From Thioalkalivibrio sp. (GTDB taxonomy: Bacteria > Pseudomonadota > Gammaproteobacteria > Ectothiorhodospirales > Ectothiorhodospiraceae): 39,410 nt of DNA. The position numbers and the translations under genes were made by a program. The first letter of the stretch is position 1; each line of letters starts with the position of its first letter. Shown here piece after piece: positions 1-39,410 of this stretch. The stretch lies in NCBI GenBank assembly GCA_011389655.1, contig JAABTX010000022.1, positions 1 to 39,410 of the forward strand, in the 5' to 3' direction. The notes beneath the pieces were generated by a model that was given only the letters and a program-made list of their open reading frames with translations, was not told the DNA's origin and made no database searches.

Positions 1-99
1 CACAAGCTCAACCGCGAAGGCCGCGGGTGCAATCACTACTGGTATGCCGGCGAGCGGGACGTCGAGCCCGGCGATCTATTGCCGTGGCCGCTGGGCTGA
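1..99 (+). CDS. C-terminal end of an unidentified protein (partial)
   Basis: An open frame enters the window at base 1 and ends in TGA at 97-99, giving 32 residues that end in LLPWPLG. The frame has no internal stop and its composition (Cys, His, Tyr, Trp and several charged residues) looks protein-like. Too little is present to assign a family. A terminator-like hairpin follows at about 185-213, consistent with a gene ending here. The gene is probably unrelated to the divergent regulator downstream. Confidence 0.45.
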   Translation, partial: HKLNREGRGCNHYWYAGERDVEPGDLLPWPLG

Positions 100-184
100 T
101 CAAGTTCGGGGAACAGTTCCTGATGAACGGTGAGGGCCGCGCCGCGATCTGAGGCAGGGGGCAGGGACGCCCGTTCCCCAGTCC

Positions 185-213
185 CTCCCCGGTTGAGCGG
201 GAAGGAGCTTTTT
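185..213 (+). terminator. Possible intrinsic terminator after the partial first gene
   Basis: CTCC at 185-188 and CCG can pair with CGG and GGAG (204-207) around a GGTTGAG-type loop, with a small bulge. Five T residues follow at 209-213. It lies about 85 bases after the stop of the partial gene and before the convergent regulator gene ends at 242. The imperfect stem keeps confidence low. Confidence 0.35.
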
Positions 214-241
214 CGATCCGGGGGCAAGCGCCGCCACTCGC

Positions 242-1132
242 TCAGGCGTTGTAGCGCACAACACCATGACCGGAGAGGTCATAGCCGCCAAGGGCGGCGG
301 CCTTCTGCTGGAAACGCTCGGTGCGCGCGAACCGGAACAAGGCCTGAAGGCTGTGCTGGAAGTAAGCGCGCCGGCGCATGGCCAGATCAAAGCGCTCCTC
401 GCACAGCGGGACAAAACCGAGTCCGTGACGCCGCGCCGCGGTCTCGATGCCCAGACCGCAGTGCGCGCTTCCGCCGCTGACCTCCAACGCCATGTCGTCG
501 TGCGTCAGCGCACGATGTTCAAGTACCTGGAGATCGGAGACGTTGAGGCCGGCGGGCCTCAGCAGGTGCCGCAGCAACACATCGGCACCGGCCCCCTCCG
601 ACCGCCGGATCACCCGGACGTCCGGGCGCGCCAACGCATGAATGCCGGCGATTCCCAACGGGTTGCCAGGCGCCACGATCAGACCCTGGCTGCGCCGCGC
701 CCACTCGATCGTCACCAGATCACGCAGCCCTCCGAGTCCGCAGTGAGCAGGGTCGTTCCAGCTCCCGTCCTCGTGCACTAGATGGAACCCGATCGCCTGG
801 GCTTCATCAGCAATCAGCCGATCGACACCATCGCCACTGCCATTCAGTAGCAACGCAAGACCTGACCCCGATTCCCGTACCGCCCACTCGAGGAGCGGGT
901 CGTGACTGCCTGCGAGTACCGCCGGAGTGTCAGCACCCAGCGGCTCATCACTCTCGAGGTGATTCCTCAGCCAGAGGTCGATTGCCTTGCGGGGGAACAA
1001 CAGCTTCCCGGTGATCCGCACACAGGGGATCACGCCATCGCGCACCAGATCGTAAATCTTCCGCTCGCCGAGCCGCAGATACTCCGCAACCTCGGCCGTC
1101 GTCATCATCTCCGGGCGCGACTGCATATTCAT
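242..1132 (-). CDS. Helix-turn-helix / PBP-like regulator, probable tungstate-molybdate gene regulator
   Basis: This 296-residue protein has an excisionase-type (MerR-like) helix-turn-helix at about residues 10-55 (TTAEVAEYLRLGERKIYDLV, then a GKLLFPRKAID wing). A periplasmic-binding-protein-like domain (PF12727 type) fills the rest. That two-part layout is known for cytoplasmic regulators of molybdate and tungstate genes, where the PBP-like part is thought to sense the oxyanion or a cofactor-related ligand. The gene is divergent from tupBCA with a 117-base gap, the classic arrangement for a local regulator. ATG at 1132 was chosen because GGAG lies about 11 bases upstream; a second ATG at 1126 is possible. 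A full-length paralogue sits at 19853-20761. Ligand and repressor or activator mode are inference. Confidence 0.8.
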   Translation of the reverse strand: MNMQSRPEMMTTAEVAEYLRLGERKIYDLVRDGVIPCVRITGKLLFPRKAIDLWLRNHLESDEPLGADTPAVLAGSHDPLLEWAVRESGSGLALLLNGSGDGVDRLIADEAQAIGFHLVHEDGSWNDPAHCGLGGLRDLVTIEWARRSQGLIVAPGNPLGIAGIHALARPDVRVIRRSEGAGADVLLRHLLRPAGLNVSDLQVLEHRALTHDDMALEVSGGSAHCGLGIETAARRHGLGFVPLCEERFDLAMRRRAYFQHSLQALFRFARTERFQQKAAALGGYDLSGHGVVRYNA

Positions 1133-1249
1133 GATCCAGGGTGCTCCGGGTTCGGTCTTGCAATGTCCTGCGCAAGGGACGCGTTAGAATGCAGGCTAAC
1201 ACACTGTCGGCAAGATCCTTTGAACAGCCCCGACCCTTTCAGCCTAGCA
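1133..1249. promoter_or_regulatory. Divergent control region between the HTH/PBP regulator and tupBCA
   Basis: This gap must hold both promoters. Reading toward tupB, a GG-N10-GC pair ends in TTGCA (GG at 1148-1149, GC at 1160-1161). That fits the -12 half of a sigma-54 site, but the -24 half (CGGGTT) is poor. A TAGAAT hexamer at 1185-1190 could be a sigma-70 -10 box, without a well-spaced -35. No clear operator palindrome was seen. Confidence 0.35.
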
Positions 1250-1921
1250 ATGTCCCTGATCGCCACCGGCGACCCGACGCTTTTTTCCATCGTGCAACTC
1301 TCACTGCAGGTCAGTCTGACCGCGGTGCTGCTGGCCAGCCTCTTTGCCCTGCCGCTCGGCGCGCTCATTGCCCTGTTTCGATTTCCGGGTCGCGGGGTCG
1401 TGATCACCCTGCTGAATGCGCTGATGGGCCTCCCTCCGGTGGTCGCGGGCCTGATCGTCTATCTCAGTCTTTCGCGCGCGGGCCCCCTCGGCCAATTCGG
1501 CCTGCTGTTCACTCCGACCGCGATGGTTATCGCACAGACGCTGCTGGTGCTGCCGATCGTCGCCGCCCTGACCCGCCAGGCCATCGAGAACCTGTGGGAG
1601 GAATACCAGGAACAGCTGCGTTCGCTCGGTTCCGGGCGGATTCGCGCGATCCCGACCCTGTTGTGGGACGCCCGAATCACCCTGACGACCGTGGTTCTCG
1701 CAGGGTTTGGTCGTGCCAGCGCCGAAGTGGGTGCCGTGCTGATCGTGGGCGGCAACATCGAGGGCGTGACGCGGGTGATGACCACCGCCATTGCATTGGA
1801 GACCAGCAAGGGCGACCTGCCGCTCGCACTCGCGTTGGGCCTGATCCTCCTGGCCCTAGTCGCAGTGATCAATGGCACCGCCTACCTGCTGGGCGAAATC
1901 ACCAGCAGAAACATGCAATGA
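1250..1921 (+). CDS. tupB: Tungstate ABC transporter permease
   Basis: This 223-residue integral membrane protein is the permease of a tungstate importer. Strongly hydrophobic segments alternate with short loops, and a typical ABC-importer cytoplasmic EAA-like loop lies in the middle (LRSLGSGRIRAIPTLLWDAR). The later region with SAEVGAVLIVGGNIEGVTR is characteristic of the TupB/ModB-like permeases. The start was placed at ATG 1250, which begins immediately before the first membrane segment; an in-frame TTG at 1220 is an alternative. The open frame runs further upstream without a start-like context. It is followed after 19 bases by the ATPase and then by the binding protein, so the three form one operon. 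Tungstate rather than molybdate is inferred from the TupA-type binding protein. Confidence 0.88.
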   Translation: MSLIATGDPTLFSIVQLSLQVSLTAVLLASLFALPLGALIALFRFPGRGVVITLLNALMGLPPVVAGLIVYLSLSRAGPLGQFGLLFTPTAMVIAQTLLVLPIVAALTRQAIENLWEEYQEQLRSLGSGRIRAIPTLLWDARITLTTVVLAGFGRASAEVGAVLIVGGNIEGVTRVMTTAIALETSKGDLPLALALGLILLALVAVINGTAYLLGEITSRNMQ

Positions 1922-1940
1922 CTCTCGGGAGCGCAGCGCC

Positions 1941-2726
1941 ATGCCCATGACCAACATGACCCTCGATCCGGCCAATGCGGCGCTGGTGGAGTTGGAAGAA
2001 ATCTCCTTCGTCCGTGCCGGTAACGCATACCTGGATCGAGCAAGCCTCTCACTGCACCCCGACGGCCGGACGATCATCATCGGCCCCAACGGGTCGGGAA
2101 AGAGCCTGCTGATGCGGATTGCCCATGGTCTGCTGGAGCCGACCCAGGGACGCGTGACCACCGGTCGGCGCAATGGCTGTCCGCTTCGGCAGGCAATGGT
2201 GTTTCAACGACCCGTACTGCTCCGGCGTTCGGCACAGGCCAACGTGATCCACGCACTGACGATGGCCGGCACCCCCCGGCACCAACGGCGCAAGCACGCA
2301 GAGCAGGCGCTGGCATCCTTCGGGCTTTCTCAGGTGGCGGATCGACCGGCCCGGATCCTCTCGGGCGGCGAACAGCAGCGGCTGGCGCTGGCCCGTGCCT
2401 GGGCCCTCCGACCCGAGATTCTATTTCTCGACGAACCCAGTTCGGCACTGGACCCAACCGCCACCAAGGCAGTGGAAGAGGGAATCAACACCTTTCATGC
2501 AGAGGGCACCAAGATCGTGTTGATCACCCACGACCTGGGGCAGGCCCGGCGCCTGGCCGACGATGTCGTGTTCATGTACTGCGGACGCATCCTCGAGCGC
2601 ACTCCAGCATCGCGGTTCTTCTCTTCGCCGGTGACCGCCGCCGCTGCCGGATTCCTGCGTGGGGAGCTTATCCTCGATACCGACCCGCCGGTTACGAGGC
2701 CCGACAGAGGAGGCCCCTCCTTTTGA
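1941..2726 (+). CDS. tupC: Tungstate ABC transporter ATP-binding protein
   Basis: This 261-residue ABC ATPase powers the importer. It shows Walker A GPNGSGKS (about residues 48-55), a Q-loop (VFQRPVLL), the ABC signature LSGGEQQR (about 140-147), Walker B ILFLDEP (about 160-166) and the H-loop ITHD. The length is normal for TupC, with no C-terminal TOBE domain of the ModC type, which fits a tungstate rather than a classical molybdate ATPase. ATG 1941 is preferred because GGGAG lies about 10 bases upstream; ATG 1947 is possible. The stop overlaps the start of tupA by four bases, so translation of the two is probably coupled. Confidence 0.9.
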   Translation: MPMTNMTLDPANAALVELEEISFVRAGNAYLDRASLSLHPDGRTIIIGPNGSGKSLLMRIAHGLLEPTQGRVTTGRRNGCPLRQAMVFQRPVLLRRSAQANVIHALTMAGTPRHQRRKHAEQALASFGLSQVADRPARILSGGEQQRLALARAWALRPEILFLDEPSSALDPTATKAVEEGINTFHAEGTKIVLITHDLGQARRLADDVVFMYCGRILERTPASRFFSSPVTAAAAGFLRGELILDTDPPVTRPDRGGPSF

Positions 2727-3547
2727 GCCTCACTCGATTACTCACTGGCGCCCTGCCCCTGTTGTTCGCCGCGGCAATGGTACCCACTGCACAGGTGGCC
2801 GCGGATGCACCCTTCATCACGCTTGCCTCCACCACCTCCACGGAGCAGTCGGGGTTGTTCCGTCATTTGATCCCCCACTTCACGGAACGCACGGGTATCG
2901 AGGTCCGGGTCGTCGCGGTCGGCACGGGGCAGGCCTTCACGATCGGCCGACGGGGTGACGCGGATGTGCTGCTCGTGCATCACCGGGAGGGGGAAGAGGC
3001 TTTGGTCGCAAATGGATTCGGGACGGAGCGACGCGACGTTATGCATAACGATTTCATACTGATCGGGCCGCGGTCAGACCCCGCTGATGTCTCTACCGCG
3101 GCGACCATTGCGGAGGCCCTGACACGGATCTTCGAGGCGCAGGCCCCATTCGCGTCGCGTGGCGACGACAGCGGCACCCACCGCAAGGAACTCGAGTTAT
3201 GGAAAGAAACCGGGCTGAGTCCCGGTGGTCGCTGGTATCGGGAACTGGGTAGCGGCATGGGCTCCACGCTCAATACGGCCGCCGCGATGGGCGCCTACGT
3301 ACTGGCCGACCGTGGAACCTGGTTGAGCTTCCGGAATCGTCAGGACCTGGAGGCGCTATTCGAGGGCGACCCGCTGCTGTTCAATCCCTACGGAAGCATT
3401 CCGCTCAATCCCGATCGCTTCCCCTGGGTCAAGGCGGATCTCGCCTGGCAATGGCACGAGTGGATTACCTCCACCGAGGGTCAGGAGCTGATCGGCAACC
3501 ATGCCATCGAGGGTTCGACACTGTTCTTCCCATCCATGGAATGGTAG
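2723..3547 (+). CDS. tupA: Tungstate ABC transporter substrate-binding protein
   Basis: This 274-residue periplasmic protein captures the oxyanion for the importer. The N-terminus is a signal peptide (hydrophobic stretch to about residue 27, then ADAPF). The mature protein opens with the TupA-type motif LASTTSTEQSGL, followed by VGTGQAFTIGRRGDADVLLVH and MHNDFILIGP. These are typical of tungstate-specific binding proteins (TupA/WtpA-like group) and distinct from ModA. The start is a TTG at 2723 that overlaps the tupC stop, with an excellent GGAGG site at about 2708-2712; no nearby ATG would include the signal peptide. The gene order permease-ATPase-binding protein is reversed from the common tupABC order. 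Confidence 0.9.
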   Translation: MSLTRLLTGALPLLFAAAMVPTAQVAADAPFITLASTTSTEQSGLFRHLIPHFTERTGIEVRVVAVGTGQAFTIGRRGDADVLLVHHREGEEALVANGFGTERRDVMHNDFILIGPRSDPADVSTAATIAEALTRIFEAQAPFASRGDDSGTHRKELELWKETGLSPGGRWYRELGSGMGSTLNTAAAMGAYVLADRGTWLSFRNRQDLEALFEGDPLLFNPYGSIPLNPDRFPWVKADLAWQWHEWITSTEGQELIGNHAIEGSTLFFPSMEW

Positions 3548-3664
3548 TGGGCTAAGCGGGGAGTGCGGTATCCGGGATACGGCACGGTATTTGCGGAATC
3601 TTTTGCAGAGTTTCGGAATAGACACCCCGAGGGGTACCCTGCAGTGGTTTCTGGAAGGACGCGA
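3548..3664 (+). other. tupA-moaA gap with two short inverted repeats
   Basis: GTATC and GATAC form a small hairpin at 3564-3584, extended by TGC/GCA across a mismatch. A tight ACCCC/GGGGT repeat lies at 3624-3635. Neither is followed by a T-run, so neither is a clear terminator. They may be operators or mRNA structures. A ribosome site (GGAAGGA, about 3653-3659) precedes moaA. Confidence 0.25.
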
Positions 3665-4678
3665 ATGGCAACAGACGTTCATGAATTGCCGAACCGGCTG
3701 ATCGACCGGTTCGGAAGGCAGGTCACTTACGTGCGCATGTCCGTAACGGACCGCTGTGATTTCCGCTGCGTGTACTGCATGAGCGAACGCATGACCTTCA
3801 TCCCGCGTGCGCAGCTGCTCACCCTGGAAGAAATGGCCACGCTGGGACAGGCCTTCACCGAGCTGGGGGTTCGGAAAGTCCGGATTACCGGCGGCGAACC
3901 GCTTGTCCGCAAAAACGTGATCTCCCTCTTTCGGCAACTGGGCCAGTTGCCGGAACTCGAGGAACTCACCTTGACCACCAACGGTTCTCAGCTCGAGCGC
4001 CTGGCGCGGCCGCTCCGCGAAGCAGGGGTCAAGCGCATCAACATCAGTCTGGATTCGCTGGATCCGCGGCGCTTCCGGCGGATTACACGGATCGGCGACC
4101 TGAGCAAGGTGCTGCGGGGCATCGATGCGGCGCTTGCCGTGGGCTTCGAACGCCTCAAGCTGAACACCGTGGCGATCCGTGACCGGGGTGACGACGAGAT
4201 TCTGGGCCTGCTGGACTTCGTCCTCGCTCGCGGCATGGACATCACCTTCATCGAACAGATGCCGGCGGGTATCGATGCCGATGCACCCTCGTCGCAACCC
4301 TTCGTATCCAGCGAAGAGATTATCGAACTGCTCCGTACCCGTCACGAGGTCATCGCGACCGACGAGACGACCGGCGGGCCGGCCCGCTACTACCGCATTC
4401 CCGCCCAGGCCACCCGTGTCGGCTTCATCTCCCCGCGCAGCCACAGCTTCTGTGAGAGCTGCAACCGCGTGCGGGTAACCACCGAGGGCCAGTTGCTGCT
4501 CTGTCTCGGGCAGGACCACGCGGTCGATCTGAAAAAGGTACTGCGCGCGCATCCCGGCGGCCTGAGCCGCCTGAAACAGGCGATTGCCGGAGCGATGGAA
4601 CTCAAGCCGGAAGGGCATGATTTCAACCGGGCGCGCCATCCCGTGGCGTTTCGCAACATGAGTTCGACCGGCGGCTGA
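3665..4678 (+). CDS. moaA: GTP 3',8-cyclase MoaA (radical SAM, molybdopterin step 1)
   Basis: MoaA is the radical SAM enzyme that, with MoaC, turns GTP into cyclic pyranopterin monophosphate, the first step of molybdenum/tungsten cofactor synthesis. The 337-residue protein has the N-terminal cluster motif CDFRCVYC (Cys31, 35, 38), the SAM-binding ITGGEPLVR, and the C-terminal GTP-binding cluster CESCNRVR followed by a third Cys in LLLCLG. It ends in Gly-Gly, which is needed for activity in this family. ATG 3665 is chosen over an open frame reaching back to 3563 because GGAAGGA sits just upstream and the family's conserved start (LIDRFGRQ) follows. No moaC, moaD or moaE is in the window, so those are elsewhere. 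Confidence 0.95.
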   Translation: MATDVHELPNRLIDRFGRQVTYVRMSVTDRCDFRCVYCMSERMTFIPRAQLLTLEEMATLGQAFTELGVRKVRITGGEPLVRKNVISLFRQLGQLPELEELTLTTNGSQLERLARPLREAGVKRINISLDSLDPRRFRRITRIGDLSKVLRGIDAALAVGFERLKLNTVAIRDRGDDEILGLLDFVLARGMDITFIEQMPAGIDADAPSSQPFVSSEEIIELLRTRHEVIATDETTGGPARYYRIPAQATRVGFISPRSHSFCESCNRVRVTTEGQLLLCLGQDHAVDLKKVLRAHPGGLSRLKQAIAGAMELKPEGHDFNRARHPVAFRNMSSTGG

Positions 4679-4702
4679 GCGAATCGATGCCGAAGAGATC
4701 CC

Positions 4703-5197
4703 ATGGCTGAATCCAAACTCCTGCGTGTACTCCAGCTCGACGCCCCCGATGCCCGGATCTTCGAGCCGGTCGCGATTCCCGGCGAGTGGGCGGTCCCGGG
4801 CAGCTTCCATTTCCGGGATGCCGACCTTGAACACCTTTCCGGTGCCGAACGCCAGGCCTTCACCAACGGTTTTCTCGGGATCGGACGCTTTGGCTGGACG
4901 ACCCTCGTTAGCGTCGCAGAGATCGACCCTGCGGAACGCGAGCGAGTGACACGGATGCTCGCCGGCCACCTCGTGGACCGCTTCGGTGCACCGGACACGG
5001 AAACCGCCATGCCTGCGGCACGCGAGGAAATCGCGTTTGCACAGAGCCTGTGCAGCCACCCGGTCGGCAGCGTGATCGCGGTGACCCGCAGCTTCGACGG
5101 CGAGGAATTCAGCGAGGACTACAGGCGCTGGAATCCACCCAATGAGGTCGACCACACACGACTGCGGATCCTCGGGATCGACGACACGCAGGCCTGA
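4703..5197 (+). CDS. DUF6505 family protein, uncharacterised Mo/W-island gene
   Basis: This 164-residue soluble protein has no signal peptide or membrane segment. I recognise it as DUF6505 from the sequence pattern LLRVLQLDAPDARIFEP, GEWAVPGSF, FLGIGRFGWTTLV and EEIAFAQSLC. The family has no known function to my knowledge. It starts 24 bases after moaA on the same strand and is probably co-transcribed with it. A second gene of unknown function, DUF6494 at 9166-9372, lies in the same island, and I recall the two families occurring together near cofactor and oxidoreductase genes in proteobacteria. A role in cofactor synthesis or in an oxidoreductase partner is inference from position alone. One conserved-looking Cys (SLCSHP) is the only candidate reactive residue. 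Confidence 0.72.
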   Translation: MAESKLLRVLQLDAPDARIFEPVAIPGEWAVPGSFHFRDADLEHLSGAERQAFTNGFLGIGRFGWTTLVSVAEIDPAERERVTRMLAGHLVDRFGAPDTETAMPAAREEIAFAQSLCSHPVGSVIAVTRSFDGEEFSEDYRRWNPPNEVDHTRLRILGIDDTQA

Positions 5198-5232
5198 CCT
5201 TCGGGCCGCCGTTCTACTGCCGCAGCGTTTCC

Positions 5233-6654
5233 CTAAGGCTCAGAAGATCCCCACTGCTGGAGCTTCCGGTCCAGCGTCTTGCGCGAAACCTCCAGTATAC
5301 GGGCCGCCTTGGACTTGTTGCCGCCACAGCCCTGCAGCACAGCAAGGATGTGCTGCTTCTCTATCTCCGCGAGGGTCAACGGGGCACCGGGAACCACCCC
5401 CGGGGCCGCCGTGTGATCGCCTTCCGAGCGGGTCTGCACCGCGACGTCACGGAGGCAATCCTCGGGCGGCTGCCCCAGCAGCACCGAACGCTCGATCACA
5501 TTGCGGAACTCACGCACGTTGCCCGGCCAATGGTGTGCGCTCAGGGCACGGATATCACCTTCGGTGACCGGCACAGGGGGCATTGAGAGGTCATCCGCGA
5601 ACATGCTGACAAAGTATTCCGCGAGCATAGGGATATCCTCGCTACGCTCCCTCAGCGCCGGCATCCGGATGCTCAGGACATTGATCCGATAGTAGAGGTC
5701 CTCGCGGAAATCACCCGTCCGAACGGCGTCCGCGAGATCCCGATTGGTGGCTGCAATCACCCGCAAGTCTACCGGAATCTCCCGGTTACCGCCCACCGGG
5801 CGAATCTTCTGGTCGTCGAGGACCCGCAACAGCCTGCTCTGCATGCCCAGCGGCATGTCGGCGATCTCGTCCAGGAACAGGGTCCCCCCGTCGGCATAGG
5901 TGAACAGGCCGTCGCGTGCCTGATGGGCCCCGGTAAAGGCACCCTTGGCGTGACCGAAAAGCTCGCTTTCCAGCAGTTCGGGAGAAATGGCACCGCAGTT
6001 GATCGGGACGAAACTTCCTGCGCGTCCGCTGAAGGCGTGCAGCGAACGGGCGGCGACCTCCTTACCGGTACCGGATTCTCCGAGAACCAGCACCGTGGCG
6101 GGTGTCGGAGCGACGCGCTTGATCGCCGTGCAGATCGACTTGAGCATCTCGCAGTGCGCGACGACCAGTTCCTGGGGCCGCTCCTTCAGCACTGGCCGGG
6201 CGGGCTCGTTCGCGGCCTTGACGGCCAGGCACCGCGAGAAGCAGCGATCCACCGCCGCCTCCATCTGCTTGAGATTCAACGGCCGTAGCAGCAGGTCAGC
6301 GACACCCGCGCGCACGGCAGCGATCGCGGTTTCCACGTCGCCCTGGTCCGCGAGCAGGATCACCTGCGCCTCGACGCCCTGCTCCCGCAGGGATTCGACC
6401 CAGGTCAGTCCCGAGCCGTCCGGAAGCTCCGCTGCACTGATCAGAAGGTCGAACGCGCAGCGCTGCCGCACCTTTTCCGCCTCGGAGATACTTTGCGCAA
6501 TCTCTACCAGAGCGAAGCGACGGCTCAATGAGCGCTCGATACGTCGGGCAAGCGCAGCCTCTGCATTCACTACCAGAATGGACCCCAGTGCGGGCGACGA
6601 CCCACTGAAGGGCCCGGGCGGTTTGATTCGTCGGTGCTTCAGACTCGCGTTCAT
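5233..6654 (-). CDS. Sigma-54-dependent activator with degenerate receiver domain
   Basis: This 473-residue NtrC-type enhancer-binding protein has an N-terminal receiver-like domain (about 24-140), an AAA+ domain (about 165-390) and a Fis-type helix-turn-helix at the end (NKSKAARILEVSRKTLDRKL). The AAA+ part is intact: Walker A GESGTGKE (192-199), the sigma-54 contact loop GAFTGA (238-243), Walker B GGTLFLDE and the R-finger region. The receiver lacks its phosphorylation residues: the acidic pair is N30/A31, the acceptor Asp is A74, the switch Thr/Ser is A102 and the Lys is R124. No histidine kinase is adjacent. It is therefore probably controlled by ligand, partner or expression level rather than phosphorylation. 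ATG 6654 was chosen because upstream open sequence looks non-coding. Its likely targets are the sigma-54 sites in the formate dehydrogenase cluster. Confidence 0.9.
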   Translation of the reverse strand: MNASLKHRRIKPPGPFSGSSPALGSILVVNAEAALARRIERSLSRRFALVEIAQSISEAEKVRQRCAFDLLISAAELPDGSGLTWVESLREQGVEAQVILLADQGDVETAIAAVRAGVADLLLRPLNLKQMEAAVDRCFSRCLAVKAANEPARPVLKERPQELVVAHCEMLKSICTAIKRVAPTPATVLVLGESGTGKEVAARSLHAFSGRAGSFVPINCGAISPELLESELFGHAKGAFTGAHQARDGLFTYADGGTLFLDEIADMPLGMQSRLLRVLDDQKIRPVGGNREIPVDLRVIAATNRDLADAVRTGDFREDLYYRINVLSIRMPALRERSEDIPMLAEYFVSMFADDLSMPPVPVTEGDIRALSAHHWPGNVREFRNVIERSVLLGQPPEDCLRDVAVQTRSEGDHTAAPGVVPGAPLTLAEIEKQHILAVLQGCGGNKSKAARILEVSRKTLDRKLQQWGSSEP

Positions 6655-7115
6655 CGTGCCGACCCCTGCATGAGTCTCCCGACCGGGGCGCCTTGAAGGC
6701 GGCAGCCACCCGGCCTCTTGGAGGGGATCGAGTGTATCAATCTGGCCTGACCCTGACGATGAGATTGCATCAGAATGTCCCATGTGAACGGAACGAACGG
6801 CCGGGTTTCGAAGGTCGGCGCCCCGGAGAGGCGGGAACCCGGCACCGGTGCCCAAGGCTTGCCCGGTTGATCGAGTGGCTTCGCGTGTTGGGTCCGATCA
6901 ATCACTTGCACACGCATGCGCCGCCGGGGTGCACTGGAGCCGGTTCAGACCCCGGACGCTGCCGGGACGGCCCCGCCTACTGCGGAAAATGCCGCGGTCC
7001 CCAGCGTGCCGGAAACGGGAGTCGCATCGGATTTCGCGTTAAGCTATGCGTGAATTTCTCGCCGCGCACGACCCTGGTTCGGGGCGTAGTCGGCCGAAAA
7101 CTACGGGAGTCAGCG
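6655..7115. other. Gap between the sigma-54 activator and the mobA pseudogene
   Basis: I see no convincing gene in these 461 bases; the open frames lack family resemblance. It must contain the activator's promoter. A weak GG-N10-GC match on the minus strand lies at 6766-6781 (GGGACA and ATGCA halves), which might allow sigma-54 autoregulation. A ribosome site (ACGGGAG, about 7103-7109) precedes the broken mobA, showing that the start region of that gene is still recognisable. Confidence 0.4.
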
Positions 7116-7750
7116 ATGACCGTACAGCGGAGCAGCCAGACCCGGGGACCGGTGGCCGGACTGATCCTTGCCCGGGGGGCGTGCCCGACGGATGGGTGGA
7201 CAGGACAAGGGACTGGTACCGCTGGCCCGAAGACCCATGATCGAACACGCCCTGCACCGGATACGACCACAGGTGGACGAAGTGGTGATCAGCGCCAACC
7301 GGAATCAGGACGTGTACGCCCGGTAAGGACATCGTGTGATCGAAGACGTGCTCGATGGCTACTCGGGACCACTGGCCGGGATGCTCTCGGCCCTGCTGGT
7401 GGTGAAGCAACCCTGACTCGCCGTCGTGCCCTGCGATAGCCCCGTTGCCGGGCGACCTGGTCGAACGACTGCTCTCGACGGTGCTCGCGAAGTCGGCGAA
7501 AATCGCAGTGGCGCATGACGGCGAGCGCCTGCAACCGGTGATTGCCCTGCTCCACCGTTCACTGCTGAAGCCGCTTCGGGCCTTTGTGCAAGGCGGTGGT
7601 CGCAAGATCGACACCTGGTATCTGCAGCACCGCATGGTCACGACGGATCTCTCCGATCATCCGGAGGCCTTCGTTAATATCAATACGCCCGAGGACCATG
7701 CGGCGCTCGAGCGGCAGGTCCTCGCGCAACCGCCTTTCCGAACCCTGTGA
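7116..7750 (+). pseudogene. mobA: Broken molybdenum cofactor guanylyltransferase (mobA)
   Basis: Read across three frames, this stretch gives a whole MobA-like protein of about 210 residues. It starts at ATG 7116 (VAGLILA), continues in the next frame with [14 protein letters not shown] and [10 protein letters not shown], then [20 protein letters not shown] and VVPCDSP. The third frame gives GDLVERLL to the natural C-terminus. MobA joins GMP to molybdopterin, making the (bis-)guanine dinucleotide cofactor used by formate dehydrogenase and related enzymes. Four lesions are visible: an extra base in the C/G run at 7171-7180, a TAA at 7324-7326 where Tyr is expected, a TGA at 7414-7416 where Trp is plausible, and an extra base at 7441-7444. 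No full-length product can be made. It sits between regulator and moeA, in its usual neighbourhood. Confidence 0.88.
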
Positions 7751-7822
7751 CGGTTTTGGGAACCCGTCAGGATTACCATTCCTTCCAAGGCCCGGCAGCC
7801 CGACATCGATCCGGTTAGCCAT

Positions 7823-9073
7823 ATGTCAAACGAAAACGAGACCCCGTACACCGGCGCCGGCAACCTGCTGCATCAGGCGGAGGCACTGCAGCGCATCCTT
7901 GACACCTGCGACCTCATCCGGGAGGCCGAGCAGGTTCCGCTGGAGGCTGCGCTTGGACGCGTGCTGCACCAGGACATCATCGCGCCAATAAACGTGCCCC
8001 CCGCCGACAACTCGGCGATGGACGGCTACGCGTTGCGTGCCGCGGATCTCCCAGCTTCCGGGTCCGGTTCGCTGCGCCTGACCGGCCGTGTACTGGCGGG
8101 ACACCCCCTCGGTTCGGCCGTCGCACGCGGCGAATGCGTCAGCATCATGACCGGGGCACCCATCCCGGACGGCGCCGATACCGTGGTCATGCGGGAACAG
8201 GCGCAGGCGGCGGACGGCCTGGTGCGCATCGGTCCGGGGCATCGGCGTGGCGACAACATCAGGCGCCGAGGGGAGGACCTGCAGCTGGGCGAAACCGTCC
8301 TGGCTCGCGGCCGCCGGCTTCGGCCTGCGGACCTCGGTCTGATCGCCTCGCTGGGCATCGCCCTGACCCGGGTCTTCCGCCGCCCCCGTGTCGCGCTCTT
8401 CTCTACCGGCGACGAGGTCTGCAACCCCGGCGATTCCCCGCGCAGCGGGCAGATTTACGACAGCAACCGCTTCAGTCTGCGCGGGCTGCTCGAGGATTTC
8501 GGCGCCGAGGCGCTAGACCTGGGAATCCTGCCGGACGAGCCCGAGCTGCTGCGTTCAGTCCTTCGGGAGGCGACCCTCTCCGCCGATCTCGTGCTCAGTA
8601 GCGGAGGCGTCTCCGTCGGCGAGGCCGACTATGTGACACAGGTGCTATCCGAGCTGGGCACAGTGTCCTTCTGGACGATCGCGATCAAGCCCGGACGTCC
8701 GCTCGCCTTCGGGACCCTGGGGTCGAGGAGCCTGTTCTTCGGGCTGCCGGGCAATCCAGTGGCGGCGATGATCACCTTCATCCGCTTTGTGAGGCCCGCG
8801 TTGCAGCGGATCAGCGGTCAAGCCCTTGAAGAGCCGCCAAGCTTCGAGGTTCCCTGCCTGGACGCGTTGAAAAAGGTACCGGGCAGGACCGAGTTCCAGC
8901 GCGGCACTCTGCGTCGGGATGACGCCGGGAGGCTCTGGGTCGGGGTCACCGGTCGTCAGGGATCCGGTATTCTGCATTCGATGAGTCAGGCGACGTGCCT
9001 GATCGTACTCGAACACGATCGCGGCCCGGTGGCCGCGGGCGAGACCGTCACGGTGCAGCTGCTTCCGGGCTGA
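7823..9073 (+). CDS. moeA: Molybdopterin molybdenumtransferase MoeA
   Basis: MoeA inserts molybdate (or tungstate) into adenylylated molybdopterin, giving the metal-loaded cofactor. The 416-residue protein has the family's normal length and domains. It shows the N-terminal active-site motif DNSAMDGYA at about 66-74, MTGAPIPDGADTVV, the MoCF-binding core with STGDEV, SSGGVSVGEADYV and GLPGNPVA, and a C-terminal beta-barrel. The start ATG at 7823 lacks a strong ribosome site, which may reflect a gene once translated together with upstream mobA. It follows the mobA pseudogene by 72 bases and converges with the DUF6494 gene. Confidence 0.95.
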   Translation: MSNENETPYTGAGNLLHQAEALQRILDTCDLIREAEQVPLEAALGRVLHQDIIAPINVPPADNSAMDGYALRAADLPASGSGSLRLTGRVLAGHPLGSAVARGECVSIMTGAPIPDGADTVVMREQAQAADGLVRIGPGHRRGDNIRRRGEDLQLGETVLARGRRLRPADLGLIASLGIALTRVFRRPRVALFSTGDEVCNPGDSPRSGQIYDSNRFSLRGLLEDFGAEALDLGILPDEPELLRSVLREATLSADLVLSSGGVSVGEADYVTQVLSELGTVSFWTIAIKPGRPLAFGTLGSRSLFFGLPGNPVAAMITFIRFVRPALQRISGQALEEPPSFEVPCLDALKKVPGRTEFQRGTLRRDDAGRLWVGVTGRQGSGILHSMSQATCLIVLEHDRGPVAAGETVTVQLLPG

Positions 9074-9165
9074 TACCCGGCGCGGCATTGCCGTGTCGAC
9101 GAGGCCCGCAGCGGTCCTTCTCCGGCCCGGGAACCGGAAACCGAAGACCGGCGGCGCCGCACGGG

Positions 9166-9372
9166 TCACTCAAGCGATATCTCGCCCTCAAGCACGTAGG
9201 GTTCGCTCAACGGGCCGAATTCCAGGGTCACCTTGACCGGCAGGGTCTCGTTTCCCTGCAATGCACCAGACTCCACCCCCTTGCGCACCGCTCCTTCAAT
9301 CTCGCGCTGACAGTTGATTCCCATGCGCTTCAGGAAGGCGCGCACGCTCATGTTCAGTGCTTCCTCGTTCAT
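9166..9372 (-). CDS. DUF6494 family small protein
   Basis: This 68-residue acidic, soluble protein starts at ATG 9372 with a clear GAAGGAG site; the longer open frame upstream is not protein-like. The pattern NMSVRAFLKRMGINCQREIE followed by a short beta-rich half (VKVTLEFG, YVLEGEISLE) matches DUF6494, a family with no assigned function that I know of. It is downstream of fdhC on the same strand, but a strong terminator (9461-9496) separates them, so it is likely expressed from its own promoter or by read-through. With DUF6505 (4703-5197) it makes two uncharacterised families in the same Mo/W island. Any functional link is inference. Confidence 0.72.
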   Translation of the reverse strand: MNEEALNMSVRAFLKRMGINCQREIEGAVRKGVESGALQGNETLPVKVTLEFGPLSEPYVLEGEISLE

Positions 9373-9460
9373 CACATGCTCCTTCGATGGTTCTATCGTA
9401 CCCGTTCCGGGGCCTGCTTTTCGGCGAGTGCCGGTCGCATCATCACACATGGGTTCGACC

Positions 9461-9496
9461 AGGAAAAGGTTGCCGGGCCTCCAGAGCCCGGCAACC
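9461..9496 (-). terminator. Intrinsic terminator after the formate dehydrogenase operon
   Basis: An 11-bp perfect stem (arms 9468-9478 and 9486-9496, GGTTGCCGGGC and its complement) closes a 7-base loop. On the minus strand it is followed directly by TTTTCCT (9461-9467). It lies 45 bases after the fdhC stop and before the DUF6494 start, so it ends the fdh transcript. Confidence 0.8.
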
Positions 9497-9540
9497 ACCC
9501 CCCCTTCGCGACCCCTTGTCGAGGCTGGACTCGACACAAC

Positions 9541-10623
9541 TCACGATGCTGCCGGCCGCGGCTCCTGCTGGGATTCCTTTTCCGGCTTGGTAGATGCCGT
9601 CTCAGGCTTCACGCCGTGTTGCTCCAGTTCCTTCAGCCACAGGTCGTGATGCTGGCGGGCCCAGTTCACGTCCACACGGCCGCCCACCATCCCCGCCATG
9701 GAACCCTTCATCGCGACGGTCGCCAGATAGATGTGACCGAAGATGAAGGTGATGACCAGGATGGACGCCACGGCATGGACCACCTGCGAAATCTGCATCA
9801 CGTCGCGGGACTGGCCGAGCTGCGGGAACAGCAGGATGACGCCGGTGACCAGGATCGCGAGTCCCGCCACGGCCAGGGTCCAGAACAACAGCTTCTCACC
9901 CGCGTTCACAAAGCCCGCATGCGGGTGCTTGCCCTTCAGCATGCCGCCACCCGACAGGAACCAGCTCAGATCGTGGCCCTTCGGGATGTTGACCCTGAGC
10001 CACTTGAGCACCATCAGCACCAGGCCGATTGCAAAGAACAGGCCCAGGTAGTTGTGCACATAGATGGCGGCCTGCGCATAACTGGCAAAGGCTTCCGGGC
10101 CCATCACCGGCATAAGGACTGCACGCCCGTAGAGGAGGCTCAGTCCGGTGATTGCGAGCAGGATGAACAGCACTGCTGTGTACCAGTGCAGGATGCGATC
10201 CGGCAATGTCCAGCGTTCCACCGTCTTCCCGCTTGGTCCATTGTCGATTTCCACCCTGCCCCGCAACAGGAACAATGCTGCGAGGGCGACCAGCGCGAGG
10301 ATCATCAACCACGCCCCGTAGGTGGCAAGCGGTCCGTTGCGCACCTGGCGCCAGTTCTGGCCACTGTCGGTGATCAGGATATTGGCCTGCGGTGCGGTGA
10401 CCGCGGTATAGCCTTCATTGGCCTGACGCGCGCCGCGCCAGAACTCAGACAGCGGGTTCACCGCCTCTTGCTGCGCCTGCGCGGCGGTCTCGCCGACCAC
10501 CAGGTAGCCGGTCAGCGGCAGGGCGACGACCAGAAAAATCGTTCCCAGGAAGGCCAGCAGCGCAATCCTGCCGCGCCGGCGGCCCTTGTCGCCATCCCGG
10601 GCCGGGTTGTTGGAAGTTTTCAT
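9541..10623 (-). CDS. fdhC: Formate dehydrogenase cytochrome b556 (gamma) subunit
   Basis: This 360-residue membrane subunit passes electrons from formate oxidation in the periplasm to quinone. It has an N-terminal membrane helix, then a periplasmic stretch (about 45-95). A four-helix cytochrome b core follows, with candidate heme-ligand histidines in ILHWYTAVLF, IYVHNYLGLF and the final VVHAVASILV/FIFGHIYL segments. The last part (KGSMAGMVGGRVDVNWARQHH) is conserved in FdhC/FdoI. The N-terminal extension is longer than in E. coli FdnI, as in many proteobacterial three-subunit enzymes. It lies 19 bases downstream of the small lipoprotein gene. The C-terminus is a charged, Pro/Glu-rich tail. 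It is the last gene of the operon before the terminator. Confidence 0.92.
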   Translation of the reverse strand: MKTSNNPARDGDKGRRRGRIALLAFLGTIFLVVALPLTGYLVVGETAAQAQQEAVNPLSEFWRGARQANEGYTAVTAPQANILITDSGQNWRQVRNGPLATYGAWLMILALVALAALFLLRGRVEIDNGPSGKTVERWTLPDRILHWYTAVLFILLAITGLSLLYGRAVLMPVMGPEAFASYAQAAIYVHNYLGLFFAIGLVLMVLKWLRVNIPKGHDLSWFLSGGGMLKGKHPHAGFVNAGEKLLFWTLAVAGLAILVTGVILLFPQLGQSRDVMQISQVVHAVASILVITFIFGHIYLATVAMKGSMAGMVGGRVDVNWARQHHDLWLKELEQHGVKPETASTKPEKESQQEPRPAAS

Positions 10624-10642
10624 GTTAAACGCCCTCCGGGTC

Positions 10643-10846
10643 TCAGCGGTCGGTTTGGACCATCAGGAGCCGCTCGCGCAGGCGCTCCTGGTAGGCCGGG
10701 TCGGCAGACATCTCCACGAGTGGATCTGGCGCACCCTTGTAGACCCCGGCGTCGTGGAGCGTCACGTCGCGACTTTCGTAGCAGCCGGTCAGCAACAGCA
10801 GCACGACCCCGAGCGGGATGGCTGCGAACAGAAATCGGGTCTTCAC
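10643..10846 (-). CDS. Small lipoprotein in the formate dehydrogenase operon
   Basis: This 67-residue protein begins with a signal peptide ending in a lipobox LLTGC (Cys22), so it should be lipid-anchored facing the periplasm. The remaining 45 residues are charged and helical (DPAYQERLRERLLMVQTDR) with no recognised domain. Its place between fdhB and fdhC suggests an accessory or assembly role with the periplasmic enzyme, but that is inference. The start ATG 10846 has AGGAGAGAGAC just upstream, an acceptable ribosome site. An in-frame extended reading upstream is unlikely because it would destroy the signal peptide. Confidence 0.78.
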   Translation of the reverse strand: MKTRFLFAAIPLGVVLLLLTGCYESRDVTLHDAGVYKGAPDPLVEMSADPAYQERLRERLLMVQTDR

Positions 10847-10913
10847 GTCTCTCTCCTTGCAATTCGGTCACCAACGGCATGGGTTCGCGGACCCGTGCCC
10901 GGTCGTTGCCTGG

Positions 10914-10940
10914 ACCCTGCCCGGACCATCCGGGTAGGGT
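10914..10940 (-). other. mRNA hairpin between fdhB and the lipoprotein gene
   Basis: ACCCT-x-CCGG and CCGG-x-AGGGT arms pair around a short loop, with one internal mismatch, in the 106-base gap after fdhB. No T-run follows on the minus strand, so it is more likely an mRNA-stability or processing element that could set different levels for fdhAB and the downstream genes. Confidence 0.4.
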
Positions 10941-10952
10941 CGGATCAACGAC

Positions 10953-11549
10953 TCAGACGTCCGCGCCGTAGGCCTTCTCCCAACCCCAGGTCTCCGGACG
11001 ACCCGCCCGGCGCAATATCCGCTTGCGGTAGATGTCCGAAAGGACGTCGCCATCCCCCGCCAGCAGCGCCTTGGTCGCGCACATCTCCGCGCAGGCCGGC
11101 AACTTGCCCTCAGCAAGACGGTTGGCGCCGTATTTCTCGAACTCGGCCTGCGAGCCGGGCTCCTCGGGGCCACCGGCGCAGAAGGTGCACTTGTCCATCT
11201 TGCCGCGAACCGCGAAGGCCCGCTCCTGCGGAGACGGATACTGCGGGGCGCCGAACGGGCAGGCATAGAAGCAGTAGCCGCAACCGATGCAGAGGTCCTT
11301 GTCGTGCAACACCACTCCATCCGCAGTGGTGTAGAAGCAATCGACCGGGCAGACCGCCGCGCAGGGGGCGTCAGTACAGTGCATGCAGGCGACCGAGATG
11401 GACTTCTCGCCCGGGACGCCGTCGTTCAGCGTAACCACCCGGCGCCGGTTGATACCCCAGGGCACCTCGTTCACGTTCTTGCACGCGGTCACGCACCCGT
11501 TGCATTCGATGCAGCGTTCGGCATCACATAGGAACTTCATTTTGGCCAT
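10953..11549 (-). CDS. fdhB: Formate dehydrogenase iron-sulfur (beta) subunit
   Basis: This 198-residue ferredoxin-like subunit wires the catalytic subunit to the membrane cytochrome. It carries sixteen cysteines in four [4Fe-4S] motifs: CIECNGCVTAC, CMHCTDAPCAAVC, CIGCGYCFYAC, and CTFC paired with the distal CAEMC after a spacer. It lacks the C-terminal membrane anchor of E. coli FdnH, as usual for the shorter FdhB/Fdh3B type. It also has no signal peptide, so it would be exported with FdhA by the Tat route. It begins 44 bases after fdhA, with GAGGAG upstream of ATG 11549. Confidence 0.95.
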   Translation of the reverse strand: MAKMKFLCDAERCIECNGCVTACKNVNEVPWGINRRRVVTLNDGVPGEKSISVACMHCTDAPCAAVCPVDCFYTTADGVVLHDKDLCIGCGYCFYACPFGAPQYPSPQERAFAVRGKMDKCTFCAGGPEEPGSQAEFEKYGANRLAEGKLPACAEMCATKALLAGDGDVLSDIYRKRILRRAGRPETWGWEKAYGADV

Positions 11550-11593
11550 GATGGGCTCTCCTCAGAACTGTTTGCCTGTCCACTGCCGATGCA

Positions 11594-14491
11594 TCACGCG
11601 GGTCGGATCGCGCAGAGAGAACACTTGGTTTCCTGCATTGCGGTCACCGAGTCGTAACCGTAGGTGAACGCGGTATTGGCCGCCTCACCCAGCACGAACG
11701 GATCGGCGCCTTCGGGATAATTCTCGCGCAGATCCCTGCCCTCGAAGTGCCCCCCGAAGTGGTACGGGGTGAACACCACGCCCGGTGCGACACGTTGTGT
11801 GACCATGGCCTTGATCCGGATGCGGCCCCCTTCCGGGCTTTCCAGCCAGATGTCCTGACCGTCGCGGACCCCAGCGTTGTTCGCGTCCACCGGGTTGATC
11901 TCGGCAAACATCTCCTGCTGGAGCTCAGCGAGCCATGGGTTGGACCGGGTTTCGTCACCGCCACCCTCGTATTCCACGAGCCGCCCGCTCGTGTGGATCA
12001 GCGGATAGTCGTCGCTGAAATCGGTGGCCTGGACCGACTCGTAACGGGTCGGCAATCGGAAGAAACCGCGCCGGTCCTCGTAGGTCGGGTAGTTCGCCAC
12101 CAGGTCGTAGCGGCTGGTATAGAGCGGTTCACGGTGAATCGGGACCGGGTCCGGGAAGTTCCAGGCAACGCAGCGGGCCTTGGCATTCCCGAATGGCGCG
12201 CAGCCGTGCTTGATCGCGACGCGAATGATCCCGCCCGAGCGATCGTAGTTCCAGGCCTGGCCGTCGGCGAGTTCCTTCTCTTCATCGGTCAGTTCGTCCC
12301 ACCACCCGAGCTGCTTGAGCAAGTCCGCGGTAAAGCGCGGGTGCCCGCCCTCGATATCCGATCCGACCGGATACGAACCCTCGGCCAGCAGATCGTCGCC
12401 GTCGCGCTCGGTACCGAAGTTCTCGCGGAAATTCAGCCCGCCGTCCGCGACGGGAAGGCTGGTATCGTAGAGGTTCGCGGTACCGGGATGCTTCATCTCC
12501 GGCGTGCCCCAGCAGGGCCACGGCAACCCGTAGAACTCGTTGTGAACCGGTCCCCCCTCCGCACGCAGCGTGGTGGTGTTGAAGGTGTGCCAGTTCTGCT
12601 GATGCGTCTTCAGGCGTTCCGGGGTCATGCCACTGTAGCCAATGGACCACATGCCGCGGGTGTACTCGCGCACGATGTCCTCGATCAGTGGCTCGTCACC
12701 GTTCACCTGGATGTTCTTGGTCAGGTCGTCGGCAAACCCCAGCTTCGTCGCCAGCTTGTACATGATCACGTGGTCGGGACGCGAGTCGAACAGCGGATCA
12801 ATGACCTTGTCACGCCACTGCACCGAGCGGTTCGAAGCAGTCAGCGAGCCGTATGTCTCGAACTGCGTGGTCGCGGGCAGCAGGTAGGTGTTCTCTCGGC
12901 GATCGTGCATCACTGCGGACACGGTGGGGAACGGGTCAACCACCACCAGCATGTCCAGTTTCTCGAAGGCCTTCTTCATCTCGGGGCCGCGCACCTGGGA
13001 GTTCGGCGCATGCCCCCAGAACACCATCGCGCGCAGGTTGTCCGGCTGCACGATCTGGTCCCTGTCCTCGAGCACCCCGTCGATCCAGCGCGAGACCGGG
13101 ATGCCGGCGGTGAACATCGGCTTCGTGGCCGGCCCGCCTCGCTCGGGGTAGGTCTCCTGTGCGAAGCGCGCCGCGAGCTGATCAAAGTCGAGATCCCAGA
13201 CCGCCGCCCAATGCCGCCAGGCCGCCTCGGACAGCCCGTAGTAGCCGGGAAGGTTGTCGGAGAGCACGCCGAAGTCGGTCGCGCCCTGGACGTTGTCGTG
13301 GCCACGGAAGATGTTGGTACCGCCCCCTTCCCTGCCCATGTTGCCCAGCGCCAGTTGAACGATGCTGTACAGGCGCGTGAAGTTGTTACCGATGGTGTGC
13401 TGGGTTCCGCCCATGCACCAGACGAAGGTTCCGGGACGGTTCTCCGCCATCAGCCGTGCCGCCTCGTACATGCTCTCGCGGTCCACACCGGATACCCGCT
13501 CGACCTCCTCGGGGGTCCAGCGCGCCATCTCTTCACGGATCTGGTCCATACCCCAGACGCGCTGCTGGAGAAACTCCTTGTCTTCCCAGCCGTTTTCAAA
13601 GATGTGCCAGAGCATCCCGTACATCACGGCGATATCGGAACCTGGGCGGATGCGCATGAACTGATCGGCGTGCGCAGCGGTCCGCGAGAAGCGCGGGTCG
13701 ATCACCAGCAGCTTCGCGCCGTTTTCCTTCGCACGCAGAACGAACTGCATCGACACCGGGTGAGCCTCGGCCGGATTGCCGCCGATGATCAGGATCGACT
13801 TGCTCTTCAGGATGTCGTTGTAGGAGTTGGTCATCGCGCCGTAGCCCCAGGTATTGGCCACGCCGGCGACCGTCGTCGAATGACAGATCCGCGCCTGATG
13901 ATCGACGTTGTTGCTGCCCCACAGGGCCGCCATCTTGCGAAACAGGTAGGCCTGCTCGTTGTTGAACTTGGCCGAGCCCAGCCACTGCACCGAATCCGGA
14001 CCCGATTTCTCCCGGATCTCCAGCATCTTGTCGCCGATCTCATCGATGGCCTGATCCCAGGAGATCCGCTTCCACTGGCCATCGACCATCTTCATCGGGT
14101 ACTTCAGGCGTCGCTCGCCGTGCCCGTGCTCGCGCACAGCCGCACCCTTGGCGCAGTGTCCACCGAGGCAGAACGGATGGTCGAATGCGGGTTCCTGCCC
14201 CACCCAGACGCCATCCTTGACCTCGGCGTAGATGCCGCAACCGACCGAACAATGCCCGCAGACCGTGCGCCTGGTCTGCACCTCACCGTTCGCGGATACC
14301 GGGCCCTCCGCTTCGGCTTGCCGAACCAGTCCCGGAGTCACCTGGCTGGCCAGCGCGAAGCCGCCAGCGGTCAGGCCTGCGTTGCGCAGAAACGCCCGGC
14401 GGTCCAGTGAAACCCCCTTGCCGTCGGCATTACGGCTCGCCGAAGGTGACTCAGCGGCGGAGACGGAATCGGACTTTTTGATCAGTTTCAT
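11594..14491 (-). CDS. fdhA: Formate dehydrogenase catalytic (alpha) subunit, Cys-containing
   Basis: This 965-residue molybdenum/tungsten enzyme oxidises formate to CO2 in the periplasm. It has a Tat signal (RRAFLRNAG, about 31-39), the N-terminal [4Fe-4S] ligands Cys78, 81, 85 and 113, and the active-site segment QARICHSTTVAG with Cys203 and His204. Cys203 is encoded by TGT, so this is a cysteine rather than selenocysteine enzyme and no SECIS is needed. Later motifs such as FRGHDNVQGATD and the C-terminal dinucleotide-binding domain are intact. ATG 14491 is chosen because GGAG lies about 9 bases upstream and an N-terminal extension would be unusual. Mo or W as metal cannot be told from sequence; the tungstate importer nearby makes W plausible. 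Confidence 0.95.
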   Translation of the reverse strand: MKLIKKSDSVSAAESPSASRNADGKGVSLDRRAFLRNAGLTAGGFALASQVTPGLVRQAEAEGPVSANGEVQTRRTVCGHCSVGCGIYAEVKDGVWVGQEPAFDHPFCLGGHCAKGAAVREHGHGERRLKYPMKMVDGQWKRISWDQAIDEIGDKMLEIREKSGPDSVQWLGSAKFNNEQAYLFRKMAALWGSNNVDHQARICHSTTVAGVANTWGYGAMTNSYNDILKSKSILIIGGNPAEAHPVSMQFVLRAKENGAKLLVIDPRFSRTAAHADQFMRIRPGSDIAVMYGMLWHIFENGWEDKEFLQQRVWGMDQIREEMARWTPEEVERVSGVDRESMYEAARLMAENRPGTFVWCMGGTQHTIGNNFTRLYSIVQLALGNMGREGGGTNIFRGHDNVQGATDFGVLSDNLPGYYGLSEAAWRHWAAVWDLDFDQLAARFAQETYPERGGPATKPMFTAGIPVSRWIDGVLEDRDQIVQPDNLRAMVFWGHAPNSQVRGPEMKKAFEKLDMLVVVDPFPTVSAVMHDRRENTYLLPATTQFETYGSLTASNRSVQWRDKVIDPLFDSRPDHVIMYKLATKLGFADDLTKNIQVNGDEPLIEDIVREYTRGMWSIGYSGMTPERLKTHQQNWHTFNTTTLRAEGGPVHNEFYGLPWPCWGTPEMKHPGTANLYDTSLPVADGGLNFRENFGTERDGDDLLAEGSYPVGSDIEGGHPRFTADLLKQLGWWDELTDEEKELADGQAWNYDRSGGIIRVAIKHGCAPFGNAKARCVAWNFPDPVPIHREPLYTSRYDLVANYPTYEDRRGFFRLPTRYESVQATDFSDDYPLIHTSGRLVEYEGGGDETRSNPWLAELQQEMFAEINPVDANNAGVRDGQDIWLESPEGGRIRIKAMVTQRVAPGVVFTPYHFGGHFEGRDLRENYPEGADPFVLGEAANTAFTYGYDSVTAMQETKCSLCAIRPA

Positions 14492-14557
14492 GTCTCGGTG
14501 CTCCTGACCCTCAAGCGGGGTCTGTGCATTCTTCCTGTTTTGCAATTCGGTTCCGGC

Positions 14558-14782
14558 CTACTCGGAGGCGCTCCGGTAGTAGTCGCGCACGTGCGCGGTC
14601 TCCCGGTACCCCGTACCCACCGGCTCGGTCACGGTCTCTCCGGTCTCCGGCGCCGCAGCCACGATGCCGGGCATTGCGGCCGCTGCTGCGGCGCTGGTCC
14701 CTGCCAGCCCGGCCGTCTTCAGGAACCGCCGGCGTTCTTCGGAATGCGCCCGAACCCTGCGCTGTTGGGATTTTTCGCTCAT
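14558..14782 (-). CDS. Formate dehydrogenase region Tat-signal small protein
   Basis: This 74-residue protein is mostly a Tat signal: EERRRFLKTAGLAG, then an Ala-rich hydrophobic stretch, followed by a short tail ending in AHVRDYYRSASE. It matches the small 'formate dehydrogenase region TAT target' family (TIGR02811 type) found just before fdhA in many proteobacteria. Its role is not established; it might be a structural or maturation subunit exported with the enzyme. A good AGGAG lies about 9 bases before ATG 14782. fdhA follows after 66 bases. Confidence 0.85.
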   Translation of the reverse strand: MSEKSQQRRVRAHSEERRRFLKTAGLAGTSAAAAAAMPGIVAAAPETGETVTEPVGTGYRETAHVRDYYRSASE

Positions 14783-14869
14783 GTCATGTGACTCCTTGAC
14801 TGGATAACACCTTGCTCAAAGCATCGCGGCGTCCACTGCGGCCCCGGGGTCCGCCCCCGGTCTGCCCGT

Positions 14870-15466
14870 TCACCGCTCGTCAAACCTCTGATAATCCTTC
14901 TCCAACCGCATGAAGACCGTGCCCAGATGCCCCACAGCCTTGTAGAAACAAGCCGAACTGCAGGTCTCGAGATCCCGAAAGAACGCCGGCATCCAGTTCC
15001 CCACGTGCGCCCTGAAAAATGCGCGCTGTGCGTCCTCGGAGACCTCGTGGGACGAACCCAGAACAGCCATCGTCTCGCAGAGAAAGGCCGCGTGATCCTC
15101 CGGGTCCGGATTGCCCGGTTCCCGCTCCAGGCCGAACCGCGCCAGGTCCTGCCGCAACTCGCTCAGCGGACGCTCCATAAGCGCTCCGGTCTGGTACCAG
15201 GACTCGTATGGAACGAGTTCCCCGCGCCCGATTCCGATGAACAGCTTGTGATACTCGTCGTCCACCTCCTGTGCGCGCGCCTGCTGCGCGGCGAGCCTCA
15301 GCAGCGACAACGCCACCGCGGCCTCCTCGTCCGGGCTGCTGTCCACTGCCATCTGTGCCAGGTCGTCCAGCTGTGCCTGATTGGCCGGCGCCGCCAGCAG
15401 CCTGGCCAGTAACGCGTACATCCCAATCCGGGCCTGATCTTCTTCCGTTAACCATGGGGCCTGCAT
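14870..15466 (-). CDS. TorD-family chaperone for formate dehydrogenase
   Basis: This 198-residue all-helical protein belongs to the TorD/DmsD family of cytoplasmic chaperones, which bind the Tat signal of molybdoenzymes and help insert cofactor before export. The hallmark Y/F-x-x-L-F-I-G-...-P-Y-E-S segment is present (YHKLFIGIGRGELVPYESWY). A DPEDHAAFLCETM motif follows, then the C-terminal FRAHVGNWMPAFF. Its place directly upstream of the Tat protein and fdhA makes FdhA its obvious client. It could also serve the second Tat-exported molybdoenzyme of this window (31779-33968), whose operon has no chaperone. GGAG precedes ATG 15466, and a strong sigma-54 site lies just upstream. Confidence 0.9.
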   Translation of the reverse strand: MQAPWLTEEDQARIGMYALLARLLAAPANQAQLDDLAQMAVDSSPDEEAAVALSLLRLAAQQARAQEVDDEYHKLFIGIGRGELVPYESWYQTGALMERPLSELRQDLARFGLEREPGNPDPEDHAAFLCETMAVLGSSHEVSEDAQRAFFRAHVGNWMPAFFRDLETCSSACFYKAVGHLGTVFMRLEKDYQRFDER

Positions 15467-15491
15467 CGTCTCTCCTGTTGCAGGTTAAGCA

Positions 15492-15507
15492 AGCAATCAA
15501 TGGGCCA
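15492..15507 (-). promoter_or_regulatory. Sigma-54 promoter for torD-fdh
   Basis: On the minus strand the sequence reads TGGCCC-ATTGA-TTGCT, against the sigma-54 consensus TGGCAC-N5-TTGCW: exact GG-N10-GC spacing, and only one base off in each important half. Transcription would begin near 15480, leaving a short leader that just includes the torD ribosome site. An orphan sigma-54 activator is encoded at 5233-6654. Confidence 0.65.
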
Positions 15508-15619
15508 TGCCATCGCGGAAAATACGGACAAAAAGGAAGTAAAAGGCATATTCAGGCCCAGGGGCGTCGAAGCATGCGCAGGTACCGCGACATTGTGTCC
15601 GTGCCGACGCGGGGCAGAG

Positions 15620-17257
15620 TCAAACTGTCCCTCCGCCACTTCCCTGGAACATGTCGATCACACGGCAGTTCTCACACATCATCAGGCGCCTCCTCGACGG
15701 CTCGTCCTGAAACATCGGATGCTTGTCCAGCCGTTGGAGGATCTGCTCGATCATCCGGTGGGTGGCGAAGGGCTTGCCGCAGGTGACACATTCGAAGGGT
15801 GCCTCTTCATAAAGCACCCGCGGCTCCGCGCGTTGCCGTGCATCCGTGAGCAGTCGTGGTCTGAGTGAGATCGCGTGTTCCGGACAGGAGATCTCGCAGA
15901 TACCGCACTGCACGCAATTCCCCTCGGTGAACTCGAGGCGGGGTGTATCGCCAGGCGCGGAAAGCGCCTGTGCAGGGCAGACGGCGGCGCAGGCCATGCA
16001 GAGCGTGCAGGCCTTCGTGTCGACATGGATCTCGCCGAAGGGCGCACCGGGCTGCAACGCGATCTCGGACTGCGGCGAAGGGGCCTCCGCGTTCAGGTGA
16101 TCCAGCGCGGCAAACAGTGTCGGGCGCTTGCGGTCCGAGGCAGCCACATGTTCCGGGTGAATGGCCGGCATCCGATCGGTGCTCGCCGTCGCGCCGTTCC
16201 CACCCTGAATCACGCGCAGTGCCTGCCGCGGGAAACCCAACGCCTGCAGGATGACCCCCGCGTGGCCCATCTGCTCCTGCAGGTTGCGGCGCACCTTTGC
16301 GGGCAACGCCGGCGTATCGAGCAGCAGCATCTCGCGCGCGCCCGCGACCAGACCGGCCAGCAACACGTCAAGGCCCACGCTGCCCAGCTCGTCCACCTCG
16401 ATCGCGAGCACCTGGCCGGGCAACGGCTCCATCCGTTGCAGTAACTCAGCCCCGGCCTCGTCGTCGTAGAACAGCACAACCGGTTCCTCCCCGCCGTGCT
16501 CACGGTAGTGACGCAGCAGGGTCTGCAGGCGCTGGATCAGATCTGCAGGACGCGGGTACGCGTAGGTGATCGCCCCGGTCGGGCAGACGGTGGCGCAGAT
16601 GCCACCTCCCTGGCACAGTTCGGGCTGAACCTCGATCGTCTCCCCGAGAGACCGGATCGCAATGGCCGGACAGGCGTCGATGCAGCGGGTGCAGCCCCGT
16701 ATGCCACTGCGAGCGTGGGCGCAGATGCCGGGATCGTACCGGAAGAATTTCGGCTTCTCGAATTGGCCCCTCAGGTCACCCAGCGCCTCGAGCGCGCGGT
16801 CCAGCGCGTCGCGATCGCCGAACGGCGGAGCGAAGTAACCGACCGGCGGCCACTCCGCCGTGATCAGTGGTGCGAGTCCAAGGTCCAGCACCAGATCGAA
16901 CGCATTCCACGCACTGTTGAGCAGGGTAGCGACGTTCGCAGCGTTGCCACCAACCTGCAGGGTGACCATGAACGACCCAAGGTGCCCTTCGACCAGGGGT
17001 TCGCGGCCGTGCGAATAAAGGACGGGGATCCCCTCGGCCTCCCTGGATTCGCCGTTGGCCGTCAGCAGCACTGCGGGCGTCAGGTCTTCACGAAGCTTCC
17101 GCGCAGCGTCGAGCGCTGATCCCTCGTCGATGCCGATGATCAGGACCCGACCGTCAGAGTGGTAACTCACCCTGGAGGTGGGCTCCATACCCATGTTCCG
17201 GACAGCCTCGAAGGCCTCGGCACGGGCGTTGGCGTTGTGTTCCTGCGGCGTGTTCAT
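15620..17257 (-). CDS. Multi-cluster ferredoxin in the formate dehydrogenase cluster
   Basis: This 545-residue cytoplasmic iron-sulfur protein is probably an electron carrier or redox accessory of formate dehydrogenase. After an N-terminal region of about 170 residues without recognised motif, it has two [4Fe-4S] motifs near 179-225 (CTRCIDACP and CQGGGICATVCP). A middle region resembling a flavin-free hydrolase-like or CoA-type fold follows (LLLDTPALPAKVRR). Two more ferredoxin motifs come later (CTLCMACAAVCP, CVQCGICEISCP), then a C-terminal CVTC...CENC pair that may bind zinc or iron. Proteins of this layout next to torD and DUF3305/3306 are a known feature of proteobacterial fdh clusters; the exact function is unknown. 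ATG 17257 has AGGAA upstream; further upstream the frame is low-complexity. Confidence 0.82.
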   Translation of the reverse strand: MNTPQEHNANARAEAFEAVRNMGMEPTSRVSYHSDGRVLIIGIDEGSALDAARKLREDLTPAVLLTANGESREAEGIPVLYSHGREPLVEGHLGSFMVTLQVGGNAANVATLLNSAWNAFDLVLDLGLAPLITAEWPPVGYFAPPFGDRDALDRALEALGDLRGQFEKPKFFRYDPGICAHARSGIRGCTRCIDACPAIAIRSLGETIEVQPELCQGGGICATVCPTGAITYAYPRPADLIQRLQTLLRHYREHGGEEPVVLFYDDEAGAELLQRMEPLPGQVLAIEVDELGSVGLDVLLAGLVAGAREMLLLDTPALPAKVRRNLQEQMGHAGVILQALGFPRQALRVIQGGNGATASTDRMPAIHPEHVAASDRKRPTLFAALDHLNAEAPSPQSEIALQPGAPFGEIHVDTKACTLCMACAAVCPAQALSAPGDTPRLEFTEGNCVQCGICEISCPEHAISLRPRLLTDARQRAEPRVLYEEAPFECVTCGKPFATHRMIEQILQRLDKHPMFQDEPSRRRLMMCENCRVIDMFQGSGGGTV

Positions 17258-17348
17258 CGGCGGTCGTTCCTGTGGGTTGGTCGTGTCGTGAGCCGCTTTG
17301 GCGGGTGCGACGCGTGTGCGCCGCCGGGCATCATGGTGGAGGCGTCCA

Positions 17349-17990
17349 TTACGCAGCGGCACCGCCGTCCCTCGGTGGCTCCTCGGGCCGGGTGCGGTCG
17401 TCCTCGTCCTGCCCGGCCGACGGATCCGGATCTGCGGCCGCAACGTCGTCGGCAGCGGGGGGCACAGGTTCTGCAGCAGAAGCGGGTGTGACGGCATCCT
17501 GCGCGGCGCGCTCCGCGGTGTTTTCCGCCTCCCGTTCGGCCTTGCGCCGTGCCTCGACCGCGGTCTGGTGACGCATGTCGCAGGTGACGATGTCGCCGAG
17601 TGGCTGGAAGTTCAGATAGTCGTCCTGAAAATCGTCGAGACAGGTCTCGACATTGAACTTGGGCTGCCGGAACAATTGGCGTAGCGCCTTCTGCCGCAGT
17701 ACTGCGCTCACGCCGCGGGAAAGAAACGGACTGTAGTCCGAATCCTGATCGAGGGACTCGAGCGCCGGCATGTCGGCGTCGGTGAGTTCGGGTTCGGCAG
17801 GCGCAGGCGGGTCCCCGGAGCCGGCCGGCTCCGGCAGTCCGGAGGCCGTCGCCCCGGGAGGCTGGACGGAATCCACCGATGCAGCCTCAGGATCTTCCGT
17901 AGCGTCATTGCTGCGCACCTCAGCCTTGCGCCGGGCCCAGCGGCGCAGGAAGCCGTCGTCGCTCCGGTTTCTGCTGCCGGACCCGCTCAT
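17349..17990 (-). CDS. DUF3306 family protein, fdh accessory
   Basis: This 213-residue soluble protein contains the DUF3306 core LTDADMPALESLDQDSDYSPFLS, then VSAVLRQKALRQLFRQPKFN and LDDFQDDYLNFQ (about residues 65-130). It is flanked by Ala/Pro/Glu-rich disordered stretches, and the C-terminal 60 residues are low-complexity and acidic. DUF3306 is regularly paired with DUF3305 in formate dehydrogenase gene clusters; its function is unknown, with enzyme maturation a reasonable guess. The start ATG 17990 was chosen because the core-proximal N-terminus FLRRWARRKAE begins shortly after. It follows DUF3305 by 31 bases. Confidence 0.85.
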   Translation of the reverse strand: MSGSGSRNRSDDGFLRRWARRKAEVRSNDATEDPEAASVDSVQPPGATASGLPEPAGSGDPPAPAEPELTDADMPALESLDQDSDYSPFLSRGVSAVLRQKALRQLFRQPKFNVETCLDDFQDDYLNFQPLGDIVTCDMRHQTAVEARRKAEREAENTAERAAQDAVTPASAAEPVPPAADDVAAADPDPSAGQDEDDRTRPEEPPRDGGAAA

Positions 17991-18021
17991 GTCGGCCACG
18001 GTATACCTTGCTGTACGGGGT

Positions 18022-18552
18022 TCATTGACAGGTACCGTCACCGCCCGGGCAATCCCTCTTGCGCTTGATCCGGCGTTCCGGGGCATAATTTTCGAGCAGG
18101 TACTGCTCCAACCAGGCGTAGAGCACCGGGGGAATCGCCGCGTTGTAGACGACCTCGCCGCCAAACTCGTAGGCATTCGCCTCGTCATAGCTCATCGACA
18201 CCAGAAACGGCTCCGGGCGACCCTGTTGATCTGTGTGCGTCACCACGAAGATCTTAGGTTCCCGGGCCAGGAGGTTGTGGTAGTAGCTCTCCAGTTCGTC
18301 CCGGTACAGCCTGACCTCGAAGCCCGGCCACAGGTACTGTTCGCCCTGATCTCCCTTCCGGATGACGCGGCGGCCCGCGTCGGACTCGCCCGCCCCCTGG
18401 TCCAGGGTCACGCCGGTGAGGTGCCAGCTCTCGCGGATCCAACGGGCATCCGGCCGCTCCCTTCTTTCCATCACGACACTGACCCGGAAGCTCCTTGGCA
18501 GATCACTTTCGTTGCCCCCTGCGACGATTGGGTCGGGTTTGGTCTGATTCAT
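18022..18552 (-). CDS. DUF3305 family protein, fdh accessory
   Basis: This 176-residue protein matches DUF3305. It has an N-terminal RSFRVSVVMERRERPDARWI, then WHLTGV and YLWPGFEVRLYRDELESYYHNLL. A C-terminal part follows with PFLVSMSYDEANAYEFGGEVVYNA and a basic tail. It has no signal peptide or membrane helix. The family is of unknown function and is almost always next to DUF3306 and formate dehydrogenase genes. ATG 18552 was chosen because the frame upstream is not protein-like and a sigma-54 site lies 50-65 bases before it. As the first gene after that site it probably opens the accessory operon DUF3305-DUF3306-ferredoxin. Confidence 0.87.
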   Translation of the reverse strand: MNQTKPDPIVAGGNESDLPRSFRVSVVMERRERPDARWIRESWHLTGVTLDQGAGESDAGRRVIRKGDQGEQYLWPGFEVRLYRDELESYYHNLLAREPKIFVVTHTDQQGRPEPFLVSMSYDEANAYEFGGEVVYNAAIPPVLYAWLEQYLLENYAPERRIKRKRDCPGGDGTCQ

Positions 18553-18601
18553 GGACGCCTCGACTGGTGCTTGCCCGTTTTCGCTGTGGCACCGTTCCCT
18601 A

Positions 18602-18617
18602 CGCAAGACCCATACCA
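18602..18617 (-). promoter_or_regulatory. Sigma-54 promoter for DUF3305-DUF3306-ferredoxin
   Basis: The minus strand reads TGGTAT-GGGTC-TTGCG, with exact GG-N10-GC spacing, TGG at -24 and TTGC at -12. It lies 50-65 bases before the DUF3305 start, a normal leader length. It resembles the second site at 15492-15507, which supports joint control by a sigma-54 activator. Confidence 0.6.
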
Positions 18618-18704
18618 CCCTCGGGGGCTGCATGACCCGCTGATTTGCGCCCCATGACCGGGTACCCGCAGACACCTGAGGGACATTTCGCCGCAATCGA
18701 ATGA

Positions 18705-18715
18705 GACAATTTGTC
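18705..18715. promoter_or_regulatory. Palindrome in the fdhD promoter region, possible operator
   Basis: GACAA and TTGTC arms around a single T form an 11-base inverted repeat, about 150 bases from DUF3305 and 260 from the chosen fdhD start. It may be the binding site of the HTH/PBP regulator encoded downstream of fdhD, or chance. No second copy was found. Confidence 0.2.
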
Positions 18716-18973
18716 CGCGGGACACGCTATTTCATCGGTGTTTCCCCGTGGCGAGGAGAAGTACCGTCAGAATCGACCGCGGCGCGCGGTTGCCTCAGTC
18801 GCAAGCTGAAAATCGTCAGTACAGCGCTGAGAAAGCCACGATGGCGTTATTCAGCGCTTTCCCGGTCCTGGCCCGCAGCGCGCGGAATCCGCCGGCTGCG
18901 ATGGGGAATGGATTTTGCTTCCGAAGACCTCGAAAGTGAGTCACTGTCACGGATCACAACCCATGCCCGCGCG

Positions 18974-19849
18974 ATGAACCCAGCCTCGACACGTCCGGCT
19001 CGTCGGCCGGCGATGAGCGCCGCCGGCCTCTCGCCGTCCCATCCGGTCCAGGTTCTGGATGAATTCGGCACGCCCCGCGACGTCCATGTTGCCGGCGAGC
19101 GTCCACTGACACTGTATGTGGACAAGCGCGAGATCGTGACGCTGATGACGCTGGGCAGCGCGCCGGAACTGCTGGCGCTGGGTTATCTCCGCAATCAGGG
19201 CTTCGTGAAGACGATCGGTTCGATTCTCTCCGTTCAGGTCGACTGGAAAAGCGACTCGGTCGCAGTGACGGCGTCGAGCGGTGTCGACAACTGGGAGGGC
19301 AAACTGGCGCACCGGACCGTGACCACCGGCTGCGAGGGCACCGTGTTCGGAAGCCTGATGGAGAAGCTGGACGAAATCCGCCTTCCACCCGTGGTGCTTC
19401 GGCAAACCGAGATCTACCACACCCTCCAGCGAGTGAACGAATACAACGAGGTCTACCGCCGTGCCGGTGCAGTGCACGGCTGCACGCTCTGTCGTGGAGA
19501 CGATATCGAGATCTTCGTGGAGGACGTGGGCCGGCACAACGCCGCGGACGCGATCTCCGGGCACATGTGGCTCGAGGGCCTGCCCGGAGGTGGGCGGATC
19601 TTCTACACCACCGGCCGACTGACCAGCGAGATGGTGATCAAGGTCGCGATGATGGGGATCCCGATTCTGGTGTCGCGATCCGGAGTGACATGGCAGGGGA
19701 TCGACCTCGCTCGCCGGATGGGCGTCACCCTGATCGCCCGCGCGAAGGGTCGGCATTTTCTGGTTTACCACAGCGCCCGGCACGCCCTGTTCGACGCGAT
19801 CCCGCAGGCGCGGCCGGGGCATCGCGCGGAGGCAAACGATGGGGATTGA
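18974..19849 (+). CDS. fdhD: Formate dehydrogenase accessory sulfurtransferase FdhD
   Basis: FdhD takes sulfur from the cysteine desulfurase IscS and passes it to the bis-guanine-dinucleotide cofactor, a step needed for active formate dehydrogenase. The protein (291 residues from ATG 18974) has the catalytic CxxC loop (GCTLCRGDD). It also has FVEDVGRHNAADAISG, YTTGRLTSEMVIKVAM and ILVSRSGVTWQGIDLARRMGVTLI, all characteristic of the family. Start is uncertain: ATG 18908 has slightly better upstream GGGGA, and ATG 19013 gives the E. coli-like length of 278; none has a strong ribosome site. It is followed after three bases by the second HTH/PBP regulator, so they are co-transcribed. Confidence 0.9.
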   Translation: MNPASTRPARRPAMSAAGLSPSHPVQVLDEFGTPRDVHVAGERPLTLYVDKREIVTLMTLGSAPELLALGYLRNQGFVKTIGSILSVQVDWKSDSVAVTASSGVDNWEGKLAHRTVTTGCEGTVFGSLMEKLDEIRLPPVVLRQTEIYHTLQRVNEYNEVYRRAGAVHGCTLCRGDDIEIFVEDVGRHNAADAISGHMWLEGLPGGGRIFYTTGRLTSEMVIKVAMMGIPILVSRSGVTWQGIDLARRMGVTLIARAKGRHFLVYHSARHALFDAIPQARPGHRAEANDGD

Positions 19850-19852
19850 GGC

Positions 19853-20761
19853 ATGGCAACCGCTGTAGAGACTCCACGATTTCTCAGCGTCAAGCAGGTC
19901 GCGGAATATCTGAATCTGCATGAAAAGAAGGTCTATGCGCTGGTCAGCGAAGGCAAGATTCCCGGCACCAAGGTCACCGGAAAGTGGCTGTTCCCCCGTG
20001 AACTGGTTGACAAGTGGATGCTTGAATCGAGTCACGGTGGCCTGCTGAGCGACCGACTCGTGCTGGCGGGCAGTGATGACGCGCTGCTGCATCGCGTGAT
20101 CCCCCGGCTTGCAGACCGGATGCGCTCGCACGCGCTGGTGAGCTTCACCCCGATCGTGACGCGGCTCGGCCTCGAACTGCTGCAGGCGCACCGGGTCGAC
20201 GCCTGTTGCGTGCACTGGGGTCCGGCAGAGGAGAGCCAGACGCGCCACCCCGCCCTGATACGTTCGTTCCCGCAGCATCGCCAGTGGGTGATCATCCGTG
20301 CGTTCCGCCGCGAACAGGGCCTGATCCTGAACCGCTCGGTCGCCGAGCGCCACTCATCGCTTGAGCAATTGCTGCAACAGGACCTGCGCTGGGTGATGCG
20401 ACAGCAGGGATCCGGCACGCAGCGCTTCCTTCGTGAGCACCTTGGATATCATGGCAGCGAGCCGTGCAGCCTCAAGGGCGTTGCCGTTGCCCACTCCGAA
20501 CGCGAGTCCGCGTCACTGATCGCCATGGGCGAGGCCGATGCGACAGCGGGCACGCGCTCGGCCGCGCGCGAATTCGACCTTGCTTTCCTGCCCACCGGCT
20601 GGGAGGCCTTCGACTTTGTACTGAACCGGTCGATCTACTTCAGGACCCTGTTTCGCGAACTGCTGAGCCAGATCCAGTCAGGAGACTCGCGCCGCGAAGC
20701 CGACCGTTTACAGGGTTACGACCTCGCCGAGTGCGGCCACATGGTCTGGTCGGAGGGTTGA
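19853..20761 (+). CDS. Second helix-turn-helix / PBP-like regulator, in operon with fdhD
   Basis: This 302-residue protein has the same architecture as the regulator at 242-1132. An excisionase-type HTH (SVKQVAEYLNLHEKKVYALV, then GKWLFPRELVDKW) at about 10-58 is followed by a PBP-like ligand domain (VLAGSDDALLHRVIPRL, WVMRQQGSGTQRFLREHL, DLAFLPTGWEAFDFVLNR). It ends in a similar LQGYDL C-terminus. Its position after fdhD and opposite the DUF3305 operon suggests it regulates the formate dehydrogenase genes in response to cofactor, Mo/W or a related anion; this is inference. GGGGA lies about 7 bases before ATG 19853. Divergence from the first copy looks substantial, so the two may sense different ligands. 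Confidence 0.83.
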   Translation: MATAVETPRFLSVKQVAEYLNLHEKKVYALVSEGKIPGTKVTGKWLFPRELVDKWMLESSHGGLLSDRLVLAGSDDALLHRVIPRLADRMRSHALVSFTPIVTRLGLELLQAHRVDACCVHWGPAEESQTRHPALIRSFPQHRQWVIIRAFRREQGLILNRSVAERHSSLEQLLQQDLRWVMRQQGSGTQRFLREHLGYHGSEPCSLKGVAVAHSERESASLIAMGEADATAGTRSAAREFDLAFLPTGWEAFDFVLNRSIYFRTLFRELLSQIQSGDSRREADRLQGYDLAECGHMVWSEG

Positions 20762-20922
20762 AGGCATCCAGGCCACGCCCACTGCCGTAACCCCGGCAAC
20801 ACCGCACCACAATCGGCCGCATGTTCGCACGGGGCCTTGAGACAATGCAGCTCGGTCCTGCCAGCCGAACAGCCGCAGCGTGCCGGGCCGGAATGGCCTC
20901 GGCCGCGAAACACGGGCCACGC
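20762..20922. other. Gap after the second regulator, before repeat copy 1
   Basis: I see no gene, terminator or promoter that stands out in these 161 bases. It leads into a terminal-repeat-bounded element at 20923. Confidence 0.4.
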
Positions 20923-21215
20923 GGGGTCGGACCAAGCCAACCCGCTGATAGATGGGGCAAAAAACCCATAAAAGAGCGACCACAGGGCCTTGGAAGCCCG
21001 TTTTCGGCAGCAAAAATGGGCGATGAGGGCCTGCCTTGTCTCCTGAAATTCCTTCATCTGCGGCGCCTCGGTGTCCTCGCTGTCTCTGGCGAACGTCCGC
21101 TCCCTGCGCCTGAAGGGCCAATCCCGGGGTTGAAAAGGGGCCTTCAAGGCCTGAAATGACCCCTTTCTGGACCCATTTTTCTTTTGACAACAGGGGCTTG
21201 TCTTGGTCCGACCCC
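20923..21215. repeat. Terminal-inverted-repeat element, copy 1 (293 bp)
   Basis: It begins with GGGGTCGGACCAAG (20923-20936) and ends with the exact reverse complement CTTGGTCCGACCCC (21202-21215). Inside are small hairpins (ATGGG/CCCAT near the left end; a GCCCG...GGGC pair around an A/T-rich loop). It resembles copy 2 at 26709-26991 in both ends and in several internal blocks, in the same orientation, but internal sequence has drifted. No open reading frame of note is inside, so it is MITE-like or a REP-type structured repeat. A transposase acting on it would be elsewhere in the genome. Confidence 0.75.
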
Positions 21216-21230
21216 GGCCGCCCGGCCGGC

Positions 21231-21602
21231 TCAGGGAATGAGCTTCTGCGAACGTTCCAGGTACTCGCGCCCGCTGCGCCGGACGGTGTCGGCGTCATTG
21301 GCTTCCGAGGCGAGGTGCACCTCTTCCAGCAACTCTGCCACCCGCTCGTGCTCATTCGCGATGGTCTCCAGCGCGTTCTCCAGCGTGTAGGTGAGCTGGT
21401 GGACGTCACCAACCTCCTGCGGGGTCAGGGTATCCTTTGCCAACAGCACCTCCAGCCTGGGGTTATGCTCGTTCAGGACGGCGAGGGCCTCTTCCACCGT
21501 TTCGGACGGCTTGCCCTGGAAATGATCCGGACGGTCCTCGGCTAGCACGGGCAGCGCCAGGACCAGGGTGCCGGCGAGGGTCAGGGATGTGATCAGTCTC
21601 AT
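21231..21602 (-). CDS. DUF6746 family periplasmic protein
   Basis: This 123-residue protein has a signal peptide (LAGTLVLALPVLA, cleavage near residue 21) and a mature helical part. The pattern RPDHFQGKPSETVEEALAVL, VHQLTYTLENALETI and VHLASEANDADTVRR matches the DUF6746 family, small periplasmic proteins of unknown function. ATG 21602 has an AAGGAG site. Nothing in the sequence indicates a ligand or enzyme; it could be a structural or stress protein. The gene sits right beside repeat copy 1 and ahead of aldo/keto reductase 1 on the same strand, 95 bases apart. Confidence 0.72.
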   Translation of the reverse strand: MRLITSLTLAGTLVLALPVLAEDRPDHFQGKPSETVEEALAVLNEHNPRLEVLLAKDTLTPQEVGDVHQLTYTLENALETIANEHERVAELLEEVHLASEANDADTVRRSGREYLERSQKLIP

Positions 21603-21697
21603 GCTGGTCTCCTTGTCAAACGTTTCTATGAAGGGGTCGTGGCTGTGTCCCGGCGGCCACGGCCGGTTTGCAACGGTCTGCGCAGCCCGACGGCCGC

Positions 21698-22690
21698 TCA
21701 GGCGAGCCCCGTCGGCGGCGCCATGAACTCGGGTCCGACCGGGTCCTTGACGGCCTCGGCCAGGATCGAATCCACCGCGGAAAGCGCGGCGCCGTCCATG
21801 GACCAATCGAAGAGCCGGTCCAGTGGTTCCATCTGCTCGGGCCGCCGTCCGCCCCAGATGGCGATCGGCACGCCCATCTCAAGCACCCAGCGGATGCTGA
21901 AGTCGATCAGCGTGCGTCCGAACCGTTCCCCGGCATGCTGCTGCAGCCGTTCCACGGCGCGGAGATACTGGCCATAGCGGGGCTCGGCGAACTTGGGGTC
22001 GTTCTTGCGCAGGTCGTCGCCTTCGAACGACACATCGGTGGTCATCTTGCCGGTCAGAAGGCCGCGGCACAGGGCGCCGTAGGTCATCAGCGCCACCGCG
22101 TTGCGCTCGCAGTATGGCTTGATGGAGGACTCGATGCCGCGCTCAAAGATATTGTACGGGGGCTGACAGACATGGATCGGGCACTCGGCCCGGAATCGCT
22201 CCATCTGGTCGCAGGTGAAGTTGCTCACGCCGACGTTGGCGATCAGGCCCTGGTCGAGCAGACGGCGCATCGCGCGGGCGGTTTCCTGCACGGGGCGCGT
22301 CGGGTCCGGCCAATGGACATGGTAGATATCGATGCAATCCCGGCCGAGGCGCTTCAGGGAATCATCGATCTCGCGTTCGACACGGTCCGACGAGCCATTG
22401 CGATGGACGCCGCCGCCATCATCCCATTCCAGGCCGACCTTCGTCGACACATGCACTGCTTCTCCGTCGTCATGCTCGGCGAGCGCCTTGCCGACAATCT
22501 CCTCCGATCTGCCGAAACCATAGATCGGCGCGGTGTCGATCAGCGTGACACCCCTGTCGATCGCCGCATGAATCGTTTCGATGGACTGGCGCTCGTCCGT
22601 TCCGCCCCACATCCAGCCCCCGATGGCCCAGGTGCCCAGCGCAATCCTCGAGACCTCAAGATCGGTGCCCGGTATCCGTATCGTCTGCAT
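21698..22690 (-). CDS. Aldo/keto reductase (AKR) 1
   Basis: This 330-residue NADPH-dependent oxidoreductase of the AKR superfamily (TIM barrel) has recognisable tetrad residues: Asp and Tyr in TLIDTAPIYGFGRSEE, Lys in VHVSTKVGL and His in IYHVHWPDP. It also shows GVSNF and IRWVLEMGVPIAIWGGRRPEQ for the cofactor-binding end. The best-supported start is ATG 22690, seven bases after GGAGG; a closer upstream ATG at 22696 is too near the site. Substrate is unknown; the YakC/PdxI-like or general aldehyde-reducing AKR groups are possible. It is followed on the same strand by DUF6746 and preceded by the P-type ATPase. Confidence 0.9.
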   Translation of the reverse strand: MQTIRIPGTDLEVSRIALGTWAIGGWMWGGTDERQSIETIHAAIDRGVTLIDTAPIYGFGRSEEIVGKALAEHDDGEAVHVSTKVGLEWDDGGGVHRNGSSDRVEREIDDSLKRLGRDCIDIYHVHWPDPTRPVQETARAMRRLLDQGLIANVGVSNFTCDQMERFRAECPIHVCQPPYNIFERGIESSIKPYCERNAVALMTYGALCRGLLTGKMTTDVSFEGDDLRKNDPKFAEPRYGQYLRAVERLQQHAGERFGRTLIDFSIRWVLEMGVPIAIWGGRRPEQMEPLDRLFDWSMDGAALSAVDSILAEAVKDPVGPEFMAPPTGLA

Positions 22691-22868
22691 TGGCATGCCT
22701 CCGTATTCGGTTGCTCCGCAGGCCCTCACGCTAACATCCCTGCGAGGTTAACAGTCCGCTTTCCCTGATTCGGCGTTTGCAAAAATGGCCACCCGGCCTC
22801 AGACCGCCCTGAGCGAGGGCGACCTGTCTCGCCGTGCTCCATGATGACCGAACTTCCCGCATGGCCCG

Positions 22869-25595
22869 CTAGCGCCAGCCGAACCGTCGCCATACCGCCT
22901 TTTCCGCCTCCACCAGCAGGAAGATGGCCACTGCCACGGCAGCGATGACCCCCCAGTGCCAGAGCGCCAGCGGAGCGCTCCCGAACAGATAATGCATCGG
23001 GCCTGTGTAGGTCCAAAGCAGCTGAAACACAATCACCAGGCCAGCGGCGATCAGAGCGGCGCGGCTGCCAAACAGGCCCTTCGCGGACAGGGAACGCTCG
23101 GTGAGCATGCGGGCGTTGAACAGGTAGACGATCTCGCCGGCCACCAGCATGTTCACCGCCAGGCTGCGGGCCACGTCCACGTCGACGCCCGCCTGCGTCT
23201 GCCACAGGAACAGGCCGAAGACGGCGGACACCAGCAGCAGGGAGACGAAGACCACCCGCCATGCGAGGAAGCGGTCCAGGATCGGGGCGTCCGGCTTCCG
23301 CGGCTTGCGCCGCATCACGTCCGCCTCGGCCGGTTCGAAGGCCAGGGCCAGGCCCAGGGTGACCGCGGTAACCATATTGATCCAGAGGATCTGCACCGGG
23401 GTGATCGGCAACGCGGTGGCCAGAAGCACGGCGCCAAGGATGGAGAGGGCCTCACCGCCGTTGCTTGGCAGCAGGAAGGTGATGGCCTTCTTGATGTTGT
23501 CGTAGATGGTGCGCCCCTCCTCCACGGCGTTGGCGATGGAGGCGAAGTTGTCGTCTGCAAGCACCATCTCTGCCGCCTCCTTGGCTGCCTCGGTGCCCTG
23601 AATCCCCATGGCGATGCCGACATCGGCGCGCTTCAGGCTGGGGGCGTCATTGACTCCATCGCCGGTCATCACGCAGACGCCGCCGCGGGATTGCACCGCT
23701 TCCACCAGGCGCAGCTTGTGTTCGGGGGCGGCCCGGGCGAAGACGTCCACGTCGCCCTCGCGGCGGGTGATCTCGTCGTCAGAGAGCTCGGCGATCTCGC
23801 TGCCGCTGAGCGCCCTGTCGGTGCGGTCCAGCCCAAGTTGTTCGGCGATGGCGCGAGCGGTGAGGGCGTGGTCACCGGTGACCATCTTGACCCGGATGCC
23901 GGCGTTGCGACAGCGCTCCACCGCCTCGATGGCGGCATCCCGCGGCGGATCGAGCAGCCCGGCAAGGCCCAGCAGCACCAGGCCGGATTCCACGTCCTCG
24001 TCCTTCAACTCGTTGCCACCGGCACCAGGCTTGTCGGCCACTGCCAGGACCCGGTACCCGCGACTGGAGAGGTCCTGGATCTTGTCCTCCCAGGCATCGC
24101 GGTCCAGTTCGCCGTCGCCGTCTGCGGCCGCCACCCTGTCGCAGCGCTCCAGGACCACCTCCGGGGCGCCCTTGACATGGATCACCGGCTGATCGCCTTC
24201 CAGATCCTGATCCAGGGTGGCCATGTACTTGTGTTCGGCGGCGAACGGGATGGCATCGATGCACTCCGCCTGGTCACGCATCTGCCGTGTGTCCCAGCCG
24301 GCCTTGGCCCCGGCGACCACCAGGGCGCCTTCCGTTGGGTCGCCGTTGACGGTCCATTCGTCGCCCTGCCGCTCCAGCACGGCATCGTTGCAGAGCACAG
24401 CCGCCGTCAGGAAGCGTTTCAGCACCGCGTGCTCGTCGGGGTCGAGGCGCTCGCCCTCCTCTTTCTCGCTGTCGCGGCGGCGGAAGTCCCCCTCCGGGGT
24501 GAAGCCAACCCCGTCGACCTGCACCTCGCCGTCGACCAGGGCGGCGGCCTGGAGGGTCATCTCGTTTCGGGTCAGTGTGCCGGTCTTGTCGGAGTAAATG
24601 GTGGAGACCGAGCCCAGGGTCTCCACCGCCGGCAGGCGGCGGATGATGGCGTTGCGCCTGGCCATCCGTTGCACGCCCAGGGCCAGGGTGATGGTGACCA
24701 GGGCTGGGAGGCCCTGGGGAATGGCCGCGACCGCGAGGCCCACGGCGGCAAGGAACATCTCGCTCCAGCTCCGGTCGTGGACGAAGACCCCATACAACGC
24801 CATGGCGGTGGCGACGCCGACGATGATCACCGCCAGGATCTTGGCGAAGTGATCGAGCTGGCGCAGCAGCGGCGTCTGCACATGCTCCACCTCCTCCAGC
24901 ATCTCGGAGATGCGTCCGATCTCGGTGTGCCGACCGGTCTCTACCACCAGTGCCGTCGCGGTGCCCTCGACGATCATGGTCCCGGCGAAGGCCATGGAGG
25001 CGCGGTCCGCCAGCTCCGTTTCCTCATCCACCGGGTCGGCCTGCTTGCCCATCGCTTCCGACTCGCCGGTAAGGGCCGCCTCCTGGGTGCGCAACCGCTT
25101 GATGTCGAGCAGGCGCACGTCGGCGGGGACCCGGTCGCCGGCGGAGAGAGTCACTATGTCGCCGGGCACCACCGCTTCTGCGTCCACCTCTCGGTGCCGC
25201 CCGTCGCGAACCACCTTGGCCTTGGGCGAGAGCATCCCCTTGATGCTCTCCAGGGCCCGCTCCGCCTTGCCTTCCTGAACGAAGCCGATGGCGGCGTTGA
25301 TCAGGACCACGGCGAAGATGGCCCCGGCGTCGACCCACTGACCCAGCATCACCGTCGCCGCCCCGGCGATCAGCAGGATGATGATGAGGACGTTGTTGAA
25401 CTGCTCCAGCAACCGGCGCCACCAGGGCCGCCCCTGCTTCTCACGCAGGCGGTTGGGACCGTACTTGCTCAGCCGCTGCCTGGCCTCGTCGGCGCTCAGG
25501 CCGTCCTTGCCGCTGTCGAGCCTCTCCAGGGCCACGTCGCCGGAGACAGCGTGCCATGCGGTCTGTTGCGGCGAATCGTCACGGGATTCGGGCAT
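22869..25595 (-). CDS. P-type cation-transporting ATPase, HAD-IC type
   Basis: This 908-residue membrane pump has the full P2-type layout: an N-terminal actuator with TGES (176-179), the phosphorylation motif SDKTGTLT (Asp336), the nucleotide-binding domain with KGAPE, TGDGVNDAP, and ten predicted membrane segments. It is related to calcium/manganese PMR1-like pumps, but M4 reads IPQGLP instead of the usual PEGLP. M6 reads NMVTAVTL without the Asp of calcium pumps, so the cation is uncertain. Many bacterial members of this group lack those residues and are annotated only as cation ATPases. ATG 25595 is preferred because homologues start near this point and AGAGGA lies upstream; ATG 25640 or GTG 25661 are possible. 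Confidence 0.9.
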   Translation of the reverse strand: MPESRDDSPQQTAWHAVSGDVALERLDSGKDGLSADEARQRLSKYGPNRLREKQGRPWWRRLLEQFNNVLIIILLIAGAATVMLGQWVDAGAIFAVVLINAAIGFVQEGKAERALESIKGMLSPKAKVVRDGRHREVDAEAVVPGDIVTLSAGDRVPADVRLLDIKRLRTQEAALTGESEAMGKQADPVDEETELADRASMAFAGTMIVEGTATALVVETGRHTEIGRISEMLEEVEHVQTPLLRQLDHFAKILAVIIVGVATAMALYGVFVHDRSWSEMFLAAVGLAVAAIPQGLPALVTITLALGVQRMARRNAIIRRLPAVETLGSVSTIYSDKTGTLTRNEMTLQAAALVDGEVQVDGVGFTPEGDFRRRDSEKEEGERLDPDEHAVLKRFLTAAVLCNDAVLERQGDEWTVNGDPTEGALVVAGAKAGWDTRQMRDQAECIDAIPFAAEHKYMATLDQDLEGDQPVIHVKGAPEVVLERCDRVAAADGDGELDRDAWEDKIQDLSSRGYRVLAVADKPGAGGNELKDEDVESGLVLLGLAGLLDPPRDAAIEAVERCRNAGIRVKMVTGDHALTARAIAEQLGLDRTDRALSGSEIAELSDDEITRREGDVDVFARAAPEHKLRLVEAVQSRGGVCVMTGDGVNDAPSLKRADVGIAMGIQGTEAAKEAAEMVLADDNFASIANAVEEGRTIYDNIKKAITFLLPSNGGEALSILGAVLLATALPITPVQILWINMVTAVTLGLALAFEPAEADVMRRKPRKPDAPILDRFLAWRVVFVSLLLVSAVFGLFLWQTQAGVDVDVARSLAVNMLVAGEIVYLFNARMLTERSLSAKGLFGSRAALIAAGLVIVFQLLWTYTGPMHYLFGSAPLALWHWGVIAAVAVAIFLLVEAEKAVWRRFGWR

Positions 25596-25806
25596 GTGCT
25601 CGATCGGGTCCTCTTTCTTGGACTGATGTGCACCAGTCATCGACAGCGGGGGCGGATACACACAATCCGGGTGGGCCAGGGACAGGATACGCTTCGGATA
25701 GCTCCACCAATATACTGACCTGGGACTGCCAGGGGCTCAACGACGGTCGGCCCAGCGCCGACGACGGACCGGCTCCGGCGTCGTTCTTCGCGGGAAGGAG
25801 TCGTCG
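25596..25806. promoter_or_regulatory. Leader and promoter region of the P-type ATPase
   Basis: This 211-base gap carries an AT-rich patch (TATATT on the minus strand, near 25710-25716) that could be the -10 box for the ATPase. A CCTGG/CCAGG inverted repeat sits at 25719-25733, possibly an operator. Nearby AACGACG/CGTCGTT arms can pair, but no T-run follows. Evidence is weak. Confidence 0.3.
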
Positions 25807-26613
25807 TCAGAGGTACTGCACCGCGGGCCCCACCGCCGACCAATGCTCATTCAGGCCATCGAGTACGGCCATTTCGTCGTCATCGAGCTCGATGTCCAGC
25901 GCCCCCGGGTTCTCCACAAGGTGGTCCCAGTCATTCGCCTTGGGAAGCGGCACGGTCTCCTTCTGAAGGGCCCAGCGCAGCAGGACCTGCGCGGGAGTGA
26001 CGTCGCGACGGTCGGCGATGCGGCGCAGGGTGTCATCGTCAAGTCGCCGGGCACGTGTCAGGGGGCTCCAGGCCTGGATCACGACGCGTCTCTCCCGGCA
26101 CGCGTCGAGCATCTCCGGGCTCCAGCCAAAGGGTGTCCACTCGATCTGGTTGACCACGGGTGATTCCCCTGCCTCTTCCGTGAGCCGGTCCATCTGCTCG
26201 ATCGAATAGTTGCTGATGCCGATTTCACGGACGAGGCCGTCTTCTCGGGCCCGAACAAGGCCTTCCCAGAGATCGGTACCCACGCCGCGCCGGGGCGGCC
26301 GGTGGATGAGCATGAGGTCGGCGTAATCCTGTCGCATCTCGTCAAGATAGCGCCTGGTGGCCTCATAGGCCTGGTCGTTCTCCTCCACCTTGGCGACGAG
26401 GAAGATCTCCTCGCGCGGGATTGCGGTCCGGCCGAGCGCCTCGCCGATGCCGGGCTGACTGCCGTAGTCGACGGCGGTGTCGATCATCCGGTAACCAAGC
26501 TCGAGGGCACGCTCGACGGTGCCGGCGGTATCCCGCGTCAACTCCCAGGTCCCGAGACCGAAGACGGGCATCCGGCGGCCAGTGTGAAGGGTGACGGTGC
26601 TTTTCAGTTCCAT
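25807..26613 (-). CDS. Aldo/keto reductase (AKR) 2, DkgA-like
   Basis: This 268-residue soluble oxidoreductase of the AKR family resembles 2,5-didehydrogluconate reductase types. The tetrad is visible: DTAVDYGSQ (Asp, Tyr), FLVAKVEEND (Lys) and LMLIHRPPR (His). The barrel ends with LLRWALQKETVPLPKAND, the family's cofactor-specificity loop. Ribosome site AAGGAGGAG is strong before ATG 26613. It is not closely similar to AKR 1, so it is not a recent duplication. The gene stands between the P-type ATPase and repeat copy 2. Substrate not determinable; a general carbonyl or detoxification role is likely. Confidence 0.92.
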   Translation of the reverse strand: MELKSTVTLHTGRRMPVFGLGTWELTRDTAGTVERALELGYRMIDTAVDYGSQPGIGEALGRTAIPREEIFLVAKVEENDQAYEATRRYLDEMRQDYADLMLIHRPPRRGVGTDLWEGLVRAREDGLVREIGISNYSIEQMDRLTEEAGESPVVNQIEWTPFGWSPEMLDACRERRVVIQAWSPLTRARRLDDDTLRRIADRRDVTPAQVLLRWALQKETVPLPKANDWDHLVENPGALDIELDDDEMAVLDGLNEHWSAVGPAVQYL

Positions 26614-26708
26614 GGCTCCTCCTTCACGTCGCGTGTACTGGATCCGACCCCATCACACCTTCTGCCTGATGCGCGGCACCGATCAAGGCGTAGAATTGCC
26701 CAGTCCGG

Positions 26709-26991
26709 GGGGTCGGACCAAGCTAACCCATTGATCTCTCTCTCCATAACGCCAAAAAACCCGCCTCACACGGCCCTGGAGCCCCATTTTTGGCACCAAA
26801 AACGGGCCATGAGGACATGCCGACCTGGCCCCTGCCTCCCTTGCATCTGTGCCCTGCCATCGCCCGCTGACATCCGCCTCCTTCGCCTGAAGGGCCGTTT
26901 CTGGGGTCAAAAAGGGCCGAGCAAGACCTGAATTCGTCCTGTATGGCGATGCTTTCCCTGCGTAAACATAGCCTTGGCTTGGTCCGACCCC
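26709..26991. repeat. Terminal-inverted-repeat element, copy 2 (283 bp)
   Basis: Left end GGGGTCGGACCAAG (26709-26722) and right end CTTGGTCCGACCCC (26978-26991) form a perfect 14-bp inverted repeat, extending by a few bases inward (AGC-AA). Internal blocks shared with copy 1 include the left-end AACCC-GAT, an AAAAAACCC block, and a hairpin where CCCC-ATTTTTGG pairs with CC-AAAAACGGG. CGCCTGAAGGGCC and AAGACCTGAA-like stretches are shared too. The orientation is the same as copy 1. Copies 1 and 2 bracket 5.5 kb. It lies upstream of a small secreted protein and may supply part of its leader. Confidence 0.75.
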
Positions 26992-27080
26992 CGCCCCGCG
27001 CCCCCGTGCTTACTGGGCCGTTGTTGTTTCATGCACTATTCTCAGAGCACACGGGCATCTATCTTCGCTGGAGCGTCTCG

Positions 27081-27356
27081 ATGGACTTTCAACTGCTGAG
27101 GAAACTTGGTGCAATCGCCGGGGTCGGCGCGCTGCTGTTCGGATCGCAGGCAGTGCACGCCGAGTGTGCCTCCACCACATTCGCGGAAGAGGTCCACTAC
27201 AGCTGCTCGGGCGTGCTGACGGTGATGCCAAGGAGAGGCGGCGAGGACGCCAACGCCGTTCCGGAGAGGGATCCATCCGAATCCGCTACGGAGTCGGAAC
27301 GTGTCGACGACAGGCCGGCCGCGGACGAGGCCAGCGCCGGGAAGCGCGGCCCCTGA
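27081..27356 (+). CDS. Small secreted hypothetical protein
   Basis: This 91-residue protein has a clear signal peptide (LGAIAGVGALLFGSQAVHA, cleavage before ECAS). The short mature part has two cysteines (ECAST and SCSGV) that could form a disulfide, and a hydrophilic, Glu/Asp/Ala-rich tail that is probably disordered. No family recognised. ATG 27081 has GGAG seven bases upstream. It begins just after repeat copy 2 and converges with the 11-heme cytochrome gene. Codon usage looks normal, but its short length and lack of homologue memory mean it may be lineage-specific. Confidence 0.6.
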   Translation: MDFQLLRKLGAIAGVGALLFGSQAVHAECASTTFAEEVHYSCSGVLTVMPRRGGEDANAVPERDPSESATESERVDDRPAADEASAGKRGP

Positions 27357-27401
27357 GTCCTGCTCCACTGCAGCCCCGTCCTGCAGGGTCAACCTCGCCG
27401 G

Positions 27402-29009
27402 CTACGGCACGGCGGCATTCAGGATTCTGGTCAATTCCTCGGGACTGAGGCCGCGCGCGCCGCGGCGCGTCGTCTCCGCCGCACGGCCGTCCATCGTAAC
27501 GAAGGCGTCTTCCGGCATACCGTCCGCAAGAACCCGACCGGAGGGCTCGAATGTCCAGCCCTCCTCCTCATGATTCAGGCGTCCCTGCCCCAGGCCCAGT
27601 GCCGCCGACGAGCGATGACAGGCGGCGCATTCCAGGCCGCGCGTTACCGTATGCGGCGAGAGCGGCGCGAACAGCCGCCTGAACTGCGGCCTGTCGAACG
27701 CAGGATGCTCGATGCTTCGGACCATACCCGGGACAAAGGGCACGATCCGCCCATGCGGGCCAACCCCCAGAGGTGGCTGATCGTTGCGGATGCCCCAGCG
27801 GTCGTCGATCCAGGCACCCGGAGTGAACGCCCTGTCAACGTGGTCCCACTGTTCCTGCCCGGGATCGTATTCCATGTGGCAGCCGTAGCACTGCGGTGCC
27901 CACCCGCTGTGGCACGCGCTGCAGGCGAGTCGATCGTGATTTCCGTCGTCGGGATGGTGAGTCGCGGACAGCGCCGGGATCGGCACGCGGCCTCCCGCCA
28001 GCTTTCGATGCAGGAAGCTTCCGCCGGATGCCACCTCGACGTGCCACAAGGGCGTTCCGCGGCGCTCCGTGACCAGAAATTCGGTAGCGTCCGTCACGGG
28101 GAACGGAATTGCGTCAAGCAGACCGGCCAGATCGCTCGGCCACTCCGGCACCGTGATGCGGGGCTGGTCATTTGCATGACAGTCCTGGCACTGGATGTCC
28201 ACCGCGTCGCTGCCATGCTGGAACCCACTCGTGGGTCCCATCACGTCCCGCTTGGTGTGGCAGTCAATGCAGGCCAGGCCCGCCCGATGATGGAGATCGG
28301 CCCTTAGCTGTTCCACCAGGCGCCCGTCGGGCAAATAGCCGAGATTGCTGGTGGCGGTTCGCTGGAGCGCGTCATCATCCACCTCGGCCAGACCGGCGTA
28401 GTTCAGGGCGATCCGCCCAGAACGCGAATGGCAGCCCACGCAGGACTCATCACGAACCCGTCTAGTGAACACCGGGTGCCCGGCCGCCGCTTCCGCGGAG
28501 AGGTGACAGGCAAGACAGCCGCCCCCGCGGCTGCCGATCGCATGGTCCGTTCCCACCTGATGGCGTGGCTGCCCGAGATGGCAACTGGCACAACGCTTGC
28601 GCAACAGCGAATCCGCAGGTGAATCACCGAGCCCATCGCAGCACGAGAGGTCCCCCGGACCTTCCGGGTAGGGTTCTTCGCCAAAGGTGAAGCGGGTGAC
28701 ATTCACCATGCCCCTGCCCGTGTGCATCAACCCTGAGAGGACGTGGGCCACCTCTTCGGCATGGCAGCCCGCGCAGGCTCCGGTCGCATTCGCCAACTCG
28801 CCGGGCGACGCGACCAATCCGTCATGGGCTGTCGACACGTTCGCCGCATCCGGTTTGCCGAGGTGGCAGGATGCGCACGACTCGGAGAGTTCGTAATGCG
28901 GATCGTCGGGCTGTAGCGCGTGACCTTCGTGACAGGACAGGCAACCCGCGTGTGCGGCACCCGCCATGAGCAATACCCCGAGCAGACTGATAAGGAGGGG
29001 GGCCTTCAT
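27402..29009 (-). CDS. Periplasmic 11-heme cytochrome c
   Basis: This 535-residue secreted protein has a signal peptide (LLGVLLMAGAAHA) and eleven CxxCH heme-binding motifs, at about residues 23, 45, 79, 140, 165, 190, 247, 274, 363, 374 and 461. A CCDG at about 123 is not a heme motif. The early hemes are close-spaced while the last is 85 residues beyond the tenth, with a long non-heme stretch between. It does not look like a standard NrfA, octaheme reductase or MtrA. It is the last gene of the operon with a PsrA-like molybdoenzyme and rhodaneses, 188 bases after the DPLGLG rhodanese. A role as electron donor or acceptor for the oxidoreductase is likely; a catalytic role is possible but unproven. 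Confidence 0.9.
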   Translation of the reverse strand: MKAPLLISLLGVLLMAGAAHAGCLSCHEGHALQPDDPHYELSESCASCHLGKPDAANVSTAHDGLVASPGELANATGACAGCHAEEVAHVLSGLMHTGRGMVNVTRFTFGEEPYPEGPGDLSCCDGLGDSPADSLLRKRCASCHLGQPRHQVGTDHAIGSRGGGCLACHLSAEAAAGHPVFTRRVRDESCVGCHSRSGRIALNYAGLAEVDDDALQRTATSNLGYLPDGRLVEQLRADLHHRAGLACIDCHTKRDVMGPTSGFQHGSDAVDIQCQDCHANDQPRITVPEWPSDLAGLLDAIPFPVTDATEFLVTERRGTPLWHVEVASGGSFLHRKLAGGRVPIPALSATHHPDDGNHDRLACSACHSGWAPQCYGCHMEYDPGQEQWDHVDRAFTPGAWIDDRWGIRNDQPPLGVGPHGRIVPFVPGMVRSIEHPAFDRPQFRRLFAPLSPHTVTRGLECAACHRSSAALGLGQGRLNHEEEGWTFEPSGRVLADGMPEDAFVTMDGRAAETTRRGARGLSPEELTRILNAAVP

Positions 29010-29197
29010 GTCTTTACCGACCAGAACATTCCAGGGGACTGCTTCTCCGGATCATCATCGCGGGAGGTGAACCGCCCCCCTTGCAACCGGCACAGCGTGC
29101 CCCGACCCGAAGATCCGGCAGCCGCTTATCCGGCGTCGTCCGTCCCGATTGCCGCGCTGGGGTCGCAATACCGCAATCCTGAGCGTGCGGTGACCCG

Positions 29198-30142
29198 CTA
29201 GCAACCCTCGCCGATGCGCAGCGCACGCCGCGCCGGTGGAGCCGCGGGTTCCGGTGCAGCGTCGGAAGCCGCGGTATCCTCCTCTGGAGCCGCCGCCCCC
29301 GCATCCTCGAGCCCGACCCCCAGTCCGTGCGTGAGTCCCAGACCAAGAGGATCGGGATGCTGTTGCGGCGCGCTGACCATACCCACGCCGAGATGAAGCC
29401 CCAGACCCAGGGGATCCCGCTGTGGCTGCGGCTCGACGGGGAGGTTGCCGAGCCCCAGGTGTTGTCCCAGACCGAGCGGGTCCACGGGCTCGATGTCAAC
29501 GGGCTCATCGGCGGCGGCTTGCGGTGTCGCCACCGGCGGGTCCACGGGCGCCACCGGCGGCGTATAGGCGGTGCGCACGGCCTCGATCGGGATGCCGGCC
29601 GTGGGCATGTAATCCCCATGGAACTTGCAGCTCACCGCCTGTCGTTCCCCGCGACTCAGGACTGGCTGGACATCCCCCGGATCGCTCTCCGGGTCCAGGG
29701 TGTATTGCAGCCACCCCTCGAAGCCACCGCGCAGCGCGACTGCATCCACGCCCGCGGCCCGAAGCAGGATGGCCACCTGGGCCGCATCCGGGGTCTGCTC
29801 GGAATACAGGATCAGGGTACGTCCCTCGGCGACCTCGCGCGCCCGGTCCGGGCTTACGATCTCCGTCAGAGGCAGGCGGCGTGCGCCGGGGATATGCTCC
29901 TCCTCAAACGCAGCCGCCGAGCGCAAATCGACCAGAACATAATCACGGCGGTCCTGGACGATACGTTGTGCCAGTTCCGGAACCGCGAGGCTGTCCTCTC
30001 CGCGCACGATCATCCGCCCGACCAGTTCGATCTGCTCTTCCATCGCGCCGGTCGTGGGTCTTTGTGCAAAGGCAAACAGCACAGCGGCGCCCACCAGAAG
30101 AAACCCGAGGATGATCAGAGGGATAAGCAGCATTCGTTGCAT
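29198..30142 (-). CDS. Membrane-anchored rhodanese-like protein with DPLGLG repeats, inactive site
   Basis: This 314-residue protein has one N-terminal membrane helix (LLIPLIILGFLLVGAAVLFAF), a rhodanese-fold domain (about 45-150; VLVDLRSAAAFEEEHIPGA and GGFEGWLQYT) and a long tail. The catalytic Cys is Ser114 (LILYSEQTPD), so sulfur transfer by the usual persulfide is not expected from it. From about 221 to 277 are three repeats of DPLGLG-x-HLGxG, each with a His, about 21-22 residues apart. The chain ends in Ala/Pro/Glu stretches and a terminal Cys314. SCKFHGDYMP at about 171-180 adds another Cys/His cluster. It sits between the NrfD subunit and the 11-heme cytochrome. Function is unknown; scaffold, metal or substrate binding are possible. 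Confidence 0.82.
   Translation of the reverse strand: MQRMLLIPLIILGFLLVGAAVLFAFAQRPTTGAMEEQIELVGRMIVRGEDSLAVPELAQRIVQDRRDYVLVDLRSAAAFEEEHIPGARRLPLTEIVSPDRAREVAEGRTLILYSEQTPDAAQVAILLRAAGVDAVALRGGFEGWLQYTLDPESDPGDVQPVLSRGERQAVSCKFHGDYMPTAGIPIEAVRTAYTPPVAPVDPPVATPQAAADEPVDIEPVDPLGLGQHLGLGNLPVEPQPQRDPLGLGLHLGVGMVSAPQQHPDPLGLGLTHGLGVGLEDAGAAAPEEDTAASDAAPEPAAPPARRALRIGEGC
29312..29482 (-). repeat. Three DPLGLG coding repeats in the rhodanese-like protein
   Basis: Three units (about residues 221-232, 243-254 and 264-277) share the protein pattern D-P-L-G-L-G-x-H/T-x-G-x-G while their DNA differs at many third positions. They are therefore an old protein repeat held by selection rather than a recent DNA duplication. 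Each carries one His, giving a regular Gly/His pattern. Confidence 0.75.
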
Positions 30143-30219
30143 GGGATAAGGACCCTCTCAATGAACGGATGGCATCAGGGGAGGCAATGTTCCCCGAGGA
30201 TGGCTGGACACGGCCACGA

Positions 30220-31215
30220 TCACCGCAGCAACTCGAGCAGGGCCGGGTCGAAGGCGTTGACGTAACTGATGTAACTCGAGGCCTGTCCCATGTCCACGGT
30301 GAGTTGTCGCAGCATGTAGCTGCCGTAGAGAACCAGAACGGGACTGACCAGCATCCAGGCGCGCCGCGTGCCCTTCAGTTCCCAGTACTCGAGGATCAAC
30401 GGGATCATCAAACCCGGAATCACCAGGAAGACCCAGAACGGGATCGCGAACTCACCCCCGAAGACCATCTGCGAGGCCTCGATCTGCACCCTCGAACCAG
30501 TCGCGAGATTGACCAGCAGCAAAGCGATCAGCGACAGCTTGATTGCGATCAGGACGATGTCGATGCGGGTGAACATGTGGCGCTCGTGCTCGCTGCGCGT
30601 CCCGAGAAGGACCAGTGCCGCTGCGGCCGACATGCCCGAGACCAGGAACAACGGCGCCAGGAAGCCGGTGTTCCAGAATGGACGCGCGCTGAAGGCCGAC
30701 AGGAGGATGCCGGTATAGAAGCCAAGGAAGACCGCGAGAATCAGTCCCCATTGTGCGACGAGCACGCGGTGTCTGCAGGCAAAGTTGATCCCTGCGTGTC
30801 CGGCACGAAAGCGGTCCACCAGCCGGCCCAAGGCTGGATAGCCTTCCCGCAGCGTGCAGGCCGTCAGCAGAATGATGACCGGGTAGACCAGCAGCAGGAT
30901 CCAGGAGCCCCAGGACATTGGCGAGGACACCTGGAAGGTCGTGTAGAAGCGCCAGACGTAGAACTTGTGGCTGAGATCCAGGAACAGCGCCAGCATGCCG
31001 AGGGAGAGCGCGACAAAGGCCCAGATCGGAAGCCTGCGCGACACGAACGGGAAATCCTTTTCGCGGCCCAGCAGGACGATCAGGGAGGCGAAAAGCAGGA
31101 TCCCCGCGGTCAGCCCCCCGAGAAAGAGATAGGCGGGAATCTCCCAGTGCCACACCGAGAGGGACGGATCGATGCCCGGATTGTCGCGGACGGTGACGAG
31201 GACTTCTTCCAGCAT
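30220..31215 (-). CDS. NrfD/PsrC-type membrane subunit
   Basis: This 331-residue integral membrane protein of the NrfD/PsrC family has eight or nine predicted membrane helices. It begins with a soluble DPSLSVWHWEIPAYLFLGGLTAG that is typical of this family near the quinone site. The segment DLSHKFYVWRFYTTFQVSSPMSWGSW matches the conserved quinone-side loop. It would carry electrons between quinone and the ferredoxin subunit of the complex. The order molybdoenzyme-ferredoxin-NrfD is the PsrABC/PhsABC pattern. ATG 31215 is preceded by a weak AGGGA site. It begins 24 bases after the FeS gene on the minus strand. Confidence 0.9.
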   Translation of the reverse strand: MLEEVLVTVRDNPGIDPSLSVWHWEIPAYLFLGGLTAGILLFASLIVLLGREKDFPFVSRRLPIWAFVALSLGMLALFLDLSHKFYVWRFYTTFQVSSPMSWGSWILLLVYPVIILLTACTLREGYPALGRLVDRFRAGHAGINFACRHRVLVAQWGLILAVFLGFYTGILLSAFSARPFWNTGFLAPLFLVSGMSAAAALVLLGTRSEHERHMFTRIDIVLIAIKLSLIALLLVNLATGSRVQIEASQMVFGGEFAIPFWVFLVIPGLMIPLILEYWELKGTRRAWMLVSPVLVLYGSYMLRQLTVDMGQASSYISYVNAFDPALLELLR

Positions 31216-31239
31216 GATGTCGTTTTCCCTGTCGGTGCT

Positions 31240-31782
31240 TCAGGTCAGGTAGTACACCTGAGGTTCATTACCCGTCTCCTCCAGCAGGGCCTTGTGCGGC
31301 CGCGTCGCCAGCAGTCGGCTTACCGTCGATTGCGCATCGCTCAGGAGACCGAAGTGCATGCAGTGTGTCGGGCAGGCACTGACGCAGGCCGGGTCCTGGC
31401 CCTTCTCCACCCGGTGATGGCAGAAGGTGCACTTGTCGATGTAGCCGTCCGGCGTCATGATCAGCCGCGCATCGTAGGGGCAGGCGGCGATGCAGGCCTT
31501 GCAACCGGTGCACTTGCTCGGCTCCACCAGCACGATGTTCGAGTTCTGCCAGGTATAGGTGGCGCCCGTGGGACAGGCGTGCACGCAGGTGGCGTGGGTA
31601 CAGTGATTGCAGCGCTCCGAGCGGAATTCGGTCGTCAGATCGGGGTAGCGCCCGCGCGTGGCCTCCACAACCCAGTCCCTGTTGAGCCCCGCCGGCAGTT
31701 TGTTCTCTGTCTTGCAGGCAACCACGCAGTCACCGCAGCCGATGCAGAGGTTCGTGTCGATCACCATCGCGTAGACCTTCAT
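31240..31782 (-). CDS. Four-cluster ferredoxin subunit of the PsrA-like complex
   Basis: This 180-residue iron-sulfur subunit (PsrB/DmsB type) has sixteen cysteines in four motifs: CIGCGDCVVAC, CNHCTHATCVHAC, CTGCKACIAAC, and CTFC with distal CVSACPTHC. It would relay electrons between the catalytic molybdoenzyme and the membrane subunit. No signal peptide is seen, so it is probably co-exported with the Tat-signal subunit. Its start overlaps the stop of the catalytic gene by four bases (ATGA), a sign of coupled translation and one complex. Confidence 0.93.
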   Translation of the reverse strand: MKVYAMVIDTNLCIGCGDCVVACKTENKLPAGLNRDWVVEATRGRYPDLTTEFRSERCNHCTHATCVHACPTGATYTWQNSNIVLVEPSKCTGCKACIAACPYDARLIMTPDGYIDKCTFCHHRVEKGQDPACVSACPTHCMHFGLLSDAQSTVSRLLATRPHKALLEETGNEPQVYYLT

Positions 31783-33968
31783 GCGAGCTGCTCCTCAGGA
31801 ACCAGTGTTACGAAATTCCCGCGCATGCCGGTACCTCCCATGATCGGGTCGATGAGGACACGGGTCATCAGATGATTGTCGTCTGCGCCACGTTGGCTGG
31901 CCAGCCGCAGTCGCGGATCCTTCTGGCCAAAGCCGTGAACGATGAACACGGAATCGGGGCGAATGCGTTCCGTCACGCGCACCCGGACCCGGTTGCTCAC
32001 CACCCCGTCCTGGTTGCGCAGCCGCACGTAGTCCCCACTGCTCAGGGCGAAATCCCTCGCCACCAGTGGATTCACCCAGACGGCATTCTCTGGCATCAAT
32101 TCGAACAGGGTCGGGTTATTGATGGTGCGACCGAAGGTATGCGCCGGCGCACGGCCGTAACTCAGGTGGAAGTAGCGCTCGGGCGGTCGCCGAGGCGGGG
32201 CATATTTCGGCAACGGATCATGCCCGAAGGACGCGAGCATCTCGGAATACAGCTCGATCCGGCCGCTCGGTGTCCTGAATTCGACGGCCTCCCCGGGTTC
32301 GAAGAACTTCGCGGTGGTGCGCGGAAAGGACTTGACGCCCAGTTGCCGCATCTCCTCAAGCGAACTGCCCACCTGCTGCAGTTGCCAGTCCACCTCCTCG
32401 GCATAGTCCTCCCAGGGGAAGTAGGCGCCCAGATCCAGCCGCTCGGCAATCTGCTTCGCGATCCACCAGGCCGGCTTGCTGTCGTACCGGGGCTCGAAGG
32501 CCGGAAACGACACCGCGAGGGCCGGCTGTCGTTCCGGACTGTTCCGGATGGGGTCAAGCCGCTCCAGGTAGGTGCACTCGGGAAGGACCACATCCGCGTA
32601 GCCGGTGATCGCACAGGGCATGGTGTCCACCACCACCATGAGATCCAGGGACTGTGCGGCCGCCTGGATCTGGTCGGCACTCGAGGGCACCGAATAGGGC
32701 AGGTTCGTACCGTAGACGAACCAGCCCTTGAAGAAGGCATCGTCACCGATCGAATTCTCGATCACCACGTTGGTGATGCCGGCTGGCGCCAACGGGTAGT
32801 CCTTCTGCACCTCCGCCATCCAGTCGGTTCTGGGCTCGGGCGCCTCCGGAACGGGATAACTCGGGAGGCTGACCCTCTCGGGGATGAAATATCCGCCCTC
32901 ACGGCCCCATGACCCGAGCAGCGCGTTGAGGATCGCGATCGCCCGACTACGCTGGGTATCATCTCCGTACCAGGTCACGTGACGACCCGGATGCACCAGG
33001 GTCGCCGGCGCATGACGAGCCATTTCGCGCGCGGTCTCCCGGATCACGTCCGCACTGATGCCGGTCTCCAGGAACGCCCATTCCGGGCTGAACGGCAGGA
33101 CATGTTCGGCCAGCTGCTCGAGTCCGGTCGCGTACCGGGCGATATAGTCCTGATCGTACAGACCCTCGTGGATCAGCACGTGGATCCAGGCCAGCAGCAG
33201 CGCCATGTCCGTACCGGGCCGGATCGGGAGCCAGTAACGGGACTTGCCCGCTGCCACCGAGAAGCGCGGATCGACGGTGATCACCGTGGCACGATTCTCA
33301 ACGGCCTTGATCCAGGTCTGCACCTGGCTGTTGTGAAGGTTCTCGCCGAGATGGGATCCGATCAGCACGATGCAGCGGGAATTCTCCATGTCGGTGCGGT
33401 CGGGCGACCCCACGCCCTCTCCGAAGGTCAGGGCGAACCCGACATCCCGCGGACCGCGGCACTGCGCGAACGAAGGCTGGGCAAACCCGGTCGAGCCGAA
33501 GGCTCCGAGAAGGCGCCGGAAATGGGTGCCGCCGACGCCGTGGGACAGCAGGCAGAGTCGGTCTTCGCCATGCGTTTCCGCGATGTTCGACATGCGTGAG
33601 GCGATGAAGTCCAGGGCCTCCTCCCAGGACACCGGCTTGAAGGTCTGCTGGCCGTTTTCCGTGACCCGAAGCATTGGCTGACGCAGACGGTCGGGGTCGC
33701 GGTACATGCCGAGCCCGCCGCTCCCCCGGGTGCAGAACCGGCCGAGGGAATGGAGGTCCTCCGGATTCCCCTCGACCTTCCAGGGCTGCCCGTCCTCCTT
33801 GTATACCGTCCCCGCGCAGCGCCAGAAGCAGACATTGCAGACGATCGGACTGGCCTCGACTTGTCCGCTGCCGGGCAGCCTTGGACTGGCGCAGCCGGTC
33901 ATCAAGGCCGGCGTGGCCGCACCCGCACCCAGCATCGCGGAGAGTTTCAGGAATTCTCTTCGCTTCAT
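31779..33968 (-). CDS. Tat-exported PsrA/PhsA-like molybdopterin oxidoreductase
   Basis: This 729-residue catalytic subunit of the CISM (complex iron-sulfur molybdoenzyme) family starts with a Tat signal RREFLKLSAMLG. An LMTGC site at about 22-26 looks like a lipobox, so the protein may be a Tat-exported lipoprotein. The N-terminal [4Fe-4S] ligands are Cys44, 47, 51 and 79, and the molybdenum-ligating Cys is Cys170 in SFAQCRGPRDV. The CFWRC spacing and overall length resemble polysulfide/thiosulfate and selenium-oxyanion reductases more than formate dehydrogenase, arsenate or nitrate enzymes. The substrate is not readable. Neighbours (two rhodanese-fold proteins, 11-heme cytochrome) suggest sulfane sulfur or selenium chemistry. 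Direction (reduction or oxidation) is open. Confidence 0.88.
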   Translation of the reverse strand: MKRREFLKLSAMLGAGAATPALMTGCASPRLPGSGQVEASPIVCNVCFWRCAGTVYKEDGQPWKVEGNPEDLHSLGRFCTRGSGGLGMYRDPDRLRQPMLRVTENGQQTFKPVSWEEALDFIASRMSNIAETHGEDRLCLLSHGVGGTHFRRLLGAFGSTGFAQPSFAQCRGPRDVGFALTFGEGVGSPDRTDMENSRCIVLIGSHLGENLHNSQVQTWIKAVENRATVITVDPRFSVAAGKSRYWLPIRPGTDMALLLAWIHVLIHEGLYDQDYIARYATGLEQLAEHVLPFSPEWAFLETGISADVIRETAREMARHAPATLVHPGRHVTWYGDDTQRSRAIAILNALLGSWGREGGYFIPERVSLPSYPVPEAPEPRTDWMAEVQKDYPLAPAGITNVVIENSIGDDAFFKGWFVYGTNLPYSVPSSADQIQAAAQSLDLMVVVDTMPCAITGYADVVLPECTYLERLDPIRNSPERQPALAVSFPAFEPRYDSKPAWWIAKQIAERLDLGAYFPWEDYAEEVDWQLQQVGSSLEEMRQLGVKSFPRTTAKFFEPGEAVEFRTPSGRIELYSEMLASFGHDPLPKYAPPRRPPERYFHLSYGRAPAHTFGRTINNPTLFELMPENAVWVNPLVARDFALSSGDYVRLRNQDGVVSNRVRVRVTERIRPDSVFIVHGFGQKDPRLRLASQRGADDNHLMTRVLIDPIMGGTGMRGNFVTLVPEEQLA

Positions 33969-34038
33969 GAAATCGGATCCCGCTTCTTGCTCGTGGGGGG
34001 ACGGTCCGGGCCTGCAGCCGGGTCCTCACGCGAACGCT

Positions 34039-35337
34039 CTACAGCACGCTCAGGCTGCCGTCTTCGTCCACTTCGATGTGCTCGTTCAGAAAGCGCACGT
34101 TAAAGCCCGCTCCGTCGAGCACGCGGCGCGCCATCTCGGCGCGGATTCCCGTGGCACAGACAGCGATGATCTCCTTGCTCTGGTCGAGCTGCTCCAGGCT
34201 GTCCTCGATCGCTTCCAGCGGAATGTGGATCGCTCCCGCGATCTCGGCCTCCGCCACTTCCTGATCCGAGCGCACATCGAGGATGATGAGATCGTCACGG
34301 GTCAGGTCGGTTGCGGCAAACTCCTCGGGAGCAATGGCCCCGGGCGCCAGCTGGCGCTCGTACTCGATCGCATACGCCAGCTGGTCGCTCTCGACCGGCA
34401 GACCCTCGTCCTTCCAGCCTTCAAAACCATCCTTCAGAACCGCAACCCGGCCGTAGCCCCAGCTGGTCAGCTCCCGGAACGCGATCAACACGTCGTCGCT
34501 ATGGTGCTGGTCGCTGTAGAGGATGACAGGCGCCCGCCGGTCGGAGACCCCTGGAAGTCTCGCTTCGCGATCTTCACGGATGAAGCGGTCGGTAAGGGCC
34601 TCGAAGTTGCTGGCCGGCATCGCAACGGCCCCGGGCAGATGACCCGTCGCGCTGATCACCGGGTTACGGGTGTCGATGATCACGTGACCCGGGTTCAAGC
34701 GTTCCGCCACCCAGTTCGGGTCGGCGTGCAGAGGAAGCTGTGCCCGCCGCCAGTCGGGAATTCCGCCCTGATATCCCTTGACATTGGTGTAGCCCGCCCC
34801 CTGGGCCAGGTCGACCGCCTCGCCCGTATAGGGGCAGGTGGCACCGCCGCAGAAGAAGATCAGCAGGTGGTCCTTGTCCTCAGGCAAGGCGGCGATGAAC
34901 TCCTCCTCGTCCATTCGGGGAAACAGGTGCATGGCCGAAGGAATCGTACCGGAGAGATACGGGCCCCGTGGTCGGGTGTCCACCAGGGTGTAGGCTTCAT
35001 CCCCGGTGAGAATGCCCAGCATTTCCTGAATGTCGATCTCGATACCGGGCGGCAACCCGAAGACGATCTTGCGGATCTGGGTTGCGGGGCTCCCGGGGGT
35101 GTACTCGACCTCGATCAGATCGTTTCCTCCCAGATCCCCGATGCCCTCGGCCTCAGCGAACGTGGTGCTCTCGTTGAAACGGACCACAACCGGCTCCTGG
35201 TCGGGGACCCGGATCTGGATCGTATTGGCCAGGCGCGAGATCTCCATGATCCGCCCCTTAACCGTTTCGGCAACAGATGTGATCGGGAACAGAATCAGCA
35301 CAGCGAGCCCGAGTCGGGCCAGAACACTCCAGCGCAT
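34039..35337 (-). CDS. Periplasmic triple-rhodanese protein, middle domain inactive
   Basis: This 432-residue secreted protein has a signal peptide (LARLGLAVLILFPITSVA), a short beta-rich N-terminal domain (about 25-95), then three rhodanese-fold domains. Domain 1 (about 105-205) has an active-site loop CGGATC with Cys163 (and Cys168). Domain 2 (about 215-315) has Ser275 in place of the Cys (ILYSDQHH), so it should be inactive. Domain 3 (about 340-420) has a regular CATGIR loop with Cys394. It could pick up, hold and hand on sulfane sulfur (or selenium) in the periplasm to the molybdoenzyme encoded 70 bases downstream. ATG 35337 has AGGG eight bases before; GTG 35346 is less likely. It is the first gene of the six-gene operon. 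Confidence 0.87.
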   Translation of the reverse strand: MRWSVLARLGLAVLILFPITSVAETVKGRIMEISRLANTIQIRVPDQEPVVVRFNESTTFAEAEGIGDLGGNDLIEVEYTPGSPATQIRKIVFGLPPGIEIDIQEMLGILTGDEAYTLVDTRPRGPYLSGTIPSAMHLFPRMDEEEFIAALPEDKDHLLIFFCGGATCPYTGEAVDLAQGAGYTNVKGYQGGIPDWRRAQLPLHADPNWVAERLNPGHVIIDTRNPVISATGHLPGAVAMPASNFEALTDRFIREDREARLPGVSDRRAPVILYSDQHHSDDVLIAFRELTSWGYGRVAVLKDGFEGWKDEGLPVESDQLAYAIEYERQLAPGAIAPEEFAATDLTRDDLIILDVRSDQEVAEAEIAGAIHIPLEAIEDSLEQLDQSKEIIAVCATGIRAEMARRVLDGAGFNVRFLNEHIEVDEDGSLSVL

Positions 35338-35647
35338 GGTCACCACCCTTTGGTCGATCGCCGATGATCGGAGTCATGGACCCCGGCCTGCCGGCGTTAT
35401 TGTTTGTTTCGAGTCTAGACCAGATTCCCCGGCAGGCAAGGGGATTCCCCCCCGAGCCTGATCGGGATCAGCGGGCCCGATACCGGTAGGCGGAATTGCG
35501 GCTGCAACCGCACCGCGCAAGCTCGGCATGAGATCCGGTCCACGGGGCCCGCGGGCCCATTTCCGGCATCGAACTGGCTCCCAGGGACCCCAGGCCGATT
35601 TCCCGGTCGCCCTACCCTTCCAGGCAGTCGCCCATCACTGGCGCTTC
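35338..35647. other. Gap upstream of the rhodanese-molybdoenzyme operon
   Basis: This 310-base gap separates the operon from the convergently oriented end of the protease gene on the same strand. It carries a probable sigma-70 promoter at 35412-35439 (described separately). The remainder is GC-rich, with no gene I can support and no terminator with a T-run for the protease. Confidence 0.4.
35412..35439 (-). promoter_or_regulatory. Possible sigma-70 promoter of the rhodanese-molybdoenzyme operon
   Basis: On the minus strand TTGCCT (35434-35439) and TAGACT (35412-35417) are separated by 16 bases, close to the TTGACA/TATAAT pattern. About 70 bases of leader would precede the triple-rhodanese start. 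This is a by-eye match. Confidence 0.35.
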
Positions 35648-36400
35648 TCACTGTCGCTCCAGCAGCCTCGAAGCATGACCGGAATAGGGGCGGCCCGACC
35701 GGGCCTGACGCCGCGCCTGCTCGACCTGATCCGGGGCAAGGTGCGTCCGGCTGACTCCCATGCACCCCGCGGACATGAGATTTCCCTGCTCCCGGCACCG
35801 GACGTGGGGCAGGGACAACGCATGGCCCAACTCGTGCGACAGGATCCGGACAAGGTCCCCCTCGATGTCCCGGACCCCTGAAGGACCCCGCTCGCTCTGC
35901 AGCACGGCCGTGATGGGCGGCAGGTAGACACCTCCGGCCTTGCCCCCGAGGTCCCGGATGAAGAAGACATCCCACCCGTCGGATGCCGCATCCGGCGGGA
36001 CCATCCTGGCCATCATCCCGGACCTGCGCGGTATGTTCCCTGCCAGTACACCTTCGTGCATGGCGCCGTCCCGGACCTCGACACGCGAGATCTCCACCGC
36101 CCGCCAGCGAATTCCCGCCTGGTCCCAGACCCGGTTGACCCCTGCGAAAACGCGCGCAAGCTCCGCCCAGGTCAGGGTGGTGGTGACGGTCTCCGAATCG
36201 GGGGCGTGGAGGAGATGGACCCGAAGATCGAGGACGAGGGTCTCGAGGTGGTCCGGTCCAGACCCGGACGGCAGAGCCGGCGCATCTTCATCCAGCGGCT
36301 GCGCAGGCCACTGCTCCCCCGCACCCAGCCCTCCGGAAAGGACGAATGAGAGGACCAGCAGGGCAACGAGCCCGACTCGGGTTGCAGATCTTCCAGGCAT
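35648..36400 (-). CDS. Secreted metzincin-type zinc metallopeptidase
   Basis: This 250-residue protein has an N-terminal signal peptide (VGLVALLVLSFVLSGGLGA) and, near the C-terminus, the zinc-binding motif HELGHALSLPH (HExxHxxxxxH). NLMSAGCMG follows as a Met-turn. Together these define a metzincin/matrixin-like protease. The preceding region (LDLRVHLLHAPDS, VNRVWDQAGIRW) is the usual small metzincin N-part. A secreted protein-cleaving role is likely; the substrate is unknown. ATG 36400 is preferred with GGGAGG upstream. The frame before it is not protein-like. It is divergent from the MFS transporter gene. Confidence 0.85.
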   Translation of the reverse strand: MPGRSATRVGLVALLVLSFVLSGGLGAGEQWPAQPLDEDAPALPSGSGPDHLETLVLDLRVHLLHAPDSETVTTTLTWAELARVFAGVNRVWDQAGIRWRAVEISRVEVRDGAMHEGVLAGNIPRRSGMMARMVPPDAASDGWDVFFIRDLGGKAGGVYLPPITAVLQSERGPSGVRDIEGDLVRILSHELGHALSLPHVRCREQGNLMSAGCMGVSRTHLAPDQVEQARRQARSGRPYSGHASRLLERQ

Positions 36401-36532
36401 GCGGCCTCCCGGGCTGCATGATGCAGACCTTGATTGTGTCCACCTTATCCGACTGACCGCACCGGGGATCAATCCGGAATATTCCGTAGTGCACCCCGGC
36501 AACGGCGGCGGGACGGCCGGCAAATCCGTACC

Positions 36533-37747
36533 ATGAGCACCCGCTCCGCAACCCGCAGGCATCGCTCCGTGCACCCGCTGTTCCCGCACTGGCGTTTTCT
36601 AAGCGCCGGCTTTCTCCTGGTCGCCTTCTCGGCGGTTGGGCAGACCTTCGTGCTGTCTCTGTTCGGGGGTGAGTGGCGCGAGGCCTTCGGACTCTCTCAC
36701 GGACAACTGGGGCTGGCTTATTCCGCGGCCACACTGGCCAGTGCCGTGCTGCTGGTCAGTGCGGGACGCCTGGTCGATCACCTGCCGCTGCGGCGGATGG
36801 TGACCTTCGTGCTGCTCGGGGCGGCGATTGGCAGCGCGGCGCTCGCCGCTGCGCCCGGCGTTCTGGGACTGGTACTCGGGTTCTTTCTGCTGCGCTTCTT
36901 CGGCCAGGGACTGATGACCCATACCGCTCAGACCGCGGTCGCGCGGGCCTTTGGCCGGCATCGTGGGAAGGCCGTGAGCATAACGGTCGCGGGACTCCCG
37001 GTCGCGGAGGCGCTGGCTCCAATCCTGGTGGTGGCCGCGGCGGCGGCCATCGGCTGGCGGTCGACCTGGGGGATCATTGCCCTGGTGATGATCGCCCTCA
37101 CGGTGGTGGTTCCCGCGATGCTGCGCACCCGGCCACCCGAGCACATGGCCACGCCTCCAGACGTGAAGAACGTGACCCACTGGACCCGACGCCAGGTCCT
37201 GCGCGACCTGCGCTTCTATCTGATCCTGCCCGCCCTGATGGGCGCGCCGCTGATCGTGACGGCGGTCTTCTTTCATCAGGTGCCCCTGGCGGAGGCCAAG
37301 GACTGGAGCCTGCCCTGGCTCGCCTCGAGCTTCATCGCGTTCGCGGCTGCCCATCTTCTGTCCCTGTTCTTCGCCGGCCCGCTGGTGGATCGCTTCGGTT
37401 CGCACCGCCTGCTGCCCTGGCACCTTGCACCGTTGTTCCTCGCCCTGCTCGCGCTGCACCAGGCCGAGGGACCCTGGCTTGCGCCGGCATATCTCGGTCT
37501 GGCCGGATTGGGCATGGGCGGCGCCAACGCCCTGATGGGCGTGATCTGGGTCGAGCTCTACGGAACCACGCACCTCGGGGCCATACGGGCAGTGGCGCAG
37601 GCCGCGATGATCCTCTCGACGGCCGCAGCCCCGGTCAGTGTCGGGCTGTTGCTGGACCTCCAGTGGACGATGGAGACGGTCGCGCTGCTACTGGCGGCCT
37701 ACGCGGCGGCCGCATCCGCGTTGGCATGGTGGGGCCTGCGCCGGTAG
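36533..37747 (+). CDS. MFS transporter
   Basis: This 404-residue integral membrane protein of the major facilitator superfamily has about twelve predicted helices. The conserved MFS loop between helices 2 and 3 appears as AGRLVDHLPLRRMV, and similar in the second half (AGPLVDRFGSHRLL). The N-terminus is basic (RRHRSVHPLFPHWR). Substrate cannot be assigned; nitrate/cyanate-type or drug-efflux-type groups are possible. ATG 36533 has a poor ribosome site, but no better start is available. It is divergent from the metzincin gene with 132 bases between. Confidence 0.85.
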   Translation: MSTRSATRRHRSVHPLFPHWRFLSAGFLLVAFSAVGQTFVLSLFGGEWREAFGLSHGQLGLAYSAATLASAVLLVSAGRLVDHLPLRRMVTFVLLGAAIGSAALAAAPGVLGLVLGFFLLRFFGQGLMTHTAQTAVARAFGRHRGKAVSITVAGLPVAEALAPILVVAAAAAIGWRSTWGIIALVMIALTVVVPAMLRTRPPEHMATPPDVKNVTHWTRRQVLRDLRFYLILPALMGAPLIVTAVFFHQVPLAEAKDWSLPWLASSFIAFAAAHLLSLFFAGPLVDRFGSHRLLPWHLAPLFLALLALHQAEGPWLAPAYLGLAGLGMGGANALMGVIWVELYGTTHLGAIRAVAQAAMILSTAAAPVSVGLLLDLQWTMETVALLLAAYAAAASALAWWGLRR

Positions 37748-37917
37748 GGCGACGCTTGACTGCGTGACCAGTACCCCAATGCTTCGATGGGATCCTGCCT
37801 CGGAAGAACCGCTTCCCCGCGCCGATGGCGTCCCGGTCTCGCGTGCGCTGTGCGGCGGAGGGGAGCAGGTTTCGGAGGAAGACGAGGGCGCGCCCGTGCC
37901 CGCATCCGATTGGTGGG
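37748..37917. other. Gap after the MFS gene leading to a REP-like repeat
   Basis: No gene or clear terminator stands out in these 170 bases. The REP-type inverted repeat follows and may end transcription from both sides. Confidence 0.4.
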
Positions 37918-38017
37918 CCCTGCAGGAACGAGGATCGCTCGCGAATGATCCGAGACACGACCAGGCCGGTTGGGTGTTGTGAGAAGACCGTTCGCGAGCA
38001 AGGCTCGCTCCTGCGGG
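37918..38017. repeat. REP/BIME-like inverted repeat
   Basis: The left arm (37918-37947) reads CCTGCAGGAACGAG...CGCTCGCGAA and the right arm (37989-38017) is its imperfect reverse complement, with GAGCAAGGCTCGCTCC. This resembles Pseudomonas-type REP elements (GCTCGCGAA / TTCGCGAGC core). The two arms face each other across about 40 bases, as in a BIME. Lying between convergent MFS and DksA-like genes, it may stop transcription or protect mRNA ends. Confidence 0.7.
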
Positions 38018-38024
38018 AAACGGG

Positions 38025-38384
38025 TCAACCGTCGTGCGCTTCGGCGCAGCGGATGCAGCGTGCGGCGGTGGGATCGAGGTTCAGGCGGCGCGGGTCGATG
38101 GGTTCGTCGCAGTCGATGCAGAAGCCGTAACTGCCGTCGTCACAACGGCGCAGGGCGACCTCGATGCGCCCGAGCGTCTGCACCGCACGGCGCTGATTGT
38201 TCTGGGCCATGGCCTGCTGCTGCAGGGCGTCCATGCGCGAGAGCCGGCCGACACTGGACTGATCCAGGTGCACCGTCGCGGCCGAATCGTCGCGCGCGCC
38301 CTTCAGTTCGAGTATCTCGGCACGCATCCGCAGCAGGCGCTCGCGGAAGCACTGGATATCTTGATGCTCGGTCGAATCAGCCAT
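38025..38384 (-). CDS. DksA/TraR-family zinc-finger protein
   Basis: This 119-residue protein has a coiled-coil N-terminus followed by the C4 zinc finger CIDCDEPIDPRRLNLDPTAA...CIRC near the C-terminus, defining the DksA/TraR family. Such proteins bind RNA polymerase in its secondary channel and tune transcription, often with ppGpp. At 119 residues it is shorter than E. coli DksA (151), so it is probably a DksA-like or TraR-like paralogue rather than the main DksA. GRLSRMDALQQQAMAQ is the family-typical coiled-coil tip region. It is followed downstream by the REP-like repeat. Confidence 0.9.
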   Translation of the reverse strand: MADSTEHQDIQCFRERLLRMRAEILELKGARDDSAATVHLDQSSVGRLSRMDALQQQAMAQNNQRRAVQTLGRIEVALRRCDDGSYGFCIDCDEPIDPRRLNLDPTAARCIRCAEAHDG

Positions 38385-38448
38385 CGCCGAGTAATCCGCG
38401 CAGGATATTCATAAACCGCACTGGCGCCACCGATATCACCCGGGCGCG

Positions 38449-38922
38449 CTACACACCGGGAGGAAGCCTTTCCCGCATGGACTCGCTGAGTTCAACGTCG
38501 TGCACCACCATCACCGGGACGTGCGCATGCCGGATCAACCACTCGGTCGCGGAACCGGACAGCATGCTCACCAGCTGGCTGCGTCCACGGGTACCGATCA
38601 CGATCAGATCCGCGCCCCACTCGCGCGCATGCCGCGCGATCTCCTCCGGGGCGCTGCCAAACACCACCGCGCACTCCTCGCCCTCGATCGCCCAGGCCCG
38701 GAGACGCTCGAGCCCCTTTTCCTCGGCGACCTGCCGCATGTCCTTGGAATGCAATGGCGACGACCCGGCAGAGAACGCGCCCGCAGCACCCGCCGCCACC
38801 TCCGAGGGCTTGACCACTGTCACCAGGCGCTTCAACGCCCCCGGGCAGTGCTCGCGCGCCACCGCCAGTCCCTCGGCCGCCGGCTTGGAGAAATCGATCG
38901 CGATGATGACGCGCTGGAGCAT
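38449..38922 (-). CDS. Universal stress protein (UspA-like)
   Basis: This 157-residue single-domain UspA-type protein has the ATP-binding glycine pattern [17 protein letters not shown] (G-x2-G-x9-G-S). The conserved N-terminal [19 protein letters not shown] and the C-terminal [10 protein letters not shown] are also present. These cytoplasmic proteins rise under stress and often bind ATP. ATG 38922 has AGGAAACC upstream. A longer frame upstream is not protein-like. It is next to a SulP transporter gene that runs in the opposite direction, a common proteobacterial pairing. Confidence 0.92.
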
Positions 38923-39170
38923 GCTGGTTTCCTGTTGTACTTGTTGCAGAGCCTGCGAGGGGCTCTCTGCCCCGGATCGCTCTACGGGAGCAGGCGCCGA
39001 TTCAGATCGACCTTCGAGAATGCTACCCTTGCCTGTTGCGCTCGCAGTCCAGCATGAAACGCCCGGCCCGCGCATGCAACCCCAGGCTACCCACCATGGG
39101 TCGCGTCCTTTGTTGCCGCGCTCTCCGGGCCACGTGCAGCGAGCACACCTACGGATCGGGATTCCTCGAC

Positions 39171-39410
39171 GTGAAAACCACCCTCGCCAAGCTCTGGCAT
39201 CGTCAGCGCGACATCTGGTTCTTCAATATTCGCGGCGACCTGATCGCCGGTATCGTGGTCGCGCTGGCGCTGATTCCCGAGGCCATCGCCTTCTCCATCA
39301 TCGCGGGCCTGGACCCCAAGGTCGGCCTGTACGCCTCGTTCTCGATGGCCGTGGTGATCGCCTTCGCCGGCGGCCGGCCCGGCATGATTTCGGCGGCAAC
39401 CGGCGCGATG
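39171..39410 (+). CDS. SulP-family anion transporter (N-terminal part)
   Basis: The first 80 residues of a SulP (SLC26-like) inorganic-anion transporter begin at GTG 39171 and run off the window end. The typical start [37 protein letters not shown] is present, with the PEAIA/GLDP motif found at the first helices of the family. Substrates of bacterial SulP proteins include bicarbonate and sulfate. The C-terminal STAS domain cannot be seen here. It follows the divergent universal stress protein after a 248-base gap. Confidence 0.9.

Follow-up and report, generated by a model that had tools for sequence, protein, structure and literature searches.

A six-gene Psr-type operon of Thioalkalivibrio encodes a pseudo-rhodanese ending in a conserved cysteine, a candidate persulfide carrier

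The window analysed here is a whole stretch of 39,410 nucleotides of contig JAABTX010000022.1 from Thioalkalivibrio, a sulfur bacterium of soda lakes. ORF and Pfam analysis placed the following six genes on its minus strand:

34039..35346, minus strand: T, secreted triple-rhodanese protein (ORF, Pfam, alignment, structure model)
31779..33968, minus strand: A, PsrA-like molybdopterin catalytic subunit with twin-arginine leader (Pfam, NCBIfam, 2vpw alignment, tree)
31240..31782, minus strand: B, ferredoxin subunit with four 4Fe-4S cysteine motifs (ORF and Pfam/NCBIfam)
30220..31215, minus strand: C, NrfD-type membrane subunit (NrfD, 136.5 bits)
29198..30142, minus strand: R, membrane-anchored rhodanese fold without catalytic cysteine, with terminal Cys314 (alignment, model)
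27402..29009, minus strand: M, secreted 11-heme c-type cytochrome, a relative of ExtM by profile (11 CXXCH motifs, ExtM profile)

The initial annotation had described six genes on one strand with short gaps and one 4-base overlap, which the coordinates confirmed: the genes of A and B overlap by 4 bases (33968..31779 / 31782..31240) and the intergenic gaps are 70, 24, 77 and 188 bases. T may start at an ATG at 35337 or at an in-frame GTG at 35346. The Pfam matches in the operon comprised three rhodanese stretches, Molybdopterin, Molydop_binding, Fer4 models, NrfD, Rhodanese and Cytochrome_C7, and the count of 11 CXXCH motifs agreed with the 11-heme cytochrome proposed earlier. We observed the operon in four further genomes of the genus. 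It is complete in two of them (L016, L017), and in two more (L018; L019/L020) part of it lies on contig fragments. Recurrence in these genomes shows the arrangement to be conserved and not a product of chance.

Judged by its sequence, the catalytic subunit A belongs to the Psr/Phs molybdoenzymes. Its leader, MKRREFLKLS, has a clear RR motif, with the TAT_signal model at 19.8 bits, just under the cut-off of 22.7, and it carries one 4Fe-4S motif with a clear cysteine pattern, with the Molybdop_Fe4S4 model at 21.3 bits, just under the cut-off of 22.7. The closest solved relative was found to be Thermus polysulfide reductase (PDB 2vpw; 653 bits, 725 residues aligned), and in this alignment Cys170 of A falls on the cysteine of Thermus PsrA at the Mo-ligand position. 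A Tat-type molybdopterin subunit with a 4Fe-4S motif and Mo-Cys thus shares one operon with a four-cluster ferredoxin and an NrfD membrane subunit, which is the composition of PsrABC/PhsABC (CISM) complexes. More specific assignments were not borne out. A scored 447.9 bits against the PhsA thiosulfate reductase equivalog (NF012032, cut-off 694) and is 30.6% identical to plasmid PhsA; it reached 136.6 bits for ArrA (NCBIfam cut-off 1600) and 45.5 bits for TtrA (NCBIfam cut-off 1750). The catalytic subunit of SoeABC was ruled out by the RR leader of A, as SoeA has no Tat signal, and a SoeABC-like arsenite candidate is likewise without Tat, unlike A (both PMC6620896; here and below, papers cited by PMC number are represented by excerpts). 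T consists of an N-terminal beta domain followed by three rhodanese domains, the first with CGGxTCPxT containing Cys166 (34851-34849) and Cys171 (34836-34834), the second with no catalytic cysteine and the third with CxxGxR containing Cys397 (34158-34156). All three cysteines were invariant in a 17-row T alignment (A2), and the structure model of T (mean pLDDT 89.3) gave structural matches to rhodaneses. The earlier proposal of a PsrABC-type complex with rhodaneses handling sulfane sulfur is therefore supported by the Pfam and NCBIfam matches and by the 2vpw and T alignments.

R has a membrane helix and a rhodanese fold, its folded domain matching rhodaneses in structure comparison (best Z 14.1, 110 residues aligned, rmsd 3.9; no DsrC or SoxY among the matches listed), and its active-site position is occupied by Ser114 (29803-29801), not by cysteine. 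The last residue is Cys314 (codon 29203-29201), at the end of a tail of DPLGLGL-type repeats which is predicted to be disordered and is disordered in the structure model. Neither the terminal cysteine nor the lost active-site cysteine figured in the initial annotation. Among 80 complete R proteins, 79 had a cysteine as one of their last three residues and in 68 it was the very last residue, the exception being the second R of L092. A cysteine so placed was noticed in 0/84 A, 0/88 B, 0/84 C, 0/19 T and 0/26 M; among 1354 other ORFs of >=150 aa, 60 had one. Contig L017/L060 enters all of these counts twice. We also compared 39 other rhodanese ORFs of 12 host genomes, taken from 36 stretches that are part of the other host-genome matches, not all; none had a terminal cysteine, and 26 had a catalytic cysteine by the pattern used. 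In 78 aligned R proteins the active-site position was S in 62, G in 10, A in 4 and D in 2, and the terminal cysteine was present in 75, with a gap in 3; with an active-loop cysteine in 0/78, R was rejected as an active single-domain rhodanese. Across 19 R proteins the terminal cysteine was the sole invariant one. The remote R-like proteins (65-66 bits) found upstream of the Psr genes in the Marinifilum loci L087, L094 and L104, the only R-like proteins there, have both an active-loop-type and a terminal cysteine, and were counted in the 80 and left out of the 78. As judged by these counts and the model, R has, in the manner of DsrC and SoxY, a flexible arm whose conserved cysteine lies at or close to the C-terminus.

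The A-B-C-R core was found in Pseudomonadota, Bacteroidota, Calditrichota, KSB1, Neomarinimicrobiota and one deltaproteobacterial lineage, and R was present in 48/48 loci with full flanks, in three of them as the remote R-like protein only. R is thus kept together with the catalytic subunit; the cytochrome is kept in some lineages only, M-type cytochromes adjoining the operon in 22 of 80 loci. A YeeE/YedE-type sulfur transporter pair occupies the neighbouring place in most lineages without T. In the tree, PsrA sequences with an R partner formed one clade and Thermus PsrA branched outside it, on a long branch and with an unsure position. Many of the compared genomes are MAGs, so that absences are weak evidence. 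The second PsrA locus of G1006 (L191) has no T and no R. A phylum scan with the query P0002 alone (E<=1e-120, 398 genomes) returned the window's own genome as the sole match, which says little because at most two candidates were scored per genome.

Six loci, all of Bacteroidota, encode a pair of R proteins, R1 and R2. The bodies of these pairs are only 22-32% identical despite near-identical tails, in which 10.3 of 12 residues were identical on average, as against 6.9 across loci; one of 720 permutations was as high, in a test that treats the loci as exchangeable. Recent gene conversion is an unlikely source of the matching tails because the codons differ at 3-8 of the shared residues. Terminal cysteines were noticed on other scaffolds as well. 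Three of 55 YeeE-type Y2 proteins end in an EGC tail matching the R of the same locus, and secreted K-rich peptides ending in KKE[VML]SGC adjoin three of eight sister-group Psr operons. The other five sister-group loci had no terminal-Cys ORF, two of them being cut by contig ends (L157, L160). In two remoter Psr tiers such K-rich peptides were found in 0/13 and 0/17 loci; in the former the filter let through one terminal-Cys ORF, at 1/13 loci (L173, 325 residues), which looks unrelated.

By profile comparison M is a relative of ExtM and not a member of the equivalog (NF040943), with 205.9 bits over its full length at a cut-off of 800. The ext cluster of Geobacter, extHIJKLMNOPQS, is linked to selenite and tellurite (PMC5877670). 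ExtH and ExtJ proteins above their NCBIfam cut-offs end in -GC in 4/4 cases each, like R. The selenium handling suggested in the initial annotation gains from both observations. G909 has ExtM above cut-off some 4 kb away from a T-Psr operon, and in G964 such an operon has ExtH and ExtM, both above cut-off, at distances of about 4 kb and 6.6 kb. In several lineages an ExtH-like Rh2, an ExtKL-like c5 and porins adjoin these operons. At L226 the two-domain rhodanese adjoining ExtM scores 17.8 bits against a cut-off of 200 for ExtH and so does not count as one; it has no cysteine at its end. Unlike the ext cluster, the window operon has no porin, ExtH, ExtJ, Rieske protein or cytochrome b.

With a probability of roughly 0.55, we argue that R acts as a persulfide carrier of the swinging-arm type, loaded by T and serving PsrA, so that a Psr-type complex would get its substrate delivered on a protein arm. 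T would hold periplasmic sulfane sulfur on its cysteines and hand it to the terminal cysteine of R as a persulfide or polysulfide; by a swing of the tail this cysteine would then enter the funnel of PsrA, for molybdenum to make or break the S-S bond there, with electrons running via B and C to or from quinone. Electron partners in the periplasm or outer membrane are probably reached through the ExtM-like M. Of all these steps, the direction and the exact substrate are the least secure. In ubiquinone-only hosts the net direction is likely to be oxidative, sulfide or sulfane sulfur being placed onto the arm and electrons passing to ubiquinone, and hosts with menaquinone may run the complex reductively. 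Of 17 proteobacterial hosts, 14 had no menD over cut-off and no PF02621 match, with UbiG over cut-off. As menD was over cut-off in T. paradoxus (G014), the closest named host, and in G794 and G797, the oxidative direction is not forced in these three.

It is unlikely, in our estimate, that the operon simply encodes an ordinary Psr/Phs polysulfide, sulfur or thiosulfate reductase, with free polysulfide entering PsrA, rhodaneses just mobilising sulfur, and an incidental or auxiliary terminal cysteine on R. Such an enzyme would suit the Thermus relative and the PhsA score of A, yet it leaves unexplained the conserved terminal cysteine and the loss of the catalytic one in R, and equally the locus-matched tails. 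Ubiquinol reduction of polysulfide is unfavourable, which counts against this account together with the 14 of 17 proteobacterial hosts showing neither menaquinone marker tested. Precedents for it come from Psr operons with rhodaneses. In Desulfurivibrio dismutans such an operon (RS06465-06490) includes a signal-peptide protein that has three rhodanese domains, and is upregulated when sulfur is disproportionated (PMC12142623), and the rhodaneses contained in haloarchaeal Psr operons are proposed to bind polysulfide (PMC6176080). A triple rhodanese within a Psr operon is thus already known from the former source, whose excerpt does not mention a terminal-Cys R; D. dismutans is an anaerobic disproportionator and the window host's genus comprises sulfur oxidisers. 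Hence, the initial view that the arrangement stands out has to be narrowed, both by this published case and by the wide spread of the A-B-C-R core.

The terminal cysteine could also be a tether or assembly feature, such as a disulfide to PsrA or T, a metal ligand or a sorting tag, and carry no substrate. A terminal cysteine alone is no proof of sulfur loading, and docking peptides too would match between paralogues of one locus; we nevertheless consider this quite improbable, as terminal cysteines occur repeatedly beside chalcogen-related redox operons, on scaffolds that are unrelated to one another (rhodanese, YeeE-type transporter, small secreted proteins). Slightly less credit still can be given to selenite or tellurite respiration or detoxification of an Srr-like or Ext-like kind, in which R, ExtH and ExtJ would hold selenium as perselenide, and which we rank lowest. 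The kinship of M with ExtM, the ext genes near the T-Psr operons of G909 and G964 and the adjoining Rh2, c5 and porins speak for it, as do the effect of extI loss on selenite and tellurite reduction (PMC5877670) and the rhodanese proteins in the operon of a PsrA-like selenite reductase, srrA-F of Bacillus selenitireducens (PMC12481199). Against it, the window's genus lives by sulfur oxidation and the YeeE/YedE partners belong to Pfam Sulf_transp, though their weak NCBIfam matches name thiosulfate (TsuA) and selenium (YedE) transporters alike. The Srr and window operons have in common a Tat catalytic subunit, a four-cluster small subunit, a membrane anchor and rhodaneses. Compared by description, Srr has a chaperone, srrD, and no chaperone family was matched by Pfam among the six window genes; the excerpted Srr description (PMC12481199) names no multiheme cytochrome, and the window operon has M.

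The carrier reading of R may extend further. Tentatively, and with less confidence than for R itself, we propose a portable and so far unrecognised class of periplasmic terminal-cysteine chalcogen carriers (R, ExtH, ExtJ, Y2 and the secreted peptides) serving Psr-type molybdoenzymes and Ext multiheme systems; the substrate of the Psr clade would then be a persulfide or perselenide bound to protein, and the complex would run in reverse, as a carrier-persulfide:quinone oxidoreductase, in sulfur oxidisers that have ubiquinone only. This touches the question of how insoluble or unstable sulfane sulfur reaches polysulfide reductases. If the arm is real, it would add another swinging-arm design to those of DsrC and SoxY, would account for the retention of rhodaneses without catalytic cysteine in these operons, and would link sulfur respiration or oxidation to the ext selenite/tellurite cluster.

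Searches of open-licence PMC full text turned up no description of a terminal-cysteine arm, and excerpts of two Thioalkalivibrio gene surveys (PMC6382920, PMC5328954) contained no mention of the operon. The metallopterin-dependent ergothioneine synthase was considered as a molybdoenzyme with persulfide relay cysteines; it fuses a cysteine desulfurase to an acetylene-hydratase-related module and does not match the operon (PMC9516567). The YTD clusters of cable bacteria contain YeeE within another gene set (PMC13047784). Thermus thermophilus PsrABC (2vpw, titled thiosulfate reductase) is closer, the Mo-position cysteine and the 4Fe-4S motif being kept in A, and B and C being of the same general type as its PsrB and PsrC; unlike Thermus PsrA, whose place on its long branch is unsure, the window A sits in the R-positive clade. 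For R, parallels in role are offered by Sud, which is rhodanese-related, and by DsrC and SoxY, which use C-terminal cysteine arms and serve DsrAB and the Sox enzymes, respectively. Sud of Wolinella holds a polysulfide chain (PMC3397948), and R would by analogy be another protein holding sulfur for a respiratory enzyme. The likeness of R to DsrC and SoxY is proposed for the mechanism only, R being expected to act in the periplasm and for a molybdoenzyme, and R differs from all three proteins in combining a rhodanese fold and a membrane anchor with a terminal cysteine on a tail predicted to be disordered.

The genes for a triple rhodanese (T), a PsrA-like protein (A), a four-cluster ferredoxin (B), an NrfD protein (C), a membrane rhodanese (R) and an 11-heme cytochrome (M) were all read, in this order, on the minus strand from 35346 down to 27402 with a 4-base overlap between A and B, just as the initial annotation had described. 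The window is one entire contig of its genome (G000). The proposed search for the same six-gene order recovered the complete set by tblastn in L016 and L017; in L018-L020 the operon is interrupted by contig ends and the remaining genes were found. In a sample of 47 genomes of the family, M was matched at E < 1e-150 in five, all Thioalkalivibrio, with weak matches in four more. The operon is thus real and conserved. Its neighbours look unrelated, namely a weak M7-peptidase-like protein with MFS, DksA-type and Usp proteins (35648-39075) on one flank and an aldo/keto reductase with a P-type cation ATPase (22869-26613) on the other. A small plus-strand ORF (26943-27356), convergent with M and having a possible signal peptide, gave no match in a Pfam search.

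Against the PhsA model A scored 447.9 bits (cut-off 694), and it fell further below the cut-offs of the ArrA, TtrA and DMSO/selenate models; among solved structures the Thermus PSR came closest (2vpw, 653 bits across 725 residues). M aligned over its full length to ExtM of the selenite/tellurite-linked ext cluster with 205.9 bits (cut-off 800). T has three rhodanese stretches, and its structure model (mean pLDDT 89.3) gave rhodanese matches for all three domains. An alignment of 17 T, drawn from Thioalkalivibrio and further Gammaproteobacteria, keeps Cys166, Cys171 and Cys397 in every row, and a conserved catalytic Cys is absent from domain 2. A Psr operon that includes a triple rhodanese and is upregulated when sulfur is disproportionated has already been published (PMC12142623), and rhodaneses of haloarchaeal Psr operons were proposed to be polysulfide carriers (PMC6176080). 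The distinctive part of this Psr-kind operon is R.

Scanning named genomes with a PsrA alignment gave at least 541 relatives, and gene families were made from the ORFs of the best 80 of these (L040-L119), which span Gammaproteobacteria, Acetobacteraceae, Bacteroidota, Calditrichota, KSB1, Neomarinimicrobiota and one delta lineage. R (>60 bits) was present in 70 of these 80 loci, and all ten others stop at most 2,680 bases past A. Where more than 3 kb upstream and more than 5 kb downstream of A were covered, R was found in 48 of 48 loci, the call in three (L087, L094, L104) being a remote R-like protein encoded upstream of A. Joint conservation of the rhodanese and cytochrome genes with the catalytic subunit holds for R, but M occurs in only 22 and T in 12 of the best 80. 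Of the same 80 loci, 11 encode a two-domain, ExtH-like rhodanese (Rh2) and 56 a YeeE/YedE-type (Sulf_transp) transporter pair (Y1 and Y2). L098 is the single locus having both T and the pair, and there the pair lies distally on the opposite strand; thus T of the window occupies the place held by the transporter pair in other lineages. DPLGLGL-type repeats like those in the R tail of the window were seen in R tails of 13/15 T loci, 0/51 transporter loci and 1/9 others (L017 and L060 in these counts are one contig). A MerR-type regulator, named by eye, lies immediately upstream of A in L071, L074, L081, L084, L103, L106, L110 and L114 (Calditrichota, KSB1 and Neomarinimicrobiota), and its effector could reveal the substrate. 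The PsrA gene at L112:4919-7165 is divided between two ORFs, through either a frameshift or an assembly error.

The suggested tree of the catalytic subunit was realised within PsrA, as a quick maximum-likelihood tree of 77 rows, Thermus included, with SH-aLRT support only. All 45 R-bearing rows fell into one clade of 48 rows (support 100), and the three rows lacking R (L044, L067, L082) reach a contig edge before the expected R. Nearest outside it are a T-type delta group and the Thermus PsrA, the latter unsurely placed on a long branch.

Nearly all R proteins have a cysteine at or close to the C-terminus. We found Cys within the last three residues in 79 of 80 complete R, as the final residue in 68, the sole exception being the second R of L092, a short protein. 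The corresponding counts, which take in both L017 and L060, were 0/84 for A, 0/88 for B, 0/84 for C, 0/58 for Y1, 3/55 for Y2, 0/26 for M, 0/19 for T, 0/11 for Rh2 and 60/1354 for other ORFs. In an alignment of 78 R (score >100 bits; duplicates and L040/L060 left out, the window's R taken in) the terminal Cys aligned in 75, with a gap at that column in three, and the rhodanese active-site residue was S in 62, G in 10, A in 4, D in 2 and never Cys. Exactly one Cys beyond residue 30 was present in 41 of the 78. The three remote R-like proteins, from Marinifilum, counted in the 80 and left out of the 78, carry both an active-loop-type and a terminal Cys. As controls we used 39 complete rhodanese ORFs from 36 stretches, representing part of the other rhodanese matches in 12 host genomes; none had a terminal Cys, and the pattern used placed a Cys in the active loop of 26. 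In the structure model of R, residues 6-26 form a helix and ~48-150 a rhodanese domain (pLDDT mostly >90), with a tail of pLDDT ~40-60 as far as Cys314. We propose that the terminal Cys, on this tail predicted to be disordered, would act as an arm carrying sulfur to PsrA; as a sequence pattern this is strongly supported, and as chemistry it is unproven. No description of such an arm was found in the open-licence literature searched, mostly titles and abstracts.

Six loci, all Bacteroidota, have two R genes, each with a terminal Cys. The paired bodies are 22-32% identical, and the last 12 residues up to the Cys agree at 9-12 of 12 positions (mean 10.3; 6.9 across loci), a sum matched among 720 permutations by the true pairing alone. 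Residues common to the paired tails use different codons at 3-8 positions. Tails of one locus thus evolve together, as would be expected if they dock in one common partner. In L050, L052 and L075 Y2 has an EGC tail like that of R in the same locus, with only 3-6 of the last 12 residues agreeing; the EGC ends a proline/alanine-rich extension.

Ubiquinol is an energetically poor reductant for polysulfide. Among the 17 of 23 proteobacterial host genomes searched for quinone markers, UbiG was over cut-off in all 17, and neither menD over cut-off nor PF02621 was found in 14, some being MAGs with possible gaps; menD is present in G794, G797 and T. paradoxus (G014), the last a genus mate that carries the operon. 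An oxidative role is therefore likely in these 14 hosts, the MAG gaps and menD of T. paradoxus counting against certainty.

Terminal-Cys proteins are not confined to R. A scan of 297 genomes in the phylum to which G809, the delta host, belongs (PsrA E<=1e-120, at most three candidates scored per genome) gave a PsrA match in 81, and forty stretches were taken. The nearest three (L079 of G809, L151 and L152) have the order A-B-C-Y1-Y2-R with R tails LKGC. The next group (L153-L160) showed no R, and T in three of eight loci, two of the five T-less ones being cut by contig ends. Shortly past the Psr genes, each T-bearing locus of this group has a small ORF (68-121 residues) that combines a signal-like sequence with a stretch rich in lysine and the end KKE[VML]SGC:

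L153:10915-11127, small secreted-type lysine-rich peptide ending SGC, past the Psr genes
L158:11375-11578, small secreted-type lysine-rich peptide ending SGC, past the Psr genes
L159:10892-11254, small secreted-type lysine-rich peptide ending SGC, past the Psr genes

These peptides look like the arm without its scaffold. The same three loci encode a small secreted-type protein with an AGC end ahead of T. In the remoter tiers of the phylum the KKE[VML]SGC-type peptide was found in 0/13 and 0/17; a 325-residue ORF with terminal Cys in L173, one of the 13, passed the filter and looks unrelated.

A second scan of this phylum placed ExtM over cut-off in 7/297 genomes. ExtH exceeded the NCBIfam cut-off in four of the seven ExtM stretches (291-523 bits), each with a -GC end; none was seen in L225, L227 stops just beyond ExtM, and L226 has a two-domain rhodanese which is not ExtH (17.8 bits) and lacks a terminal Cys. 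ExtJ was over cut-off (52.5) in L222, L223, L226 and L228 (61.7-81.3 bits), with a QGC end in all four. Past the T-Psr operon, ExtH starts at ~3.9 kb and ExtM at ~6.6 kb in G964, and ExtM at ~3.9 kb in G909, other genes intervening in both. Since terminal-Cys proteins occur in Psr loci and as ExtH and ExtJ, they mark both Psr and Ext systems, and the ExtM-like cytochrome of the window fits this pattern.

A second electron-transfer set, consisting of an ExtKL-like 5-heme cytochrome, a ferredoxin and an NrfD protein, adjoins the T-Psr operon in L032, L035, L045, L046, L064 and L098, with a 4-heme protein in L032 and L046; the ExtKL model gave 56 bits on the 5-heme copy of L046, and L043 has the cytochrome only, its contig ending there. 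Judged by eye, the ExtM-like 11-heme protein of Bacteroidota forms one chain with a membrane portion resembling cytochrome b (L080:6245-8995) and adjoins a Rieske-like protein (L080:8999-9403), which looks like a merger of ExtM, ExtO and ExtP.
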